From: Parabacteroides sp. An277
GTDB lineage: Bacteria > Bacteroidota > Bacteroidia > Bacteroidales > Tannerellaceae
Reading direction: 5' to 3'
DNA: 64,000 nt
NCBI RefSeq assembly: GCF_002159645.1
Contig: NZ_NFJB01000002.1
Location: 62,001-126,000 of the forward strand
In this document: piece by piece, positions 1-64,000 of the stretch
How positions within the stretch are numbered: the first letter of the stretch is position 1
Layout of the letters: the number at the start of each line of letters is the position of its first letter
Translations under genes and position numbers: made by a program
Notes under the pieces: generated by a model
Database searches by the model: none
Told to the model about the DNA's origin: nothing
What the model saw: the letters and a program-made list of their open reading frames with translations, nothing else

Positions 1-1
1 G

Positions 2-1018
2 AAATTCTCCCACTTGGAGGCAGTCGGCCGGTTGATTTGCGGCATAGCTCCTTGGTTAGAATTGGGTCCGGACGATACGCCGGAAGGAAAACTTCGGGCA
101 AAATACATCGACCTCGCCGTAAAGGGACTGACCCATGCTGTAGACCCTGCATCGCCCGACTTCTTAGAGTTTCAAGAGCCATACCAGCCTTTGGTAGATG
201 CCGCCTTCCTGGCGCAAGGACTACTACGTGCCCCAACGCAATTGTGGGCTAATTTAAGTCCTGAAGCGCAGGCAAATCTGATAGCCGCCTTAAAGAGTAG
301 CCGGCAAATCAAACCTTGGGAAAACAACTGGCTCCTGTTTGCGTCGATGATTGAAGCTACACTTTTGGAATTAACCGGCGAATGCGATACCGAACGATTG
401 CTATATGGCGTCCGACGTTTCCGTGACGATTGGTACAAAGGCGATGCGCTCTATGGCGACGGTCCTGCTTTCCATCAAGATTATTATAATAGTTTCGTGA
501 TTCACCCCATGCTGACGGACGTCTTGCTTGTCTTGCAAAAACACGGAATGGAAGGCCGCGACTTCCTTCCCGAGCAGATGAAACGCTTGACGCGCTATGC
601 GGCCCAGTTGGAACGTTTCATCTCTCCGGAAGGAACTTTCCCGGTAGTCGGCCGATCGATTGTCTACCGCACCGGCGTTTTCCATGCGTTGGCACAGGCT
701 TCGCTCTTGCACCAGTTGCCGACCCAACTTGTTCCGGCGCAAGTCCGTTGCGCTTTGACAGCGGTCATTTATCGGCAATTTCAATCGGAAGCGAACTTCG
801 ATACGGAGGGGTGGCTCCGAGTTGGTTTTACCGGCGCACAAATTGATATGGCCGAGACTTATATCAACACCGGAAGCGCCTATCTATGTGCCACGGGCTT
901 CTTGGCACTCGGTCTGCCGCCCGACGATGCTTTCTGGAACAGCCCGTCGGTTGAATGGACGAACCTCAAAGCCTGGAATGGTATCAACGTCCCTGCTGAT
1001 AGTGCATTGAAACCCTAA
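2..1018 (+). CDS. DUF2264 domain protein, 5' end outside window
   Basis: The frame is open to the window edge (in-frame codons from base 2 read KFSHLEAVGR before any ATG), so the true start lies upstream and this is the C-terminal ~338 residues. The text LEAVGRLICGIAPWLELG and the long all-helical body rich in Trp and Tyr (WENNWLLFASMIEA, YGDGPAFHQDYYNSFVIHPM) are typical of DUF2264, a family built like an (alpha/alpha) toroid and often found near polysaccharide-degradation genes. I know of no assigned reaction, so none is claimed. It ends just before a GC-rich hairpin at 1031-1067 that can terminate it. Family call fairly sure; function unknown. Confidence 0.8.
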   Translation, partial: KFSHLEAVGRLICGIAPWLELGPDDTPEGKLRAKYIDLAVKGLTHAVDPASPDFLEFQEPYQPLVDAAFLAQGLLRAPTQLWANLSPEAQANLIAALKSSRQIKPWENNWLLFASMIEATLLELTGECDTERLLYGVRRFRDDWYKGDALYGDGPAFHQDYYNSFVIHPMLTDVLLVLQKHGMEGRDFLPEQMKRLTRYAAQLERFISPEGTFPVVGRSIVYRTGVFHALAQASLLHQLPTQLVPAQVRCALTAVIYRQFQSEANFDTEGWLRVGFTGAQIDMAETYINTGSAYLCATGFLALGLPPDDAFWNSPSVEWTNLKAWNGINVPADSALKP

Positions 1019-1030
1019 CACAAAAAAAGG

Positions 1031-1067
1031 AGGCACGGAAAGAAAAAGGAATCTCTCCGTGCCTTTG
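1031..1067 (+). terminator. Intrinsic terminator after the DUF2264 gene
   Basis: AGGCACGGA (1031-1039) pairs with TCCGTGCCT (1056-1064) around a 16-nt A-rich loop. The following T-run is short (TTTGTATT). It lies 12 nt after the stop codon. Confidence 0.65.
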
Positions 1068-1092
1068 TATTCAAAAACAAGCTCCTAACTGC

Positions 1093-1122
1093 TTGCATTC
1101 CGAAAAGAAGTTCGTATCTTTG
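1093..1122 (+). promoter_or_regulatory. Bacteroidetes-type promoter of the Rpn-family gene
   Basis: A -7 box TATCTTTG at 1115-1122 matches TAnnTTTG. A TTG at 1093-1095 lies 19 bp upstream as the -33 element. The ATG is 45 nt downstream at 1167. Confidence 0.7.
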
Positions 1123-1166
1123 CCCTACGCTACTATTGGCGGAACCATTTAAAAGCATCCTTAGCT

Positions 1167-2045
1167 ATGGCAGGATATGTAGATATGAAGCTGGATTACA
1201 GCTTTAAGAAGGCGTTTTCAGACAGGGAACAGTTGCGCGCTTTCTTGAATGATATGCTTCGCGGCGAACGTGTCGTGAAGAAGGTGGAACCCCGCAATCC
1301 GGAATGGTTGCCGTCCAGTCCACGGAACCGGAAGGTGTTGGTGGATGTATATTGCACGGACGAAGACGGGACGCATTTCATTGTCGAGATGCAATATGCG
1401 GAACAGAAATACTTTAAAGACAGGGCGCTGTTCTACGATTGCATGTGCATTGCGCAACAAGGCGAGCAGGGCGAAGCATGGAAGTTTGATATTTTGCCGG
1501 TGATAAGCATCTACTTGTTGAATTTCGTTTTGCACAAAGACAAGCCGATGGACAAGTACCGGACGGACGTAGGGATAACGGATTTGGATTCCGGCGAAAT
1601 CTACAACCCGAAGATGCGAGACATCTTCATCGAACTTCCGAAGTTCAACAAATCCGCCATGGAATGCGTGGACGACAGTGAGTTATGGATATATTTAATT
1701 AAAAATATGGAGTACATGGACGTAAATGCAATATACTTTCCTTTCACGAAGGATTCGAAATTCACGAAGCTTCTTCAGGCGGGTCGGTTGGCAAATTATA
1801 CGCCGGAAGAGTTGGACCAATACAGGTATGCCCTGAAAATCTACCGAGATAGCAAGAACATATACGATTTTGCCGTCGAAAAAGGCGAAAAGAAAGGTTT
1901 CGAGGAAGGTATTCAAATAGGTGTGGATAAAGGTATCCAAGAAGAGAAACGGCGTGTGGCTAAACAAATGAAACAACAAGGCTTGCCTATTCAGACAATA
2001 GCCATCTGCTCGGGTCTTACAGAGGAAGAGATAGAGCAGTTATAA
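1167..2045 (+). CDS. Rpn/PD-(D/E)XK nuclease family protein
   Basis: A 292-residue protein of the Rpn (PDDEXK_2, 'putative transposase') family. The N-terminus DMKLDYSFKKAFSD is the usual opening. The nuclease core is visible as VDVYCTDEDGTHFIVEMQ near residues 63-80, giving the D...ExQ catalytic pattern of this branch. The C-terminus carries the charged linker GEKKGFEEGIQIGVDKGI and a short helical motif IQTIAICSGLTEEEIEQL, both typical. Family members are DNA endonucleases that promote RecA-independent recombination in E. coli and are widespread, mobile accessory genes in Bacteroidales. It stands alone with its own promoter and a strong terminator and looks intact. Family call is secure; cellular role is inferred. 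Confidence 0.9.
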   Translation: MAGYVDMKLDYSFKKAFSDREQLRAFLNDMLRGERVVKKVEPRNPEWLPSSPRNRKVLVDVYCTDEDGTHFIVEMQYAEQKYFKDRALFYDCMCIAQQGEQGEAWKFDILPVISIYLLNFVLHKDKPMDKYRTDVGITDLDSGEIYNPKMRDIFIELPKFNKSAMECVDDSELWIYLIKNMEYMDVNAIYFPFTKDSKFTKLLQAGRLANYTPEELDQYRYALKIYRDSKNIYDFAVEKGEKKGFEEGIQIGVDKGIQEEKRRVAKQMKQQGLPIQTIAICSGLTEEEIEQL

Positions 2046-2070
2046 GATATTATTATAATATATGTATGCA

Positions 2071-2107
2071 GAGGTATCAAGCAAAAACTTGATACCTCCG
2101 TTTTTTT
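2071..2107 (+). terminator. Strong intrinsic terminator after the Rpn gene
   Basis: Perfect 11-bp stem GAGGTATCAAG / CTTGATACCTC with a 6-nt loop, then CG and seven Ts. Confidence 0.92.
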
Positions 2108-2134
2108 ATTTTTGCCTCTCCTATTTCTGCTTTC

Positions 2135-2205
2135 ATCCTCCAAACCCCAGACTTTCGTCCTCGAATCCCTTGGTTTCGGATAAAAACTAAAAAGTTTTTC
2201 GCTAA
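2135..2205. repeat. ~22-bp palindrome array upstream of the DUF6383 promoter
   Basis: Three units ending in TTTCG at 2153, 2174 and 2197 (spacing 21 and 23 bp) lie just upstream of the -33 element. Each holds a hyphenated palindrome, for example AAAAACTAAAAAGTTTTT. The equivalent region upstream of the paralogue (about 19925-19995) keeps the arms although bases differ: there the first unit reads AAACCTTAGGGTTT where this copy has AAACCCCAGACTTT. Confidence 0.55.
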
Positions 2206-2210
2206 AACTC

Positions 2211-2240
2211 TTGCTATTTCATTTTTCCTCCTTACCTTTG
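2211..2240 (+). promoter_or_regulatory. Promoter of the plus-strand DUF6383 gene
   Basis: -7 box TACCTTTG at 2233-2240 and TTG at 2211-2213, 19 bp apart. The block from about 2211 to 2270 is nearly identical to the reverse complement of 19860-19920 in front of the other DUF6383 gene. Transcription from here would give a leader of about 375 nt before the ATG at 2622. Confidence 0.8.
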
Positions 2241-2247
2241 CATCGAT

Positions 2248-2621
2248 TCCGCAGCGGAGAGCGTTCCGTCTTTGGGAATCACATTGAAATTTTGACAAGT
2301 ATTTACTACGGAGATTATTCTGAACTTGAAAATCTGCAAAATTTTAGAGAAACGGAATAATGGACAGTAAATGCTTGCGCTAAGTACAGATGAATATGAG
2401 ATTTCCTAAGCATGAGCCATAATTGTATGGTATCGCTGTAGGGAAATCAAAATATAATCGTATAAGCGCGGGCTTTGTTCTGTTATTGTTTCTCGGGTTT
2501 TTGCAGATACCTCAAGTTCGATAATAGAAACGCCCGCGCTTTTTTTGTGTCCGGACCTTAAGAAGCTACGGCGTTGTCTATGCTCTCCACTATATTATTA
2601 ATCTTTTAATTACAATTTAAA
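2248..2621 (+). ncRNA. Conserved long structured 5' leader of the DUF6383 gene
   Basis: No gene is visible here. The stretch is a leader of about 375 nt that aligns along its length with the leader of the minus-strand paralogue (19502-19885). Conserved blocks include ctttgggaatca, gacaagtatttac, ggagattatt, ggacagtaaatgcttgcgc, ataatcgtataagcgcggg and the last ~85 nt before the ATG. Between the blocks, bases and small gaps vary. Such conservation outside a coding region suggests an RNA or DNA regulatory element. It could be a cis leader, or a free RNA of about 300 nt ending at the hairpin 2464-2546. No known RNA family is recognised. Confidence 0.6.
2464..2546 (+). terminator. Terminator-shaped hairpin inside the DUF6383 leader (candidate attenuator)
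   Basis: AAGCGCGGGC (2464-2473) pairs with GCCCGCGCTT (2532-2541). The stem continues through TTCTGTTAT with ATAATAGAA, using one G:U pair. In the paralogue the same arm reads TTCTATTAT, restoring A:U, which is covariation-like support for the RNA structure. A run of seven Ts follows. The hairpin lies 75 nt before the start codon, so unless it is read through it would stop transcription before the gene. Confidence 0.75.
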
Positions 2622-5600
2622 ATGAACAAAAAAGTACTTACATTGTGCGCGGGTTTCTTACTCGCGGGAGGTGTGTATGCAAATGCACAGTACGTAAAAG
2701 TTGACCCTACTAAGGACAATTTAGTAGAAGGTGAATACGTATTGATGAATGCTGCAGGTGACTCTATTGTATCGTTTACTGAAGATGCTTCGGGTACATG
2801 GGATAATGTGGTTGTCCGGAAAGCTACATCAAAAGAAGTAACAGATGCAGATATAGTGTCTATTGCAAAGTCCGGACAATATTATTGGACTCTTGCTCAC
2901 GAAGGACGTCCTGTCTATGTTTGGACAAATAATCAAGCTTATACAGCAGTGGGAAGCGCATCAGTTTCTTTTGGTACCCCTGTTGATTCATTGTTTAATA
3001 TCCGTGTTAATTCAAGTAGTATTAGTGGTGCACAAGCAAACAAATATCTAACTCGTACAGAAGATTCATTGGTAAAGGGCTTTGATAAGGCGAATGGTAA
3101 TCAATCGCAATTTGCCTTATATGCAAAATTGGCAGAAGCTCCAGAAGGCGAAACTATTGCCAACATTGACGAGATGGAACAGACTTTCTTGTTGATGATT
3201 GACAACCAGTATGTCGGATTAGCAAGTGAAACTACAAGAGCCGCTGTTGCAGATAACAGTGGTTTGACTTTGGTAGACGAAAAACCGGCCAACGAAGATG
3301 GTTTTGTTTGGGTAGTTGAAGCAAATGGTGCTTATAAGAACTTGAAATCGGGTCAATACTTGGCTGTAACAGAAGATGGCAAATTAACTCTTTCTGAAAC
3401 AGCAACGGCCAATAACCAAGTTTCTTATAATGGTAATGGCTTGTTGATTGGAGAAACATTGGTGGGTGCAGGAATGATCTTGGAATCCAATACGCCGCTG
3501 CCTATTGATATTACTACTTATGATGCAGCAGAATCGGATGCCGAGAAAGTTACGTTGGTGACAATAGATGGTACTGTGATTTCTGCAGATGGAACACTTG
3601 TTACTTACAATGAAAACGATGCAGTTGAGACTGTTTGGAAGGTTGCTGCCGTTAAAACAGGGGCAAGTAACTATGAAGTTCGTTTGCAAAATAGCGAAGC
3701 CGAAACAGATGGTTATTTGGCGATTGAAGATACAAATGGAAACGTTCAGTATGTGACAATCGAAGGTATATCTGTGGATGAAGACGGCAGTTTCTCTTTG
3801 CCTACGACAGGTGGTGTCATTTTAAGAGCTGGTAATGATTATGTTTCTTTGCAAGGTGGTGAATTAGTTACTACTTCTGTAAAAGGCCAAGCTACCGAAT
3901 TTGGTTTGGGCGACATCAAAGAAGCATTTGTAAATGTAGCTACGTTATTGCAACGTAATGCGAAGTCATTCACTATCGAAATCGCTTATGATAAGGATGG
4001 AGACCAAGAATATGAAACTGACTTGACATCTATCTTCGAAGGCGAGTTGATTCCGGTTCAATTTGAATACGACAAGTACAATAGTGGAGCTACTTGGTAT
4101 ACTTTAGCCAACGGAGGCAAAACTAAATTCATGTTGATAAATGAAAATCAGGAAATCTTGGCATTGAATACAGACCCTGATAAGATTTGGTCTTCTGGTG
4201 CAGTTACCCATGCTTATCCTTTGGAACTGATTTCTGCAAAAGAATATGTAACTGATTTGAAGGAAGCTCAAGCTGAAGGCCGTGAACCTTACTACAAGAC
4301 CATGTTTAGCTTCCAATATACTCCGGGTACGGATGCTTCGATAGTAACAAGCATTGATTACATCTTTGTAGATGGCATTCAATTAGGTTGCTATACAGAT
4401 ACGAAGAAAGTTGCTTACTTGGCAGGCGAAGGCGATACAGGCTTGGCTCCCGTTAAGGTTACATTGGCTGGAACTACGTTGGTAGATTACAAGTCTTGGT
4501 TGACTACTCCGTCTTACTATAAGGTAGAAGTTGCCAATGCTAACAAGAAGGCTCAATATTATGGTAAGGTATTGGGTCAGAAAGAAGATGGTACTATTGG
4601 CTTCGTTGCTCCGACTAAGACAGATATCACGAAACCGGAAGGTGAGTTTGCTATCCGTTATGTGGCAGCAACAGGAACAATTCCAGCTTACTTCGAGTTT
4701 AAGAATCGTGAGAACAAGGAAACTTATTCATTCGAAGCATCTAAGTTGTATGAAGTAGATATGGCTAAGCATCTGTTCGCTTACCGTGACAACCGTTATG
4801 ATTTGATGGATACGTTGAAGATTACTCCGATTAACGATTACGATCCGTCGGATGGTTTCAAACGCTTCACGGCTGCTGATCTGAATGCAAATACGTACAA
4901 CGTTTCGATGAACTTGGTAGATCAATCTTACTTGTACATCGTAGAAAATCATGACGACAAGCACCGTATTGGTCTTGACCGTGAAGAAGCTACTGATTGG
5001 CGCATTGAAATGCCGACTGTACGTTTGGAAGACGTTACAGGCGATTTGCTCCGTTATGTTCCGGATACGGTAACGGTAGATGTTCCTATCCATTACTGGG
5101 TAAGCATCAATGGCTCTATGGAGGAAGTTTCTACGGATATGAAAGAGGATTACAAGGGTAAATATTACAACCCGAAAGCTACATTGAAGATTCCGACATA
5201 CATCTTCAAGAATACAGCTACGGATGAATATATATCTGGTGATTCTGATAGCGAAGAAGCTGCAAATTCTTATTATTACTGCCCGTCTAAGACAAGTGCT
5301 ACGCGTATGGCATTGAAGATAGTCGGTGATAGTACGTTAAACTTGATTCCAGTTTATAACTGGGCATGGTCTTGGAGCGCAGATGCAGATAATAACGGTA
5401 ATTGGGTTGTAGCAAATAAAGCTCATGCAGTTTCTGAAAGTTATTATGAAAGCTATGCAGCTGGTTTGTATTTGTCTAACCAGAAGATTATCGGTGGAAC
5501 AACGGCCAATACGGGTGTATTGAAAGATGTAACTCGTTTCGAAGCTACTTCAAATGATTTGTTCCTTATCGAACCGTCTGAAGCTCCTACTTACAAGACA

Positions 5601-6494
5601 TTGGCTCAAGATAACAAGATTATTATCTCTCGTGTAGAAAATAATGATGAAGTTATCTACGAGGATAGCTTGTTTGCTGGCATTGACAACCGTTTGGCAT
5701 ACGACATCAATCCGACATTGTATGTAGATACGGCATATGTAAACCGTCCGGGCAACTATCGTTATGAATATCTATTGTCTGTTCGTCCGCTCCGCACGGA
5801 TAGCATCGACGATTGCAACAATCCGAACCACGAACATCCGCGTACAGCATTCACGGAAGGTGATTTCTTAGTGGTAATGCGCGATTCAATGGATGTTGAA
5901 GACGACAAGAATGTACATAACAACAAGTATGCTTACAATGGTCAACCGAAATTGGCATTCGTTTCAGGTATCCACCAAAACGATACATTATATTACACCA
6001 ATGCTGCCGGTGAAATCATTGCTAAGTCTGAAGTAGGCAATGCTGACTACAACTTCGCTAAGTTCGCCTTCAAGATGATCAACGAAGATGAGAATGAATT
6101 TGTAGTTGAAACAGCTTATGGTTACGATGCCGTTAAATGGATTAATGGCGAACCTGTAGAGTATGAAGTATCTAAGGGTTATCTGAAGTGGGATAATGGC
6201 CACTTGGTTGTAACTCAGAACTTAGATGAAGCTGAACGTTTCACCATGGAAGATAGCGAACTTGAAGCTACAGCTAACGAATCCATCACCGCTGAAGGTG
6301 CAGTTTCAGTCGTTGCTACCGACGGTGCTGTCATCATCAAGGGTGCAGAAGGCAAGAACGTAGTAATCGCTACTATCTTGGGTAAGGTTGTCGCTAACGA
6401 GACAATCAACTCGGATAACGAGACGATCGCTGTACCGGCTGGTATCGCAGTCGTTTCAGTGGACGGCGAAAGCTTCAAGGTAGTCGTTAAATAA
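2622..6494 (+). CDS. Large DUF6383 surface/secreted protein, paralogue 1
   Basis: A 1290-residue protein with a signal peptide (MNKKVLTLCAGFLLAGGVYA) and no membrane segment after it. The body is acidic, beta-rich and repetitive. The last ~80 residues form a DUF6383-type domain ending VSVDGESFKVVVK. This tail resembles a type A T9SS sorting domain (VVIATILGKVV ... IAVPAGIAVVSV ... KVVVK), so surface export and anchoring through it is a plausible inference, not shown. Residues from about 400 to the end align with the minus-strand paralogue at 15431-19501, and parts are near-identical (NPNHEHPRTAFTEGDF, VMRDSMDVEDDKNVHNNKYA). The first ~380 residues after the signal are unrelated. ATG at 2622 follows an AT-rich leader without Shine-Dalgarno, as usual in Bacteroidetes. 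Function unknown. Confidence 0.85.
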   Translation: MNKKVLTLCAGFLLAGGVYANAQYVKVDPTKDNLVEGEYVLMNAAGDSIVSFTEDASGTWDNVVVRKATSKEVTDADIVSIAKSGQYYWTLAHEGRPVYVWTNNQAYTAVGSASVSFGTPVDSLFNIRVNSSSISGAQANKYLTRTEDSLVKGFDKANGNQSQFALYAKLAEAPEGETIANIDEMEQTFLLMIDNQYVGLASETTRAAVADNSGLTLVDEKPANEDGFVWVVEANGAYKNLKSGQYLAVTEDGKLTLSETATANNQVSYNGNGLLIGETLVGAGMILESNTPLPIDITTYDAAESDAEKVTLVTIDGTVISADGTLVTYNENDAVETVWKVAAVKTGASNYEVRLQNSEAETDGYLAIEDTNGNVQYVTIEGISVDEDGSFSLPTTGGVILRAGNDYVSLQGGELVTTSVKGQATEFGLGDIKEAFVNVATLLQRNAKSFTIEIAYDKDGDQEYETDLTSIFEGELIPVQFEYDKYNSGATWYTLANGGKTKFMLINENQEILALNTDPDKIWSSGAVTHAYPLELISAKEYVTDLKEAQAEGREPYYKTMFSFQYTPGTDASIVTSIDYIFVDGIQLGCYTDTKKVAYLAGEGDTGLAPVKVTLAGTTLVDYKSWLTTPSYYKVEVANANKKAQYYGKVLGQKEDGTIGFVAPTKTDITKPEGEFAIRYVAATGTIPAYFEFKNRENKETYSFEASKLYEVDMAKHLFAYRDNRYDLMDTLKITPINDYDPSDGFKRFTAADLNANTYNVSMNLVDQSYLYIVENHDDKHRIGLDREEATDWRIEMPTVRLEDVTGDLLRYVPDTVTVDVPIHYWVSINGSMEEVSTDMKEDYKGKYYNPKATLKIPTYIFKNTATDEYISGDSDSEEAANSYYYCPSKTSATRMALKIVGDSTLNLIPVYNWAWSWSADADNNGNWVVANKAHAVSESYYESYAAGLYLSNQKIIGGTTANTGVLKDVTRFEATSNDLFLIEPSEAPTYKTLAQDNKIIISRVENNDEVIYEDSLFAGIDNRLAYDINPTLYVDTAYVNRPGNYRYEYLLSVRPLRTDSIDDCNNPNHEHPRTAFTEGDFLVVMRDSMDVEDDKNVHNNKYAYNGQPKLAFVSGIHQNDTLYYTNAAGEIIAKSEVGNADYNFAKFAFKMINEDENEFVVETAYGYDAVKWINGEPVEYEVSKGYLKWDNGHLVVTQNLDEAERFTMEDSELEATANESITAEGAVSVVATDGAVIIKGAEGKNVVIATILGKVVANETINSDNETIAVPAGIAVVSVDGESFKVVVK

Positions 6495-6587
6495 TTGACA
6501 ATTGAGAATTGACAATTATCCATTGAACTAAAGTTCATAACATTATAAATTTAAGTTGTTAATAAATAGTTAATAAGCTACTCAGTG

Positions 6588-6623
6588 CCCCTCGCGAGAG
6601 TCGCCGCAGCGCATAAACGTTAG
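6588..6623 (+). promoter_or_regulatory. 36-bp 3' trailer block shared by both DUF6383 genes
   Basis: About 95 nt after the stop lies a block starting cccctcgcgagagtcgcc and ending cataaacgttag. It is identical to the reverse complement of 15327-15362 behind the other paralogue. It contains the palindrome CTCGCGAG. Flanking AT-rich text (aataaatagttaataagct) is also shared. Confidence 0.7.
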
Positions 6624-6680
6624 AAAAAATTCTATTCAAGGCGCTCCCTTCTGGGAAGACCGGGGCGCAAAACGCTGAAG

Positions 6681-6716
6681 AGCCTCTTTTCGGTTTCGGC
6701 CGAGAAGGGGCTTTTC
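6681..6716 (+). terminator. Terminator of the plus-strand DUF6383 gene
   Basis: AGCCTCTTTTCGG pairs with CCGAGAAGGGGCT (13 bp with two G:U pairs), loop TTTCGG, then TTTT. The other paralogue has the same terminator design. Confidence 0.8.
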
Positions 6717-6742
6717 CCGTCTGACGCGGCGTTGACAACAAG

Positions 6743-6957
6743 CGAGCCTCCTCGTCAACAGTCGACGTGCTCCTTCGTGCAAGGTCGACGAGCCCCCTCG
6801 TCGATGACAAACGAGCCCCCTCGTCGATGGTCGACGGAGAATCCCGTTCGAGACATTTGCGTCGACAATCGACGGAAAACGGATTTTCCCGCTTACTTCC
6901 GTCGACCGTCGACGCAATTTGTATTTTTTCACATTCTTCCGTCGATGAACGACGGAG
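6743..6957. repeat. Two nested GTCGAC-type palindrome arrays, 23-bp and 40-bp periods
   Basis: Units begin at 6743, 6766, 6789 and 6812, exactly 23 bp apart. The consensus is CGAGCCCCCTCGTCGATGG then TCGA, with arms CGAG/CTCG and TCGA/TCGA. They are followed by GTCGAnnnnCGACG palindromes at 6861, 6901 and 6941, exactly 40 bp apart. Short frames run through the region on both strands, but they only reflect the repeat. The region lies between the DUF6383 terminator and the pnp promoter. Confidence 0.8.
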
Positions 6958-7028
6958 CATGGAAAGCCTCCCACAGAGAAAAACAAAAAATTAATGCCAT
7001 TTCAATGGGATAGCATTCAAACTTTTAT

Positions 7029-7036
7029 TACCTTTG
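7029..7036 (+). promoter_or_regulatory. pnp promoter -7 box
   Basis: TACCTTTG. It places the transcription start near 7043, which argues that translation begins at the ATG at 7076 rather than at the in-frame TTG at 7034 inside this box. Confidence 0.75.
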
Positions 7037-7075
7037 CGGCGATTTTTGACAGATGAGAAAAATATAAACAAGGTT

Positions 7076-9256
7076 ATGCTTAATCCAATTAACAAGACGA
7101 TCGAGTTGGGCGATGGACGTACCATCACCATCGAAACCGGGAAATTGGCCAAGCAAGCTGACGGTGCTGTAACAGTCCGTATGGGCAATACAGTACTGCT
7201 GGCTACTGTTTGTGCCGCGAAAGATGCCAATCCCGGAGTTGATTTTATGCCGCTCCAAGTAGAATACAAAGAGAAGTTTTCTGCTTTTGGACGTTTCCCG
7301 GGCGGCTTCACGAAACGAGAAGGGAAAGCTTCTGATTATGAAATTTTGACGGCCCGTTTGGTGGACCGCGCGTTACGTCCGCTTTTCCCAGATAATTACC
7401 ACGCTGAAGTTTACGTTAACATTATATTGTTCTCGGCGGATGGCGAAGATATGCCGGACGCATTGGCAGGATTAGCTGCTTCGGCGGCATTAGCGGTTTC
7501 AGATATTCCGTTTAATGGCCCGATTTCAGAAGTCCGTGTGGCACGAATCGATGGAAAGTTTGTGATAAACCCGACATTCTCTCAACTGGAGAAAGCCGAT
7601 ATCGACATTATGGTTGGTGCTACACTGGACAACATCATGATGGTGGAAGGCGAAATGAACGAGGTACAGGAGTCTGAAATGCTAGATGCCATCAAGGCAG
7701 CTCACGAGGCTATCAAAGTGCAATGCCAAGCCCAGATGGAATTAATGGAAGCATGCGGTACGACCGTGAAACGTGAATATTGCCACGAAGTAAACGATGA
7801 AGACCTCCGGAAGGATGTGCATGACAAATGCTATGACAAGGTATACGCCATTGCGACATCAGGTTCCGACAAACACCAGCGCGCCGATGCGTTTGATGCC
7901 ATTGTAGAGGAATTCAAATCGCAATTCACGGAAGAAGAGTTAACGGACGAAAAAGTGGAAATGATCGACCGTTACTACCACGATGTAGAAAAAGAGGCTA
8001 TGCGTCGCGCTATTTTGGACGAAGGCAAACGCCTCGATGGACGTAAGACCACAGAAATCCGCCCCATCTGGATTGAAACAGACTGCTTGCCAGGTCCTCA
8101 CGGTGCTGCGATTTTCACACGTGGCGAAACACAATCCTTGTCGACAGTGACATTAGGCACCAAAGACGACGAGAAAATTATCGACGATGTATTAACGCAA
8201 GGCAAAGAACGATTCTTGCTGCATTATAACTTCCCCCCCTTCTCGACAGGAGAAGCCAAAGCACAACGTGGCGTAGGACGGCGCGAAGTAGGGCACGGCC
8301 ATTTGGCTTGGCGTGCGTTGAAGCGGATGATTCCGGAAGATTACCCTTACGTCGTACGCGTGATGTCAGATATCTTGGAATCAAACGGTTCTTCTTCGAT
8401 GGCAACAGTTTGTGCCGGTACCTTGGCTTTGCGTGATGCGGGTGTTCCTATGAAGAAACCAGTATCAGGTATTGCGATGGGTTTGATTTCAGAAAATAAA
8501 GGTACGAACTACGCTATTTTGTCGGATATCTTAGGTGATGAAGACCACTTGGGAGATATGGACTTCAAGGTAACTGGTACGAAAGATGGTATCACCGCCA
8601 CTCAAATGGATATCAAAGTAGATGGACTTTCATACGATATTTTGGAGAAGGCTTTAGCGCAGGCTCGCGAAGGACGCATGTACATCTTAAACAAGATATT
8701 GGAAGTTCAACCGGAAGCTCGTCCAGACTTGAAACCGCATGCACCGCGCATCGAAACGCTTACGGTAGGCAAAGAATACATTGGTGCCATTATCGGCCCA
8801 GGCGGTAAGATTATCCAAGGAATTCAAGAAAAGACAGGTGCCACTATCTCGATTGAAGAGGTAGACGGCGTAGGTAAAGTAGAAATTTCAGCTGTCAATA
8901 AGGAGAGCATCGATGCCGCATTACGTGCTATCAAGGCGATTGTGGCTGTACCGGAAGTAGGCGAAGTCTATGAAGGAAAGATTTCATCCATCATGCCTTA
9001 TGGTGCATTTGTGGAATTCATGCCGGGACGCGATGGATTGCTCCATATTTCTGAAATCGATTGGCGTCGCCTCGAAACCGTAGAACAAGCCGGCCTGAAA
9101 GAGGGTGATACAATTAAAGTGAAACTAATGGATATCGATCCTAAGACAGGTAAGTTCAAACTTTCACACCGTGTATTGATGCCGAAACCCGAAGGATACG
9201 AAGAACGTCCTTCGAGAAGTGGACGCAACGGTAATGGAAACGGACGGAACCGTTAA
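7076..9256 (+). CDS. pnp: Polyribonucleotide nucleotidyltransferase (PNPase)
   Basis: A 726-residue exoribonuclease that degrades RNA 3' to 5' with phosphate, releasing nucleoside diphosphates; a trimeric cytoplasmic enzyme of mRNA turnover. Domains in order: first RNase PH domain ([20 protein letters not shown] at the N-terminus, then [15 protein letters not shown]), helical linker, second RNase PH domain with the active-site stretch [20 protein letters not shown] domain ([17 protein letters not shown]) and S1 domain ([20 protein letters not shown]), with a basic Gly/Asn/Arg-rich tail [14 protein letters not shown] 7076 is chosen because the in-frame TTG at 7034 lies inside the promoter. Monocistronic, with its own terminator at 9293-9335. 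Confidence 0.97.
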
Positions 9257-9292
9257 GACAAGCAAATAAAGAAACGGACATAAAAAAGCGCG

Positions 9293-9335
9293 AAAGGGTT
9301 GGCTTCTGTTTACAGGGGTCGGCCCTTTTTCTTTG
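9293..9335 (+). terminator. pnp terminator
   Basis: AAAGGGTTGGC pairs with GTCGGCCCTTT (11 bp including G:U pairs), followed by TTCTTTG. Confidence 0.8.
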
Positions 9336-9363
9336 CCGGTTTGCCCTATTTTTCGTAATTTTG
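9332..9363 (+). promoter_or_regulatory. Promoter of the CPBP protease gene
   Basis: TTTG at 9332-9335 and -7 box TAATTTTG at 9356-9363, 20 bp apart, with the ATG 24 nt further on. The -33 element overlaps the pnp terminator. Confidence 0.65.
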
Positions 9364-9387
9364 AACCGTTTCTAAAAAAGAAGGTAT

Positions 9388-10272
9388 ATGGATTCGTTTG
9401 CTCGTCCCTACAAATCGCCTATATGGCAACTATTTATCTTATTATTATCCGCATGTATAGGAAGTGTGCTCCTTTCTACACCTGTGATGTTGCTTTATAC
9501 CTTTATATATAAGGGTACATTTGTACTGGAAGCACATCCTGACGCGATGCGCTTAATTCAATTCACTTCCGCAGTAGGGACATTCCTCGTCCCCGCACTT
9601 GCCACAGCTTGGTTGTCTGGGATGAATTGGCGGGCGTATCTGCACATCCGCCCGTTGCCTTCGCTCCGCCTATTGGCGTGGGTATTTTTAAGCATGGTCT
9701 TACTGATTCCGACAATCAACCTCACCATGCTTTGGAATGAAAACATGAACCTCCCAGAATGGGCTGCCCCCATCGAGGCTTGGATGAAAGCACAAGAAGA
9801 GACGATGAGACACCTCACGGAGGTATTCCTCTTTGGTGGAGGATTTTGCCCGTTGCTCTCGAATCTAATTGTCATAGCCCTAACCGCAGCGGTGACAGAA
9901 GAATTCCTTTTCCGAGGTGCACTCCTTCGTATTTTTACGCAATGGACCCATCAAACGCACCCCGCCATTTGGCTAACTGCTTTCCTTTTTAGTGCCATCC
10001 ATTTGCAATTCTACGGGTTCATTCCCCGCATGTTGCTAGGCGCCTATTTCGGTTATTTGCTCATCTGGAGTCGGAATATTTGGATTCCGGTCGCGGCACA
10101 TTTCTTCAATAATGCCATTACGGTATTGTTATCTTCAGATAAAAGCCTCCAGGAAGAGGAATGGGTATCTGGGGAAATCACAGACGCACACATCTTGCCC
10201 TATGTCGGCATGGCATTCGTCTGCTTCATCGCTTTTTTACTCGTAGCGCGACTTATTAAACAAAGTGTTTAG
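9388..10272 (+). CDS. CPBP (CAAX/Abi) family intramembrane metalloprotease
   Basis: A 294-residue polytopic membrane protein with about seven or eight hydrophobic segments. The family motifs are all present: EEFLFRG (Glu171, Glu172, Arg176), FSAIHLQFYG (His205) and VAAHFFNNA (His238, Asn241). In CPBP proteases the two glutamates and two histidines form the metal site within the membrane. Members include the eukaryotic prenyl-protein protease Rce1, bacteriocin-immunity proteins and others of unknown substrate, and nothing here indicates the substrate. It has its own promoter and looks complete. Confidence 0.9.
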   Translation: MDSFARPYKSPIWQLFILLLSACIGSVLLSTPVMLLYTFIYKGTFVLEAHPDAMRLIQFTSAVGTFLVPALATAWLSGMNWRAYLHIRPLPSLRLLAWVFLSMVLLIPTINLTMLWNENMNLPEWAAPIEAWMKAQEETMRHLTEVFLFGGGFCPLLSNLIVIALTAAVTEEFLFRGALLRIFTQWTHQTHPAIWLTAFLFSAIHLQFYGFIPRMLLGAYFGYLLIWSRNIWIPVAAHFFNNAITVLLSSDKSLQEEEWVSGEITDAHILPYVGMAFVCFIAFLLVARLIKQSV

Positions 10273-10313
10273 AATTTTCATATAAAAGATTAGGAAGGTA
10301 TTCTAAAAAAATG

Positions 10314-10321
10314 TATTTTTG
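10314..10321 (+). promoter_or_regulatory. -7 box of the TlpA-like lipoprotein gene
   Basis: TATTTTTG, matching TAnnTTTG, 29 nt before the ATG at 10351. Confidence 0.65.
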
Positions 10322-10350
10322 CACCGTAAAAAAGTATAAAAACAACGCAA

Positions 10351-11502
10351 ATGAAACTTATCACAAAGCATATAGGCGTATGGTTGGCAGTATGGCTGCT
10401 GGCTTCATGTGCGGATAAAACCTGTTTTACGGTCGAAGGTGTTGTGTCAGGAGCCGATGGACAAACCCTCTATTTAGAGAATGTAGGGATTGCGGAAGTC
10501 CAAATCCTGGATTCTGTTAAACTGAATGCCGCCGGGAAATTCGAATTCGAACAAGAACGTCCTGCCTATCCGGATTTTTATCGCTTGAAGTTGAAAAACC
10601 AATTAATCAACTTTGCTATTGATTCGACAGAACATATCCAGATTTGGGCAGATGCCGGCACGTTTGCCACCTCCTATAAAATAGAGGGTTCGGAAAATGC
10701 AAAGGCGATGAAAGAGATTACGTTGGCACAACTGGATGCGAATCAGCTGATTCAAAAATACCGCAAGGAATACGAACGCAAACACCTGGTGGATACGGCT
10801 TATGCAAACCGAGTACACGAAGCAGCGGCCGCTTATAAGGAGGTTGCTTTGAAATACATTTATGGGGCACCGATGTCGACAGTTGCCTATTACGCCCTAT
10901 TCCAGCAGGTAAACGGATTACTCTTCTTTGATTTATATGACAAGAACGACTCGCGGGCCTATGGGGCGGTGGCCACAAGCTACGACCATTTATATCCCGA
11001 AAGTCCACGCTCGAAGCAATTGCACAACTTGGCTTTACAATCCATCAAAGTGATACGTGGGCAACGAAAGCTGGATTTATCCCGCCTAAAGACGCAAGAG
11101 ATTAGTTTCCTCGAAGTCTCTCTGCCGAACATCTATGGGAAGGAGGTCAAGCTCTCGGAGATAGCCCTCGATTCGCCCGTCATCGTAAACTTTACGGCTT
11201 ACCAAGCCGAATGGTCGCCTGCATTGAATATGGAGTTGAACCGCCTCTATTCGAAATATGCAGACAAGGGATTGAAGATCTATCAGATTTCGCTCGACGC
11301 AGACGAACACTTCTGGAAAAATGCAGCTTCGAACCTGCCTTGGACTTGCGTGCGCGACCCCAAGACGGCCTATTCCGAAGTGGCGGCTTTATATAATGTC
11401 AAACAACTGCCTGCCGTGTTTGTATTGGACCGAAAAGGGAATGTGGCCAAGCGTGAGGATAACACGCAACGGCTGGAAGAGGCTTTAAAGACGGTGCTCT
11501 AA
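10351..11502 (+). CDS. TlpA-like thioredoxin-fold lipoprotein with DUF4369 N-domain, no CXXC
   Basis: A 383-residue lipoprotein: signal with lipobox LLASC and lipidated Cys20. Residues ~25-120 form the DUF4369 beta domain common ahead of Bacteroidetes TlpA proteins (FTVEGVVSGADGQTLYLEN). A helical middle follows, then a thioredoxin-like domain from about residue 250 (VSLPNIYGKEVKLSEIA ... VIVNFTAYQAEWSPALNMEL ... LPAVFVLDRKGNV). The usual WCxxC redox site is replaced by YQAEWSPA, so there is no catalytic cysteine pair. The only other Cys in the domain is in LPWTCVRD. The cis-Pro loop (KQLPAVF) is kept. It cannot act as an ordinary thiol-disulfide reductase; a binding or scaffold role is an inference. 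Confidence 0.85.
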   Translation: MKLITKHIGVWLAVWLLASCADKTCFTVEGVVSGADGQTLYLENVGIAEVQILDSVKLNAAGKFEFEQERPAYPDFYRLKLKNQLINFAIDSTEHIQIWADAGTFATSYKIEGSENAKAMKEITLAQLDANQLIQKYRKEYERKHLVDTAYANRVHEAAAAYKEVALKYIYGAPMSTVAYYALFQQVNGLLFFDLYDKNDSRAYGAVATSYDHLYPESPRSKQLHNLALQSIKVIRGQRKLDLSRLKTQEISFLEVSLPNIYGKEVKLSEIALDSPVIVNFTAYQAEWSPALNMELNRLYSKYADKGLKIYQISLDADEHFWKNAASNLPWTCVRDPKTAYSEVAALYNVKQLPAVFVLDRKGNVAKREDNTQRLEEALKTVL

Positions 11503-11581
11503 CATAAACCATGCCAAACCCTTCCGCCAAAAACATGTTATAAAGCAGGTAGAAAAACTTGCACCGCTGCAAAACTTCGCC

Positions 11582-11589
11582 TATATTTG
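11582..11589 (+). promoter_or_regulatory. greA promoter -7 box
   Basis: TATATTTG with a TTG about 20 bp upstream (cTTGcaccgctgc). The start of transcription would be near 11596, giving a leader of about 105 nt before greA. Confidence 0.7.
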
Positions 11590-11619
11590 CGAAGTCTTTA
11601 CGAAAGAAAGATACAAGGA

Positions 11620-11656
11620 GTTCCGGTCAACGCCGATTGACCGGGATTCTTTTTTT
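11620..11656 (+). terminator. Intrinsic-terminator-shaped hairpin in the greA leader
   Basis: CCGGTCAA (11623-11630) pairs with TTGACCGG (11637-11644) around loop CGCCGA. The stem extends by about three weaker pairs, and TTCTTTTTTT follows. It lies between the -7 box at 11582-11589 and the greA ATG, so it can end transcription before the gene. E. coli greA has an analogous arrangement (the GraL leader RNA). Confidence 0.75.
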
Positions 11657-11689
11657 GTTGCACGAAGAAATAATAATAAACAAAAAATA

Positions 11690-11694
11690 GGAGG
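11690..11694 (+). promoter_or_regulatory. Shine-Dalgarno of greA
   Basis: GGAGG 6 nt before the ATG. Strong Shine-Dalgarno sites are the exception in Bacteroidetes; the next gene has one too (aaGGAGG at 12175-12181). Confidence 0.6.
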
Positions 11695-11700
11695 ATTATT

Positions 11701-12171
11701 ATGCCTGTTAGTTACATGACCAAAGACGGCTACAATAAGATATTGGCCGAAATTGATTACTTGGAGAATGTGAAACGTCCCGAAATCTCTGCCCAAATCG
11801 CAGAGGCACGAGATAAAGGTGACTTGTCGGAAAATGCAGAATATGATGCAGCTAAAGAAGCACAGGGCATCATGGAAGCTAAATTGGCTCAATTGAAGGG
11901 CCTGATTGCCAACGCCCGCTTGATTGACGAATCACGCGTGCAAACAGACGAAGTGCAAATCTTGAATAAAGTGAAAATCAAGAACACGAAGAACAATGCC
12001 GTGATGACGTATACGCTGGTTTCCGACTCGGAAGCCAACCTGAAAGAGGGTAAAATTGCCATTAGTACGCCTATCGCACAAGGCCTGTTGGGCAAGAAAG
12101 TGGGCGACGTGGTCGAAATTAAAGTCCCGTCGGGCGTGATGAACTTCGAGATTATGGATATTTCGATTTAA
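11701..12171 (+). CDS. greA: Transcription elongation factor GreA
   Basis: A 156-residue factor that enters the RNA polymerase secondary channel and stimulates cleavage of backtracked RNA. The N-terminal antiparallel coiled coil (residues ~5-75) carries the acidic tip region EARDKGDLSENAEYDAAKEA, whose Asp and Glu residues hold the catalytic Mg ion. The C-terminal FKBP-like domain holds ISTPIAQGLLGKKVGDVVEI. Length is standard. It is followed 17 nt later by a HIT gene, probably on the same transcript. The leader holds a terminator-like hairpin, which suggests attenuation and possibly GreA autoregulation. Confidence 0.97.
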   Translation: MPVSYMTKDGYNKILAEIDYLENVKRPEISAQIAEARDKGDLSENAEYDAAKEAQGIMEAKLAQLKGLIANARLIDESRVQTDEVQILNKVKIKNTKNNAVMTYTLVSDSEANLKEGKIAISTPIAQGLLGKKVGDVVEIKVPSGVMNFEIMDISI

Positions 12172-12188
12172 TAAGGAGGAAAGAAACG

Positions 12189-12584
12189 ATGGCAAGTATA
12201 TTCAGTCGGATCGTGGCCGGTGAAATCCCCAGCCACAAAGTAGCCGAGAACGACGAGTTCTTTGCTTTTCTGGATATCAATCCGGTAGCCATAGGACATA
12301 CATTGGTGATTCCCAAGCAAGAAATCGATTATATCTTTGATATCGACGACGCAAAGCTGGGCCGCATGATGGCATTCGCCAAACGGGTGGCTCGCGCGCA
12401 AGAAAGAGCTATCACGTGCAAACGCGTCGGACTGGCCGTCATGGGACTGGAAGTGCCCCATGCCCATATCCACTTGGTGCCCATCACGAAGGAATCAGAC
12501 ATGTATTTCGGGGGAAAGAAACTCGAAATGACGCAAGCGGAATTGGCCGACATAGCGGCCAAGATTAGCGCTGCATTCGAATAA
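12189..12584 (+). CDS. HIT family protein (HinT-like nucleotide hydrolase)
   Basis: A 131-residue histidine-triad protein. The signature HAHIHLVPI lies at residues 91-99, where the central His acts on the alpha-phosphate of purine nucleoside phosphoramidates and dinucleoside polyphosphates. The N-terminus IFSRIVAGEIPSHKVAEND is typical of HinT-like members. It is preceded by a strong Shine-Dalgarno sequence and follows greA by 17 nt, an arrangement common in Bacteroidetes. It is followed by a terminator at 12592-12665. Confidence 0.95.
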   Translation: MASIFSRIVAGEIPSHKVAENDEFFAFLDINPVAIGHTLVIPKQEIDYIFDIDDAKLGRMMAFAKRVARAQERAITCKRVGLAVMGLEVPHAHIHLVPITKESDMYFGGKKLEMTQAELADIAAKISAAFE

Positions 12585-12591
12585 CATCCCT

Positions 12592-12665
12592 TACATAGTT
12601 AAAATACAGAGACACAGAGCCACGGAGCATAAATGAAAACCGTGTCTTTGTGTCTTTCTATGTTT
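12592..12665 (+). terminator. Long hairpin terminator after greA-HIT
   Basis: ACATAG...AGAGACACAGAGCCACGG pairs, with a few mismatches, with CCGTGTCTTTGTGTCTTT...CTATGT. It is made of 'acagagacacagag' simple sequence, and TTT follows. Confidence 0.6.
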
Positions 12666-12760
12666 AAAAATACCTGATTACGATGTGCTGCCTACCCTAT
12701 ATAGAAGTGGCACCTACACATACTAACACTCATCGCCCTCACGTATACAGGATTACCTCC

Positions 12761-12850
12761 TCCGCTTAAAGTAAGATGAAGAATTCCGCTTAGCTAAGCG
12801 GAGACAATCATCTTAATTAAGCGGAACGAATTCGCTTAGTATAAGCGGAA
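12761..12850. repeat. CCGCTTA/TAAGCGG palindrome array, ~23-24-bp period
   Basis: The array sits in the ~360-bp gap between the convergent HIT and DUF2807 genes. Left arms TCCGCTTA occur at 12761 and 12785 and a variant TCGCTTA at 12832. Right arms TAAGCGGA end at 12802, 12825 and 12849. The second unit, TCCGCTTAGCTAAGCGGA at 12785-12802, is a perfect 18-bp palindrome. Nothing else is recognised in the rest of 12666-12945. Confidence 0.8.
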
Positions 12851-12945
12851 AAGACAACCGTATGGCTGTGTGCCTGCATCTCCTATCCACATTACGGTGA
12901 CGAGACTTATAAGGATAAGAAGGAGATTCTGTGCAGGGGGGTAGG

Positions 12946-13680
12946 TTATTCGGTAATCTGCTTGATATTCCCTACGTTCACCCCTTCTTGAACGATCTGC
13001 GGATTGCCTTTATAGGAGAGGTTACAAATGCCGACGGGATGAAGCTCGATACGGTCGTTCACGAACACCTGGAGCGAACAACTGCCCGCTGTATTGCACT
13101 TCAGACTACCGGTTTCGAGGCTTAGCGCTTCGTAATCGCATTTCCCGGCGAGGTTCAGCTCCACGTTTTCGGCTTTACCATGCAGGTCTGTTTCGCATTT
13201 ACCGGCCAAGTTCAATTCGAGGTGATGGATATCCAGGGCTTGGGCGGATATCAGGCATTTACCAGCCATGTTCACCGTCAAGCGATTAGATTTCAAAGAG
13301 TCTTGTACGGCAAAGTCGACATCACCCGCCAGATTCACTGTAGCCAGTTCCTTCGAACAAGTTTGCACCACAAAATGAGTAGGACTCATCAAGATTTCGC
13401 CCGGTTTCGGTTCGATGGTCAAGGTGTCGTTCGAGACCCGAATCTCGACCAACGGCCAGATGTTCTCGTCGCACGAGACCGAGAGAGCCGGTGCTTCGTC
13501 CGAACGCGTATATTGGATTTCGAGGTTATTCCCCGTGGCCGACACATACTTATAATCCGCTATCGGAATTTCTTTCTGAATAATTGTCCCGTTTCCTTCC
13601 ACCTGCCGGACATTCCATTGGCAAGCCGTCAATCCGACCAGGCATCCTATGAACCAATATGCTATCTTTTTCATCTTCAT
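12946..13680 (-). CDS. Head GIN domain (DUF2807) lipoprotein
   Basis: A 244-residue protein with a lipoprotein signal (MKKIAYWFIGCLVGLTAC). The rest is a beta-helix of the DUF2807 type: the repeated phrases NLAGDVDFAVQD, NMAGKCLISAQ, NLAGKCETDLHG and NLAGKCDYEALS mark successive rungs. The fold is common in Bacteroidetes, where it is often encoded beside PadR and PspC genes, as here: it starts 15 nt after the PspC gene stop. Exported to the envelope; ligand and role unknown. Confidence 0.85.
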   Translation of the reverse strand: MKMKKIAYWFIGCLVGLTACQWNVRQVEGNGTIIQKEIPIADYKYVSATGNNLEIQYTRSDEAPALSVSCDENIWPLVEIRVSNDTLTIEPKPGEILMSPTHFVVQTCSKELATVNLAGDVDFAVQDSLKSNRLTVNMAGKCLISAQALDIHHLELNLAGKCETDLHGKAENVELNLAGKCDYEALSLETGSLKCNTAGSCSLQVFVNDRIELHPVGICNLSYKGNPQIVQEGVNVGNIKQITE

Positions 13681-13695
13681 TGTATTATTCTATTA

Positions 13696-14784
13696 TTAGA
13701 TTGTAAAACGAACGCCATGTCCCTGCCAATGCCAAGGCAATGAGTTCCAGCCGCTCAGCCCTGTCTGATAGAAATAAATGCCGGTTAAGATGATAGAGAG
13801 GCACCAAAGGATAACCAACGTCCACTTAGCCGATGCATTCAACGGTTTGACATGAAAGAACGACTGGCAAATCGCATAACCAATATAGAAGACCGGAATC
13901 CCCAAGAAGAGGATAAAACTAATGCAACCCATGATGACCAAGCCCCAAGGAGCCCCTGCATAAAAGTCCCAACCGAAGGGAGAAATTTGATAGAGAAGAC
14001 TCGAACCGCCCACCAACAGCGCGAAGACCAACGCCATCAGCACAAAGAGCACCAAAACCAGTACCGGAAGCGAAATGACTCCCACCAGCACCACGAGGAA
14101 CTTCAGCACAAAACCAATGATTTGCACTAACGCATCGGCCAGCTTCTGGAACAAATTACGCGGCTTGTCAGATTGGATAAACTCGCGGGCATTGTGCTCT
14201 ACCTTCTCGAACCCGCCCGTGACGGTCTTTCCGATGTTTTCGATTGTGACACTCTCGCCCCGCATCTCGAGTTTCTCTGTAGCCGTACGTGCTATCGGCA
14301 TGATAATCCAGAGCAAGAGATAAATAGGAATCATGACGCCATGCAAAAAGATGAGAAGGAAAAAGAGGATACGGATAGCCGTCGCGTCCCATCCCATATA
14401 GGCCGCCAAGCCCCCTGCTACACCGCCGATAATCTTATTATCCGGGTCGCGCATCAGGCGTTTGCGATAAGTAGTTTTTTCGACAGAAGGTTCAGTTACC
14501 GCATCTTCCTCCTGCTTCTCGTCGTCGAAGAGCTCTTCCGGCTTCCCCATACGGGCAATCACCTCTTCGACCTGTTCAATCGAAATCACCTGGTAGCCGA
14601 GGCGCATCCGTTCGCTAAACAGCTCCGAGATACGCAACTCAAAATCGTTCATAATCTCGTCTGACCCCTCCTCTTTACGGAAGTGTATCCGCAGATTATT
14701 CAAATATTTGTCGAGTAATTGGTACGCGTCTTCATCGATATTGAAAACCGAACCACCCAGATTGATAGTCAGTGTCTTTTTCAT
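13696..14784 (-). CDS. PspC domain membrane protein
   Basis: A 362-residue protein. Residues 1-95 form a charged cytoplasmic region (TINLGGSVFNIDEDAYQLL, ISIEQVEEVIARMGKPEELF). The PspC domain follows at about 107-165 (LMRDPDNKIIGGVAGGLAAY, AIRILFFLLIFLHGVMIPIY), then three or four further membrane segments. PspC in proteobacteria senses envelope stress together with PspA and PspB; no pspA is present here. It lies between padR (12 nt upstream) and DUF2807, a three-gene envelope-stress-type operon of Bacteroidetes. Function beyond that is inference. Confidence 0.88.
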   Translation of the reverse strand: MKKTLTINLGGSVFNIDEDAYQLLDKYLNNLRIHFRKEEGSDEIMNDFELRISELFSERMRLGYQVISIEQVEEVIARMGKPEELFDDEKQEEDAVTEPSVEKTTYRKRLMRDPDNKIIGGVAGGLAAYMGWDATAIRILFFLLIFLHGVMIPIYLLLWIIMPIARTATEKLEMRGESVTIENIGKTVTGGFEKVEHNAREFIQSDKPRNLFQKLADALVQIIGFVLKFLVVLVGVISLPVLVLVLFVLMALVFALLVGGSSLLYQISPFGWDFYAGAPWGLVIMGCISFILFLGIPVFYIGYAICQSFFHVKPLNASAKWTLVILWCLSIILTGIYFYQTGLSGWNSLPWHWQGHGVRFTI

Positions 14785-14796
14785 GCTTTTTCGTTT

Positions 14797-15123
14797 TTAA
14801 CTGTTTTTGATATGATTAATTGTATCCGTCAGCTGTTGCCATGAAGCCTCCAGCTCCTGCAAGAAAGACTCGCCTTGCTCAGTCAGTTGATAATACTTCC
14901 GAGGCGGGCCTTGCGTAGATTCTACCCAGCGATAACTCAGCAACCCGCTATTTTTCAAGCGCGTCAAGAGCGGGTAGAGCGTCCCTTCCACCACAATTAA
15001 GCGAGCTTCCTGCAGCTTCTGGATAATATCCGAGGTATAAGCCGGCTCTTTTTTCAATAGAAGAAGGATGCAGTATTCAAGCGTCCCCTTCCGCATCTGC
15101 GATTTTACATTCTCTGCATTCAT
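14797..15123 (-). CDS. PadR family transcriptional regulator
   Basis: A 108-residue winged-helix protein: MRKGTLEYCILLLLKKEPAY opens the domain, VVEGTLYPLLTRLKNSGLLSY is the recognition helix and wing, and RKYYQLTEQGESFLQEL is the end of the PadR domain. It is the first gene of the padR-PspC-DUF2807 operon and probably represses it, because PadR regulators commonly control their own operon. Confidence 0.93.
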   Translation of the reverse strand: MNAENVKSQMRKGTLEYCILLLLKKEPAYTSDIIQKLQEARLIVVEGTLYPLLTRLKNSGLLSYRWVESTQGPPRKYYQLTEQGESFLQELEASWQQLTDTINHIKNS

Positions 15124-15145
15124 AGCTCTTTTCCTTATTACGGCA

Positions 15146-15153
15146 CAAAAATA
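15146..15153 (-). promoter_or_regulatory. -7 box of the padR operon
   Basis: Reverse complement reads TATTTTTG with a TTG 20 bp upstream, 23 nt before the ATG. Confidence 0.65.
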
Positions 15154-15221
15154 GGCAAAGCCTTTGTATCTTGCAATACATAGTACCTATATTTAGATTA
15201 TTTTAATATAGATATTCCCAT

Positions 15222-15254
15222 AAAAAAACCCCTTCCCACCGAAATGGAAAGAGG
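15222..15254 (-). terminator. Terminator of the minus-strand DUF6383 gene
   Basis: On the minus strand CCTCTTTCC pairs with GGGAAGGGG around ATTTCGGT, then seven Ts. It has the same layout as the terminator behind the plus-strand paralogue. Confidence 0.85.
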
Positions 15255-15326
15255 CTCTTAAAAGTTTTACGCTTCGATCTTCACAGAGGGAAGCGCTTTG
15301 AATAGAATTTTCTACTAATATTAATA

Positions 15327-15362
15327 CTAACGTTTATGCGCTGCGGCGACTCTCGCGAGGGG
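15327..15362 (-). promoter_or_regulatory. 36-bp 3' trailer block, copy 2
   Basis: Identical in reverse complement to 6588-6623, about 70 nt after the stop codon. Confidence 0.7.
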
Positions 15363-15430
15363 CTGATGCAGCTTATTAACTATTTATTAATAACTAAAAT
15401 TTAAATGTTATGAACAATATTCTTCTTCAT

Positions 15431-18400
15431 TTATTTCACTACGACTTTGAAGCTTTCGCCGTCTACCGATACCACTGCGATACCAGCCGGAACTGCAATC
15501 GTCTCATTGTCGCTATTGATAACTTCGTTAGCTACGACTTTACCGAGGATAGTAGCGATGACTACGTTCTTGCCTTCCGCACCCTTGATAGTTACGGCGC
15601 CGTCGGTAGCTGTTACGCTTACTGCGCTGTTCTCAGCAGAGATTTCTTCATTAGAAGTAGCGTTGAGTTCGCTTGCTTCCATCGTGAAGTGTTCAGCGTC
15701 ATCGAGGTTCGGAGTTACAACCAAGAAGCTGTTGTCCCAACGGAGATAACCCTTAGATACTTCGTATTCTACTGGTTCGCCGTTCACCCATTTAACCGGA
15801 GTATAGCCGTAAGCTGTTTCAATTACGAACTCGTTGTTGGCTTCGTTGATCATCTTGAAGGCGAACTTAGCGAAGCTGTACTTAGCGTTGCCCACTTCTT
15901 CCTTGTCGATGATTTCACCGGCAGCATTCGTATAATACAATGTATCATTCTGGTGGATACCTGAAACGAATGCCAATTTCGGTTGACCATTGTAAGCATA
16001 CTTGTTGTTATGTACATTCTTGTCGTCTTCAACATCCATCGAATCACGCATTACTACCAAGAAGTCGCCCTCTGTGAAGGTCGTACGCGGATGTTCGTGG
16101 TTCGGATTGTTGCAAGATTCAATGCTATCTACGCGGAGCGGACGAACTGACAACAGGTATTCGTAACGATAGTTGCCCGGACGGTTGATGTAAGCCGTAT
16201 CCACATACAATGTCGGGTTAATATCGTAAGCCTGCGCATTGTCGATGTTTGCAAACGCGCCATCTTCGTAGATCACTTCGTCGTTGTTTTCCATCAACGA
16301 GATCGCAATCTTGTCATCCTGGTTCAAGAGCTTGTAAGTACGAGCACCTGTTTCTTCGATGACGAAGAGGTCGTTTGAGGTAGCTGAATAGAGAGCTACG
16401 TCTTTCAATACACCCTTACCGTCGATGTCTGTTGTACCGCCGATAACCTTATTAGAAGACAGATGCATATTGCTTGCAGAAGCATAAGTATCATAAACAG
16501 ATTCAGAAACTTCTGCACCAGCAATCCAGTCTCTACCCATAGTGTAAGTATAATCACCTTCCTTATAAGTAGCTGCATAACTATCGTTATAGACCGGAAC
16601 TAAAACAACTGTACTATCACCTGCCAATTTCAAAGCTAAGCGTGTAGCCGTCTTTTCGTCCTCATTGCATACATAGTATTCGTTACCTGCTTCTTCTGAA
16701 CCATTCTTGCCATTGAAGTATTCATCCGTAGCCGTATTCTTCAAGATGTAGGTCGGAATCAACAACTCTGTATTCGGAGCGTAATATTTACCCTTCGGAT
16801 TCGTGTTTTGTGTATTTACCCAACCTGTACCAGCTACATAGTAGTTAATCGGCGTGTAAACAGAAACCGTATCAGCTGCATAATGGTCGAAGTCGCCTGT
16901 GATGTCATTTACTTTAACCGTTGGCTGTTCAATACGCCAAGCCGTAGCCTCTTCTGCATCCAAACCAATGCGATGCTTGTCGTTATGGTTTTCGATTACA
17001 TAGAGCGGACCTGCAATTGTGTTCAATGCAATCTCATAAGTATTTGCATTCAAATCCACAGGAGAGATACGACGGAAACCATCAGCAGAAGTGTACAGCG
17101 TTACCGGAGTAATCTTCAACGTATCCATTGAATTGCTGCCACGATAAGCAAATACGTTAGTTGTACCTGTATTATACAAATCGGAGCCTCTCAACGTATA
17201 AGTCTTGTGGTTGTTCTCACGATTCGTCAATGTATAATTACCGGTTGCTGCATCGTAAGTGATAGCGAACTGACCTTCTGGCAAGTTGATGTTCGTCTTC
17301 GTCGGAGCTACATAAGTGACATTGCCACTTTCGTTCAAACCTAATACCTTGCCATAAAGGCTTGATTTGGTATTCTTATTAGCTACTTCAACCATGTAAT
17401 AAGACGGAGTAGTCAACCACTTAGAAGCATCTACTACAGCAGAAGCGTTCAAAGTAAACTCAACTTCCTGTATAGAAGCAGAACCCTTACCAGCTAATAC
17501 AGGTGTTTGACCATCCAAATAGCAACCAATCGGAATCAAACGACCATTATCCTGTACATATACGTTTGTGATATCTTTTGTAGTCGCAGCATTATCACCC
17601 GCTTTGTACTCAATAGTAAATGTTGTTCTGTAGTAACCCTTTGTATCTTCTGCATATTGCTTTGGAGTGATTAATTCCAATTTGTATGCATGAACATCTG
17701 TTCCAGAGGACCAACCTGTTTTAGGATTCGTATTCAAGGCAAGAATCATGTTGTTTTCATTGATCAACATGAACTTGTTTTCGTTATCATAAGCTTTACG
17801 ATACCAAGCTTTTCCTGCATAATAACCAGTCTCATCCCATTGTACCGGCGTCAACTCGCCTTTGAAGATGCTTGTCAAATCTACTTCAACATCATTTCCA
17901 TACTCATCTTTAGTTGTATAAGTAACACCTAACGTGAAGTATTCACCAAAGCGATTCAACAAATCTTCAGCATACATAAATGCTTGGCTGATCTTGGCTG
18001 TTCCGAATTTCTGAGCTTTAGTTATGTCAGAAGATGTCGTCAATTCATTGCCTTCTTCAACAACATAATCTTTGCCTGACATCAATTCCAATTCTGTCGG
18101 GAATACTACGTTGTTATTTCCAAGTGCTTTGTTATTGAATAACCATCCACCTTTAGAATCTTTTGTTACACCTACATTATTAACTGTAACAAACTCATTA
18201 CCGACCTTTAACCAGTTATCATAGGAATCTTTCACACGCAATACATACTTGCCCGGAGCATATTCGTATGGAGTCAATGTGTAGTGATACTGAGACGGTA
18301 AATTATCTTCATCTGTGCTACTTGGCAAATACTCATCCAAACTATAAGTTACATTACCATTTTCGTCCTGAGTAGCTTTAACGGCATAACCATCGATAAT

Positions 18401-19501
18401 CAAGACAACCTTATCTGTTGTTCCGTCGCCTTTCATACCAACATAGTCTCCCCATACTGCATCTGCCATCCCTTGTGTCTGAGAAGGCCAACCATTCTCT
18501 ATCTTATCAGGTGTACCAAACAGCACATTTGTTTCATCACCGGCACACTGAACAGCTACATTTGCTTTTACATCCGTATCACCTAAGATAGCTACCAATT
18601 GCTCGCTTGTGCCGTCAAACTCGATAGTCGCATTATCAGCAGCATTTGTTAATGCTTTTTTAATAGCTTCAGCATTGCTATCGTTAGGTTCTATCTTAAC
18701 AACTTTATAAACATCACCATCCTTAGTTTCAGACGGGATCTTTCCAGAAGCTTCAATATAAGCGTAATCAGTAGCAGAATTTTCTACAGTTGTGCCTTCA
18801 AGGTTAATTCCTGAGAAATCTGTAATTGTAACAAATGACTTACCACTTTCACTTTCGAAATAAGTGTATCCATTATCCGTTCCTCCAGAAATATTACCAA
18901 TAATTTCAATACCAAATGCAGGAGATGCAGGCCATGTTTCATCACCAGCAGCAATCTCGTTTGCATTTAAAATCTTATTATCAGTGATGTTATACTTAGG
19001 AGCAGCAGATGTAGGATAAATTGTAATACCATTTGCTACATGATTGTCATCTGCAGAAGTACTACTTACTGTAATTGTGTTATTTTCAATGTTAACACTT
19101 CCTGCAAATACTGTAATAGCACTCTTGTTTTCGATTACTGTTCCATCTTCACCAGCATTTCCATAAACCATTACATTTTTGTAATCAATGTTCTTGAAAT
19201 TTTTAATGGTTACATTTTCACCAGTAATAACGATACGACCCTTCCAGATATGTTGATTTCCATCCAATACGAAATTAGCCTTATCAATCAAAAGGAAATT
19301 TCTTTGGTCTGAATACTCAACATCACCATTAACGGTCATTGTCAAGCCATCTTCAGACAATGTTACAGGTTTGCCGCTGGTAAATTCAGACAGTTCTGTT
19401 TGCCAATCCCATGTCCATTTGTTGACATAGTCGCTGGCATAAACCAATGACGAACCACTAAGCAACATCGCCGTGCAAAGCGTAAGTACTTTTTTGTTCA
19501 T
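15431..19501 (-). CDS. Large DUF6383 surface/secreted protein with beta-helix N-part, paralogue 2
   Basis: A 1356-residue protein with the same signal peptide start as paralogue 1 (MNKKVLTLC). After the signal the first ~200 residues look like a right-handed beta-helix (GRIVITGENVTIKNFKNIDY, GSVNIENNTITVSS). From about residue 470 it aligns with paralogue 1, and near the end it is almost identical, closing with the same DUF6383 tail (VSVDGESFKVVVK). At DNA level many codons differ synonymously there, so the protein identity is kept by selection rather than by a recent copy event. The tail resembles a T9SS type A sorting domain. Promoter, leader hairpin, trailer and terminator are all shared with paralogue 1. 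Ligand and role unknown. Confidence 0.85.
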   Translation of the reverse strand: MNKKVLTLCTAMLLSGSSLVYASDYVNKWTWDWQTELSEFTSGKPVTLSEDGLTMTVNGDVEYSDQRNFLLIDKANFVLDGNQHIWKGRIVITGENVTIKNFKNIDYKNVMVYGNAGEDGTVIENKSAITVFAGSVNIENNTITVSSTSADDNHVANGITIYPTSAAPKYNITDNKILNANEIAAGDETWPASPAFGIEIIGNISGGTDNGYTYFESESGKSFVTITDFSGINLEGTTVENSATDYAYIEASGKIPSETKDGDVYKVVKIEPNDSNAEAIKKALTNAADNATIEFDGTSEQLVAILGDTDVKANVAVQCAGDETNVLFGTPDKIENGWPSQTQGMADAVWGDYVGMKGDGTTDKVVLIIDGYAVKATQDENGNVTYSLDEYLPSSTDEDNLPSQYHYTLTPYEYAPGKYVLRVKDSYDNWLKVGNEFVTVNNVGVTKDSKGGWLFNNKALGNNNVVFPTELELMSGKDYVVEEGNELTTSSDITKAQKFGTAKISQAFMYAEDLLNRFGEYFTLGVTYTTKDEYGNDVEVDLTSIFKGELTPVQWDETGYYAGKAWYRKAYDNENKFMLINENNMILALNTNPKTGWSSGTDVHAYKLELITPKQYAEDTKGYYRTTFTIEYKAGDNAATTKDITNVYVQDNGRLIPIGCYLDGQTPVLAGKGSASIQEVEFTLNASAVVDASKWLTTPSYYMVEVANKNTKSSLYGKVLGLNESGNVTYVAPTKTNINLPEGQFAITYDAATGNYTLTNRENNHKTYTLRGSDLYNTGTTNVFAYRGSNSMDTLKITPVTLYTSADGFRRISPVDLNANTYEIALNTIAGPLYVIENHNDKHRIGLDAEEATAWRIEQPTVKVNDITGDFDHYAADTVSVYTPINYYVAGTGWVNTQNTNPKGKYYAPNTELLIPTYILKNTATDEYFNGKNGSEEAGNEYYVCNEDEKTATRLALKLAGDSTVVLVPVYNDSYAATYKEGDYTYTMGRDWIAGAEVSESVYDTYASASNMHLSSNKVIGGTTDIDGKGVLKDVALYSATSNDLFVIEETGARTYKLLNQDDKIAISLMENNDEVIYEDGAFANIDNAQAYDINPTLYVDTAYINRPGNYRYEYLLSVRPLRVDSIESCNNPNHEHPRTTFTEGDFLVVMRDSMDVEDDKNVHNNKYAYNGQPKLAFVSGIHQNDTLYYTNAAGEIIDKEEVGNAKYSFAKFAFKMINEANNEFVIETAYGYTPVKWVNGEPVEYEVSKGYLRWDNSFLVVTPNLDDAEHFTMEASELNATSNEEISAENSAVSVTATDGAVTIKGAEGKNVVIATILGKVVANEVINSDNETIAVPAGIAVVSVDGESFKVVVK

Positions 19502-19885
19502 TTTAAATTGTAATTAAAAGATTAATAATATAGTGGAGAGTCATAGAGCACGCCGTAGCTTCTTAAGGTCCGGACACAAAAAAAGCGCGGGCGTTTCTAT
19601 TATTTGCTTTGAGGCTCTGACAAAACCCGAACAATTAATAATAGAACAACAGCCCGCGCTTATACGATTATATATTCAGTTTCCCTGCACTGATACATAT
19701 ACTATGATATGCACGAATATAGGAAACCTTCCATTTAATAATCGGTTGAAAGCGCAAGCATTTACTGTCCACTATTCCAATTGTTCTTAAAAATTTGTCA
19801 GATTTTCAAAGCAGGAATAATCTCCGTAAATACTTGTCAATATTTCAATGATTCCCAAAGGCGGAAACGCTCTCCGCTGCGGAAT
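19502..19885 (-). ncRNA. Conserved long structured 5' leader of DUF6383 paralogue 2
   Basis: The reverse complement aligns with 2248-2621 over its whole length. Shared blocks include gacaagtatttac, ggacagtaaatgcttgcgc and the 85 nt before the ATG. It contains no gene. The central part (about 19690-19760) is the most diverged and the hairpin region the best kept. Confidence 0.6.
19578..19661 (-). terminator. Terminator-shaped hairpin in leader copy 2
   Basis: On the minus strand AAGCGCGGGC (19661-19652) pairs with GCCCGCGCTT (19592-19583). The stem is extended by TTCTATTATT with AATAATAGAA, then a T-run. It lies about 77 nt before the start codon. Loop text gttcgggttttg matches tctcgggttttt of copy 1. 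Confidence 0.75.
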
Positions 19886-19890
19886 CGATG

Positions 19891-19920
19891 CAAAGGTAAG
19901 GAGGAAAAATGAAATAGCAA
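19891..19920 (-). promoter_or_regulatory. Promoter of DUF6383 paralogue 2
   Basis: Reverse complement gives TTG, 19 bp, TACCTTTG, in a block nearly identical to 2211-2240. Confidence 0.8.
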
Positions 19921-20052
19921 GAGATTTGAGCAAAAACTTTTAGGTTTTTATCCGAAACCAAGACTTTTGAGGACGAAACCCTAAGGTTTGGAGGATAAAC
20001 TTGAACTTAACGACAAAAAAATAGAACCTCTTTATATCAAGATTCATTTATG

Positions 20053-20110
20053 CCTATAATCGTTTTCGTTTATAACGAGAATCCTTTTCATTTATAACGA
20101 GAATCGCGAG
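20053..20110. repeat. TTATAACGAGAATC array, 22-bp period
   Basis: TATAACGAGAATC occurs at 20071 and 20093, exactly 22 bp apart, with a degenerate unit before it. The same motif in the opposite orientation (GGATTCTCGTTATAA) recurs at 55381-55427 in an unrelated intergenic region. Confidence 0.75.
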
Positions 20111-20140
20111 CGATTAGAGGCGTGTGTCCTAAATAGAAAA

Positions 20141-20247
20141 TGGCACACTGATAACACTGATTTAACAGATGACCGCAGATTCTTTTTTTATTGATTTATA
20201 ACTAAATAAACCTGTGGTTATCTATTAAATCAGTGTTCAGTGTGCCA
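20141..20247. terminator. Large inverted repeat between ppx and DUF6383 paralogue 2
   Basis: TGGCACACTGATAACACTGA... (20141-20170) is the near-perfect reverse complement of 20220-20247. It forms a stem of about 28 bp around a ~49-nt loop that carries T-rich text. It can terminate ppx, but its size and the 'aacactgattt' simple sequence also fit a small dispersed intergenic repeat. Confidence 0.55.
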
Positions 20248-20288
20248 TACATTCATTATGACATACCGCCCAATCTTTTAGGAATTTA

Positions 20289-21203
20289 TCATACCTCGCG
20301 CTCCGCTTTTTGGTCGGCAGCAAAAAGATCGTCGATGATACCATCGGAAAGTCCTATCTCTGGGACATAAATATATTCTGCATGAATGACCTCCGCAATG
20401 CAAAGGAATATTTCGGAAGCAGGGACAATCACGTCGGCACGGTCCGGTTTCAGGTTGAATGCATCCATACGAGCCTCCGGCGTAAGTATTTTGAGCTTAT
20501 CATAAATGCTTTGCAAGGAAGAAATAGGAATCCGCTTGCGGCGTTTATCCTTCTTATCTATCAATTTATACAATTTATTGATGTTTCCACCCGAACCGAT
20601 AATATTGATAACAGGATAATCTTTCGTATGCGCTGCAATCTCGTCGCGCATTTGTTGCCAAGCCGCTTCCGTCACGCCGTCCGTTAAGATACGAACCGTT
20701 CCGATATTAAATGAACGAGAGTAAACCAACTCCCCATTTACCAACAGATTAACTTCCGTACTACCACCGCCCACATCGACGTACATATAATTCCCATTCC
20801 GGTCTTCCATACACTCAATGTGATTGTTATAAATCATCTGTGCCTCTTCTTGGCCGTCGATGATTTCAATCTGGATGCCCGTACTCTTGGCAATCTTCTT
20901 GATAATACTCTTCCCATTCTTCGCATCACGCATGGCCGAAGTAGCACACGCCCGAAACGAATCCACTTCATAAATCTTCATCAGGTGGCGATACGCCTTC
21001 ATGAGGCGGCGCATCCGCTCCTCTTTGACCGGAGAAATCTCTCCCTTTTCGAACACATCAAAACCCAACCGCAACGGAATACGCAACAACAGTACCTTCG
21101 AGAATTTATCCTCTCCGGTACTTTCGATTCGCGTCACTTTCTTGATTAACAGACGAACGGCATTCGAGCCGATGTCTATAGCTGCATAAGTTTTACTCTT
21201 CAT
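20289..21203 (-). CDS. Ppx/GppA family phosphatase (exopolyphosphatase-like)
   Basis: A 304-residue actin-fold enzyme: phosphate-1 loop AAIDIGSNAVRLLIKKV, then FRACATSAMRDAKNGK, IDGQEEAQMIYNNHIECM and the phosphate-2 loop YVDVGGGSTEVNLLVNGEL. It is the short form, without the C-terminal HD-like domains of E. coli Ppx. Members hydrolyse polyphosphate ends or pppGpp. Its start overlaps the last 11 nt of the polyphosphate kinase gene, so the two are translationally coupled. A polyphosphate-degrading role is the simplest reading. Probable terminator at 20141-20247. Confidence 0.92.
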   Translation of the reverse strand: MKSKTYAAIDIGSNAVRLLIKKVTRIESTGEDKFSKVLLLRIPLRLGFDVFEKGEISPVKEERMRRLMKAYRHLMKIYEVDSFRACATSAMRDAKNGKSIIKKIAKSTGIQIEIIDGQEEAQMIYNNHIECMEDRNGNYMYVDVGGGSTEVNLLVNGELVYSRSFNIGTVRILTDGVTEAAWQQMRDEIAAHTKDYPVINIIGSGGNINKLYKLIDKKDKRRKRIPISSLQSIYDKLKILTPEARMDAFNLKPDRADVIVPASEIFLCIAEVIHAEYIYVPEIGLSDGIIDDLFAADQKAEREV

Positions 21204-23283
21204 GGTTATTTTGTTTGTCTACGTTTGTTTCTTTCGCTAAATAATATTGGTAGAGCGCTTCTTGCGAACGGAAATACCCTGTCTCAGCGACTTCCGGGAA
21301 AGCATTCGTTCCCTTTCCGTCCACGATACGACCTTGCAACGTGTCATGCAAACCATAATCGACCACCCGCTTCAAGTCCTCTTTGACATCGGGGTCGTAA
21401 ACAGGCGTCACCACCTCGATTCGATTGTCCAAATTCCGAGGCATCCAATCTGCCGAACCGATAAAAATCTTCTCTTCGCCTCCTGCGGCAAAGATAAAGA
21501 TGCGCGAATGCTCCAGATAGCGGTCAATAATACCCGTAATGCGCAAGTTGCCATTCAATTCCGGCAACTTCGTATAAAGCGAACAATTACCACGCACCAG
21601 CAAATCGACGGGCACACCCCGTTCTGCCGCTTCGTAGAGCTTCTTTACCATATATACATCGGTAATATGATTGATTTTTATCCTGATATAGGCAGGTTTC
21701 CCGGCTTCTTTGTTCTTAATCTCCTCGTTGATGAGACGAAGGAACTTGTTCTTCATCTCGTTGGGCGATACCAACAATTCCTTAAAACGAGTCATTGAAT
21801 AGGGACGTTCGATAAAATCAAACACCGCATTCACATCCCGCACGACAGGGCGCGACGCCGTCATCAACATATAATCCGTATACGTACGGGCATTCCCTTC
21901 ATGGAAGTTCCCGGTACTGATACAAGCAATATCCGCGCCACTCTTCATCGCAATATGTGTAATCTTGGAATGCACCTTCAATCCTTCGACACCAAAGATA
22001 ACATGAATACCCGCATCTTGCATCCGCTTGGACCAATTGATATTCGATGCTTCGTCGAAACGCGCCAGAAGTTCGATAACGACCGTCACCTTCTTCCCGT
22101 TGCGAGCCGCGCCAATAAGCGCCTTCACCACTTTCGAGTCTTTCGCCAAGCGATAGAGTGTGGTCTTAATGCTCTTCACCTCTTTGCTGATAGCCGCTTC
22201 TTGCAAGACGCGGATATAGGAATCGAAACTATGGTAAGGCACATGGATAAAGCGGTCTTTCTCCCGAATCAATTGCAAGATACTTTCCGACCCTGAAAGC
22301 TCTTTCTTCAAAATAGGCGTCCAGGCCGGATATTTCAAATCCGAACGTCCGCAATCAGGAAACTTCATAAAGTCCTTGTGGTTATGATAACGTCCGCCTG
22401 CCAGCACCGTATCCAGTTTATCCAGATACAACGCATTCAGGACCTGCTTCAAGAGTGCTTTCGGCATCATGGCGTCGTAGAGCACTCGAAGCGGTTCGCC
22501 CCGTTTGCGACTCTTCACGCCTTTCGATATCTTTTGCAACATGCCATTGCGCAGGTCGTTATCGATTTCCATTTCCGCATCGCGGGTAAACTTAAACGAA
22601 TAGGCTTCGAAATCCGTATAATGCTGTCCACAAAAGATATAAGGAAGGCAACAGCGGATGACATCGTCCAAATACATCAAATAGCGCTTCTCTCCTTTAT
22701 CCGGCAAGCGTACGAAACGTCCACAAATGGATACCGGCAATTCCAGAAAAGCATATTCCGAAGCCGGACGTTTGCCTGCCCCCTCGCGATGCATCTTGAC
22801 AGCCAAGTAAATATTCTCGTCGTTCTCGACATTCATCTGCTTAATAGCGGAATACCAAACCGGTATCACGCGCCCGTTCAAGTTCTGTTGGTAAAAATTA
22901 TAGATAAATTGGAGCTGTTCTTCGTCCAGTTCGTCCTCTTTGACCAAATAAATGTTGTTTTCTTTCAGTTTCTGGGTAATCTCACGTACGGCCAGTTCGA
23001 AATCCTTCGCATATTCAGAGTTCAATTTGGTAATTTCCTTCAAAATATCTAATGCTTCCAAGCGATTCTGCCGCGCCTCTTTGTCTTCACACTCAGCAAT
23101 ACGGTTTTGCGACGCTACACGTACCCGAAAAAATTCATCCAAATTGTTGGAATAAATGCCCAAAAAACTCATCCGTTCCAGCAGCGGAACGTTTTCTTTG
23201 CATGCTTCTTGCAAAATACGACGGTTAAAGTACATCCAGCTGATATCTCTGGGTAAATACGTTTTATTGTTCTTTATTTTCAT
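21193..23283 (-). CDS. ppk1: Polyphosphate kinase 1
   Basis: A 696-residue enzyme that makes inorganic polyphosphate from ATP reversibly. The N-terminal domain starts TYLPRDISWMYFNRRILQEA and holds GIYSNNLDEFFRVRVA. The two catalytic phospholipase-D-like domains show GLKVHSKITHIAMKSG, which carries the phospho-acceptor His, and DRYLEHSRIFIFAAGG with the second His. The ATG at 23283 is preferred over an in-frame ATG 42 nt upstream because the protein then begins MKIKNNKTYLPRDISW and the upstream ATG lies only a few bases after the -7 box. Operon with the Ppx-like gene. Confidence 0.95.
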   Translation of the reverse strand: MKIKNNKTYLPRDISWMYFNRRILQEACKENVPLLERMSFLGIYSNNLDEFFRVRVASQNRIAECEDKEARQNRLEALDILKEITKLNSEYAKDFELAVREITQKLKENNIYLVKEDELDEEQLQFIYNFYQQNLNGRVIPVWYSAIKQMNVENDENIYLAVKMHREGAGKRPASEYAFLELPVSICGRFVRLPDKGEKRYLMYLDDVIRCCLPYIFCGQHYTDFEAYSFKFTRDAEMEIDNDLRNGMLQKISKGVKSRKRGEPLRVLYDAMMPKALLKQVLNALYLDKLDTVLAGGRYHNHKDFMKFPDCGRSDLKYPAWTPILKKELSGSESILQLIREKDRFIHVPYHSFDSYIRVLQEAAISKEVKSIKTTLYRLAKDSKVVKALIGAARNGKKVTVVIELLARFDEASNINWSKRMQDAGIHVIFGVEGLKVHSKITHIAMKSGADIACISTGNFHEGNARTYTDYMLMTASRPVVRDVNAVFDFIERPYSMTRFKELLVSPNEMKNKFLRLINEEIKNKEAGKPAYIRIKINHITDVYMVKKLYEAAERGVPVDLLVRGNCSLYTKLPELNGNLRITGIIDRYLEHSRIFIFAAGGEEKIFIGSADWMPRNLDNRIEVVTPVYDPDVKEDLKRVVDYGLHDTLQGRIVDGKGTNAFPEVAETGYFRSQEALYQYYLAKETNVDKQNNHEE

Positions 23284-23312
23284 GATAAATGTACTGTTTT
23301 CAATAGCCTCGC

Positions 23313-23320
23313 TAAAGGTA
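23313..23320 (-). promoter_or_regulatory. Probable ppk1 -7 box
   Basis: Reverse complement reads TACCTTTA, one base off TAnnTTTG, about 30 nt before the chosen ATG. Confidence 0.45.
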
Positions 23321-23424
23321 AACATTATTTTTGAATCTTTTATCCTTTTAGATATGAATTTCGTGTGAAATCTGAAACCCCGCCCCTTTTACAGCCTGAA
23401 AATGAGCCTACCATTCCGATTGCA

Positions 23425-23682
23425 AACCCCTGCAAACTGCAGCAACCTTGCAATCCCCTTTGCAAACCTTCCGCAAGGTTGCGGCAACTTTACAATTCCG
23501 ATTGCAAACCTCCTGCAAATTGCAGCGACCTTGCAATCCCCTTTGCAAACCTCCTGCAAATTGCAGCGACCTTACAATCCCCTTTGCAGACTTCCTGCAA
23601 ATTGCAGCGACCTTGCAATCCCCTTTGCAGACCTCCTGCAAATTGCGGCAACCTTGCAAACCCCTTTGCAGACCTGTTCAAA
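23425..23682. repeat. 41-bp tandem array, about six copies
   Basis: The landmark TGCAGC (or TGCGGC) falls at 23438, 23480, 23521, 23562, 23603 and 23644, spacing 42, 41, 41, 41 and 41 bp. The unit combines two ~20-bp halves, CCTTGCAATCCCCTTTGCAA and CCTCCTGCAAATTGCAGCGA, each with its own palindrome (TTGCAA and TGCAAATTGCA). There are no unique spacers. Several reading frames run open through it only because the unit lacks stops. It fills most of the gap between the glycosyltransferase 3' end and the ppk1 promoter; 23321-23424 holds nothing else recognised. Confidence 0.9.
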
Positions 23683-23696
23683 GAATGGAAAAGGGT

Positions 23697-24812
23697 TCAA
23701 AATTCCCCGGCGGCGCGCATCTTGGAAACGTAGCGTTCGAGCACATCCGGACGAAGCGCATGCAAGATGGCTTGCGGCGCACTGTCGACCCACGCATGGA
23801 AGCGGGCATCCGGTTCGTAGGTGCGGGCAAATGCCAACAGTTTATCCAGGTTGAAATCCTCGGAAATGATGCCGGCGCCATTGCTCGTGGCATCCAAAGC
23901 GTTACAATCCTGTTCGATATGAGCCGGCACCATGAGAATCGGCTTGCCCAAATACATCGCTTCGCAAATAGATTCGAAACCGGCGGTGCTGGCATACGCC
24001 AAACATCCCGCCATCTTCTCGAGAAACGTCTTGTCGTCGAGCGGATGAAAACTGAGCGTCGCATCGACCTGCTTTACCTCCTTTTCGCCCCGCCGGTCCC
24101 AAAAGAAACAGAGCGGAACGTCGGGACGCTGTCTGTGCCATGCCATTACATTCTCGGCAAAACCAGAATTGAGCATGTAGCCGTGGATGTAGTCTCCTTT
24201 TGTCGGATGCAGGGCAAAGACCTCTTTACGCAAGAGCGGCGGCACCACACGGATATTGCTGGCCGTATCGTCGTCCATGGCCTTAAACGAAAGCGCCAAT
24301 TTCTGGCAAGCGCCGATGCACGTCAGGCGAGAAAAGAGGTTGAGCAACCGGATTTCCGACCGGTTCTTTTCCGGAAGCGGGAAATCTTTATGTAGAAACA
24401 GGTATTGATGGCCGATACAAATCTGCGGCGTATTAATAGAATAAAGCGCATAGGCCATACCCGTCAGGAGTTCGTAGAAATTAATGACCACATCCGCCCC
24501 ACTTTCCGTAATGCTTTTCTTCAGGAAACGAATGCTACGCAAATAAGCTGGTATGCGGAACATATTGTAAGCTACGCTGCGCGTCAACGTATTTCGTTTA
24601 TTAGCCGGCGTAGGCAAGAAGTTCGGACTTTCAAAGCGTTCGATAGGCGCGTGGATATTACGCCGGAAGAAATCCGGAATCTGACGCGAAAAGCTTTTCC
24701 CCACTAATACCTTTACCACTTCGTGCCCATGGCTCCGCAAAATATTCTCCAACGCGATGCATTGCGTCAAATGCCCGCGTCCTTCACCTTGTACAATAAA
24801 AATACACTTCAT
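23697..24812 (-). CDS. Glycosyltransferase family protein (MJ1255/VC2487-like, GT-B fold)
   Basis: A 371-residue protein starting MKCIFIVQGEGRGHLTQCIA, the EGRGHLTQ nucleotide-sugar fold loop of this MurG-like family. The second half has FHPLDDKTFLEKMAGCLAYA and a GFESICEAMYLGKPILMVP acceptor/donor loop typical of GT-B enzymes. Sugar donor and acceptor are not predictable from sequence. Its ATG overlaps the stop of the upstream phosphoesterase gene (ATGA), so the two are coupled, suggesting a shared envelope lipid or glycolipid role. Confidence 0.85.
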   Translation of the reverse strand: MKCIFIVQGEGRGHLTQCIALENILRSHGHEVVKVLVGKSFSRQIPDFFRRNIHAPIERFESPNFLPTPANKRNTLTRSVAYNMFRIPAYLRSIRFLKKSITESGADVVINFYELLTGMAYALYSINTPQICIGHQYLFLHKDFPLPEKNRSEIRLLNLFSRLTCIGACQKLALSFKAMDDDTASNIRVVPPLLRKEVFALHPTKGDYIHGYMLNSGFAENVMAWHRQRPDVPLCFFWDRRGEKEVKQVDATLSFHPLDDKTFLEKMAGCLAYASTAGFESICEAMYLGKPILMVPAHIEQDCNALDATSNGAGIISEDFNLDKLLAFARTYEPDARFHAWVDSAPQAILHALRPDVLERYVSKMRAAGEF

Positions 24813-25612
24813 GAGGCAGACGATACATTAGGAAGCGTTTGAGACGCTTGCAAGCTATCACTTTCCACTTCCGTATAATACAAAACGTTCCAATTCCCCT
24901 CTTCATCTTCGGCCAAGGCAGAAAGCGTTTCTACCCAATCGCCCGAATTAAGGTAATGAATTTTACCATAATACGTATTGTCCGGATGATGAATGTGCCC
25001 ACAAATGATACCATCGTATTTACGAGCCGACGCAAATTCAGACAGCGTCTGTTCAAAATCTGAAATATACGAAACAGCCGTCTTTACTTTCTGCTTGATG
25101 CGTTGCGAAAGCGAGTAATAAGGCTTCCCGCGCCAAGCCCGATAACGGTTATACCAACTATTAAACCAAAGCAAGAAAGTATACCCCAAATCACCCAAAT
25201 AAGCCAACCAGCGCATTTGAGAAGTGACACGGTCAAACACATCGCCATGCGTAACGAAATAACGTTTCCCGTTCGATTCGAGCACATAATCTTTTACGAT
25301 TTGAATGTTCGCAAAACGAATAGGTGCGAGGTTATCCAGAAAATCGTCGTGGTTTCCTCGTACATAGATTACTTCCGTTCCACATTTCTCCATCATCTTC
25401 ATAAGGATTTTAAAGAATTGCGTATGGTTCGATTGCCATTTTCGCGTTCCGTTACGCTTCATATGCCAACCATCAATAATGTCTCCATTCAGAATCAGAC
25501 GGTCGCAATTGACAGCTCGTAGAAAATTACTCACTTCCTTCACTTTAGAATGCGAAGTTCCCAAATGGATGTCCGACAGGACAATGGTGCGATAATGTTT
25601 TCGTAAATACAT
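24809..25612 (-). CDS. LpxH-like metallophosphoesterase (UDP-2,3-diacylglucosamine diphosphatase family)
   Basis: A 267-residue calcineurin-like phosphoesterase. Metal-binding motifs in order: SDIHLG (Asp14, His16), NGDIIDGW, VRGNHDDF, THGDVFD and CGHIHHPD. The overall pattern matches the LpxH/YbbF-like group that hydrolyses UDP-diacylglucosamine to lipid X in lipid A synthesis. Because Bacteroidetes carry several paralogues, the exact substrate is not certain. It is the first gene of a two-gene operon with the glycosyltransferase. Confidence 0.85.
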   Translation of the reverse strand: MYLRKHYRTIVLSDIHLGTSHSKVKEVSNFLRAVNCDRLILNGDIIDGWHMKRNGTRKWQSNHTQFFKILMKMMEKCGTEVIYVRGNHDDFLDNLAPIRFANIQIVKDYVLESNGKRYFVTHGDVFDRVTSQMRWLAYLGDLGYTFLLWFNSWYNRYRAWRGKPYYSLSQRIKQKVKTAVSYISDFEQTLSEFASARKYDGIICGHIHHPDNTYYGKIHYLNSGDWVETLSALAEDEEGNWNVLYYTEVESDSLQASQTLPNVSSAS

Positions 25613-25721
25613 TTACTTGTTTTTCTATTTTGAACACTCAAAATTACCGCCTGGATATGACGGCATTGTGTGTTTCGGGTTACATTTCTTTTACATATAA
25701 ATATATGTGGTCGTTCGCCCG

Positions 25722-25729
25722 CAAAGTTA
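25722..25729 (-). promoter_or_regulatory. -7 box of the LpxH-like/glycosyltransferase operon
   Basis: Reverse complement TAACTTTG, matching TAnnTTTG, about 110 nt before the start codon. Confidence 0.6.
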
Positions 25730-25766
25730 TAACATTTCTTGGTTGGTTGGATACGAAAAGGGCAGA

Positions 25767-26672
25767 TTAATTCTGTGAAAAACGATAGTCTTTAGGAGCC
25801 ACACCTGTGATACGCTTGAATAATAGGCTGAAACGTTGGACGTTCGAGAATCCGAGCCGATGTGCCACCTGTGCCGTGCTATTCTGAGGATTCAACAACA
25901 AACGTTTTGCTTCTTCCAAGACTTTAAGCTGGAAATGTTCATACCAAGTATGTCCGGTTTCGAATTTCAAAAGGTCGGCAAAATAGGCAGACGAAAGGTT
26001 TAATTGCTGTGCCATGCAGGCAATTGTCGGCATCTCGCCTGTTTGTAATTTGTCGGATGCAATATATTCATTGAGGAAACGTTCCATCTTGGTCAGTACT
26101 GTTTTGTTTCGGTCTTCACGGGTAATAAATTGTCTTTCGTAAAAACGCGTACAATAATCAAGCATCAATTCAATATGGCGCGAAAGGATGGTACTCGTAT
26201 GAGCATCTATCGGATGATGCAATTCCTCCTCAATATTCTCCAGACAACAGGTAATGGTTCCGGTCTCTCGTTGTGAAAGATGTAATGCCTCTTCCTTTCG
26301 ATAAGAAAAGAACGTATAGTTTTGGATATGATTCTTTAGCGTAGTACGATACAATAAATCTGGATGAAATGCCAACAACCACCCCTTGTTAGGAAGCGTA
26401 TTGGTTGCGCTCATCCGAAAGATTTCATCCGGACGAAGGAATACCATCGTCGCATTCGAAAAGTCGTAATACTTCCGTCCGCAACAACCACATCCATCCG
26501 GGCAATCCTCTATTAACAAGATAGCATAAAACTCAAACCTCACCGCATTGCCTTCCACCTCCGGACTTTCCAAATTAATCAAGCTCACCAATGGATGAAG
26601 CGTTTGGCTTCCCAAGCACCGATTACATTCACATACGGTCTTAATGTCCAACGTTTTCTGCTTATTTCCCAT
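25767..26672 (-). CDS. AraC family regulator with cysteine-rich N-domain
   Basis: A 301-residue transcription factor: an N-terminal cupin-like sensor domain and a C-terminal AraC domain (MAQQLNLSSAYFADLLKFET, TAQVAHRLGFSNVQRFSLLFKR, GVAPKDYRFSQN). It has seven cysteines in two clusters, CxCxxC at residues 14-19 and CPDGCGCC at 57-64, which its neighbour lacks. This looks like a metal or redox sensing site, an inference. It lies 33 nt downstream of a second AraC gene and is probably co-transcribed with it. No target operon is adjacent. Confidence 0.9.
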   Translation of the reverse strand: MGNKQKTLDIKTVCECNRCLGSQTLHPLVSLINLESPEVEGNAVRFEFYAILLIEDCPDGCGCCGRKYYDFSNATMVFLRPDEIFRMSATNTLPNKGWLLAFHPDLLYRTTLKNHIQNYTFFSYRKEEALHLSQRETGTITCCLENIEEELHHPIDAHTSTILSRHIELMLDYCTRFYERQFITREDRNKTVLTKMERFLNEYIASDKLQTGEMPTIACMAQQLNLSSAYFADLLKFETGHTWYEHFQLKVLEEAKRLLLNPQNSTAQVAHRLGFSNVQRFSLLFKRITGVAPKDYRFSQN

Positions 26673-26705
26673 TTTCCCTTTCCTCCTTTTTCCGCCCGGG
26701 AAACT

Positions 26706-27608
26706 TTATCCTATTTGTATCCGATAGGCATTCGGCGTACATCCCATGCGCTTCTTAAACAAGCGACAGAAATGTTGCGGATATTGAAAGCCCAACTCGT
26801 AAGCTATCTGGCTAATGGTCTCGTTTGTATCCGCAATACGCTCTTTCGCACGTTCGATTACCTTTTCTTGGATATACTCCTGAGGCGATTTCCCGGTCTC
26901 TTTCTTAAACATATCGCCAAAATAGTTGGCAGAAAGACAAAGTTTATCTGCCATATAACGAACCGAAGGAAGTCCTTCGCGCTCGGCGATACCCTCCTCG
27001 AAATAACTATCCAAGAGACTTTCAAATCGTGTCAATACATCATGATTTCCTTTCGTGCGTGTTTCAAATTGCCTTTCATAGAACCGCATGCAATAACCCA
27101 GCAAGAGTTCGATATGAATCGTCAGAAGCTTTTTACTATGTTTATCTACGCCATGCTCCAATTCACCTCGGACAATGTCCAGGCATTCTAAGAAAGTCTC
27201 CCGTTCTTTCTCCGAAAGGTGTAACGCTTCGTTCACTTTATACGAAAAGAACGTGTACCGTTTGATGTTTCGCCCTAATTCCGTTCCCAACAAAAGATCC
27301 GGATGAAAAAGAATGCCATAAGCATTCGTTGCAGGATGCCCCATAGTTCGCGTCGTTGTAGCGGTTTGCCCAGGAGCAAAACAGACAATCGTCCCCGCCT
27401 CAAAATCATACGCCTGTCGCCCATATTGAATGTCGCACGCCTTTTCCAACTTGAGGAAGATGGCATAAAGCCCATAACGCAGGCGAATCGTATCCACATC
27501 GCGCGTCGCTTGGTTCAGATTCACCACGCTTACCAACGGATGCAACGTCTCCAATCCATAGAGCTCGTTGTATGTATGTACGCTATTCAGTTCAAGTATC
27601 TTCTCCAT
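26706..27608 (-). CDS. AraC family regulator
   Basis: A 300-residue paralogue of the following gene. Sensor-domain landmarks LETLHPLVSVVNL, YGRQAYDFEAGTIVCFAPGQ and LLFHPDLLLG are shared with many Bacteroidetes AraC proteins. The DNA-binding part is MADKLCLSANYFGDMFKKET followed by ISQIAYELGFQYPQHFCRLF. It has its own -7 box at 27629-27636. The effector is unknown. Confidence 0.9.
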   Translation of the reverse strand: MEKILELNSVHTYNELYGLETLHPLVSVVNLNQATRDVDTIRLRYGLYAIFLKLEKACDIQYGRQAYDFEAGTIVCFAPGQTATTTRTMGHPATNAYGILFHPDLLLGTELGRNIKRYTFFSYKVNEALHLSEKERETFLECLDIVRGELEHGVDKHSKKLLTIHIELLLGYCMRFYERQFETRTKGNHDVLTRFESLLDSYFEEGIAEREGLPSVRYMADKLCLSANYFGDMFKKETGKSPQEYIQEKVIERAKERIADTNETISQIAYELGFQYPQHFCRLFKKRMGCTPNAYRIQIG

Positions 27609-27628
27609 TGCTTACCCGTATTTCGACA

Positions 27629-27636
27629 CAAAGGTA
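27629..27636 (-). promoter_or_regulatory. -7 box of the tandem AraC genes
   Basis: Reverse complement TACCTTTG, 20 nt before the ATG. Confidence 0.65.
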
Positions 27637-27724
27637 AACGATAAATCGATTCCCTCCATAATATAAATTACGGGAAACTATACCCTATTTACAGATTAGG
27701 CTATTGGCTACATGCTTACACGCC

Positions 27725-28363
27725 TTAATTCTTGCGAAAGAAATAACCGATCGAAAAGGTAACGTTGTTTTGGAACAGGGTAGATTCCCCTTCGCGTTTC
27801 ACTGTCCGTCGATCCAACAAACCTGTCAGGTTCTGAATGGTAAAGAAAAAGCGTTTGTATTCCACGCTCATACCCGCACTGATACCGAAATCAAACGTCC
27901 TAAGGTTCGGTTCTTTCTCACTTCCGAAGTCGATATCCGTACTCACGTTCGTCTCTTCCGTCTTCATCTTTCCAAACAAAGAGAAATCGAACGCCGGTCC
28001 TACGAACACAGATAGACGTATATCCGACAAATAGAACGTATAAGCTACGTTCACCGGTACTTGTATGGAATAATAGGAATATTTGTTGTGGGCATTCATT
28101 CCCGCTTCCGTCTGATAGGAAAAATAATCGCCACCTTGGTTGACGAAAGCTATTTCCGGACGAAGCGACAACCCTTTGTAAAGAGGCACTTCCATTAGCC
28201 CTGCTACACTAAATCCGAAGCGCCCACCCGATTCATAATCTTTTTCAATCTTCTGCACCAATGAAGAATAAGCACCTCCTGCCCGCACACCGAATTCTAC
28301 TTGCGAGAAAGCTGAAACGGTTGCCAGCACACACATCATACATATATAAAACAGTCTTTTCAT
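27725..28363 (-). CDS. Outer-membrane beta-barrel protein (OmpW/porin-like family)
   Basis: A 212-residue protein with a signal peptide MKRLFYICMMCVLATVSAFS and a barrel of alternating beta strands (VEFGVRAGGAYSSLV, LRPEIAFVNQGGDYFSY, YYSIQVPVNVAYTFYL), ending in an aromatic-flanked strand FSIGYFFRKN. It fits the PF13568-type outer-membrane barrel family. The ATG at 28363 is preferred over one 57 nt upstream because it opens directly with the signal peptide and lies 22 nt after a -7 box. Confidence 0.85.
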   Translation of the reverse strand: MKRLFYICMMCVLATVSAFSQVEFGVRAGGAYSSLVQKIEKDYESGGRFGFSVAGLMEVPLYKGLSLRPEIAFVNQGGDYFSYQTEAGMNAHNKYSYYSIQVPVNVAYTFYLSDIRLSVFVGPAFDFSLFGKMKTEETNVSTDIDFGSEKEPNLRTFDFGISAGMSVEYKRFFFTIQNLTGLLDRRTVKREGESTLFQNNVTFSIGYFFRKN

Positions 28364-28385
28364 AGGCGCCTGTATTTCGTTGGGG

Positions 28386-28393
28386 CAAAGGTA
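28386..28393 (-). promoter_or_regulatory. -7 box of the outer-membrane barrel gene
   Basis: Reverse complement TACCTTTG. It makes the ATG at 28363 the natural start. Confidence 0.65.
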
Positions 28394-28599
28394 AGGATTA
28401 TAGGTGAAACAAAAACACAATTCCTCCCTCTTTTTTCAACAACCTTTTGAAAACATTTCCTTTTTGGTGGAAAAGAACGTTGATAAAGCGGTTGAAAAGT
28501 CGGTGGATAAACCCTGGAAAGCCAAGGAATGTAAAAAAACCGCCTATGCAAACCTCTTTTCCTCCGAAGAAAAATTTCATTGTAAACGAACATTCTTTC

Positions 28600-28682
28600 A
28601 CGTATCGCCGATATTTGTGTATCTTCAGCCTAAAGATATACAAATATCGTCGATATTTATACAAACATCGACGATATTTGAA
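28600..28682. repeat. CGATATTTG palindrome array, ~21-bp phase
   Basis: GATATTT occurs at 28610, 28652 and 28673 (spacings 42 and 21), with a degraded unit between the first two. Palindromes include AATATCGTCGATATT. The rest of 28394-28840 holds overlapping short open frames on both strands, including a short 12-bp repeat (gttgataaagcg, ggttgaaaagtc) near 28478-28515; no real gene is recognised there. Confidence 0.6.
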
Positions 28683-28840
28683 GAAAAGGAAGTTAATTTC
28701 CAATGTTTTCTTCGGTACAAAAAAGAAAAAAGAGAGCGGCCAACGCAAGATTAGGTTCTAGTCAAATATGAAGAAGTAGGGATAATATGATAACAAACTG
28801 TCCAATCTGCCTGGCCCTCTCTTATATAACAATTACAACG

Positions 28841-30208
28841 TCACCTTTCCCTTCCGCCGCCCAAAGCCTGGTAAAGATTGACACGACTTTGCAATTCGGC
28901 AAAACGATTGGCTACTTGCTCCAATTCTGCACCGAGCAACGTCTGGCGGGCGGTTAATACTTCCAAATAAGTATGGGTACCATGCTCCATGAGAAGCGAG
29001 GTACTTCGCTCGGCCCGACGTAATGCCTCCACCTGTTTCTCGTAGAGGTTCGCCTTATTCCGGCTGATTTGATAGGCCGTGAGGGCATCATTCACCTCTG
29101 TTCCCGCATTCAGCAACGCTTGTTGGAAACTAAGTTCTGCTTCCTCCTGTTGCGCTTTGGCAATCTTTAAATTAGCTATATTCTGCCCACGATTAAAGAG
29201 AGGTTGGGTAAGCGCCCCGATAGCCGAAACAAGGAACTTTCCAGGATTGACAATCATCGAACCGGCTTCATTCGTCCAACCCGCACTTCCGCTCAACGTA
29301 ATTGAAGGATAAAAATTGGAACGTGCTTGGTTTGTGGCATAGAAAGCGGCCTCCAACGCATGCTCGGCCGAGCGGACATCCGGACGATTGGCTAATAACT
29401 GAAGTGGAATACCTACGGAGAAATCCTCCGGCATCGCCTGCTCGGAGAGTTTGCCTCGCTCATACCGGCGAGGCGTTTCAGCCAGAAGAAGCGCCAAACT
29501 ATTCTCCGCTTGGTTGATTTGTTCTTCCAAATCAAGCACGGAAGCTTGCACACTATAACAAGTAGCCTCCATTTGCGAGACGCCAGCCTCATCATATTGT
29601 CCGGCATTCATGAGAGCACGAGCCGAAACAACCGTCTCTTCCCAACTCTTGGCTGTTTGTTTGGATAAAGCCAATTGTTCGTCCAACATCAATAAAGTAT
29701 AATATGTATTCGCTATACTGGCAATGAGTTGTGTCCGTACGGCTTGTCGATAGTCTTCACTTTGTGCATAAAGTGCTTGCGATTGTTTCTTGGCATTGCG
29801 CATCCGACCGAAGATATCCAACTCCCAGCTGGCGGTAACCGGTACGGAATAAGTCCACGTTGCCTTAGCTCCATCAAAGCTACTCGTACCCCCCTGAGGG
29901 GAGAAGGCAAAAGAGGGAAGGAATGCCAATTTCGCAGACAAGAGTGTGGCTTCCGCCTCCTTTACTCGAAGTTGAGCTGCACGGTAATCCGTATTATGTT
30001 CCAACCCTTGTTGTATGAGCGATTGCAGATAAGGGTCGGTAAAAAGATTACGCCAATCCATATTACCTAAGTTGTGAATCGTATCTGTCACCTCTACCTG
30101 ATTACCATATAAATCCTCAGGAACATCCGTAACGGACGTATAGCGATTATAGATGCCGCAACTACTCAAAAGAACCGTTGCAACGGCTGTTATAATATAT
30201 CGTTTCAT
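28841..30208 (-). CDS. TolC-family outer-membrane efflux lipoprotein (NodT/OprM type)
   Basis: A 455-residue outer-membrane channel subunit with lipobox VLLSSC (Cys17). The family landmarks are WRNLFTDPYLQSLIQQGLEH, the alpha-barrel helices with RVKEAEATLLSAKLAFLPSF, the duplicated half starting LLANRPDVRSAEHALEAA, and the C-terminal NLYQALGGG. It lies 12 nt after the RND pump gene, completing a three-gene tripartite efflux operon. Confidence 0.95.
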   Translation of the reverse strand: MKRYIITAVATVLLSSCGIYNRYTSVTDVPEDLYGNQVEVTDTIHNLGNMDWRNLFTDPYLQSLIQQGLEHNTDYRAAQLRVKEAEATLLSAKLAFLPSFAFSPQGGTSSFDGAKATWTYSVPVTASWELDIFGRMRNAKKQSQALYAQSEDYRQAVRTQLIASIANTYYTLLMLDEQLALSKQTAKSWEETVVSARALMNAGQYDEAGVSQMEATCYSVQASVLDLEEQINQAENSLALLLAETPRRYERGKLSEQAMPEDFSVGIPLQLLANRPDVRSAEHALEAAFYATNQARSNFYPSITLSGSAGWTNEAGSMIVNPGKFLVSAIGALTQPLFNRGQNIANLKIAKAQQEEAELSFQQALLNAGTEVNDALTAYQISRNKANLYEKQVEALRRAERSTSLLMEHGTHTYLEVLTARQTLLGAELEQVANRFAELQSRVNLYQALGGGRER

Positions 30209-30220
30209 TGTGTATATACT

Positions 30221-33200
30221 TTAATTTTTATTTTGCTGAAGTGCATTCTTTTCCTCGTCATTGCGTTGAGCTTCTAATTGCACTTGCGGATTGGGTTCAA
30301 TCGACATCGGTTTACGAAGCTTCTCTTGCAAATATTCGAAGATAATGTAAAATACAGGCGTTACAAAGAGCAAGGCAATCGTCCCTACAACCATACCGCC
30401 AATGACACCTGTCGCCAACGAACCATTACCATTAGCCCCTGCCCCGCTGGAGAACATCAAAGGAAGCATACCGAATACCATACAGAGTACGGTCATCAGA
30501 ATAGGACGCAAGCGGGCTTGGGCTGCTGTATAAGCGGATGTCACAATCCCCATTCCGCGACGTCGACGCTCGACAGCATATTCCGTAATCAAGATGGCTG
30601 TCTTGGCCAACAAACCGATCAACATAATCATACCTGTTTGCAGGTAGATGTTGTTCTCCAATCCGAAGAAACGGGCAAAGAGGAACGACCCCATCAAGCC
30701 GAACGGGACAGAGAAGATGACTGCCAGCGGAATCAGGAAACTCTCATATAAGCAAACCATAATCAAGAATACCAATACGATACAGATGGCATAGACAAAC
30801 ACCGTTTGTGCCCCGCCGCTCGAAGCCTCCTCACGCGCCATGCCACCATATTCATAACCATAACCGGATGGCAATACCTGTGCGGCTACCTCTTGGATGG
30901 CTTGTTGGGCTTGCCCAGATGAGTAACCTTCTGCCGGATTCACGTTGACCGTAATGGAACTATACAAGTTGAAACGGGTGGCGATTTCTGCACCCATCGT
31001 CTCTTTCAAGGTCACGAATTGGCTGATAGGCGCCATCTCCTCGCCGTTGCGTACAAACATATTGTCCAGGGCATGTTGGTCTAAACGATATTCGGGTGAA
31101 GCTTGTAACATCACGCGGTACACTTTACCGAACTGGTTATAATTCGACACGTACGAACCTCCGCAATACGACCCTAATGCACTCAATACATCGGTAGGCG
31201 AAACACCGGCCCGCTTGCATTTGGCAGCATCGACCTCAACCGCTATCTGCGGGAAGTTCATCGCATACGTGGTGTAAGCCATTGCTACTTCCGGCCGCTG
31301 GTTCAGCGCACCGACAAACTGCATCACACTTTGATAAAAGGTTGACATATCACCTCCCGTTTTATCCTGCATATTCAACTCAATACTATTACCCATACCA
31401 TACCCCGGAATCATCGCAGGTTGGAAACAGAAGATACTTGCCTCCTTGATTTGGGCGAACCGGGCATTAAGACGTGCCATGACAGCATCAGCGTTGTGTT
31501 CATCCCCTTTACGGTCTTTCCAATCCTTCAATTTAATAATAATGGTACCATAAGACGTACCTTGCCCGGACAACAAGCCATAACCCGCTACGCTACTAAA
31601 ATGGTCTACTTCCGGCGTATCTTCAATAATCTGGTTCACTTGCTTCACCACCTTCTGCGTTTCTACCAAGGTGTTACCCGGCGAAGTACCGACATTCACC
31701 ATAATCGTACCCATATCCTCTTGCGGTACAAGTCCTGTTTTCGTAGTCCGCATGAGTACCACCAAAAGGATAATAGCGATAGCCAAAGAGGCCCAAACCA
31801 ACCAACGGTGATGGAAAACGAACATCAAGCCTTTCTTATATTTACCTAATATCGCATTAAAAGAGGCATTGTAGGCGGCACGTACGCGTCCGTTGAAGCT
31901 TTTCTCGCTCTTTGTCCCGTCGGATGGCCTCATCATAATCGCGCATAACGCCGGACACAACGTCATCGCCGAGATAAGCGAGATACCTACCGCCGTCGCC
32001 ATCGTAATACCGAACTGCGTGTAAAATACGCCCGACGTCCCGCCCATAAAGCAGACCGGAATAAACACCGCCATAAAGACAATCGAACAAGTGATAACCG
32101 CCATCGACACATCCGCCATGCCATCTTTAGCGGCCTGATAGGGGGATTGATAACCTATATCGTATTTGGCCTGCACGGCCTCCACCACGATAATCGCATC
32201 GTCCACCACGATACCGATAGCCAACACGAGGGCAAACAACGTCAAGATATTCAAACTAAATCCTGCGGCTACCAAACAAGAGAACGTACCTACCAACGAC
32301 ACGATAATGGATATAGAAGGTATCACCGTACTCTTCAAGTCGTGCAGGAAGAAATACACCACGAGAATCACCAAGATAACCGCAATCACCAAGGTCTCTA
32401 CCACATTGTGGATAGAGGCGAACAGGAAGTCGTTCGTGCTCATCATCTGTACAAACTCCAATCCCTCGGGCAGGTTTTCGCTCATTTCTTCCAGCTTGGC
32501 GGTAATGGCGGCATTCACCGCTGTCGCGTTACTCCCCGCCACTTGGAAGACCATGAATGTCACACCGGGCTTCTGGTCTACTTCGCCATGGAAACCGTAC
32601 GACTCTCGGCCTAATTCCACCTCAGCAATATCCTTCAGGCGAAGCACGGACCCATCTTCATTCGCACGTACAACCATGTTACTGAACTCCGTCATGTCCT
32701 TCAGGCGTCCGTGATATTTCATCGTATATTGAAACACGTTGGGCGAACTTTCACCCAGCGAACCGGTCGGCGCTTCGAGGTTCTGTTCGGCCAATACCGC
32801 CGTAATATCCGACGGTTGCAAGCCATACTGCGCCATCCGTTCCGGGTTAAGCCAGATACGCATACTATACGTATCGCCTAATTCCTGCACATCGCCTACC
32901 CCCTGAATACGTTTGATTTCAGGAATTACATTAATGTCCAGATAATTGGCAATGAAGTTCTCGTCGTACCGCCCGTCCGGGCTGGTCAAGGAGTTGATTT
33001 GCAAGAAGCTGGTCTGCCGCTTCATGGTCGTGACGCCGATTTGGGTCACCTCAGAGGGCAATAATCCTTCCGCCATGCTGACGCGGTTCTGCACATTGAC
33101 AGCCGCCATATCCGGATCGGTGCCTTGATTAAAATAGACGGTAATGGTGGCAGAACCCGTATTCGTCGCCGTAGAGCTGATATACATCATGTTCTCCACG

Positions 33201-33424
33201 CCGTTGATGCTCTCTTCCAGCGGCATGATGACACTGTTCATGACGGCATCCGCATCCGCACCCGTATAGGTAGCAGATACTTGCACCGTAGGCGGCGCAA
33301 TGTCCGGATATTGCTCCACCGGCAAACTGAGGAGCGAAATGATGCCGACTATCAAAATCAGAATGGAGATGGCAAAAGCCGCCATCGGTCTTTTAATAAA
33401 TATATTAGCCTTCATATCATTCAT
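30221..33424 (-). CDS. RND efflux pump inner-membrane subunit (HAE1/AcrB family)
   Basis: A 1067-residue proton-driven drug exporter. It has the N-terminal helix FIKRPMAAFAISILILIVGI, the TM4 proton-relay stretch LAIGIVVDDAIIVVE with paired Asp residues, two large periplasmic loops (NVQNRVSMAEGLLPSEV) and a second 6-TM half (QTGMIMLIGLLAKTAILITEYA). Length is normal. The start could be ATG 33424 or the ATG at 33415 (MKANIFIKRP). A 22-bp palindrome array fills the unusually long gap to the upstream adaptor gene. Substrates are not predictable. Confidence 0.96.
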   Translation of the reverse strand: MNDMKANIFIKRPMAAFAISILILIVGIISLLSLPVEQYPDIAPPTVQVSATYTGADADAVMNSVIMPLEESINGVENMMYISSTATNTGSATITVYFNQGTDPDMAAVNVQNRVSMAEGLLPSEVTQIGVTTMKRQTSFLQINSLTSPDGRYDENFIANYLDINVIPEIKRIQGVGDVQELGDTYSMRIWLNPERMAQYGLQPSDITAVLAEQNLEAPTGSLGESSPNVFQYTMKYHGRLKDMTEFSNMVVRANEDGSVLRLKDIAEVELGRESYGFHGEVDQKPGVTFMVFQVAGSNATAVNAAITAKLEEMSENLPEGLEFVQMMSTNDFLFASIHNVVETLVIAVILVILVVYFFLHDLKSTVIPSISIIVSLVGTFSCLVAAGFSLNILTLFALVLAIGIVVDDAIIVVEAVQAKYDIGYQSPYQAAKDGMADVSMAVITCSIVFMAVFIPVCFMGGTSGVFYTQFGITMATAVGISLISAMTLCPALCAIMMRPSDGTKSEKSFNGRVRAAYNASFNAILGKYKKGLMFVFHHRWLVWASLAIAIILLVVLMRTTKTGLVPQEDMGTIMVNVGTSPGNTLVETQKVVKQVNQIIEDTPEVDHFSSVAGYGLLSGQGTSYGTIIIKLKDWKDRKGDEHNADAVMARLNARFAQIKEASIFCFQPAMIPGYGMGNSIELNMQDKTGGDMSTFYQSVMQFVGALNQRPEVAMAYTTYAMNFPQIAVEVDAAKCKRAGVSPTDVLSALGSYCGGSYVSNYNQFGKVYRVMLQASPEYRLDQHALDNMFVRNGEEMAPISQFVTLKETMGAEIATRFNLYSSITVNVNPAEGYSSGQAQQAIQEVAAQVLPSGYGYEYGGMAREEASSGGAQTVFVYAICIVLVFLIMVCLYESFLIPLAVIFSVPFGLMGSFLFARFFGLENNIYLQTGMIMLIGLLAKTAILITEYAVERRRRGMGIVTSAYTAAQARLRPILMTVLCMVFGMLPLMFSSGAGANGNGSLATGVIGGMVVGTIALLFVTPVFYIIFEYLQEKLRKPMSIEPNPQVQLEAQRNDEEKNALQQNKN

Positions 33425-33482
33425 TATTTAGGGTGATACATCTTATCGTGCGAGACTTGGCCGATAGGTCGTAAGAGGAATC

Positions 33483-33566
33483 GTATTCAACATTGAATAC
33501 AAAATTATTCCACGTTGAATATTTATTTATTCCACATTGAATACGCGCGTATCTCACGTTGAATAG
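33483..33566. repeat. TTGAATA palindrome array inside the RND operon, exact 22-bp period
   Basis: TTGAATA occurs at 33493, 33515, 33537 and 33559, exactly 22 bp apart. Each is preceded by the opposite arm TATTC or a near copy; the first unit, GTATTCAACATTGAATAC, is an 18-bp hyphenated palindrome. The array lies between the adaptor stop and the pump start, so it would be transcribed. Confidence 0.85.
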
Positions 33567-33595
33567 GAAGCATCCCACGAGGTAGCGGACAAGCG

Positions 33596-34708
33596 TCACT
33601 TTACCGGTTGGCCCTCCCGCACCAGACCAGCACCTTTGGCTACAATCTCGTCTCCCACGGCCAATCCGCCGGTCACGACATAAGTACGGCCATCATCTAT
33701 ATCGGCCACCGTAATCAACGTAGACACCGCCTTGCCATCTACCACCTTATATACTAACACCTTGTCTTGCTGCTTCACGGTCGCTTCTTGCGGGATGACG
33801 ATGCAATCCTCATACGTGCTGGGTAGAATAACATGCCCGGAAGCCCCGCTGTGCAAAAGACGAGTAGGGTTGGGAAAGACGGCGCGGATGCTTACCGTCC
33901 CCGTCTGTCGGTCGATGACGCCACTGATGCTCTCAATCCGCCCCTTCTCTTCATAGAGCGACTGGTCATTCAGTTGCAACTGGATGTCGGGCATCTGCAT
34001 GAGCGCGCTGTCCAACGTCCCGTATTGGCGCACCAGGGATAGGAGCTGATTCTCGGTCATCGAAAAGTACACATACATCGAGGAATTATCCGAAATCGTA
34101 GTCAGAGGTTGCGGGATGCTGGCACTCACCAACGCCCCGACGCGATAAGGGAGCGTACCCACCACGCCCGCACTTGGACTCTTTACGACCGTATAAGAAA
34201 GATTATTACGCGCATTCACCTCTTGCGCTTCGGCCTGAGCCAGCCCGGCTTGCGCGGTGAGGTAGCTGTTCTCGGAGGTACGCAGCGTATAATCCGACAC
34301 CACGTTTTGCGCACGCAGTTCCTTGTTGCTTTCGTAGGTCAGTTTGGCGGTTGCCAGGCTTGCCTTTGCCGACTTCACATTGGCTTCGGCCGTATTCAAC
34401 GCAGCCTGGTAAGGGACTTGGTCTATAATGAACAAAGTTTGTCCTTTCTGTACTTTTTCACCTTCTGCTACACAAAGTTCCTGAATGGTTCCAGAGACTT
34501 GCGGATAAATATCGATATCCTGCCGTCCACGAATCGTAGCCGAATAGGCCGTAGTCAATGCCTTATCGGATGTAATCACTTTCATGGTCTCATAATTCCC
34601 CATAGAGACTTGTGATTCAGTAGACTTACCACACGACATCAACCACATCATGCAACTGACAAACCCCATCAGTTGCCACCATTTTTTACAATTGTCTGTT
34701 GTTATCAT
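33596..34708 (-). CDS. RND efflux periplasmic adaptor subunit (MFP)
   Basis: A 370-residue membrane-fusion protein with lipobox WLMSC (Cys26). Domains: lipoyl half (IDIYPQVSGTIQELCVAEGE), helical hairpin (NVKSAKASLATAKLTYESNK), second lipoyl half (NARNNLSYTVVKSPSAGVVG) and beta-barrel/membrane-proximal part. The ATG at 34708 is chosen because it opens with the lipoprotein signal and lies 29 nt after a -7 box; the longer frame has no signal. It is the first gene of the efflux operon and is divergent from an AraC gene. Confidence 0.94.
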   Translation of the reverse strand: MITTDNCKKWWQLMGFVSCMMWLMSCGKSTESQVSMGNYETMKVITSDKALTTAYSATIRGRQDIDIYPQVSGTIQELCVAEGEKVQKGQTLFIIDQVPYQAALNTAEANVKSAKASLATAKLTYESNKELRAQNVVSDYTLRTSENSYLTAQAGLAQAEAQEVNARNNLSYTVVKSPSAGVVGTLPYRVGALVSASIPQPLTTISDNSSMYVYFSMTENQLLSLVRQYGTLDSALMQMPDIQLQLNDQSLYEEKGRIESISGVIDRQTGTVSIRAVFPNPTRLLHSGASGHVILPSTYEDCIVIPQEATVKQQDKVLVYKVVDGKAVSTLITVADIDDGRTYVVTGGLAVGDEIVAKGAGLVREGQPVK

Positions 34709-34736
34709 ATCTATATATCTATTTATTAAACCGGGG

Positions 34737-34744
34737 CAAAGGTA
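34737..34744 (-). promoter_or_regulatory. -7 box of the RND efflux operon
   Basis: Reverse complement TACCTTTG. It faces the AraC gene promoter at 34811-34818, so the two share a ~130-bp control region. Confidence 0.7.
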
Positions 34745-34810
34745 GCGGGAATCCACCGAGGAGAAACGGCCTTTTCGTAAAAGGTATTTGTCAATATCGG
34801 AAGTAACCCT

Positions 34811-34818
34811 TATCTTTG
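34811..34818 (+). promoter_or_regulatory. -7 box of the AraC regulator beside the efflux operon
   Basis: TATCTTTG, 23 nt before the ATG at 34841. Confidence 0.65.
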
Positions 34819-34840
34819 CCATCACTAAATGCAAACAAAT

Positions 34841-35686
34841 ATGAACCTATTCCAATTATCCGACCAAGAGTCTTTCGCGGCAGGCATCGACGTGCCCATA
34901 TCCGCCCCATCCTTCGCCTTGCAGAAGCTGGAGAACTTTACCATCCTCTTCATCTGCCAAGGGAACGCCCGGTTGGAAGTAGATTTCCAGAGATACGACC
35001 TGCAGCCTCGCCAGGTGATGAAGCTGTTGCCCAACCAATTCTTCCAATGCCTGGAGGTAAGCGTGGACTTTCGGGTCTCTTACATCACCTTTACGCCCGC
35101 CATCATGCATGAAATCACCGTACGGTTCGACCCTTCGTTTTTTGCTTTCCTCAAACAATATCCGCTCTCTCCGCCCTTAACCGCCGACAAGGCCGAAAAC
35201 CATCGACACCTGCTGCAAGCCGTCTACGATATCTATATGGAAAGAACACACACTTTCCGCCTGCCTATATTCAAGAACTTCTTGCAGAACTTCCTGATGG
35301 AAATATACGACAAAACCAAAGCGCTGTTTCTCCATCGTAATGCCGCCAACACAAGCCGGCAGGAGGAACTATTAGAAAAATTCATTTCCTTCGTCTTCCA
35401 ACATAGTGGTACGCAGCGCGAAGTCCAATTCTATGCCGACCAGCTCTGCATTACCACACGCTATCTTTCATCGGTCATACAACACCTCACCGGACATACT
35501 CCGAAAGAACTCATCGACATCCGTTGTATCCAAGAGATAAAAATGCAACTCCGCACCACAAACAAGACCATGCAAGAGATCGCTTTTGAGCTGGACTTCC
35601 CCGACCAATCGTTCTTTGCCCGTTATTTTAAGAAACACACCGGGTTGACCCCCGTAGCCTATCGTGCGCAAAAAACGGAGGTCTGA
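34841..35686 (+). CDS. AraC family regulator, likely controlling the RND operon
   Basis: A 281-residue protein: N-terminal cupin-like sensing domain (ILFICQGNARLEVDFQRYDL, VMKLLPNQFFQCLEV) and C-terminal AraC domain (ADQLCITTRYLSSVIQHLTG, MQEIAFELDFPDQSFFARYF, KHTGLTPVAYR). There are ATGs at 34829 and 34841; the second is preferred because the first is only about 10 nt after the -7 box. The divergent position next to the efflux adaptor gene makes local regulation of the pump likely. Confidence 0.9.
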   Translation: MNLFQLSDQESFAAGIDVPISAPSFALQKLENFTILFICQGNARLEVDFQRYDLQPRQVMKLLPNQFFQCLEVSVDFRVSYITFTPAIMHEITVRFDPSFFAFLKQYPLSPPLTADKAENHRHLLQAVYDIYMERTHTFRLPIFKNFLQNFLMEIYDKTKALFLHRNAANTSRQEELLEKFISFVFQHSGTQREVQFYADQLCITTRYLSSVIQHLTGHTPKELIDIRCIQEIKMQLRTTNKTMQEIAFELDFPDQSFFARYFKKHTGLTPVAYRAQKTEV

Positions 35687-35749
35687 GATTTCCGTAATCG
35701 AGGTTACTTCAACGGTAATTTATCTACAATAGATGTATTGAAAAGGAGA

Positions 35750-35757
35750 TACTTTTG
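35750..35757 (+). promoter_or_regulatory. -7 box of the DUF3737 gene
   Basis: TACTTTTG, 38 nt before the ATG at 35796. Confidence 0.6.
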
Positions 35758-35795
35758 CACCATGAAAAAATAAATCATCCTAACATACTTTGATT

Positions 35796-36644
35796 ATGCA
35801 ACTGATAAAAGACAAAGAATTTGGAGGAGAACGGCCGCTGTTTGCTTCACACGACCTTCACTTAGACCATGTCGTCATACGGGCTGGAGAATCGGCCATC
35901 AAAGAGTGTACTAATATCGTGGCTACGGATTGTCGCTTCGAGGGGAATTATCCCTTCTGGCATGTGCATGGATTCGTGATAGACCGCTGCTATTTCGACG
36001 TAGGAGGACGGTCGGCCCTTTGGTATTCAGACCATTTAACGATGCGAAATACGGTAATAGACGCCCCGAAGATGTTTCGCGAGATGCAAGAGATAGACAT
36101 CGATAATGTACAAATAAACGATGCGGACGAAATATTCTGGCGATGTGACGGCATACGGATAAAAAACCTGCGGCTGCGGGGCGGTACGTATCCCTTTATG
36201 TTTAGCCAAAATATCCAGGTAGACGGGCTGGAGAGCGACAGCAAGTATGTTTTCCAATATGTGAAGAATGTGGAAATACATCACGCGAAAATTACGACGA
36301 AGGACGCTTTTTGGGAAGTAGAGAATGTCACTATCTACGACTCGGAACTGAACGGCGAGTACCTGGGATGGCACTCGAAAAACCTGCGGCTGGTGAATTG
36401 CCATATCTCTGGCGAACAACCCTTGTGCTATGCGAAAGATTTGGTACTGGAGAATTGCACCTTCGACCCGGCCTGCGACCGTGCCTTCGAGTATTCGACC
36501 CTCACGGCCGACATCCGCGGAAGCATTACGAACATCAAAAACCCTATCTCCGGGCGCATCACGGCAGACCATATCGGCTCCGTCACGCTGGACGAAAATC
36601 TAAAGGCGCCGGGCAATTGCGTAATAGAAATCCGGCAAAAATAG
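35796..36644 (+). CDS. DUF3737 family beta-helix protein
   Basis: A 282-residue cytosolic-looking protein (no signal). It is composed of a right-handed parallel beta-helix in which short strands repeat about every 20 residues (IVATDCRFEGNYPFWHV, VIDRCYFDVGGRSALWY, VTIYDSELNGEYLGWH, LRLVNCHISGEQPLCYA). The family is widespread in gut Firmicutes and Bacteroidetes; I know of no assigned activity. The ATG at 35796 is taken over an in-frame TTG two codons earlier. Its 3' end meets a 40-bp tandem array. Confidence 0.88.
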   Translation: MQLIKDKEFGGERPLFASHDLHLDHVVIRAGESAIKECTNIVATDCRFEGNYPFWHVHGFVIDRCYFDVGGRSALWYSDHLTMRNTVIDAPKMFREMQEIDIDNVQINDADEIFWRCDGIRIKNLRLRGGTYPFMFSQNIQVDGLESDSKYVFQYVKNVEIHHAKITTKDAFWEVENVTIYDSELNGEYLGWHSKNLRLVNCHISGEQPLCYAKDLVLENCTFDPACDRAFEYSTLTADIRGSITNIKNPISGRITADHIGSVTLDENLKAPGNCVIEIRQK

Positions 36645-36896
36645 GATTCCCAAACCGGGAAAGCTCCGCGCAAGCTGCAGCAAGGAATCCCAATTTGGGA
36701 AAGCTCCGCGCAGGCTGCAGCAAGAAATCCCAATTTGGGAAAGCTCCGCGCAGACTGCAGCAAGAAATCCCAACTTGGGAAAGCTCCGCGCAGGCTGCAG
36801 CGAGGAATCCCAACTTGGGAAAGCTTCGCGCAGACTGCAGCAAGGAATCCCAACTTGGGAAAGCTTCGCGCAGACTGCAGCGAGGAATCCCAAAAC
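36645..36896. repeat. Exact 40-bp tandem array between convergent genes, six copies
   Basis: AAGCTYCGCG starts at 36661, 36701, 36741, 36781, 36821 and 36861, always 40 bp apart. The unit has two palindromes, TCCCAAYTTGGGA and a CTGCAG-centred one (GCGCAGRCTGCAGC), roughly 20 bp apart. Variation between copies is mostly single bases. There are no unique spacers. It fills nearly the whole gap between the DUF3737 and nitroreductase 3' ends. Confidence 0.92.
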
Positions 36897-36920
36897 CCAA
36901 ATAATGTTAAATACCTTACC

Positions 36921-37490
36921 TTAAAAACATTCGTAATGCACCTTGCGAGGATCCCATTTATCCTTCGGCGAAGAAACGTGAAAAGGATGCCCCACGACAA
37001 TCAGATTGAGCGGCAGGATATGCGAAGGCAAATGCAACAAACGACGCAACTGCGCCATACGGCTCTCCAACGGATAAATGCCCGTCCAAACAGCCCCCAG
37101 CCCGATGGCATGAGCCGCCAGGAGGAGATTCTCTGACGCAGCCGAACAGTCCTGTACCCAATAGAGCGTGTTGTCTTCTTTATCCAACCGATTTATCCGC
37201 TCATACAAAGCGATATCGCCACAAACGACCACCCCGATACTTCCCCCTTGAAGCATCTTGGCATAAGGCAAGCAACGCCTCAACTCCTCTTTCAAATCCT
37301 CCTCCCGGACAACGATGAAATGCCACGGCTGAAGATTCATGGAACTGGGAGCCGCCATGGCAGCCCGCAGTAACAACTCGATGTCGTCGTTCCCAACCGT
37401 TTCTTCCGTGAAACGGCGGACGGAGGTACGGGAGAGAATGAAAGAAATGCCGTCAGCCGACGTAAACGATGTATCAACAGAATGTATCAT
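36921..37490 (-). CDS. Nitroreductase-family flavin oxidoreductase
   Basis: A 189-residue FMN-dependent NAD(P)H oxidoreductase. Signatures: RTSVRRFTEETVGNDDIELL at the N-terminus (FMN phosphate binding), AAMAAPSSMNLQPWHFIVV, and the GLGAVWTGIYP loop. The ATG at 37490 overlaps the stop codon of the NRPS gene in the ATGA form, so translation is directly coupled to the NRPS. That makes a tailoring role (for example oxidation of the NRPS product) a reasonable inference. A longer start at 37499 is less likely. Substrate unknown. Confidence 0.9.
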   Translation of the reverse strand: MIHSVDTSFTSADGISFILSRTSVRRFTEETVGNDDIELLLRAAMAAPSSMNLQPWHFIVVREEDLKEELRRCLPYAKMLQGGSIGVVVCGDIALYERINRLDKEDNTLYWVQDCSAASENLLLAAHAIGLGAVWTGIYPLESRMAQLRRLLHLPSHILPLNLIVVGHPFHVSSPKDKWDPRKVHYECF

Positions 37491-40400
37491 AAATTCCAAT
37501 GCGTATGAATGATTTCACCTAATTTATGCAAGATGCGTTCCTCCGGGAAACTAAGATGATGACAAGGCATCGTATAAAACGGAGCCTGTGGATAATACGT
37601 TTGCCAAGCCTCAAGGTTCGCCAGGAAAGCATGAAGATAAATCTCCTTCTCTTCCGGCGTACGGAATTCCCCTTCTTCAGGAATAATCAAAGGAGCCGGT
37701 TCGCCTGCCATAACGTGCACAATCGGTCCGTCGTAAATCAATGGCGGGAAGTCTTTAAACAAATCCATAAAAACGGCAATACGCCGCTGGACGGATTCTT
37801 CCTTTACATCTGCATACAATTTAGCATATAAACGCCGGTCGTAAATAGCCTCCATATTAAGCAACGGAATTGGATTCCATTCGGGATGTTTCTTCCGCAT
37901 ATACTGAGAGAAAAGAATGGCTATCTCCGCGCCGCTACAATACCCCGTCAGCATAACTATTTCCCGACCTTTTAATGCAACAGTAAACAAATCCTCGTAA
38001 ACCTGTAACAGATTTTCGAGCGATACCGTTTTACCCCCAGTGAAATATTGATAAAATGATTCGATAATGAAAACTGAGAAATCCTTTTCCAGAAAAGTAG
38101 CGATACGCTCATTGTAAGGATAATATTCTACAAAACCACACATGAACACAACGACAGGCTTGTCTGAGCAGTGCCCTTCAGTCCAAAAGTAAAGATTACG
38201 ATCTATTCGATTGAGCAATGTCCGGATGTTTCGATATTCCTTTACATCGAATGTCGTAAAAAACAGATTCAGTTCGGTAGCCACCCGATTGACAAACAGA
38301 ACCAACTGTTCGTCTGTCATCCCTAAAGCAAATAAGTCGCTCTCGATATCCAAATCTTTACCTAAGACATGACGAGCGATAGAAACCAACTTTTCCTCTA
38401 TCAACTTATCACTGTTATCCATATGCGCATCCACAAAAGCAGCCAACTTGCCAATGGTATTATGTTTATAAATATCCGTAGCCTTAACCGCTATGCCAAA
38501 TGTTTCATGGAGTTTGACGGCAAGTTGAATGATGCCGATAGAATCGCCCCCCAGTGCTTGAAAAGGAGTATTCTTATCTATGAAATGGATATTCAACAAT
38601 TGCCCCCATAACCTGGAAATCTGCTTTTCCGTCAACGAGACAGGAGCCTCATAGCCTTTCGTAGTAGACATCAATTCCGGAGCAGGCAATAATTTACGCT
38701 CCACCTTGCCACTTGCATTATAAGGGAAAGACTTCAATGGAATTATCTGCATCGGAATCATATAATTAGGCAAGTGAGTTTGCAAATAATCCATTAGTTT
38801 GGTCACCGAAAATATACCAGGATCTTCAACCAAAACGTAAGCAATCAATTCTTTCCGATTATCGAACTCATATAACAAGGCAACAGCATCTTTTATTTCT
38901 GAACCAAAATCCATTAACCTCGTTTCTATCTCTCCTAATTCGATGCGATACCCATTCAACTTCACTTGATGATCGGTACGCCCCATGAAGATCAAATGGC
39001 CATCTCCACGACGCATTACTAAATCCCCACTTTTATAAAGCCTCATGTTTAATCCCTTTGCTTTATCTTCATCTGACACAAAAGGATTTAACACAAACTT
39101 TTCCGCATTCAAATCAGGACGATTGATATAGCCATTGGTTAACTTCACTCCCCCAATATACAATTCCCCTACCATATAATTAGGTACTAAATGCATCTGC
39201 TTATCTACTACATAACAAGTTACACCAGGCATCGTTTCTCCTATATCATTTACGTGCGTTCCAGGATGAAGTAATCCATAAGTAGCATCTACGCAATTTT
39301 CTGCGGGTCCATAGGCATTAATGAATCTTCGCCCTTCGCTCCAATAGTCAATAGCCTCTTGCGAAGTCGAATCGCCACCTATAATAATGGTAGAAAGAAA
39401 GGGTAAAGAAACATGAGGAAGCACCGTAAGTAAGGCTGGCGGAATGCTAAAGAAGGTAATCCGTTGTTCTTCTAATAAAGGAAACAACAGCGACCAATCC
39501 TTTCGCATGGCTTCTTGCGGTAAAACCAAAGTCGCACCTACCAAAAATGCAGGAAATATTTCTGGTATGGAAGCATCAAAACAAATGTTTGCAAATTGTA
39601 AAACCCGCGATTGATTTGTCAGTTTCAACATTTCCAGATTTGTCTGAGCCGTTTGATTCAAAGCTAGATGACTTACTGGAATCCCTTTCGGTCTGCCTGT
39701 TGTACCAGAAGTATAAATAACATAAGCAATATCAGAAGGATACAGAACAGGCAAATCACCTTTTCTCCCCGATCCCATTAAATCTTCTATTCGGAGTATA
39801 GGAACAGAACAACGCGAGACCGGCGTGGACAAGGTTGTCAATAACAGAGCAATCCCGCAATCTTGTAGCATAAACTCAAGCCGTTCCACAGGATAATCAG
39901 GGTCAATCGGCACATAAATATTACCCGACTTCAAAATACCCCAGATACCTACAATCATTTCCAGATTCTTAGGAGTCGATAATCCTATACAATGTTGATA
40001 ATATCCTTTTTCCTTCAATGCAATCGCTACGGCATCACTTAACCGATCCAATTCTGCATAAGTGATTTGCCTATTTACAAACACAACAGCCTCTTTATCC
40101 GGATTGTTCCGCACTATTTCTTGGAAACGTTCGACTACGGTTCGTGGAAAAGCAGCTTGATGTAATGCTCGTTCCTCTTTTGCAATCAATTCTTTTTGTT
40201 TGGAGACCGAGAGCAAAGATATATCTTTCAATTTAATATCTGGTGACTCCAAAACCTGCTTCAAAATCACCGTAAACACATTTGACAACATGTAAACAAT
40301 ATTCAAAGACGTTTGCGGACGATAACGGAGCTCACAAGTTAAGCTTTCATTATCCTCAATACCTAATATCAAATCGGCTTCCAACGGAACATGAATATGC

Positions 40401-41500
40401 TTATAAAACTTTGTTTCACAATCTCTAAAATGTAAAGGCAAAGTATAAAATGGAAGTGGATAATTAATAGCCACATTAACTCCCTTCTCTCGTTCCCGTT
40501 TTCCTTCATTTAAGCTACGCAAAATATCTGGATAAAAAGCATAAGGATGTCTCTTTTCCTCCTGTCTGTTTTTATTAACATATTCCAATACGTCACCTAT
40601 CGTCAATTCGTCTTTTCTAAAATCAAACCGAATAGGGAGATCATTTACTAACATACCATATAACGAGGCATATGCTTTAGTACGTAAATTCCAAGTATGA
40701 TCCAATAACAACTCTTCCACTCGCATTGTCCGAGATAAAGTTAATGCCCAAACAGAAGCAAAAAGTCTAAAGGGAGTGGTTTTTTCCTCTTCGCAAAAAA
40801 CTTGCACTTTTCTAAACATTTCACTTCCTAAAGAAAAAGTGTATACATAATCCTGAGGACCTTTTTCATCCTTTCCATCATGTGGAACAGGGACTGCCAA
40901 AGGAATATTTGACATATATTTCTTCCAATATTCTACATCTTCCTTCTGACATTGGCCATACCTCTCCTCAAACTGATGATTAAATCTATTCAACATCTCG
41001 GTTTGATCAAATAGCTCATATTTTTCATCCAAAAGCTGATTATAAATCATCGATAAACGATTGAAAAATAAGGTTAAAGTATGACCATCCATAATAATAT
41101 GATGAAACACGAAGTAGAGATATAACTGGTTTTCCGCATGGATAATATAACAACGGCAAGGAATTTCTTTTTGTAAATCAAATGCTCGTCCAGCTAAATC
41201 AAGAATCAGTGCATCCACTTCGTTTTTCTTACTTACCGTAAACTCTTCAGGTTTCAGGCAATTATTGGCATTGGGAACAAAATAAGGATTACCCTGTTTC
41301 TCCTGTATTGTGGAACAAAAAGGCAAATACTCTAAAGAAATCAAACGGCATGCTTCACGAAATATAGGGATAGATATATTTCCTTTTACCGTAAAAGCAC
41401 AATTTGTATCATTATATTCTGCTGTAGGATACTTCAACAAATTTCCGATCCAGTACATTTGTTGGATGGGATTTAGAGGTATTTTTTGCTGACTTAGCAT
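37487..41500 (-). CDS. Single-module nonribosomal peptide synthetase (C-A-PCP-[carrier-like]-TE)
   Basis: A 1337-residue enzyme. Condensation domain (about 5-430) with intact HHIIMDG at 133-139. Adenylation domain (about 450-935) with YTSGTTGRPKG (596-606), AYGPAENC, GELYIGG, YKSGDLV, GRTDHQVKLNGYRIELGEIE and catalytic Lys932 in NASGKVERK. Peptidyl carrier with ALGGDSIG (Ser987). Then a carrier-like segment LFALGMTDEQ (1056-1065) lacking the serine. The thioesterase has nucleophile motif GYCSG, so Cys1188 in place of Ser, and His1314/1315 near the end. By alignment to GrsA the substrate code reads roughly D-A-P-S-I-G-A-V-D-K; I do not assign an amino acid. ATG 41500 (MLSQQKIPLNPIQQMYW) is chosen; the longer frame starts with TTG. 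It starts 28 nt after a TonB receptor gene and overlaps the nitroreductase. Product unknown; no phosphopantetheinyl transferase is seen. Confidence 0.92.
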   Translation of the reverse strand: MLSQQKIPLNPIQQMYWIGNLLKYPTAEYNDTNCAFTVKGNISIPIFREACRLISLEYLPFCSTIQEKQGNPYFVPNANNCLKPEEFTVSKKNEVDALILDLAGRAFDLQKEIPCRCYIIHAENQLYLYFVFHHIIMDGHTLTLFFNRLSMIYNQLLDEKYELFDQTEMLNRFNHQFEERYGQCQKEDVEYWKKYMSNIPLAVPVPHDGKDEKGPQDYVYTFSLGSEMFRKVQVFCEEEKTTPFRLFASVWALTLSRTMRVEELLLDHTWNLRTKAYASLYGMLVNDLPIRFDFRKDELTIGDVLEYVNKNRQEEKRHPYAFYPDILRSLNEGKREREKGVNVAINYPLPFYTLPLHFRDCETKFYKHIHVPLEADLILGIEDNESLTCELRYRPQTSLNIVYMLSNVFTVILKQVLESPDIKLKDISLLSVSKQKELIAKEERALHQAAFPRTVVERFQEIVRNNPDKEAVVFVNRQITYAELDRLSDAVAIALKEKGYYQHCIGLSTPKNLEMIVGIWGILKSGNIYVPIDPDYPVERLEFMLQDCGIALLLTTLSTPVSRCSVPILRIEDLMGSGRKGDLPVLYPSDIAYVIYTSGTTGRPKGIPVSHLALNQTAQTNLEMLKLTNQSRVLQFANICFDASIPEIFPAFLVGATLVLPQEAMRKDWSLLFPLLEEQRITFFSIPPALLTVLPHVSLPFLSTIIIGGDSTSQEAIDYWSEGRRFINAYGPAENCVDATYGLLHPGTHVNDIGETMPGVTCYVVDKQMHLVPNYMVGELYIGGVKLTNGYINRPDLNAEKFVLNPFVSDEDKAKGLNMRLYKSGDLVMRRGDGHLIFMGRTDHQVKLNGYRIELGEIETRLMDFGSEIKDAVALLYEFDNRKELIAYVLVEDPGIFSVTKLMDYLQTHLPNYMIPMQIIPLKSFPYNASGKVERKLLPAPELMSTTKGYEAPVSLTEKQISRLWGQLLNIHFIDKNTPFQALGGDSIGIIQLAVKLHETFGIAVKATDIYKHNTIGKLAAFVDAHMDNSDKLIEEKLVSIARHVLGKDLDIESDLFALGMTDEQLVLFVNRVATELNLFFTTFDVKEYRNIRTLLNRIDRNLYFWTEGHCSDKPVVVFMCGFVEYYPYNERIATFLEKDFSVFIIESFYQYFTGGKTVSLENLLQVYEDLFTVALKGREIVMLTGYCSGAEIAILFSQYMRKKHPEWNPIPLLNMEAIYDRRLYAKLYADVKEESVQRRIAVFMDLFKDFPPLIYDGPIVHVMAGEPAPLIIPEEGEFRTPEEKEIYLHAFLANLEAWQTYYPQAPFYTMPCHHLSFPEERILHKLGEIIHTHWNL

Positions 41501-41528
41501 ACTATTTTCCTTTCTTCTCAATTGGGTT

Positions 41529-43943
41529 TTAAAATAAATAAGATAGCGTAAACATAAAATTCCGACCTTGTTGGGGTTGGGGTACCAGCGTACTTCCTCC
41601 TTGATAATAGTCTGTATCGAATAAATTATAGATGCTCACCGAGGCCGTAGCTCGTTTATAATGGTAATCTAAACCGGCATTCACGATGGCCCGCGCGCCC
41701 AGTTGGTATTCCGGGTCATAGACTATTTGGTCGCCTAAATAGATCTGATTGGAAACCAAGGGCGCATATTGTTTCGTCTGGAACGATAGGTTTCCTCTTA
41801 CTTTCAGCTCATGTTCTTTCCGTTTCAGGACCTGATAAGCGCACAAACAGTTCATCAAAAAATCAGGAACAGCGTTGATATGCGAGCCTGTTACCGTATA
41901 GTTTGTACTATTAATCAAGTGCTGATAGGAAAAGTTCATCATTGCATACCACTTGGCTTTCTCGTAGGAAACGGTACCTTCCAGGCCACATACTTTCAAC
42001 GAACCGGCGTTGGATAACAAATCGCCTGCGTCATTAGGCACGCCATAACAGACAATATCTTCCAGCGCATTGTAATAGAAATTCACTTCATACTTCAGTC
42101 CTTTTTCTTTAAAAGACTGGTCAAAGCTGAACTGGACAGCGTTCATCTGTTCGGCATCCAACTTATTTCCTCCCGAATAAGTGGCAATTGTGGTCGCGCG
42201 GTAGAAGAAGGGCGCATCCACAAACGAGTGTGAATAGCCTAACTTCAGGTGGGAATTGGAGTTAATATAGTAGATGAATGACAAACGAGGTGAGAATTCA
42301 TTCAACTTTTTACCGTTGTATCGATGTTTATAATCGTACCGAAGGCCGCCATTGAATATCAGTTTTTTGCCAAGAGACGCCTTTAATTGGGTGAATACAG
42401 AGGCATTCAGTTCGTTGCCTAACAGGAGCGAGCGGTTGGCATCCGAGTAGGTGATGATAATCCGGTCGTAGTGGTCGCCTATTATCAAGGTATTGTCCTT
42501 CATGGTATAGTTCTCTATTTGCGTGCCAAAAAGCAGGTTTCCTTTCCATTTCTCCGTCTGGAAATGATAGATAGCCTGCGCTGAGCCGCCATAAACATAG
42601 TCGTTCCATGCCTGGACCTGGTATACTCCGTTTTCGCCCATGCCCACTTTTATCGTACTATCCAGTACTTCTCCGGGACCAACAGGCAGGTAACGGTCTC
42701 CTGCCAAGAGCGTGTCGGCGGCTACATCATAGTAGGAACAGCTTTCGATATCGATGAAGGCACTGACTTTTCCTGACCATTTTTCGCCAGACTTCTCGTA
42801 GTTTACCTCTCCATGGGTAGCCTGTCGCGCATGTCCGGGTTTGGATCCATTAATTATCCGATAGCGGTCATAATCATAAAGGCTCGGGTAGCGCACCGTC
42901 ACATACGACGGTATTTTCTTGGCATATTGCGTGTTAAACAGCACGTTTATGTCCTTCCATCGCGCGGTAAAGCCGATGTCGTAGGCGGGTTTGTGGTTGT
43001 ATCCTCCGATGTACATGCTTCCGGGGCGTAATACTTTCCCGTAGAATCCTTCATCGTCTGCGTTCAGATACCGTTCCTCGCCGCGGGAAATATAGACCGA
43101 AGCCCAGCCCATAAAGTCAAAATCAAAGCTGCCTTTTCCCAAAAGGAAGTCGGCCCGGTAGGTCTGATTGTTCCCTCCTGCCAGCGAAACCTGCGCACCA
43201 TCTACCTGAAACCCCTTCTTTGTGATGATATTCACAACCGCAGTCAGCGCCACATTCCCGTATAATGACGAAGCCGGACCGCGCAAAACTTCTATCTGCT
43301 GCACCTTCTTTAGGCTGGTTCTGAAGTCTGGCGCTTCCGAATTAGTGGCGCGGCTGTTCAGCCGATGCCCGTCTAGTAGGATCAATATCTTCTCTTGCGA
43401 GGAAGAATAGACGCCATGCAGGGCTACATTCAGCTCACTTCCTGATATCAGGCTCATGCCGGGGACGTACAATGTCAGTAGTTCTGCCAATGTTTTGGCG
43501 CCGGAATCCTGTATCATCTGTTCGGTGATGACCGTCACAGGCACCGGTGCTTCGTCTATGCTCTCGGCCTGTTGGGAGGCGGTGGTGATGGTCGCGTTCC
43601 CGCCTTTCTTGAATCTTTCTACGATATCAGCGAAGCGGAGCGGGTCGTGAATCGTCACATTATAATAAGGGTCCTCCTTCAACAGGAGCGAAATATAGCG
43701 CTCGGCTTCCGGCATGTTGTCCTTATTCAGGTAGCATAAGGCCAGTAATCGGTACGCGCTCTCCTTGAGTGTGCCGCGGAAATTGCCTATCTGTTCCTCC
43801 AATAAGCTTATCGAAGCGTCGAAATGTCCGATGCCATATTCCGCTTCGGCCTGCAGGTATCGCTGCCGAAGGTCGCTATTTTCTTGCCCGATAGCGGCAC
43901 AGGGGAGCAAGAGGAGGAGTAGGTATACGAACCAGGTTCTCAT
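41529..43943 (-). CDS. TonB-dependent receptor with N-terminal TPR-like extension
   Basis: An 804-residue outer-membrane receptor: signal peptide MRTWFVYLLLLLLPCAAIG, then about 90 residues of helical TPR-like repeats (AEYGIGHFDASISLLEEQIG, YRLLALCYLNKDNMPEAERY). The plug domain follows at about 125-240 (PVPVTVITEQMIQDSGAKTL, VQQIEVLRGPASSLYGN, VVNIITKKG), then a 22-strand-type barrel ending in FMFTLSYLF. It has neither a SusC-type carboxypeptidase-like domain nor a SusD partner, so it is more like vitamin/siderophore/colicin-type receptors. Its start overlaps the histidine kinase stop (ATGA), and the NRPS follows. Uptake or sensing of the NRPS product is an inference. Confidence 0.92.
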   Translation of the reverse strand: MRTWFVYLLLLLLPCAAIGQENSDLRQRYLQAEAEYGIGHFDASISLLEEQIGNFRGTLKESAYRLLALCYLNKDNMPEAERYISLLLKEDPYYNVTIHDPLRFADIVERFKKGGNATITTASQQAESIDEAPVPVTVITEQMIQDSGAKTLAELLTLYVPGMSLISGSELNVALHGVYSSSQEKILILLDGHRLNSRATNSEAPDFRTSLKKVQQIEVLRGPASSLYGNVALTAVVNIITKKGFQVDGAQVSLAGGNNQTYRADFLLGKGSFDFDFMGWASVYISRGEERYLNADDEGFYGKVLRPGSMYIGGYNHKPAYDIGFTARWKDINVLFNTQYAKKIPSYVTVRYPSLYDYDRYRIINGSKPGHARQATHGEVNYEKSGEKWSGKVSAFIDIESCSYYDVAADTLLAGDRYLPVGPGEVLDSTIKVGMGENGVYQVQAWNDYVYGGSAQAIYHFQTEKWKGNLLFGTQIENYTMKDNTLIIGDHYDRIIITYSDANRSLLLGNELNASVFTQLKASLGKKLIFNGGLRYDYKHRYNGKKLNEFSPRLSFIYYINSNSHLKLGYSHSFVDAPFFYRATTIATYSGGNKLDAEQMNAVQFSFDQSFKEKGLKYEVNFYYNALEDIVCYGVPNDAGDLLSNAGSLKVCGLEGTVSYEKAKWYAMMNFSYQHLINSTNYTVTGSHINAVPDFLMNCLCAYQVLKRKEHELKVRGNLSFQTKQYAPLVSNQIYLGDQIVYDPEYQLGARAIVNAGLDYHYKRATASVSIYNLFDTDYYQGGSTLVPQPQQGRNFMFTLSYLF

Positions 43944-44779
43944 GCTTTCATCGGGATTATGAGGGTAAATATCGTAAAGGAGCCGGCTTCCGAGTCGAAT
44001 TCGATGCGCCCATGGTGTTTCTCTTCGATGATGTTTCGCGTGATATACATGCCCAATCCCGTGCCTTGTCCGGTGGGTTTGGTGGTGAAGAAGGTCTCGA
44101 ACAGGCGCTTTTTCACCTCTTCGGTCATGCCGGTACCATTGTCTTTGATGGAGATGCAGAGCTCTTTATCCTGCCGGTACACGCGGATTTCGACCGTCGG
44201 ACGATAGTCTACGCCCACCTGCTTCGCCCGTTCCCATACCGCATAGCAGGCATTGTTCATGACATTCAGTACGGCGCGGCTCAGGTCTTGCGGCACGACG
44301 GGCTGAGGCGGCAGTCCTTCTTCGTAGTGTTCCTGAATGGAAATGTTGAAATTCTGGAGGCTGGCCCGCATCGCATGGTAGGAGAGCCAGACATATTCAT
44401 GCACCAGCTGGCAGATGTCCGTCGGTATGAACTCGTCCTCTTTCCCGCGTGAATAGAGCAGGATATGCTGGATAATGCTGATGGCCCGGTCGCCATGTTC
44501 GCGTATCTTCTGCAGGTTTTCCTGCAGGTTGCCTTGTATATCTTGGATATCTTCCCAGTCTTCTTCGCCAATCTCCGCCTCGTACGGAGCCAAATCTTCG
44601 TTCAATTCGCGCAGCAAATCGCCCGAAAGTTTACTGAAGTTAATGACAAAATTTAACGGATTCCGTATCTCGTGCACAATCCCTGCGGTGAGTAATCCGA
44701 GCGTTGCCATCTTCTCTTGTTCCTTTACCTGTCCTTGCAAACGGACTATCTGCTCCTTTAGTTCTTCTATCGTATCCAT
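43940..44779 (-). CDS. Soluble sensor histidine kinase
   Basis: A 279-residue kinase with no membrane segment and no recognisable sensor domain except a short N-terminal coiled coil (IEELKEQIVRLQGQVKEQEK). The H-box GIVHEIRNPLNF gives phospho-acceptor His36. The ATPase domain shows MNNACYAVWERA (N-box), IKDNGTGM, ETFFTTK and GTGLGMYITRNII. It therefore looks catalytically complete. No response regulator is adjacent; the nearest receiver domain is on the SpoIIE phosphatase at 55482-56648. It is coupled by ATGA overlap to the TonB receptor and is the first gene of the four-gene NRPS operon, behind a palindrome array. Confidence 0.92.
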   Translation of the reverse strand: MDTIEELKEQIVRLQGQVKEQEKMATLGLLTAGIVHEIRNPLNFVINFSKLSGDLLRELNEDLAPYEAEIGEEDWEDIQDIQGNLQENLQKIREHGDRAISIIQHILLYSRGKEDEFIPTDICQLVHEYVWLSYHAMRASLQNFNISIQEHYEEGLPPQPVVPQDLSRAVLNVMNNACYAVWERAKQVGVDYRPTVEIRVYRQDKELCISIKDNGTGMTEEVKKRLFETFFTTKPTGQGTGLGMYITRNIIEEKHHGRIEFDSEAGSFTIFTLIIPMKA

Positions 44780-44843
44780 ATGCGTTGTATTTTTCAGTTG
44801 TTATTTAATTCATTATTAATCAGCATATTTAATATACCCACCC

Positions 44844-44985
44844 ATGTGTCTTAAAAAAAGCTATTGTCTTTAACAAAAAAGACGCCTGTCTTTTTCAAAA
44901 AAGACGACTGTGTTTTTCCAAAAAGACAACTGTCTTTTTTCAAAAAGACGACTGTGTTTTTTTGGATTCACAGGTGTCTTTTTTT
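44844..44985. repeat. AAAAAGAC/GTCTTTTT palindrome array, exact 22-bp period
   Basis: GACGCCTG, GACGACTG, GACAACTG and GACGACTG start at 44881, 44903, 44925 and 44947, exactly 22 bp apart. Each is flanked by A-runs and T-runs, giving AAAAAGAC-n-GTCTTTTT hairpins; degraded units lie on either side. It overlaps the 3' end of the propeller sensor gene and precedes the histidine kinase. It could act as serial terminators in either direction. Confidence 0.88.
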
Positions 44986-47900
44986 AGGGAGATAACGGGC
45001 TTGTTTTTGACCCCTCGGCGCGATTACGCTTTTTCTGACTTATTGGGATAATTATAGTAAATTGTGTATATTTATCTTTCTCGGAGGCTACCGTGATATC
45101 CCCGCCGTGGTTCAGGATAATTTCCCGGCTGAGGTACATCCCGACACCGACGGCCTCGGAGGTCGTCTTGGTGGTGAAGAAGGGGTCGAACACCTTCCCG
45201 ATGATGGATTCCTCGATGCCAATCCCGTTGTCGTAGACGGTGATGATTACGTTTTCCTGCGTTTCGTCGGGCGAAACCGTCAGTCGTATGAGCGGCTGAT
45301 AGTCCTCTCGCTGGCATTTCTTCTGCAGGGCGTAGATGCTATTGGCCAGTATGCTCATGATGGTCTTACTGAATTGCTCGGCGTCTACCTCGGCAATCTG
45401 GACCAAATCCGGGTCGGGCGCTTCCGTCCGGATGCCGCATTCCGCAATCTCTTGCGCGTAATAGGTGTGAAGCATTTCCATGTTTTTCCGGCAAATCGCC
45501 GCGATGTCCATCACCGAAACCTGCCCTTTCCATTCCTTCAGCATCTCCTCCATGGCCTTGAGGATGCGGGTCGTGTTCAAGCCGTGCGCCTCTATTTTTT
45601 GCAGATTCGTGCGGAGCATTTCCAAGATATCGGTTGAGTCGTCGTAGATATCCGGCGTCATGCGTTCCTCGTCCTCTTTCAGATTTTCGGCCAAGTCCTT
45701 GATTAATCCCAGACTTAAGTGCGAGAAATTGTTCACATAGTTCATAGGATTGAGGATGCGGTCGACGAGTCCCTTCGTCAAAGTACCCACTGTCGCCATC
45801 TTTTCCTGCCGGATTAGTTCGTATTGCGCCTTGCTCAGGTCGTCTAAAGCCACCTCCAATTGCTTCGATTTCTCCTCGATTTTGTCTTTCTGCTGGCGGA
45901 GTTCGGAGGTACGCTGCGCCACAATCTGCTCCAAACGCACCTTTTCCTGGAGCAAACGACGCATGCGTAACCGGATAATGAGCATGATAAATATCGCCAA
46001 AAGCAGCACATATCCCACGACGCAATACCACTTCAGGAAGAAAGGATAGTGCACGTAGAGCGCCAAAGAGACAGGCGCCGTCTCACGGCCATACCGGTCT
46101 CGCGCCATCACCTCGAAGGTATAGCTGCCCGGACGAGGATTGGCATAATGCGCCGAAGTCGTGGTGCTCCAGTCCGACCACGCCGCACCGCTGTGGAAAC
46201 GATACCGGTATTCCACGTCGCCCAGCGCGGACAACGCATCCGAAGAAAAGCTGATACGGATATCGCGACTGTGGCTTTGGAAGTCGTACCGGCTGCTGGG
46301 TAAATCCGTTTCCAGCCGGTCTTCCCCACTAAATCCGCCCCAAAGGATGGAATCTTGGTCCAGTATAATGCGGCGAATATAGGTGTGATTCGTCCGCTGG
46401 TAGTCCGGTTCCTGCTGGTTCCACCGGCTGTGTAGCAAACCAAAACTACCCCCCAGCCAGATATTCTCGCCCTCGATGTCCATCGCCAATACCGGTAAAT
46501 GATGCACCGGATAGAGGAGTTCGTTCCAGCGAGAAAGCCCTTCGCTCGAAGCAGCCGGGTCGTAAACGCGCAACGCCTTGCCTTCGTTGTTGGTAAACCA
46601 GAGGCGTTCCCCCTCCGGATAGACGAACTGAGGATAGGAAGCCTCCGCCAGCCACCCGGACATTTCCGGCTTTTCTACCAGCGATTGGGAGGTGGCATCC
46701 CACTCAAACAGGCCGACGTGGCTCTGCACATACAGGTGTCCGCCCTGCTGATACAGCGTATTATTATAGCGTGCCTCGGCGCCGGACGCGTTCTTAGGCA
46801 CTACAAAAATGTATTCTTTCTTGTCCTCGCTCAGCCGAAACACCTGCCCGTAGATGTTCCGAACCAGGAGTGTTCCTTCCGAATCCTGGTAGAAATGGGT
46901 GGCTTTCTCCACCTTATTACATAATGTACGCGCGCGCGTACCTATATAATATATACCGTCTACCTCGCCGGCATAGCAGCTCCCGTCCGGATTAATAAAG
47001 CAGGAAAGGGTATGCGCCGAACTGAGTTGTTCCACCTTCCCCGCATGGATGCGGAATAAACCTCCGGCCGTAGCAGCATACACCTGCCCGTCCTTGTCTG
47101 GCTGCAGTTGCCAACAGGCGTAATGAATATCCCCTACCGGCTGAAATTTAGCCCCTACTTTTTCATAAATCCCCTGCAAGGTGCCCACTAATAAGCGTCC
47201 ATCTACGTGGCAAACAGACTGCACTTCGCCCAGCAACCCCTCGGTCTCGGCAAAGCGAGTATAGGAGGAATGGACATCCACCAGGAACAAACCTTGGTCC
47301 GTTGCGCCCCACACGTATCCCAAACTATCCGCATAAATTTGGTTTACATTATTGTTACATAATCCATTCTGTTCGGACAAAACATACAGTTCCCGGCCTT
47401 CCCGGTCTAAAGCCACCAGGCCTTTCCCGGCCGTTGCCAGCAGGGTGATGCCGTCGGGCAGGGCTAATTTTTGGTTTACAGGCAGACCTTGGTAATAAAG
47501 AGGCGCGGGCTGCCGGCTGGTTCGCACGATGAAATCCTGCATGGAATCGTCCTCGAGCGTGATGTCCCCGATGGAAGTTTCCACACAAATCCGTCCCTCT
47601 TCTTCGTAGATATCGGTCACTTCGCCCAAAAAACCCTTGTTGCGCTCCGAAAAAATCAGTTGCAATTCCAAAGAACCACGCCGGTCCGACGAGAGAAACC
47701 CGAACAGGTTGTAACCACCTACCCATATTCTTCCGTTCCGGTCCTTGTAGAGTTGGGTAATCCGGAAGATGCCGGGCGCATGGAGAATATGCCAGTCCGC
47801 CTGGTCATAATAGAGCAGACCTTCGAAATTAGCCACGTAGATGCGGCCCTTTTCATCGCCTACTACATCGAAGTTCCGATTGTGCGCTTGGTAGGTAGCA

Positions 47901-47995
47901 GGCAGGTAGTTGGTGAAAAACGGCAATCCGCCTTCCCCTTTCAGCGTCCCTATGCCCAGCAAGCATACGATCAATATGCCTAAAAACCGTCTCAT
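44984..47995 (-). CDS. Two-component propeller sensor with GHKL ATPase but Asp in place of the phospho-His
   Basis: A 1003-residue membrane sensor: signal MRRFLGILIVCLLGIGTLKG, a periplasmic beta-propeller (YDQADWHILHAPGIFRIT, IYADSLGYVWGATDQGLFLV), a Y_Y_Y domain (about 570-650, PRPGSYTFEVMARDRYGRET), a membrane helix near 665-685, a coiled coil, and a kinase-like region. Where kinases have GIxHEIRNPL, this protein reads GLVDRILNPM: Asp745 (codon GAC at 45761-45763) replaces His. The ATPase motifs remain (ILANSIYAL, YDNGIGI, DPFFTTK, GVGMYLS). So it may bind ATP but cannot autophosphorylate on the usual His. It lies 4 nt after the WD40 gene. Ligand unknown. Confidence 0.9.
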   Translation of the reverse strand: MRRFLGILIVCLLGIGTLKGEGGLPFFTNYLPATYQAHNRNFDVVGDEKGRIYVANFEGLLYYDQADWHILHAPGIFRITQLYKDRNGRIWVGGYNLFGFLSSDRRGSLELQLIFSERNKGFLGEVTDIYEEEGRICVETSIGDITLEDDSMQDFIVRTSRQPAPLYYQGLPVNQKLALPDGITLLATAGKGLVALDREGRELYVLSEQNGLCNNNVNQIYADSLGYVWGATDQGLFLVDVHSSYTRFAETEGLLGEVQSVCHVDGRLLVGTLQGIYEKVGAKFQPVGDIHYACWQLQPDKDGQVYAATAGGLFRIHAGKVEQLSSAHTLSCFINPDGSCYAGEVDGIYYIGTRARTLCNKVEKATHFYQDSEGTLLVRNIYGQVFRLSEDKKEYIFVVPKNASGAEARYNNTLYQQGGHLYVQSHVGLFEWDATSQSLVEKPEMSGWLAEASYPQFVYPEGERLWFTNNEGKALRVYDPAASSEGLSRWNELLYPVHHLPVLAMDIEGENIWLGGSFGLLHSRWNQQEPDYQRTNHTYIRRIILDQDSILWGGFSGEDRLETDLPSSRYDFQSHSRDIRISFSSDALSALGDVEYRYRFHSGAAWSDWSTTTSAHYANPRPGSYTFEVMARDRYGRETAPVSLALYVHYPFFLKWYCVVGYVLLLAIFIMLIIRLRMRRLLQEKVRLEQIVAQRTSELRQQKDKIEEKSKQLEVALDDLSKAQYELIRQEKMATVGTLTKGLVDRILNPMNYVNNFSHLSLGLIKDLAENLKEDEERMTPDIYDDSTDILEMLRTNLQKIEAHGLNTTRILKAMEEMLKEWKGQVSVMDIAAICRKNMEMLHTYYAQEIAECGIRTEAPDPDLVQIAEVDAEQFSKTIMSILANSIYALQKKCQREDYQPLIRLTVSPDETQENVIITVYDNGIGIEESIIGKVFDPFFTTKTTSEAVGVGMYLSREIILNHGGDITVASEKDKYTQFTIIIPISQKKRNRAEGSKTSPLSP

Positions 47996-47999
47996 TTCT

Positions 48000-49556
48000 T
48001 TATTGATTTAATTGTCTCATGAGCCGACGAGGCAGGTTATTACCTATATAATAGTTCCACTCGTCGTCTGTAAAGTCCCGTTTCAATCCCTTTTGGATGC
48101 GCTTCGCCATCCGGTCCGGCGAAATCATGATATGCGATATGGCTCCACTTTCGTCGCCAATCCAAAGGGTTTCGTCGGGGCCGAGCGCCAGACAATAGAC
48201 CCAAGAGGGCAATGTCCGAACCGGGACAGGCTCCTGTTTGGTCGCATTCACATCCCACATGTTTACCGTACAATCGTAACTTCCCGAAAGAAGATGATGC
48301 CCATGAAAGAGCAACTGGGTGATTTTCGAGCGATGTCCCGTCAGTTTCCGCATCGAATTTCCGGCCAAATCGACCAGATAGATATTCCCATTTTCCGTAC
48401 CTGTTGCCAACTTTTGCAGCTCCGGAGACCAGGCACACGCGGTGACCGTCTCGCTGTTCCAACGCTCTAACGGCGTTAATGCTCCGTCCAGACCGACACG
48501 ATGCAACGTGCTTCCCTCCCCATAAGCAAACCATTGTCCCTCTTTTTCGGACAATGCAGTTAGCTTTTGAGGCAAAGGAATCGTCCTGACGATTTGCTTT
48601 TGGGCTTTATCAAAGAAATAAAGATGGTGCTCGGATGCTAAAAGCAAACGCTCCGCATCGAAAGGACACACTCGCATCCATCCGCTTGTCTCGGGCAAAA
48701 GGAGGGTTTCCACCGGGGTATTGGGGGAAAATAGGCACATCTTTCCCTCATAACTCAGGGCATAAATCGTTTGGTTGGTATCGACATATACATCCCGGAA
48801 GCTGCAGGTCGAGTCGCTAAAGAGGAGCTGATCGCGTATCTCTCCCGGCAGGCCGTGCCAACGTTTGACCTCTCCATACCGACTTACAGAGACATAATCT
48901 CCCGCCGAATCCGGGCAAGAGACGATACGCGACACGCCTCCTCGGTGGACATTCTGCGTCTGAAAGCTCCGGCTGTTCAGGATAAGCGCATTGAAAATCA
49001 CCGGTAAATAGACATTTCCCCGGTACTCTGTCGTGAAAGACCACGAAGCATATGCCAACAAAGCCGACGCATCCCGGTTGCCCGCCTGATACTGTACCGC
49101 CGAAAGGGAAGCCAGCACGCGCCCCAAAGCCACGTTACTTAACGTATCCGCCACGGTACGCGCATACTCCGCCCTGCGCTGCTGTTGAATAGCCCGTTCG
49201 CGTTGTTCTTCCGCCATATTGCGGGCCTCTACCATGTTTCGGGCGAACTCCTGCGCGTTACGCTGCTCTTCTTCGGCACGAAGACGCATGCTATCGGCCA
49301 CACTCATCTGGAACACGGCCTCTTCGCGTTGCTTCTCGGCAATATCCTTCTGCTGGTAAGCAATGTCTTCCATCTGCTGGCTGATGCGTTCGACCACGTA
49401 TGATTTTCCTTCATTCTCCTGATAACTTTCCAACTCAACCCGCCTTGCTTCCGATTCGCGAGACAATGTATCGTTTTCATACCAGGCAAAACCCAACGCC
49501 AAGAGCAGCACGCCGCACACGCTTCCCCATATATAATCTTTCGTTTCTATCTTCAC
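48000..49556 (-). CDS. Membrane-anchored WD40-repeat protein with coiled coil
   Basis: A 518-residue protein: membrane helix near the N-terminus (YIWGSVCGVLLLALGFAWY), a long coiled coil to about residue 150 (DIAEKQREEAVFQMS, RERAIQQQRRAEYARTV), then a WD40 propeller (CAWSPELQKLATGTENGNIY, TQLLFHGHHLLSGSYDCTVN, SWVYCLALGPDETLWIGDES) and a C-terminal FTDDEWNYYIGNNLPRRL tail like those of bacterial signalling WD40 proteins. The start is the GTG at 49556, 8 nt after AGGAGG (49565-49570, minus). It lies 4 nt before the propeller sensor. Probably a scaffold or sensor; partner unknown. The 110-nt gap upstream holds no recognised promoter box. Confidence 0.85.
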   Translation of the reverse strand: MKIETKDYIWGSVCGVLLLALGFAWYENDTLSRESEARRVELESYQENEGKSYVVERISQQMEDIAYQQKDIAEKQREEAVFQMSVADSMRLRAEEEQRNAQEFARNMVEARNMAEEQRERAIQQQRRAEYARTVADTLSNVALGRVLASLSAVQYQAGNRDASALLAYASWSFTTEYRGNVYLPVIFNALILNSRSFQTQNVHRGGVSRIVSCPDSAGDYVSVSRYGEVKRWHGLPGEIRDQLLFSDSTCSFRDVYVDTNQTIYALSYEGKMCLFSPNTPVETLLLPETSGWMRVCPFDAERLLLASEHHLYFFDKAQKQIVRTIPLPQKLTALSEKEGQWFAYGEGSTLHRVGLDGALTPLERWNSETVTACAWSPELQKLATGTENGNIYLVDLAGNSMRKLTGHRSKITQLLFHGHHLLSGSYDCTVNMWDVNATKQEPVPVRTLPSWVYCLALGPDETLWIGDESGAISHIMISPDRMAKRIQKGLKRDFTDDEWNYYIGNNLPRRLMRQLNQ

Positions 49557-49667
49557 ACGATGAACCTCCTGTTTCGTTCTTTCCGGTCTAACTTATCGTC
49601 TTCTTACACATGCCTTCCCCTGATATGCTCCAAGGACCCTCCCCATAGGATATATCGACACGCACAC

Positions 49668-50234
49668 TTACGCCTGCTTACCGTCTATTGCCCGGAGAAT
49701 CTCGGAAGCCAGCAGATAACAATGCCCGCCTGTCCGCGCCGAAATCAGGTCATCATCCACCACGACATCGGCGTCCACGTAGTCCACGCCATAGTTCTTT
49801 GCATCGCCCAAGAGGTTGTTATGCACGGTCATCCGCCGCCCCTTTACCAACTCAGACACGGGTGAAAGCAACCAAAGACCGTGACAAATCACACCCTTGA
49901 CGATATCCTTCCGCGCGAAAACCCGCTGCAAGAAAAGACAAGCAGGCGGAAGTTTCGATACGTCTTCCGTATAGCGGAGGCGATCAGCTACCATACCTGC
50001 CGGAACAATCACGGCAGCATAGTCGTCTAACGCCTCATCGCTCAGCGATTCAAAACTTTCATTACAATAGAAAGGAGCCCGGTATTCATGCCCACTAAAG
50101 GTGATGCTCTCGTTTCCCCACAAGCGGGAAAGGAAATGTACCTCATACCCAGCCTCCTTGAAACGGAACTGATAGTAAAATATCTCGTTCTCGTAAAAAT
50201 CACTCTCAATGAGTATTCCTATTTTATTTTTCAT
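49668..50234 (-). CDS. DJ-1/PfpI family protein
   Basis: A 188-residue protein of the class I glutamine amidotransferase-like fold. The nucleophile elbow is VKGVICHGLWLL with Cys117-His118, and the family's N-terminal acid is in IESDFYENEIFYY (Glu10 or Glu15). Relatives are proteases, glyoxalases, chaperones and oxidative sensors; the exact activity cannot be read. The second ATG (50234, MKNKIGILIE) fits the fold start best; the first is at 50240. It overlaps the 3' end of the RsbW-like kinase gene, so it belongs to that operon. Confidence 0.88.
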   Translation of the reverse strand: MKNKIGILIESDFYENEIFYYQFRFKEAGYEVHFLSRLWGNESITFSGHEYRAPFYCNESFESLSDEALDDYAAVIVPAGMVADRLRYTEDVSKLPPACLFLQRVFARKDIVKGVICHGLWLLSPVSELVKGRRMTVHNNLLGDAKNYGVDYVDADVVVDDDLISARTGGHCYLLASEILRAIDGKQA

Positions 50235-50640
50235 CCGCATTGATTCTTTTTTTAATGGTCAAAACATTCTCATCCTGGATACGTTCATACGAAACCTCAT
50301 CCATCATCTGAAGTGTCAAAAAGATACCCAATCCGCCTATCGGACGGTCTTCCAACGGAAGAGAGACATCGGGCATCTCCTTCTCCAACGGATTGAACGC
50401 CACGCCACCATCCCGGAAGCGAATCGTAAGGCCGATGTCTGTCCGTTCTATTTCCACTACCAAATACCCCTCGACATCCGACGGATACGCATAGCTTACG
50501 ACATTAACGACCCACTCTTCACATACCAAATGGACGGCATAAAGCGCTTTACCACACGATGCCACCTCCTCCGTTTGGAGGATGGCATCGATGATTTCCT
50601 CCGTTCGACCTGCAATAGGTTGAAAACGTAACCGTCTCAT
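50224..50640 (-). CDS. RsbW/SpoIIAB-like anti-sigma serine kinase (HATPase_c_2)
   Basis: A 138-residue GHKL ATPase. Motifs: EEWVVNVVSYAYP (N-box), FRDGGVAFNPL (G1-like) and GGLGIFLTLQMMDEVSY (G2-like). In partner-switching systems this kinase phosphorylates a STAS protein on Ser and binds a target when the STAS protein is phosphorylated. The two STAS genes on either side of glgX upstream are the obvious substrates. Bacteroidetes lack SigB, so the target is unknown. It is separated from the upstream STAS gene by 6 nt. Confidence 0.92.
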   Translation of the reverse strand: MRRLRFQPIAGRTEEIIDAILQTEEVASCGKALYAVHLVCEEWVVNVVSYAYPSDVEGYLVVEIERTDIGLTIRFRDGGVAFNPLEKEMPDVSLPLEDRPIGGLGIFLTLQMMDEVSYERIQDENVLTIKKRINADEK

Positions 50641-50646
50641 AACAAT

Positions 50647-50958
50647 CTACTTGCTAACGAACGAAATATAGTTCTGCAATCCTGTCATCTCAAACACGCT
50701 ACGGATATCAGCTCCGCAATTCACAAATTCGATGACCGGATTCCCGCCCAGCTTCTGCTTCGCGAAAATAATGGTACGAATACCGCTACTTGCGATATAA
50801 GCCAGCTTTGTCGCATCGAAAACTACCTTTTCGATACCCTTTCCTTTATACTGATTGAGTTCTTCCATCAATGCCGGAGCATTGTTGGTGGTGAGTTGTT
50901 CACCCAGGACGATGCTCAACATATTACCGTCCTGTTGTACTGTAAATTGATTATCCAT
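50647..50958 (-). CDS. STAS-domain anti-sigma factor antagonist, copy 2
   Basis: A 103-residue SpoIIAA/RsbV-like protein: TVQQDGNMLSIVLGEQL, EKVVFDATKLAYIASSGIRT and IRSVFEMTGLQNYISFVSK. The serine pair in IASSGIRT marks the kinase target site. It is located between GlgX and the RsbW-like kinase. Its partner is probably the kinase immediately downstream. Confidence 0.92.
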   Translation of the reverse strand: MDNQFTVQQDGNMLSIVLGEQLTTNNAPALMEELNQYKGKGIEKVVFDATKLAYIASSGIRTIIFAKQKLGGNPVIEFVNCGADIRSVFEMTGLQNYISFVSK

Positions 50959-50996
50959 AACTTATACTATTTATTTATCATTCAATTATTCCTTTA

Positions 50997-53123
50997 TTAC
51001 TTCGGTCGTTTTCCAACCAATATCATGATAGAGCGTGGACCAACCAGAATCTCATGCTGATTATCGAGCAAGCATTCCTCACCCGGTTCGCAAATATCGT
51101 CCGGAGCAGCCATTTCCGTATTGGCAAATACATGCCATGCCAACTCTTCAGGCAGCTGAGGAAGTTCGAATCCATGCATGTCCCAATGCATATTCATGGC
51201 TACATAAATAAAATCATCAGGCACCCCGTCTGTCTCCGCATACCGCCCGTTCAGCATAAAGGCTGCGGTCAGATTGTTATATCCGGTATCAGGACGCCAT
51301 GCTTTTACACCGTGCCATGAGAAATCGGGATATCCCAGATTACGGTAATCACAATGCCCGAAATGATATTCGAAACGCAATGCTTTATGAGCCTGACGGA
51401 AGCGGATAATCTTACGGAAGTAATTATAAATGTCCTCATTCTTCTGCAGATTCGTCCAGTCGAGCCATCCGATTTCATTATCCTGACAATAAGCATTGTT
51501 ATTTCCATATTGGGTATTCCCCATTTCGTCACCCGATAATATCATCGGAATACCCTGGCTTACCATCAACAAGGATATTGCATTCTTTATCTGTTTATGA
51601 CGCAGGTAATTGATTCCCGCATCTTCACATTCGCCTTCCCAGCCGCAATTCCAGCTATTGTTATTGTCTTCTCCATCCCGGTTGTCCTCGCCATTCGCTT
51701 CATTATGCTTGCCATTATATGACACAAGGTCCATCAATGTAAATCCGTCATGGGCTGTAATAAAGTTCACACTTGCCTTAATGCCTCGGTTTTGAGAGGC
51801 ATACAAGTCGGCTGAACCTGCGATACGTTCTTTCACATCGCCCAATACATGCTCATCACCTTTCAGGAACCTACGGATGCTATCCCGGTATTTCCCGTTC
51901 CATTCCGCCCAGCGCCCCCATGAAGGAAATGCACCTACCTGATACAAGCCTCCGGCGTCCCATGCCTCAGCTATCAATTTTGTTTTACCCAAAATAGGGT
52001 CATGAGCCAATGACTCCAGCAAAGGCGGATTAGGCATCGGACATCCATTCTGGTCACGTCCCAAGATAGCCGCCAAATCGAAACGGAATCCATCCACGTG
52101 ATAATCGGTTACCCAATAACGCAAGCTTTCTACAATCATATCCCGCACATTGGGGTTATTGCAATTCAACGTATTTCCGCAACCACTGAAATTGAAATAA
52201 TATCCATCCGGTGTCAGCATATAATAAGTCTTATTATCAATACCCCGATAAGAGATATAAGGACCTTTTTCATTCCCCTCTGCCGTATGATTAAATACAA
52301 CATCCAGTATAACTTCAATCCCATTCGCATGAAGCTGTTTAATGAGGTTCTTCAACTCGTCGACCTGCATGCCAAAACGCCCCGTCGAAGCATAAGCCGC
52401 TTTGGGAGCAAAAAAACCAACATTACTATATCCCCACACATTATATAACATGCGCCCGTCAACCGGTGAAGGTTTACTATTCTCAAACTCATCGAATTCA
52501 TGGATAGGCATCAGTTCCACACAATTCACACCCAGTTCCTTCAAATAAGGGATCTTCTCGGCAATACCTGCAAAGGTTCCTGGATGTTTTACATTCGCAT
52601 TAGCACCACACGTGAAATTACGAACGTGCATTTCATAGATGACCAATTCATTGACAGGCGTTTCCAATGGTAAATCATCTTCCCAATCGAAATCATCACA
52701 TACGACACGAGCCCGGTATTGATACACATTATCCCAATCCGGTTGAACGCCCCAGGCATCTCGACCAGCGATCAACTTGGCGTATGGATCCATCAATATC
52801 TTGGTCTTATCGAAACGATGTCCCTCTTTAGGATTCCAAGGTCCATCCATGCGATATCCATATTCAATATTTTCGAAATCAAGATCAAATACCATCATGG
52901 AAAATACATTTCCCATCTTAAATTCCTTTTGAAAAGGAATCTCCACAAACGGTTCCGGCTCATGATTATGAAAAAGCACTAACGTACAAGCCGTAGCATA
53001 GCGCGAATAAACTGAAAAGTTCACCGCATTACCCATGACGGTCGCTCCAAAAGGATACGGCCGTCCAGTACGTAACTTGAGCCCTTTATACTCATGTGTC
53101 GGAAATAAATCAACTCGTTGCAT
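50997..53123 (-). CDS. glgX: Glycogen debranching enzyme GlgX (isoamylase-type, GH13)
   Basis: A 708-residue enzyme cleaving alpha-1,6 branches of glycogen. An N-terminal CBM48-like domain (PFGATVMGNAVNFSVYSRYA, GYRMDGPWNPKEGHRFD) precedes the GH13 barrel. The catalytic nucleophile is in HVDGFRFDLAAILG, the acid/base Glu in LIAEAWDAGGLYQVG and the third acid in FITAHDGFTLMDLVSYN. The long acidic insertion around EANGEDNRDGEDNNNSWNCG is usual for GlgX. No glgC, glgA or glgP is nearby; the gene is instead enclosed by two STAS genes, suggesting its supply or activity is tied to partner switching. Confidence 0.95.
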   Translation of the reverse strand: MQRVDLFPTHEYKGLKLRTGRPYPFGATVMGNAVNFSVYSRYATACTLVLFHNHEPEPFVEIPFQKEFKMGNVFSMMVFDLDFENIEYGYRMDGPWNPKEGHRFDKTKILMDPYAKLIAGRDAWGVQPDWDNVYQYRARVVCDDFDWEDDLPLETPVNELVIYEMHVRNFTCGANANVKHPGTFAGIAEKIPYLKELGVNCVELMPIHEFDEFENSKPSPVDGRMLYNVWGYSNVGFFAPKAAYASTGRFGMQVDELKNLIKQLHANGIEVILDVVFNHTAEGNEKGPYISYRGIDNKTYYMLTPDGYYFNFSGCGNTLNCNNPNVRDMIVESLRYWVTDYHVDGFRFDLAAILGRDQNGCPMPNPPLLESLAHDPILGKTKLIAEAWDAGGLYQVGAFPSWGRWAEWNGKYRDSIRRFLKGDEHVLGDVKERIAGSADLYASQNRGIKASVNFITAHDGFTLMDLVSYNGKHNEANGEDNRDGEDNNNSWNCGWEGECEDAGINYLRHKQIKNAISLLMVSQGIPMILSGDEMGNTQYGNNNAYCQDNEIGWLDWTNLQKNEDIYNYFRKIIRFRQAHKALRFEYHFGHCDYRNLGYPDFSWHGVKAWRPDTGYNNLTAAFMLNGRYAETDGVPDDFIYVAMNMHWDMHGFELPQLPEELAWHVFANTEMAAPDDICEPGEECLLDNQHEILVGPRSIMILVGKRPK

Positions 53124-53129
53124 ACTTCT

Positions 53130-53441
53130 TTATATTTGATTCTGACACGCTTCTACCGTATCAAAGTATTTGAAGAAATGTTCGAATCCCGTAATACTCA
53201 TCACTTCGCGCACTTCTTTCGACACACCTACCAAATACAAGTTCAATCCACTAGATGCCGCTACTTTATAGGTATATAGCATAACACGGAGACCTGCACT
53301 TGAAACATAGGTGCATTCAGATAAGTCCAAGATCACATTCTTATTCTGATCTAAGATAGAGAGAATAGCTTGTTGTTCTTCTTTGCTCGATGAAGCATCC
53401 AAGACGGAACCTACTTTATGAACTTCTGCATTCATCTTCAT
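53130..53441 (-). CDS. STAS-domain anti-sigma factor antagonist, copy 1
   Basis: A 103-residue SpoIIAA/RsbV-like protein: VILDLSECTYVSSAGLRVML with the phosphorylatable serine pair, and VREVMSITGFEHFFKYFDTV. It is only modestly similar to the second STAS protein at 50647-50958. It abuts the epimerase stop codon with no gap and precedes glgX by 6 nt. It may answer to the SpoIIE phosphatase upstream or to a different kinase. Confidence 0.92.
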   Translation of the reverse strand: MKMNAEVHKVGSVLDASSSKEEQQAILSILDQNKNVILDLSECTYVSSAGLRVMLYTYKVAASSGLNLYLVGVSKEVREVMSITGFEHFFKYFDTVEACQNQI

Positions 53442-55316
53442 TTAGTTTTTAGGAATAATTACCACTTTCACTTTTGGACGATAATCTACCGCCGGTAACT
53501 GGATGGTCAACTTATCTGCATCGAAATTCTTCCATTCTTTATCATCTATCCAGACATTCGCCAATTTCACGCTTCCTATTGGCAAAATATCCGGTTGAAC
53601 ACGCAAAACGTTATCCTTAAATCCATTTACTTGCGGCTTAAAGTAAAGAGTAAGCGGCTTCTTCGTATTCATCAAGTTCGTATAAGTAGCGGCCAGATAT
53701 GCTAACTCTACTGAATGGTAAGCACTCATTGAGTGGCTTCCCTTCTTACGTTCCGTACCCAGCAAGTAAGGCAAGCCATTAGCCAATACATTGAAATAAA
53801 CAGCTCCGTCTTCATGATCAAGGAAATAAGTATTATAGAACGCAGCCGACTCGCGGGCATACTTCAAATACTCTTCTTTACCATAAATACCATACAGGAT
53901 TTCATACGCCAAAATCGCTTGTTCCTGTTGCCACCAAGCTTTACGATCGTGCCATGCGAAACGATAATATTCCTGATTTCCATGCAAACGACGTTCCATT
54001 ACATCATACCATCCACCCCGTTGCACATCCATTCCTACTTTCGGCATGACCTCTGCAATGTGCTGGGCAAATTCCTCATACGATTTCTTCGGGCAGATGC
54101 TATTGATACGCATCAAGTTCCATGCAATCTTCAAGTTATGCCCTACTACGGCACGGTCTTGTTGCCATCCCCATGTCAGGTCATGACTCCAATCGTCCAT
54201 AAAACGCTCATTCACAAACGGACTATTCTCATAATCTGGGAAATGTGTCGTAATGGTATCGGCCGTATATTCCAAGAAATCCTTGTATTTCTTTTCTTCC
54301 GTAGCCAAATACAAGTTAATCAAATAAGCCGGAGCATGGTCTCCTACCGAATTCCAATTCTTACGCATCCGATTCGGGCCGAGGCTTGGACTATCCGGGC
54401 TAAGCAAAACCGGGTCAATATGCGAATAATAACCTTCACCTTTCTTGTCTTTGAAGAAACGTTCGAAGAGGTCTATGGTCAATTCCGCATCCCGCAAAAT
54501 AGAAGGATCACCATTCACGCGATAGGTTTGAATCGGACCGGCCAACGCGTAAATCTGTTCGTACATCGGGATGGCATCGTAATCATCTCCAAACTCAGAA
54601 GTAAAGATTTTCTTTTCCTTATCTCCATCGATATCAATGCCATGATACCAATACACCACATTCTCGTCTACATCATAAAAACGCATATGTTTCTTCAAGT
54701 ATTCCACACCTTTTTCGGCTGTTTCCAAGAAGATATCTTCGCCCGTCAACATGAAAGCAGAAGCCATACCATAAATCATACGCGAAATCGTATCTGTTTC
54801 TTGGCGGAAAGAGTTCACTTCCCGTTTTCCGCTCAAGCTAACCGACGTACGATATTTCTCGTAATCAATATCGCCATCCCCAAATTGCGCACGCACAAAG
54901 AAATTACAAATGCTCCGAGCTTGGTTAATCCACCAATTGGATTCCTCGAAACGGAACTTACCTAATTCCCTTTCCGGGAAATCAATCTGCTTAGCTTCAA
55001 ACGCATATTCCCCATTTTGTTGCGGATAAAAAATACCAAACACAAAAGCCATACGCCCATCTTGTGCCAACAAAGAATACATATTTCCCGTTGCATCCTG
55101 ATAGGGTTCATCCAAATTACGAAGTAAACGGGCAAAGGTCGTATCGGTCAGAGCTACCGAAAACGCGCGTCCATCCGTCGTAGTCAATGTAAAACATCTT
55201 TCTTTTTCATCGAAATTACTTACATATCCCGCCATTAAATCTGTAAATTCAAACTGCATTTTCCCTGCGGGTTTGAATACCTTAAAATTGTCGTTCATAA
55301 TCGAATTATTTATCAT
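53442..55316 (-). CDS. AGE/N-acylglucosamine 2-epimerase family protein with N-terminal extension
   Basis: A 624-residue cytoplasmic protein. Residues from about 150 to 540 form an (alpha/alpha)6 barrel of the AGE family, with the signature AWHDRKAWWQQEQAILAYEI and conserved Trp and His around TWGWQQDRAVVGHNLKIAW. AGE enzymes invert or isomerise sugars such as N-acetylglucosamine, mannose or cellobiose; the substrate cannot be read here. About 130 extra residues at the N-terminus and an ~80-residue beta-type C-terminal tail are unusual for the family. Start taken at ATG 55316; ATG 55298 (MNDNFK) is possible. First carbohydrate gene of the partner-switching module. Confidence 0.85.
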   Translation of the reverse strand: MINNSIMNDNFKVFKPAGKMQFEFTDLMAGYVSNFDEKERCFTLTTTDGRAFSVALTDTTFARLLRNLDEPYQDATGNMYSLLAQDGRMAFVFGIFYPQQNGEYAFEAKQIDFPERELGKFRFEESNWWINQARSICNFFVRAQFGDGDIDYEKYRTSVSLSGKREVNSFRQETDTISRMIYGMASAFMLTGEDIFLETAEKGVEYLKKHMRFYDVDENVVYWYHGIDIDGDKEKKIFTSEFGDDYDAIPMYEQIYALAGPIQTYRVNGDPSILRDAELTIDLFERFFKDKKGEGYYSHIDPVLLSPDSPSLGPNRMRKNWNSVGDHAPAYLINLYLATEEKKYKDFLEYTADTITTHFPDYENSPFVNERFMDDWSHDLTWGWQQDRAVVGHNLKIAWNLMRINSICPKKSYEEFAQHIAEVMPKVGMDVQRGGWYDVMERRLHGNQEYYRFAWHDRKAWWQQEQAILAYEILYGIYGKEEYLKYARESAAFYNTYFLDHEDGAVYFNVLANGLPYLLGTERKKGSHSMSAYHSVELAYLAATYTNLMNTKKPLTLYFKPQVNGFKDNVLRVQPDILPIGSVKLANVWIDDKEWKNFDADKLTIQLPAVDYRPKVKVVIIPKN

Positions 55317-55380
55317 TATTATTCATGTCTAAATTCCCTTATATGCTTTGCCCAAAATACCGTGGTAACCCCAAAAGATC

Positions 55381-55427
55381 TTCGTTATAATCCAAACGGA
55401 TTCTCGTTATAATTCAAATCGAATATA
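55381..55427. repeat. GGATTCTCGTTATAA array, 22-bp period
   Basis: CGTTATAAT occurs at 55383 and 55405, 22 bp apart, with a degraded third unit (CGAATATAAC). The unit GGATTCTCGTTATAA equals the reverse complement of the array at 20071-20106. It is located in the 165-bp gap between the SpoIIE phosphatase and epimerase genes. Confidence 0.75.
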
Positions 55428-55481
55428 ACTATATTTCCGAAGAGGTATTCCGAAGGCCAAAACATATATCCATAAATCTTT

Positions 55482-56648
55482 TTATTTAAGCCGCTTAAAT
55501 ACCAACATGGTGATATCATCACTTTGCGGCTCATTACCTACAAAATCCCTCAAATCCTCCAAGATTGCTTCCGAAATCTCTTCACTTCCCGCCCCCGGGA
55601 CGCTCTTCAGAGTTTTCTCCAAGCCGCTTTCCGCAAACATCTGCCGCTCTTCATTGAATGCTTCCGTAACCCCATCAGTATAGAGGATAAGCGCATCTCC
55701 CGGCTCCAACGTAAGCGAGGAATTCGTATATACAAAGTCGTCGAACACACCCACAATGAAATTCTTCGAAAGAGGTAACGCTTCCAACGTATTGTTATGC
55801 CGCAAAAGGTAAGGAGGATTATGCCCTGCGTTCGTATAATCTACTTCTCCCGTCTTGCAATTATAAATGCCATAAAAGACTGTTACGAACATAGAATCAA
55901 GACTTTCGTTACACAACAGCTTATTAACATAATTGATGCATTCGTGCGATGGAATCCCTCGGATGCCAGTTGCGCGAATCAACGTCCGGCTTACCGCCAT
56001 AAACAAAGAAGCAGGTACTCCTTTGCCCGAAACATCTGCAATGACAAAACCAATCCGCTCGGCATCTATCTGGAAGAAATCATAGAAATCTCCACCCACA
56101 TCCTTAGCAGGTGTCATCGAAGCATAAATATCTACTACGTCCGCTAACTCCGGGAAAGGAGGAAAACGACGCGGAAGAATCGCTTGTTGAATCTCGCCTG
56201 CTACCGCCAAATCGCTTTTAAGCGACTCCAATTGGTTATGTTCGTTTTGCGATTCGCGGACGAAATTAATCTGCTCGACGGCCTTCTCAATCGTACGCGA
56301 AAGATCTTCCATATCAATAGGTTTCGTAGCAAAATCAAACGCACCGTTATTCATCGCCGTACGTATATTATCCATGTCTCCGTAGGCAGACACCATGATA
56401 CATTTCAAAGCTGGATTCCGCATCTCGTTCACGCGTGTCAGCAATGTCAATCCGTCCATTTCCGGCATATTGATATCACTCAATATGATATCAAAATCTT
56501 TTCTTTCGAGGACTAATTGAAGTGCTTCTAATCCATTATGGGCAAAAGTGAATTCATATTCTCCTTTGCGAATTTTCCGACGAAAATATTGAGTGAACAG
56601 GATTTCCAAGTCCAACTCATCGTCAACACTTAAAATTTTTACAGCCAT
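55482..56648 (-). CDS. Response regulator with SpoIIE/PP2C phosphatase output (RsbU-like)
   Basis: A 388-residue protein. The receiver domain (1-125) has acidic pocket DDE (9-11), phospho-acceptor Asp58 in ILSDINMPEMDG and the conserved Lys in FATKPIDM. After a coiled linker (about 130-160) comes the SpoIIE phosphatase: VGGDFYDFFQID, ADVSGKGVPASLFMA, YTNAGHNPP, ILYTDGVTEAFNEE and SDDITMLVF, the metal-binding aspartates of PP2C. Phosphorylation at Asp58 would activate dephosphorylation of a STAS protein. It is the only receiver domain in this gene region, so it is the natural target of the histidine kinase at 43940-44779. Confidence 0.95.
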   Translation of the reverse strand: MAVKILSVDDELDLEILFTQYFRRKIRKGEYEFTFAHNGLEALQLVLERKDFDIILSDINMPEMDGLTLLTRVNEMRNPALKCIMVSAYGDMDNIRTAMNNGAFDFATKPIDMEDLSRTIEKAVEQINFVRESQNEHNQLESLKSDLAVAGEIQQAILPRRFPPFPELADVVDIYASMTPAKDVGGDFYDFFQIDAERIGFVIADVSGKGVPASLFMAVSRTLIRATGIRGIPSHECINYVNKLLCNESLDSMFVTVFYGIYNCKTGEVDYTNAGHNPPYLLRHNNTLEALPLSKNFIVGVFDDFVYTNSSLTLEPGDALILYTDGVTEAFNEERQMFAESGLEKTLKSVPGAGSEEISEAILEDLRDFVGNEPQSDDITMLVFKRLK

Positions 56649-56680
56649 TGTCGTGTATTTCGTTTCTTGTATTCATTATA

Positions 56681-57970
56681 TTACTCATGCACAGGACGTA
56701 TACTCCTTCCGCTGGCACGCTGAAAACCATTTCCCCACGAGAACGATTGCGGATTGAGGAACAATCCCTGACCGAACTGGCAACTTTCCTCATCGAGGTC
56801 GGAAGTCCAGTAAAAGCCGCGCATATTATCAAACTCTAAGGTCTCTTCCCACATAGTCCCTACGAGAGGCAAGGTGATGCTATTCCCGTTAGGACCTGTT
56901 ACAGTCCAGACCTTTTGCCCATCTATCTCGCCTACAGTCCATGTGCATTGCGTCATGAGCTCGTCCATTTCCTCTGCAGTAGGCATACGCCAGCCATTAC
57001 CGAGAACTTGGGCGGCGGCATCGTCGGCTTCTTCTAACCGCGTTAGGTTATCTTGGTTGCCTAACTCACTATCTGTACAGTATTTGGTAAGCGTCTTAGG
57101 AGAACCTTCGCAGTGCGTATAGTTGGTGAAGTCATAGCGAGGCTTGGGAACGCTTTCCCCCCAGGCATACAAGAGTCCTGCGGCGTCAGATGAGATAGCT
57201 CCGATGTTGGTTGCAGCCCACTTAATACCCGATGGAAGACCCAAGTCTATTGCTTGAAGAGAAACGCGATCGCCTGGTATTACGGCACGGATGCAATGCC
57301 CCATCGGACGTTTACCTTCCTTCAGATTTATGGACTGAGGCGAAAGCGACAGACCGGCAGCATACATACAGTTACTTGTCAAAAGTGTAGAAGCCCAATA
57401 GTACGAACCGTTACCAGCATAAAGCATTTTCTCGCCTTGCATAGCACCCGTTGCTGGGAAAGTTATTTGATTGCCGTTCAACTTACTGGTAGCGACAAAA
57501 GTGAACGTTCCGTCGTCAGCTTGCACGGTTTCCCATGTACAGTTATCATAGAGCTCTTGCCATTCCTCCCAGATAGGTACACACCATTCGCCACCCCAAT
57601 TTACATGGGCGGCATCATCTTCAGGTTGAAGGAAGAGCAAACCGTCAATAAACCCATCTGCACCACAAGTATCAGCTGTGCAGTATTTAGTTAGTGTTTT
57701 GTCGGAACCTTCGGCATAGGCGTAAGTAACCGAGGTATAACTTGACTTCGGCTTTGTCTCACCCCATGCAAAGAAGGTGGATCCATCTACTGAAACATCC
57801 TCCGTAGCCCATAGCGTACCAGAAGGGAGGCCCAAATCAACGTACGCATAGCCTTCTTCCTCTTGTATATCTTCACCAGTGACAGGGTTATCATCGTCGC
57901 AAGAGGTAAACCAACAAGCAATGAAGGCTACTGATAATAGTTTTATCCAAGTATTCATCTGTTTATTCAT
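56681..57970 (-). CDS. Lipoprotein with two VDLGLPSG (FISUMP-like) domains
   Basis: A 429-residue lipoprotein: signal with lipobox ACWFTSC (Cys24) followed by DDDN. It contains two tandem homologous domains of about 185 residues, the first beginning YVDLGLPSGTLWATEDV and the second AIDLGLPSGIKWAATNI. Both contain FAWGE or YAWGE, KTLTKYC and a W-rich end (YWAST, FYWTSDLD). The family is common in Bacteroidales surface and fimbria-like proteins; no activity is known to me. It lies 26 nt after the MFS gene and 32 nt before the SpoIIE phosphatase, so it may be on the same transcript. Confidence 0.8.
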   Translation of the reverse strand: MNKQMNTWIKLLSVAFIACWFTSCDDDNPVTGEDIQEEEGYAYVDLGLPSGTLWATEDVSVDGSTFFAWGETKPKSSYTSVTYAYAEGSDKTLTKYCTADTCGADGFIDGLLFLQPEDDAAHVNWGGEWCVPIWEEWQELYDNCTWETVQADDGTFTFVATSKLNGNQITFPATGAMQGEKMLYAGNGSYYWASTLLTSNCMYAAGLSLSPQSINLKEGKRPMGHCIRAVIPGDRVSLQAIDLGLPSGIKWAATNIGAISSDAAGLLYAWGESVPKPRYDFTNYTHCEGSPKTLTKYCTDSELGNQDNLTRLEEADDAAAQVLGNGWRMPTAEEMDELMTQCTWTVGEIDGQKVWTVTGPNGNSITLPLVGTMWEETLEFDNMRGFYWTSDLDEESCQFGQGLFLNPQSFSWGNGFQRASGRSIRPVHE

Positions 57971-57996
57971 ATTAGATTTTATCCTTTTCTTATTTG

Positions 57997-59184
57997 TTAA
58001 TTCTCAGCTATTGGCTTCTTGGGAAGCGTACGGGCGAATGCCAATATCATCAAGCCGATGACAATCGTTGTAATAGCTGATACTACGAACCGCATCCGGC
58101 TGGATTCTGGGTCAGCACTATTCACGAACAAGTCTGTGTAGAGTGGTGATATGAATTGCCCCAACTGAGCTACCGACATGATAATAGCCACACCCAATGT
58201 GCGTTGGCGAGGTGTCACGATGCGCGGTAAAAATAAGGAAATAGGCGGCAAAGCAAAACCACCACCCAAACCAACGATTAGACAACCAACCATCAATATG
58301 CCATAGCTATGCGATGCAGCAATGATTAAATAGCCTGCCGCCATAATAACGGAGGCAAACGACATGGTCCAATCTTTCAGTTTGCGCATAATCCAAGCTA
58401 ACATCACGCCCGCTAAGATTGCCGGAATACGCATGAGCGAAAGTGCATAACCACACTCCTCTGCATCCCCAATTCCTTCTACATCCATAAAAAGGGCTAA
58501 ATCGGTATTGATGACAAAATAGCAAGCAAATATCATCATGGCAAAAAAAGCCAGAATAAACAATTTCTTGTCAAGACGTTGTTTTCCACTTCCAGCTGCA
58601 CTCTCTTTCGGTTGTAAAGGAGGAATAGAAGGCAGAAAAAAGGTTGTCAGCACAATCGAAACAATGACGAAAGCATAACACAGGAAAGAATATCGCCATG
58701 AGATGTTCGCCAATACACCGGACAGACTCATAAAAACTAAGCCACCTAATTGGTTAGATGCCCCTTGAATACCCAATAACTTGCTGCGCCGACCAGGATC
58801 GGGAGCAAAATCGAATATCAACGACGTAGACAACGGGGTCATAATACCCAAGCCAATACCGAACAACACTCGCATAAGCAACAACAAACGAAAGTCATTT
58901 ACAAAGCCGCCGGCCACACCGAAGACCAAAAACAATGTCATGCCCACGAGTAACAATTTCTTCTTGTCTATCCGTGCTGTGAGCCTTGCTGAATACAATC
59001 CCAACGGCATCATAATGAGTGTAGGCAAAGTCAGAACGAGCTTAGCCTGTGTAGCTGAAATCTGCGGAAAAGCCTCCCGAATGGCAGCTAATGCAGGCGA
59101 AATAGCCGTAGGTGCCATGATAGTAAGCAACGATACCGACAAAATAGACGGCATCAGCATTCTCGAATATCTTTTTTCTTCCAT
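57997..59184 (-). CDS. MFS transporter
   Basis: A 395-residue, 12-TM major facilitator: LSVSLLTIMAPTAISPALAA (TM1), LTLPTLIMMPLGLYSARLTA with the loop-2/3 signature region, FGIGLGIMTPLSTSLIFDFA and GCLIVGLGGGFALPPISLFL in later helices. It resembles drug/metabolite exporters of the DHA1 group. It is the last member of a five-gene run with porin, ThDP enzyme, tautomerase and DJ-1 protein, so it may carry their substrate or product. Direction of transport is unknown. Confidence 0.88.
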   Translation of the reverse strand: MEEKRYSRMLMPSILSVSLLTIMAPTAISPALAAIREAFPQISATQAKLVLTLPTLIMMPLGLYSARLTARIDKKKLLLVGMTLFLVFGVAGGFVNDFRLLLLMRVLFGIGLGIMTPLSTSLIFDFAPDPGRRSKLLGIQGASNQLGGLVFMSLSGVLANISWRYSFLCYAFVIVSIVLTTFFLPSIPPLQPKESAAGSGKQRLDKKLFILAFFAMMIFACYFVINTDLALFMDVEGIGDAEECGYALSLMRIPAILAGVMLAWIMRKLKDWTMSFASVIMAAGYLIIAASHSYGILMVGCLIVGLGGGFALPPISLFLPRIVTPRQRTLGVAIIMSVAQLGQFISPLYTDLFVNSADPESSRMRFVVSAITTIVIGLMILAFARTLPKKPIAEN

Positions 59185-59210
59185 ATTTTGTTTCCTTCTC
59201 TATACTCAAA

Positions 59211-60425
59211 CTACAAGAACATACGGGCAGGTTTTCCCACTGTCACGCTCAAACGTAAATAATTTACCACGCCTCCTATATAATCCGGTTGCTCAATATT
59301 GAATTTTTGCCATACAAACTGAGGCGTGCAATAATAAGTCAACACCATACGGCGCGTAATATTTATTTTACAATAAGCACAAATGTTTAACGCCGTAAAG
59401 CGGTTGGCCAATGCGCCCTGCACTTCGGTTTCTACGCCAACTTGCGGCAAGAATTTCCAAAATGGATGCATCTTGGCCGGGAAAATCCGGAAACCACACG
59501 ATGGAGTAAAGGTTTCTTTAAATGATTCGCCCTTGTCGGTAATCACCGGAAGCAGTTGACCTATATAGTCGAACTTTCCTGATGTATGAGGTAGAATGCC
59601 CGTATATCCCACATTACCTCCAATGTTCAAAAAAACAGTTCCTCCTAAACGTTTATAGGCTGCTTCTACTTCATAAGAGAAATAGGCATCTTTTCCCGTA
59701 AAAGCCGGAATATATTCCTTCATATCTTCTTCGAACTGACGATTGACCGAAAGGATAAGGTGCGCCTGCATCCCATTCTTAAACGGCTGATGGATACCAG
59801 CATAAACAGCTTTAAGATTAAACGGTTTGAATAGCGGCTTCAATCCGATAAAGAAAGATGGTCCTCCTTTTTTCTTAAAGCTACCGTCAAACTCCAACGC
59901 ATCGTTAATGAATAGCTTCCTACCGAACACATGAGCCGAACTTTCTTCCAAAGCCATACGCCCGAAAAACTGCGATTCCGAAACCGAGTTAGCTAAACGT
60001 CCTAAACGAACTTTAAAGTTCTTTCGAAAATAATGTTCCACCTCCAGATTTGTAATGGTTGCAATAGCCGACGGACTAGAGGAATTGTCGTTAAGGAAAG
60101 AAACGGTAGAATATACATTGGTACGTTCCGGCAAAGCGGACGAGAGCATCAAGTCTACACGCTGCCGATAATAAGATTTTGCGGGCAGAGCCGAAAGTAT
60201 TTCATCACGATTGGCATTGGCGACAGCCACGTCCTGCGCAATCTGCATACCAAGATTAATGACGTTCACCTGATTGATATCCACATCAAATCCCTCGCTC
60301 GTCCGAGCATAATCTTCCGCGGCATTGAACGTAGAATCCTTACCCAACGAAAACTGTACCTTCTGTGCCTTTACTTGCAAGACAAGAAGCAACAGCAATA
60401 TTCCTATCCATCCTTTCCTATACAT
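59211..60425 (-). CDS. Porin-like outer-membrane beta-barrel protein
   Basis: A 404-residue protein with signal peptide (MYRKGWIGILLLLLVLQVKA) and a large barrel of amphipathic strands (VEHYFRKNFKVRLGRLANSV, VETEVQGALANRFTALNICA). The layout of an N-terminal segment NLGMQIAQDVAVANANRDE followed by a barrel fits a phosphate-selective or general porin, but no family could be named. It lies 14 nt after the ThDP enzyme gene and 26 nt before the MFS gene, suggesting outer-membrane passage for the same compound. Confidence 0.7.
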   Translation of the reverse strand: MYRKGWIGILLLLLVLQVKAQKVQFSLGKDSTFNAAEDYARTSEGFDVDINQVNVINLGMQIAQDVAVANANRDEILSALPAKSYYRQRVDLMLSSALPERTNVYSTVSFLNDNSSSPSAIATITNLEVEHYFRKNFKVRLGRLANSVSESQFFGRMALEESSAHVFGRKLFINDALEFDGSFKKKGGPSFFIGLKPLFKPFNLKAVYAGIHQPFKNGMQAHLILSVNRQFEEDMKEYIPAFTGKDAYFSYEVEAAYKRLGGTVFLNIGGNVGYTGILPHTSGKFDYIGQLLPVITDKGESFKETFTPSCGFRIFPAKMHPFWKFLPQVGVETEVQGALANRFTALNICAYCKINITRRMVLTYYCTPQFVWQKFNIEQPDYIGGVVNYLRLSVTVGKPARMFL

Positions 60426-60439
60426 TTATATAAATATTA

Positions 60440-62098
60440 TTATACTCGTCCCAGACTAAAAGGAGGGTACACCTCACTATCTACCCAAACATCAATAAGA
60501 CATGGCTTATTCAACTTAATAGCATCTTGTAAAACTGGCAAGAATTCATCTAGTTTTTCTACTCGATATCCTTTCGCGCCACATGCTTCTGCATATTTTA
60601 CAAAATCTGGATTATCAAACTGCATATAGGCTTCATCATCATACATGTTTAACAGGAACTTCTTGATGATATTGAATTCACTGTTATTGAATATAATCCA
60701 AATAACAGGAATATTATATTGTACGGCGGTCATCAATTCAAAACCTGCCATTTGATAACATCCATCGCCCACACCGGCAATCACTACTTTATTTGGATTA
60801 GCGCATTTCACGCCCAAACAACCATTAGTGTGGCTTGCCATCGGACCAAAACTACCCGGATTCTGATAGCGTTGATTCTTGTTCAGTTGCAGATAACAAC
60901 TTAACCACAACATGTGCGAACCAGCATCTCCCATTACAATGGCATCATCCGGTAAGTGTTGCGATAAAACACGAACAATGTCTCCAGGAAATATCCGTTT
61001 TGCATCTACATGCGGCAATTCTTCGTAATAATGCCCACCCGGCAAAGTTCCAAGCTGCAATGCCGGAAGATTCTTTGCCGCCAGTAATGATAAAATTGCC
61101 TGAAGTGCTCCTTTCACGTCACTCACTACCGCTACATCGGCCTTATACACTTTGTTGATTTCAGCCGGATCAATATTAATATGAATCAATTGTTTATTGA
61201 CATATAAATCCGGTTGAAATGAAAATGTTGCGTTTTGAGCGAACGAATTTCCCATGGCAAGCACTAATTCGGCTTCGGCAAAATAGTCCTTAGCTGCCTT
61301 ATCGCCCGATGTACCATACATACCTAAGCAAAGCAAATGGTTCTCGGGCAACAATCCTTTGGCATCCATCGTTTGTACAAATGGAATCTGATACCGTTCT
61401 ACTAATTGTAACAATTCCTCTGCTGCTTCACTACGGATACAACCATACCCGATCATTGCCAACACTTTCTTGTTTTTAGCAATAGCGTCAGCCAATACAT
61501 CGGCTGCTTTTTGTAAAGCATCATCTGTTGCCTTAACCGGTTTCACATGAATGTTAATCGGACGGAAATTAGTCACTTCTGCCGTAGTTACATCTTTCGG
61601 AATATGAATATGTACCGGTCCCGGACGTCCTTCGAACGCCGTATTAATAGCATCTTCTAATATATCGCACGTGTCTTCAGGACGCTCCAGAATATACGAT
61701 TTTTTGGTAGTCGCAGAAAACATCACCTGCGAGTCGGGTGTACGGCTCAGACCTGTTGATTCATTCAACGCTCCTTTACCACGCTGATTCATCGACGTAT
61801 ATCCCGTAATGGCCAGTACTGGAAGTGAATCGGATAACGCTACTGCCATACCCGAAAACAAATTAAATGCACCGGGACCTCCCGTTGCGAAACATACGCC
61901 CAAGTTACCCGGATTAAACATCGTATAGCCACATGCCATGAACGATGCCGCCTGTTCATTACGGATAATGATGGTCTCTATCTTCTTTGAGTCGCGCAGA
62001 GCCAGCAGCATTGAGGCATTGACTTGCCCACTTCCTCCGAAGACATGCTTCACACCGATGTCTTCCAGAGCTTTTACTATCGTTTGATTTACATCCAT
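60440..62098 (-). CDS. Thiamine-diphosphate-dependent decarboxylase/lyase (acetolactate-synthase-like)
   Basis: A 552-residue enzyme with all three ThDP domains: N-terminal Pyr domain with catalytic Glu48 in IIRNEQAASFMACGY and the GGPGAFNLFSGMAVALSDS loop, a central domain (VLAMIGYGCIRSEAAEELLQ), and a C-terminal PP domain with the cofactor motif GDGCYQMAGFELM ... FNNSEF (GDG-x-NN). Members decarboxylate or condense 2-oxo acids; acetolactate synthase, 2-hydroxyacyl-CoA lyase and phenylpyruvate-type decarboxylase remain possible. No FAD-type regulatory subunit is nearby. The next gene upstream encodes a tautomerase, which would fit an enol/keto 2-oxo acid substrate; this is an inference. Confidence 0.88.
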   Translation of the reverse strand: MDVNQTIVKALEDIGVKHVFGGSGQVNASMLLALRDSKKIETIIIRNEQAASFMACGYTMFNPGNLGVCFATGGPGAFNLFSGMAVALSDSLPVLAITGYTSMNQRGKGALNESTGLSRTPDSQVMFSATTKKSYILERPEDTCDILEDAINTAFEGRPGPVHIHIPKDVTTAEVTNFRPINIHVKPVKATDDALQKAADVLADAIAKNKKVLAMIGYGCIRSEAAEELLQLVERYQIPFVQTMDAKGLLPENHLLCLGMYGTSGDKAAKDYFAEAELVLAMGNSFAQNATFSFQPDLYVNKQLIHINIDPAEINKVYKADVAVVSDVKGALQAILSLLAAKNLPALQLGTLPGGHYYEELPHVDAKRIFPGDIVRVLSQHLPDDAIVMGDAGSHMLWLSCYLQLNKNQRYQNPGSFGPMASHTNGCLGVKCANPNKVVIAGVGDGCYQMAGFELMTAVQYNIPVIWIIFNNSEFNIIKKFLLNMYDDEAYMQFDNPDFVKYAEACGAKGYRVEKLDEFLPVLQDAIKLNKPCLIDVWVDSEVYPPFSLGRV

Positions 62099-62199
62099 TG
62101 TATCTTATTTTTACTTATGTTGCCGTATATCTTATACCGTCATCGTTTTTATTTCTGAAACAGAAGACTACTTAATTCTCCTGATAATCAGATGTTTGT

Positions 62200-62433
62200 T
62201 CATTTATTCTCCCATTCCTCAGCATTAAATTTTGCTTTGGCACTTTTAGGAGGATTCTCCGAGAATAATTTCCCGCCCGTAGCAGCCTCGTTAAGTTCAT
62301 ATCCATTAAAGAACAAGTAAATGCGATCCTTAGGCACATTACTAACTTCCGAAAAGGCTGAAATAAACTTGTCCGCAAGCAGTTTTTTCTGCTCGTCAGT
62401 CATTTCTATACTGTGAATAATAATTGCAGGCAT
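62200..62433 (-). CDS. Tautomerase-superfamily small protein
   Basis: A 77-residue protein starting Met-Pro (MPAIIIHSIEMTDEQKKLLA), so Pro1 would be free as catalytic base after Met removal. The helix and strand pattern VPKDRIYLFFNGYELNEAAT matches the 4-oxalocrotonate tautomerase/MIF-like fold. Such enzymes interconvert enol and keto forms of 2-oxo acids. It is encoded between a DJ-1/PfpI gene and the ThDP enzyme gene; gaps are 73 and 101 nt. Family is likely, substrate unknown. Confidence 0.8.
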   Translation of the reverse strand: MPAIIIHSIEMTDEQKKLLADKFISAFSEVSNVPKDRIYLFFNGYELNEAATGGKLFSENPPKSAKAKFNAEEWENK

Positions 62434-62460
62434 ATCGTATTTCTATTTTTCAAGGATGAA

Positions 62461-62490
62461 CCAAAGCGGGAAATCTTTCCCCTACTTTGG
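62461..62490. repeat. Intergenic hairpin between the DJ-1 and tautomerase genes
   Basis: CCAAAGCGGGAAA pairs with TTTCCCCTACTTTGG around a 2-nt AT-rich loop, with a small mismatch. On the plus strand it is followed by ATTTTACTTTTTG, but all genes here run on the minus strand, where no T-run follows. It may therefore be an mRNA-processing or stability hairpin. Confidence 0.5.
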
Positions 62491-62506
62491 CTCATTTTAC
62501 TTTTTG

Positions 62507-63280
62507 TTAGTCAATAGAGTTTAATACTTTCACGATCATATCACCGTAAGCGATAGAAGATTCTACCGACGTACCGGTAATGAACGGATGATCATAATAC
62601 ACTTGCGGATCTTCACGGCTCGCATTAATACGTGCAATGCAAGCACCATTAGGCCCTACTGCGTCACGAACCAAATCTTCGATTGGCCATAAAAATCCCG
62701 GAGTGATTACATTCGTACCTTTGTTATCTTCCGTTGCTCCATAGAGGTCGTAAGACATAGCCATACCTGGACCATAGAAATCCCATGCGCGAGGATGAGC
62801 ACAAATCTTCTTACCGTAAATAATAGACTTGTAGTCGTTTTCAGGATCACGTAAAAATACTAATGTAGAAACAGCGTAGCACAACGCAGCTACAATTTTA
62901 CCACTCTTATAGGCATCCATAATCAGTTTGTGAAGTTCCCAGCAATTGCACATATCCAGCATTGCACCCGGACCACCTGTCAAAGCAATAGCATCGTAAT
63001 CTGCCATATTGACTTCCGAGAACTTCAACGGATGTGCCCATTCTTCACCATTAACCAATTCTTTGCAACGGTCGCAAACTTCCTTCGGATTGGTCTTGAT
63101 ATTTTGAACACCATCCACGAAGTCCGGATCTACACTAATTTCGAAAGGCAATGGCTTCTTTCCTTGCGGAGTAGCCAAAGTCACTTCAAAACCTGCTTTC
63201 TTACATGCATCCCACGGAGCTTGCAATTCCTCACCCCATGAACCGTAGTTTGTTGCGATGATTAAAACTTTCTTTGCCAT
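62507..63280 (-). CDS. DJ-1/PfpI (Hsp31-like) family protein
   Basis: A 257-residue member of the DJ-1 superfamily, larger than the one at 49668. Cys134 lies in the elbow AALCYAVSTL, the acidic partner in SWGEELQAPWDA (Glu17/18), and GGPGAMLDMC is the preceding loop. Length and these motifs fit the Hsp31/glyoxalase III-type branch, which handles reactive aldehydes such as methylglyoxal. It precedes the tautomerase and ThDP enzyme genes, so aldehyde detoxification alongside a decarboxylase is conceivable. No TAnnTTTG box was found directly upstream. Confidence 0.85.
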   Translation of the reverse strand: MAKKVLIIATNYGSWGEELQAPWDACKKAGFEVTLATPQGKKPLPFEISVDPDFVDGVQNIKTNPKEVCDRCKELVNGEEWAHPLKFSEVNMADYDAIALTGGPGAMLDMCNCWELHKLIMDAYKSGKIVAALCYAVSTLVFLRDPENDYKSIIYGKKICAHPRAWDFYGPGMAMSYDLYGATEDNKGTNVITPGFLWPIEDLVRDAVGPNGACIARINASREDPQVYYDHPFITGTSVESSIAYGDMIVKVLNSID

Positions 63281-63359
63281 AATTTTGATAGTTTTTTAAT
63301 TAAACATACAGGAGTAAAAACCTGTCTCTTATTATTTTATTCAAATTATTCTTAGATTT

Positions 63360-63998
63360 TCATTCACAAATAGGACGTATAGCCTGAGCACTTGTTCGAG
63401 GGTGTGGAAACCATTTTAATTCATTTTGTAAAAAACCATAATTGAATGCAGTTGTTTTTTCTGTAACCTCCCCTTCATAAGTTCCGTTAGGAACATAAGG
63501 AGACGTACAAGTAGGATCTGCCGTAGCACTCCAATACCAACCGCTCAAACCTCGCCCCGAAACAAAAGTCGCACTATGCCGATAACCGGTACTTGGCCAA
63601 TAAAGCGTATTTATCGTTACAACTTTCCCATCAATTTCAATCTCATATTCATATTTGTACCCTAATTTCTCACCGTCTTCATCATACCATTCCGTAGCGT
63701 CCGGCTGTAGATTCAAATATTCTTCACTATCATCTTCAAAAGCGGCATATTCATTCTGAACATTATATCCGCTATATCCGCATGTCGGAACCCTCCATAA
63801 TCCACCTAATTGAGCGGTTGCTATATCACAATTTTCATTGCCGCTGATATCATAAAGGACATTGGATCCATCCATTTGATGAGCTTGAACAACAAATTCA
63901 TTCAAGTTTCTAAAATAGAGCATCACGCCAGAAGCATCACCAAAACTAAACAAGTCCCATTGTTCTCCCGGATCAAGCGCCATATATGCATCCGACGA
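63360..63998 (-). CDS. FISUMP-like surface protein, N-terminus outside window
   Basis: The frame is open to the window edge (upstream codons read SSDAY before MALDPGEQWD), so this is the C-terminal ~213 residues. It ends SAQAIRPICE, and contains LGGLWRVPTCGYSGY, GWYWSATADPTC and LYWPSTGYR, the usual landmarks of FISUMP-type domains, like the second domain of the lipoprotein at 56681-57970. Its length and signal cannot be judged. Function unknown. Confidence 0.75.
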   Translation of the reverse strand, partial: SSDAYMALDPGEQWDLFSFGDASGVMLYFRNLNEFVVQAHQMDGSNVLYDISGNENCDIATAQLGGLWRVPTCGYSGYNVQNEYAAFEDDSEEYLNLQPDATEWYDEDGEKLGYKYEYEIEIDGKVVTINTLYWPSTGYRHSATFVSGRGLSGWYWSATADPTCTSPYVPNGTYEGEVTEKTTAFNYGFLQNELKWFPHPRTSAQAIRPICE

Positions 63999-64000
63999 AT

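Follow-up and report, generated by a model that had tools for sequence, protein, structure and literature searches.

Palindromic minisatellites with two preferred steps in Parabacteroides, and a small, probably decaying array upstream of pnp

Introduction

The closest known counterparts of the arrays described here are the repeats of 22, 23 and 41 nt of Porphyromonas gingivalis, a species of a different family from Parabacteroides, and the match in step size across genera is striking. Minisatellite periods are normally arbitrary, and the instability of hairpin-forming DNA is limited by the SbcCD nuclease. As described in PMC4596501, P. gingivalis carries intergenic minisatellites of 23 nt (BrickBuilt) and 41 nt (PgRS/MITE464), which lie inside MITEs and are mutually non-homologous; the same text cites Nelson 2003 for direct repeats of 22, 23 and 41 nt in strain W83. 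The arrays considered here are likewise intergenic tandem repeats of about 23 or 41 nt. They differ, as far as that text describes BrickBuilt and PgRS, in that the two families there are MITE-borne, whereas here many unrelated and often palindromic arrays occur at a density of approximately 110 per Mb; the leader and tail terminal inverted repeats and the multiple family copies given there are not found for the array upstream of pnp.

A second point of comparison is offered by REP/BIME elements and by the CGTC-tagged palindromes of PMC3733652, which are also short extragenic palindromes, sometimes with two alternating in each unit and often near 3' ends. A stem limit of 8-16 bp for hairpin instability is quoted in the same paper. 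Searches of open-licence literature brought up no paper on a two-step array pattern in Parabacteroides.

The reading that we regard as probable is that the array upstream of pnp belongs, as a small and decaying case, to a set of non-coding palindromic minisatellites that spans the family and whose copy number and motif change at the DNA level; units would be gained, lost and rewritten in DNA when hairpins give rise to slippage or recombination. Taken alone the array is minor; of greater interest are the lattice shared across the family and whatever ruler sets it.

The array upstream of pnp

All coordinates without a locus prefix are positions in the window, that is, the 64,000-nt stretch of Parabacteroides sp. 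An277 (NZ_NFJB01000002.1) that was analysed, and the genome from which it comes is designated G000. Four 23-bp units followed by 40-bp steps had been proposed in the initial annotation, and this layout was borne out by self-similarity scores, with the qualification that the units are degenerate. Lag 23 (across 6743-6829, score 24.4) and lag 40 (across 6857-6954, score 20.6) are the top two among lags 10-100 in 6720-6960. Neither score was reached by any of 2000 first-order Markov sequences of that segment, and in 400 of them the highest score over lags 10-100 was 15.8.

The 23-bp tandem array (6743..6829, no strand assigned, from lag self-similarity) holds 3.8 degenerate copies, of which units 3 and 4 alone are good palindromes (centres 6794.5 and 6817.5). 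The 40-bp array (6857..6956, also unstranded) consists of palindromes centred at 6867, 6907 and 6947, and the GTCGA positions noted earlier as spaced exactly 40 bp, namely 6861, 6901 and 6941, are exact. Between the two arrays stands a junction palindrome, CGTCGA-TGG-TCGACG (6822..6836, unstranded), which shares its motif with the 40-bp array. Exact or near copies of CGTCGA-nnn-TCGACG are thus centred at 6829, 6867, 6907 and 6947, in steps of 38, 40 and 40. Since the palindrome at 6829 follows the last 23-bp unit at a distance of half a period (11.5 bp), the 40-bp motif can be identified as the junction palindrome of the 23-bp array, which may have seeded the 40-bp array. A second palindrome, GGAAAACGGATTTTCC, lies at 6874..6889 (unstranded) within the first 40-bp unit. 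Both arrays are weak and look old, because TRF at score 40 called neither of them and a direct-repeat family search at this site found none. An Rfam scan of the window at the gathering score gave 0 matches.

That chance or an assembly artefact produced the array is highly improbable: the copies are degenerate enough for TRF to miss them, and 3 of 24 contigs that were read from the first base begin inside arrays, but 0/2000 Markov sequences match the scores and two copies of the same 23-bp unit are present at the same site of the sister genome.

The flanking genes had been named pnp and DUF6383, correctly so according to Pfam. The DUF6383 gene (2622..6494, + strand; PF19910 at residues 1216-1289) lies upstream of the array, and pnp (7076..9256, + strand), encoding polyribonucleotide nucleotidyltransferase (PNPase), begins 120-333 bp from it, the start codon having been picked by eye. 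A hairpin with a strong fold at 6677..6716 (+ strand) is the likely terminator of the DUF6383 gene; a terminator consensus scan did not list it, and similar stretches are found elsewhere in G000 as well as in the sister genome. A Bacteroidota-type -7 box, TACCTTTG, is located at 7029..7036 (+ strand) and is kept in the sister genome; by reference to TAnnTTTG, which we take to be the Bacteroidota -7 consensus, it is the likely pnp promoter. The array lies between the likely terminator and the likely promoter and is therefore, judged by position, probably outside both the DUF6383 and the pnp transcripts.

Conservation of the pnp locus

The 600 bp upstream of pnp were read in 30 genomes of the genus, out of 37 with a pnp match, with a detection score of 15 for arrays. 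The motif of the pnp array is present only in G000 and in its closest relative, the sister genome G026 (pnp 98% identical), being absent within 600 bp in 28 of the 30 loci. No array at score 15 is found in 27 of the 30, one of which scores 13.6. Locus L018 (genome G032) has, approximately 210 bp upstream of pnp, a palindromic array of 44 bp (2 x 22; score 20.4) with unrelated sequence, which indicates that the site may acquire arrays independently. In G026 the 100 alignment columns that directly precede the pnp start codon show 97% identity to G000. The array region, compared by hand as was that at 36643, retains two of the 23-bp units and a single TCGA junction palindrome; the 40-bp run is missing, and a different 23-bp palindrome array, detected at lag 46, lies alongside.

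The initial annotation had favoured a dynamic array over a conserved regulatory element and had named invariance across relatives as the outcome that would refute it; no such invariance was seen at the 30 loci, and the comparison with G026, where copies and motif changed next to a nearly unchanged promoter region, agrees with the dynamic alternative. A conserved cis-regulatory element, whether a series of operator sites or a structured leader controlling pnp, is accordingly improbable. Its appeal derives from the position of the array 120-333 bp upstream of the pnp start, from palindromes that resemble dimer sites, from the unrelated palindromic array at the same place in L018, and from a dispersed 21-bp family that has 3.9 copies in both species at 2/2 loci, such that a minority of arrays may be regulatory. 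Against it stand the absence of the motif from most loci of the genus, the different array of the sister next to a nearly identical promoter, the 41-class motifs, which are mostly unrelated to each other, and the location of the array upstream of the promoter box, which makes it unlikely to be part of the pnp leader. Judged by these sequence comparisons, the array does not serve pnp as a conserved control element, and it is probably not needed for pnp expression.

Two classes of step across the genome

A sample of 464 kb of G000 contained 66 arrays, 22 with a period of 21-23 and 26 with a period of 40-42 (48/66); Markov sequences of matching size contained none. The two-class pattern, already suggested for the genome as a whole in the initial annotation, was replicated in a second sample of 361 kb, where 19 and 23 of 56 arrays (42/56) fall in the two classes. 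When the samples are pooled (825 kb), 90 of 122 tandem arrays have one of six period values, 21-23 or 40-42 bp. Both classes are nearly all intergenic, only 5 of 96 arrays overlapping an ORF predicted by a purpose-built gene predictor. Period-14 arrays, many of the AATTGAC type, make up 11 of the 122, and an AATTGAC 7-bp repeat is found at 6493-6517 of the window, just after the DUF6383 gene.

Further arrays of the window, none with an assigned strand, were located by TRF and lag scores at 20043..20105 (22 bp), 23409..23675 (41 bp), 28637..28686 (21 bp) and 33484..33565 (22 bp). Three others, also unstranded, can be set beside the sister genome: the 40-bp array at 36643..36893 corresponds there to a 22-bp array plus one half-unit with altered arms, as judged by eye, the 22-bp array at 44853..45010 to remnants and a 22-bp array with a different palindrome, and the 22-bp array at 55361..55437 to a similar motif.

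Coding repeats were rejected, 22, 23, 40 and 41 not being multiples of 3, and helical phasing alone would not account for the steps, as averages of about 22 and 41 bp do not both make up an integral number of 10.5-bp turns. That dozens of mostly unrelated arrays in one family share two steps suggests a ruler, physical or enzymatic, at work on intergenic DNA. In practical terms, the arrays could be used as strain-typing markers. They also break assemblies, since 3 of 24 contigs of G000 that were read from the first base open inside one (C1, C7 and C8, or L179, L185 and L186, all with 41-42-bp arrays).

Palindromes and sequence freedom

The palindromic fraction of the unit consensus is 0.66 vs 0.53 after shuffling for 43 arrays of 20-24 bp, and 0.60 vs 0.47 for 49 arrays of 39-43 bp. 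At p<=0.05, 42 of the 92 arrays of the two classes are palindromic vs 7 of 30 at other periods; taken individually, 26 of the 43 units of 20-24 bp and 24 of the 49 of 39-43 bp are not significant as palindromes. When palindromes alone were searched in 1.69 Mb, a sample partly chosen for containing arrays and in which pairs within one array are not independent, pairs of similar sequence peaked at two spacings, 53 of them lying at 21-23 bp and 131 at 40-42 bp, and dissimilar pairs peaked at 20-21 bp (51 pairs). The dissimilar pairs of the same sample show extra peaks at 31, 33, 52 and 55 bp, possibly due to other dispersed repeats.

A single hidden 41-bp superfamily was rejected, as pairs of consensus sequences share 17.8 matches vs 17.1 when shuffled and the 99% shuffle level is passed by 4.7% of them. 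The sample contains one or more distant relatives for 25 of 50 arrays of 39-44 bp and for 27 of 43 of the 22 class. This lack of a common consensus (17.8 vs 17.1 matches) sets the arrays apart from REP/BIME elements, and so does the pairing of CGTC with GACG in place of a GTAG or CGTC tag outside the stem. A RAYT (Y1) transposase as mobiliser was also discarded: PF01797 is found in 8 of 38 genomes of the genus, with one match each in G000 and G033 and none in the array-bearing G026, G027 and G036.

By eye, the palindrome of L128:3501 stays constant while the spacer varies and the 41-bp period is held, and in L134:17753 both palindromes of the 40-bp unit keep pairing with different arms. Covariation of the arms is weak in both classes, with 26 compensatory cells vs 18 under the null in the 41 class (reached by 1 of 200 shuffles, several cells coming from one composite array) and 14 vs 9.7 in the 22 class (10 of 200 shuffles). 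Inversion of the palindrome centre, considered as a mark of template switching, is not enriched, with 4 flips vs 62 other changes at 2 or 3 positions. These two results, like the units that are not individually significant as palindromes, weigh against the preferred reading. With regard to growth polarity, similarity to the consensus is lower in the copy nearest the upstream gene than in the last one for 7 arrays and higher for 15. CRISPR arrays were also considered and set aside: in ten printed arrays the spacers repeat with the unit in most copies, the exceptions being the last copies of L128:3501, with differing spacers, and L134:17753, which is degenerate throughout.

Turnover and mobility

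Within G000, the 3' flanks of two DUF6383 genes carry 6 vs 2 copies of a 23-bp unit, although the sequence on the left is 95% identical over 182 bp and that on the right 97% identical over 147 bp. Thirteen arrays have both flanks matched in G026 sequence, where 10 have an array and 3 have none called, and for 5 of the 13 the best match to their own motif in G026 is below 0.7. The changes take several forms: at L125:8783 the motif is kept and the copies number 5.5 vs 3.4 in G026, at L138:10894 a different 41-bp array with the same step occupies the orthologous site, and the step itself is 41 vs 24 bp at L125:17888 and, by eye, 40 vs 22 bp at the 36643 locus.

A rival reading is that the minisatellites are carried in MITEs and moved by a transposase, like BrickBuilt and PgRS of P. 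gingivalis. The 41-bp array at L138:10894-11323 lies between inverted repeats of approximately 165 bp (element L138:10701-11553), arrays and flanks related to this element are dispersed in the sister genome, whose orthologous site has an unrelated 41-bp array, and half of the arrays of 39-44 bp (25 of 50) have relatives at other sites of the sample. Among 99 arrays, however, a single one shows long inverted flanks within 300 bp, one further match being of 19 bp, and the pnp array is not that one; nor does G000 hold a second copy of the pnp array (best match outside the terminator stretch, E=0.65). For the array upstream of pnp a MITE origin is thus unlikely.

Gene context and strand

A second group of explanations places the function of the arrays in RNA, as 3'-end hairpins that terminate transcription or protect the mRNA in a manner similar to REP/BIME elements. 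Where an array of the 41 class has same-direction genes on both sides (36 arrays), it lies at a median of 63 bp past the stop codon, and this class is depleted at divergent gene pairs (3/45 vs 55/276, p=0.035), both in favour of such elements; one palindrome of the pnp array scores as a terminator, which is near chance (1 site vs 0.7 expected in 6480-7100). On the other hand, the sense hairpin of those 36 arrays is stabler in 16 and the antisense in 20 (p=0.59), the corresponding figures for the 22 class are 11 and 14 (p=0.63), and G-T pairs are balanced in both (201 vs 226 in the 41 class and 55 vs 61 in the 22 class). The lack of a strand preference of the hairpins argues against selection on one transcript and favours DNA over RNA as the level concerned, so that an RNA-level element is unlikely. 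The one terminator-like site in 6480-7100 and the absence of strand asymmetry over 61 arrays also led to rejection of an array of intrinsic terminators.

Taxonomic distribution and SbcCD

The densities of 21-23-bp and 40-42-bp arrays per Mb are 50 and 59 in G000 and 50 and 12 in the same genus. The remaining genera of the family have 32 and 22, whereas 20 further families of the order, each sampled by one 20-kb stretch, have 2 and 2. Other named Bacteroidota loci, which include L040 and L041 of the same family, have 13 and 2.

On the premise that a hairpin nuclease could keep such arrays in check, SbcD and SbcC were searched for, once the array scan of the sampled stretches was complete. In G000, which is 99.8% complete, there is no SbcD above the family cut-off (best 22.3 bits) and no SbcC at E<=1e-10. 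Across the family SbcCD is patchy, with low-scoring SbcD in G007, G011, G022, G027 and G036; SbcC matches are found in 45 of 63 family genomes and 0 exceed the model cut-off, with 10 candidates scored per genome.

When long 39-43-bp arrays of the family (score >=60) are sorted by the state of SbcD, 49 are found in 1222 kb of 14 genomes in which SbcD is absent or divergent, compared with none in the 747 kb from 22 genomes whose SbcD is normal, the score threshold and the SbcD bins having been chosen after the data were seen. Most of the 49 come from G000 (38), followed by G119 (4), G027 (4), G036 (2) and G033 (1). Counted by genome, the difference is 5/14 vs 0/22 (p=0.005), or 4/13 vs 0/22 (p=0.014) without G000, in a test that ignores phylogeny; nine genomes of unassigned SbcD status, with 0 long arrays in 147 kb, were omitted. 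At a score of at least 15, the 39-43-bp arrays number 66 with an absent or divergent SbcD and 3 with a normal one. No long array is present in the 5-66 kb sampled from each of 9 of the 14 genomes with absent or divergent SbcD. Among the nine is G026, whose 66 kb picked regardless of arrays contain no 40-42-bp array, and which does have long arrays, uncounted in the test, at loci found via orthology or similarity.

The 21-23-bp class has no link with SbcD (55 vs 40 per Mb, p=0.17), and both classes are absent from 280 kb of 14 genomes outside the family that lack SbcD. The arrays resemble the known hairpin instability that SbcCD limits in being hairpin-forming and, when long, in being associated with missing SbcCD; they differ from it in that isolated long palindromes do not follow SbcD loss. 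These are not commoner without SbcD (32-48 vs 59 per Mb), and pruning of isolated palindromes by SbcCD was rejected by this opposite trend. That loss or alteration of SbcCD, a hairpin nuclease, allows long 40-42-bp arrays to accumulate is proposed as a tentative hypothesis; if it holds, the patchy natural loss of the nuclease would provide a comparative system for the control of palindromes and tandem repeats.

Besides the DNA-level turnover of a decaying minisatellite, which we prefer for the array upstream of pnp, a more specific scheme may be drawn, possible if doubtful, in which a clade-specific DNA process with a built-in ruler rewrites palindromic repeats at approximately 22 or 41 bp whatever their sequence, the lattice outlasting changes of motif, and long 41-bp lattices persist only in genomes that lack SbcCD or have an altered form of it. 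Whether one mechanism makes both periods, as the initial annotation had suggested, receives a mixed answer. In its favour, the 40-bp motif is the palindrome at the junction of the 23-bp array, the two classes occur in the same clade, and loci switch class between G000 and the sister (40 vs 22 bp at 36643, 41 vs 24 bp at L125:17888). Against it, only the 40-42-bp class avoids divergent gene pairs, the shorter class not doing so (3/45 vs 12/38, p=0.004), and the long 40-42-bp arrays follow SbcCD loss, whereas the 21-23-bp class does not.

Other palindromic elements

A dispersed element of 82-87 bp, found at L122:5556, L122:18713, L136:15866, L138:738, L189:1575, L195:7547, L195:18970 and L194:9989, is composed of four TATCTTTA-nnn-TAAAGATA-like palindromes set 21 bp apart, preceded at several loci by AAATATCGTCGATATTT one step ahead. 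It keeps 3.9 copies in the sister genome at 2/2 compared loci, and may be a real regulatory module. Finally, at L004 and L006, ACGTAG..CTACGT palindromes with varying centres continue beyond the 23-bp array at intervals of approximately 23 bp.

Follow-up and report, generated by a model that had tools for sequence, protein, structure and literature searches.

Whether a single bacterial operon both makes a small molecule and senses it is the question raised by a locus in G000, a near-complete assembly, where the original prediction had joined a histidine kinase (HK), a TonB-dependent receptor (TBDR), an NRPS and a nitroreductase in one transcript. Within the window (the whole 64,000-nucleotide stretch analysed, C14:62001-126000) all four genes proved real, and their minus-strand placement, coordinates and spacing were borne out (Table 1), including the ATGA overlaps between HK and TBDR (43943-43940) and between NRPS and nitroreductase, as well as the 28 nt that part the TBDR stop from the NRPS start. 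The system extends beyond these four genes to upstream genes on the same strand, among them a propeller-type sensor with a kinase-like C-terminus (PROPHK), which is separated from HK by a 204-nt gap containing a 22-bp repeat hairpin.

Table 1. Features of the operon and of the genes upstream of it, in window coordinates.
Feature	Position	Strand	Basis or remark
Nitroreductase-family flavoprotein, 189 aa	36921-37490	minus	Pfam PF00881, E 1e-25
NRPS, C-A-T-(degenerate T)-TE, 1337 aa, ATG start	37487-41500	minus	Pfam and motifs
Thioesterase region of the NRPS, Cys nucleophile GYCSG, Cys1188 (codon 37939-37937)	37490-38203	minus	Alignments
TonB-dependent receptor (TBDR), 804 aa	41529-43943	minus	Pfam Plug and TonB_dep_Rec (barrel)
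TBDR N-terminal TPR-like domain	43596-43886	minus	TPR_16, E 5e-5, below Pfam curated cut-off; recombination junction directly after
Histidine kinase (HK), 279 aa	43940-44779	minus	Pfam HisKA and HATPase_c
Intergenic region, 22-bp tandem/inverted repeats, strong predicted hairpin	44780-44983	minus	-48.9 kcal/mol, z -4.4; TRF 5 x 22 bp
PROPHK, Reg_prop/Y_Y_Y sensor with kinase-like C-terminus, Asp for phosphoacceptor His (VDRILNP)	44984-47995	minus	Pfam
WD40-repeat protein, N-terminal hydrophobic segment and coiled-coil-like stretch before the repeats	48000-49556	minus	WD40, E 1e-13
DJ-1/PfpI protein	49668-50240	minus	Also precedes the module in the operon of the other family
RsbW-like ATPase (HATPase_c_2)	50224-50640	minus	Pfam PF13581, E 6e-19
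STAS-domain antagonist	50647-50958	minus	Pfam PF01740
Isoamylase-like glycoside hydrolase	50997-53123	minus	Syntenic in the other family's operon
Second STAS-domain protein	53130-53441	minus	Pfam PF01740, E 2e-18
Response regulator receiver + SpoIIE-type PP2C phosphatase (RR-PP2C)	55482-56648	minus	Precedes WD40 in homologous operons

The NRPS carries HHIIMDG in its C domain, LGGDSI in its first T domain, intact core A motifs and a TE, and is thus recognisable as an NRPS; in its second T-like unit the Ser is missing (LFALGMTDEQ). It holds the sole Condensation domain of the genome, and when used as a query against the whole of G000 its only matches other than itself were weak A domains of acyl-CoA-ligase type. 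As the genome yielded no further A or C domain of NRPS type, the acyl or carboxylic unit would be supplied in trans. A single PPTase-family match falls within an ORF bearing a WCAKE motif. In the TE, the GxCxG Cys and a His are invariant across alignments of this NRPS family, and the TE profile aligns to the EntF TE with Cys replacing Ser, if weakly (E 0.0027); the single-sequence AlphaFold model of the TE (pLDDT 46) is too poor for use. The operon holds neither an iron-ligand starter gene (DHB/salicylate ligase) nor hydroxamate genes, in keeping with the predicted lack of a siderophore-type starter, and no dihydroxybenzoate-type ligase came up. The operon likewise revealed no gene for an exporter or for loading of the donor, and the predicted absence of an exporter holds at the loci read. 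Two exporter candidates were discarded: an RND pump at 28.8-34.8 kb, which does not stand beside the syntenic operon in G027, and a gene of 577 aa that follows the NRPS in G007 and G023, which has no Pfam match, begins with a signal-peptide-like stretch and looks secreted.

Homologous NRPSs fall into three architectures, namely C-A-T-T*-TE (G000, G027), C-A-T-TE (G030, G018, G012, G028, G037) and A-T-C-A-T-TE (G007, G023, G031), the first A domain of the last type having Gly at the amino-acid-binding Asp235 position. The A-domain pocket reads DAPSIGAVD in the window and DVWYIGGVY, DAWWYAAVC, DAWLWAGVC, DAWLCGLVV or DAEPIGTVD elsewhere; its residues are constant in close relatives and in one pair that has exchanged the gene (G012 and G037, see below) and differ among the remaining lineages, so that the NRPS products probably differ between lineages. 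NRPSs of other families, one with a Ser-TE (G237) and one ending in a reductase-like domain (G442), were set aside as not belonging to this NRPS family, and a scan of genome contigs for NRPSs returned distant ones only.

To what extent do receptor and synthetase belong together? Among the genomes of 39 species sampled from the genus, TBDR homologues (E <= 1e-30) occur in 11 and the Cys-TE NRPS family in 11, with 10 having both, one the TBDR only, one the NRPS only (at a contig end) and 27 neither (Fisher p 2e-7). The two genes are adjacent in nine species, wherever assembly allows, and seven of these have NRPSs just 27-29% identical to that of the window; both genes lie at contig ends in G031, and the NRPS of G033 runs off its contig. 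Co-occurrence in the genus and adjacency in those nine species thus bear out the expected conserved pairing of the two genes. Five further species, more distantly related, repeat the order HK-TBDR-NRPS, identity to the window's proteins being 27-29% for the NRPS and 40-44% for the TBDR; this recurrence places the arrangement above chance.

The pairing is seen most directly in an exchange between G012 and G037, which share a 5,833-bp block 98.4% identical that begins at about residues 121-150 of the TBDR, where the plug starts, and ends 29 nt beyond the stop codon of the NRPS. On either side of the block, DNA is 74-79% identical where aligned, and protein identity falls to 36% for the TBDR N-terminus, 74% for HK, 52% for PROPHK, 47% for the WD40 protein and 76% for RR-PP2C. 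In each genome the two junctions fall within contigs, the one in the TBDR is in frame, and the two NRPSs still differ by 36 synonymous and 20 non-synonymous codons. Since the block spans plug-barrel and NRPS only, barrel and NRPS travel as a pair, and the exchanged unit leaves the TPR-like N-terminus with the sensor genes. This is the one clear exchange event seen, and the clearest evidence comes from it; across the seven linked species, barrel and NRPS distances correlate at r = 0.95-0.98 and those of TBDR N-terminus and barrel at r = 0.28, values driven in part, and strongly, by the G037 swap. A TBDR contig in G031 that is 99% identical to G007 (NRPS 81-89%) was left out as exchange evidence owing to possible MAG contamination. 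In G018 and G012, a pair with no recent swap, divergence climbs along the operon from HK towards the NRPS, with identities of 83% for HK, 78% for the TBDR N-terminus, 90% for the plug, 60% for the barrel and 38, 50 and 39% for the C, A and TE domains.

On the sensory side, the original prediction had envisaged one sensor kinase. The linkage to a sensor stands, HK being linked in seven of the ten species that bear NRPS and TBDR, and in place of a single kinase we find a multi-gene module. HK itself is sensorless, with an intact HEIRNP box (His36) and no membrane segment apparent in its sequence. PROPHK keeps its ATP-binding motifs and lacks the phosphoacceptor His, the H-box reading L[IV]DRILNP with Asp in 10/10 full-length copies aligned; two additional copies, which come from another family, and short paralogues have Asp as well. 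Every Asp-bearing PROPHK is paired with an intact HK, the short kinase after it carrying HEI[RQ]NP, or HEVQNP in the other family (G432), and the likeliest reading is that PROPHK works via the soluble HK, as its sensor pseudo-partner. Upstream of PROPHK the WD40 gene keeps its place in relatives, and RR-PP2C lies directly upstream of it in seven homologous operons (L028, L053, L054, L055, L064, L090, L097), giving a gene order in relatives of RR-PP2C, WD40, PROPHK, HK, TBDR and then, in most, NRPS. PP2C, STAS and RsbW-like ATPase genes, the set that makes up a partner switch, stand within one locus (50224-56648), and no FecR-type anti-sigma or ECF sigma gene was found among the neighbours scanned by Pfam. 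Parts of the module also occur without TBDR or NRPS in other genomes. The N-terminal extension of the TBDR has no STN match in Pfam and is TPR-like instead; single-sequence AlphaFold models of this domain (pLDDT 76 in one of five, about 50 in the others) are too poor for use. This N-terminus is inherited alongside the sensor genes, not the NRPS.

Operons of another family, f56 (G093, G430 and G432), suggest how the parts came together. They hold isoamylase, RsbW-like ATPase, DJ-1, RR-PP2C, WD40, PROPHK, HK, one to three TBDRs and nitroreductase, with a STAS gene upstream in G432, and have no NRPS; no Condensation domain was found in the G093 and G432 genomes, which are 97-98% complete. Sensory module, TBDR and nitroreductase look older for this reason, and the NRPS looks like a lineage-specific member set between TBDR and nitroreductase, or else it may have been lost from f56. 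Contrary to what had been proposed, the nitroreductase is probably not a tailoring enzyme of the NRPS: a copy 58-62% identical directly follows the TBDR in these NRPS-less operons, and the gene accompanies the NRPS solely in G000, G027 and G028, being missing at 7/10 NRPS loci. It is probably an ancestral gene of the operon. Within the genus, G017 has module and TBDR without this NRPS, and its TBDR nests with those of G007, G023 and G031 (support 100/99), which suggests that the NRPS was lost there. Receptor and sensor can thus serve other ligands, as both G017 and f56 indicate. Conversely, in G007, G023 and G031, all of the A-T-C-A-T-TE type, the pair of TBDR and NRPS has no link to the sensor module, so that sensing does not have to run through this particular kinase. 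In an order-wide sample the TBDR was detected in 11 of 393 genomes.

These findings bear on several accounts of the locus. A siderophore-like one would have the NRPS make a metallophore for import by the TBDR, with the kinases regulating the operon by envelope or nutrient cues and not by the product. It gains from a TBDR plug that, among solved structures, is closest by sequence to CirA/FepA-type receptors (BtuB-type receptors also being invoked for this account), from a TE remotely like that of EntF, from the separation of TBDR-NRPS from the kinases in three species, and from a cognate TBDR that, as in siderophore clusters, adjoins the NRPS and co-diversifies with it, which is the pyoverdine/FpvA pattern (PMC11734721). 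Against this, a lone C-A-T-TE module cannot alone build a typical chelator where the genome offers no further A or C domain of NRPS type, and nothing matching a dihydroxybenzoate-type ligase came up; in addition, the reading frames of HK and TBDR share 4 nt, the two genes are linked in 7/10 species, and the TPR-like N-terminus co-segregates with the sensor. We regard a metallophore as somewhat unlikely.

The module and TBDR that stand without an NRPS in G017 and in the G093/G432 family, where nitroreductase, DJ-1 and isoamylase appear as older neighbours, would also suit a receptor for an environmental ligand, on which the NRPS hitch-hikes because its product, for example an inhibitor, is useful in the same setting without being bound by the receptor. 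We find this improbable, as it leaves unexplained why barrel and NRPS are exchanged together and the N-terminus stays behind, and why TBDR and NRPS remain constantly adjacent even where they have parted from the kinases. Antagonism would also fit rapid diversification and the exchange of cassettes, and the GxCxG-type Cys-TE of ObiF1 makes a reactive beta-lactone (PMC6668435), so that the product might inhibit rival bacteria, with the TBDR serving immunity or re-uptake and the kinases a damage response; but the pair is not accompanied by any conserved gene of immunity or exporter type, and such self-protection seems very improbable. What the make-and-sense reading accommodates is that barrel and NRPS behave as matched lock and key and the N-terminus as a sensor connector, and on these grounds we favour, at about even confidence, an operon that combines an older sensory module, coupled to the TBDR, with a variable NRPS/receptor cassette.

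From this arrangement we infer the ligand, self-sensing, product recapture, the coupling of TBDR to the kinases and the output as follows. The older unit would comprise the WD40 protein, the transmembrane propeller PROPHK with Asp for His, the soluble His-bearing HK, RR-PP2C and the STAS and RsbW-like partners, joined to the TBDR via the receptor's TPR-like periplasmic N-terminus, and the exchangeable specificity cassette would consist of TBDR plug and barrel together with the C-A-T-TE Cys-TE NRPS. The latter would couple one amino acid with one acyl or carboxylic unit provided in trans; release of the product, perhaps cyclised, would fall to the Cys-TE, and the product would exit the cell and be recognised by the matching barrel. 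The TPR domain may then relay receptor occupancy to the pseudokinase with the propeller, and this in turn would drive HK, RR-PP2C and, finally, STAS/RsbW-like partner switching.

Several known systems come close to this scheme. The FpvA-FpvR-PvdS system of Pseudomonas employs an STN-type signalling domain, a FecR-type anti-sigma factor and an ECF sigma factor. In a lock-key coevolution, what the pyoverdine NRPS makes and the TBDR that belongs to it diversify in step (PMC11734721), and in cell-surface signalling TBDR occupancy is signalled inward via the periplasmic N-terminal domain (PMC9249621, PMC11637429). The locus shares this logic of a co-diversifying NRPS/TBDR with an N-terminal receptor domain as proposed connector, but differs in its TPR-like domain, in its His-less propeller kinase with soluble kinase and RR-PP2C, and in having one NRPS module. 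Hybrid two-component (HTCS) carbohydrate sensors of Bacteroides have a Reg_prop/Y_Y_Y periplasmic sensor; unlike these, PROPHK has no fused AraC output or receiver and its kinase His is missing, there is no SusD, and the output is PP2C/STAS. In the RsbU/RsbV/RsbW partner switch of Bacillus a PP2C phosphatase acts with a STAS antagonist and a HATPase_c_2 kinase, whereas here the PP2C has a receiver domain, presumably fed by histidine kinases, and no sigma factor is seen adjacent. As to the NRPS, in the obafluorin synthetase ObiF1 (C-A-PCP-TE-MbtH) the GXCXG motif supports beta-lactone release (PMC6668435). Our NRPS resembles ObiF1 and EntF (C-A-PCP-TE) as a single elongation module, the former in its GxCxG Cys-TE and the latter in its TE profile, but has no MbtH domain, and no aryl carrier or DHB ligase was found; with TE similarity to ObiF1 this remote, the product might be cyclised or strained.

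We found no description of this combination of parts for Bacteroidales in the open-licence literature. More tentatively, the locus might represent a Bacteroidales self-recognition (quorum-like) system, in which species-specific NRPS products and an exchangeable plug-barrel TBDR act through the TPR domain on a His-less/His-bearing kinase pair and a PP2C switch, such that cassette exchange would alter the 'dialect' and keep the wiring constant. The kinase pair offers a clean case for phosphotransfer between unlike partners, and the natural cassette swap makes ligand-receptor matching directly testable. If true, a TonB receptor could feed a kinase pathway in place of a sigma factor, and Bacteroidales would possess a self-signal that diffuses and is read by a transporter of the outer membrane, along with natural receptor/synthetase specificity groups.

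The entire sensor module (the WD40 gene, the His-less kinase-like sensor PROPHK, the soluble kinase HK and the receiver-PP2C phosphatase RR-PP2C) is retained together with the TonB-dependent receptor in the congeneric genome G017, at a locus (L053) where tblastn detected no trace of the window-type NRPS. Across the genus, a homologue of the soluble kinase is present in 24 of 39 genomes, and pairs of this kinase with a short paralogue of the His-less kinase are often accompanied by RR-PP2C; several short-paralogue loci carry a protein of about 1000 aa with TPR repeats alongside, and neither receptor nor NRPS. Such paralogues adjoin the soluble kinase at L061, L062, L063, L065, L068 and L070.

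Features located in the window and in compared loci
Feature	Sequence	Position	Setting
RND efflux operon, divergent AraC-type regulator	window	28841-34834
Tandem array, 40-bp unit, 6.3 copies	window	36643-36893	immediately downstream of nitroreductase
22-bp unit, five copies, internally complementary	window	44854-44961	PROPHK-HK spacer
Three divergent receptors in tandem	L097 (G432)	10497-19478	inside operon
Conserved 577-583-aa protein	L023	11816-13549	next after two-A-domain NRPS
Same	L025	4340-6073	same
Same	L026	189-1940	same

The RND efflux operon is probably unrelated to the NRPS, because no counterpart of it was seen next to the operon that is syntenic in G027. Within the PROPHK-HK spacer, the 22-bp units are predicted to form a hairpin (-48.9 kcal/mol, z -4.4); in G027 this position is occupied by another, dissimilar spacer that is also rich in repeats, and the gap is absent in most other species. 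The conserved protein encoded after the two-A-domain NRPS is probably secreted, and its L023 copy gave no Pfam match.

In G432, from another family, an ATPase-like gene (GRRRIGKT motif) is inserted between the first and second of the tandem receptors. Within the genus, the G031 receptor lies on a 3.6-kb contig (L060, G031:C216) that is 99% identical to its G007 counterpart, whereas the NRPSs of these genomes share only 81-89% identity, a mismatch reflecting either receptor-only exchange or a mis-binned contig.
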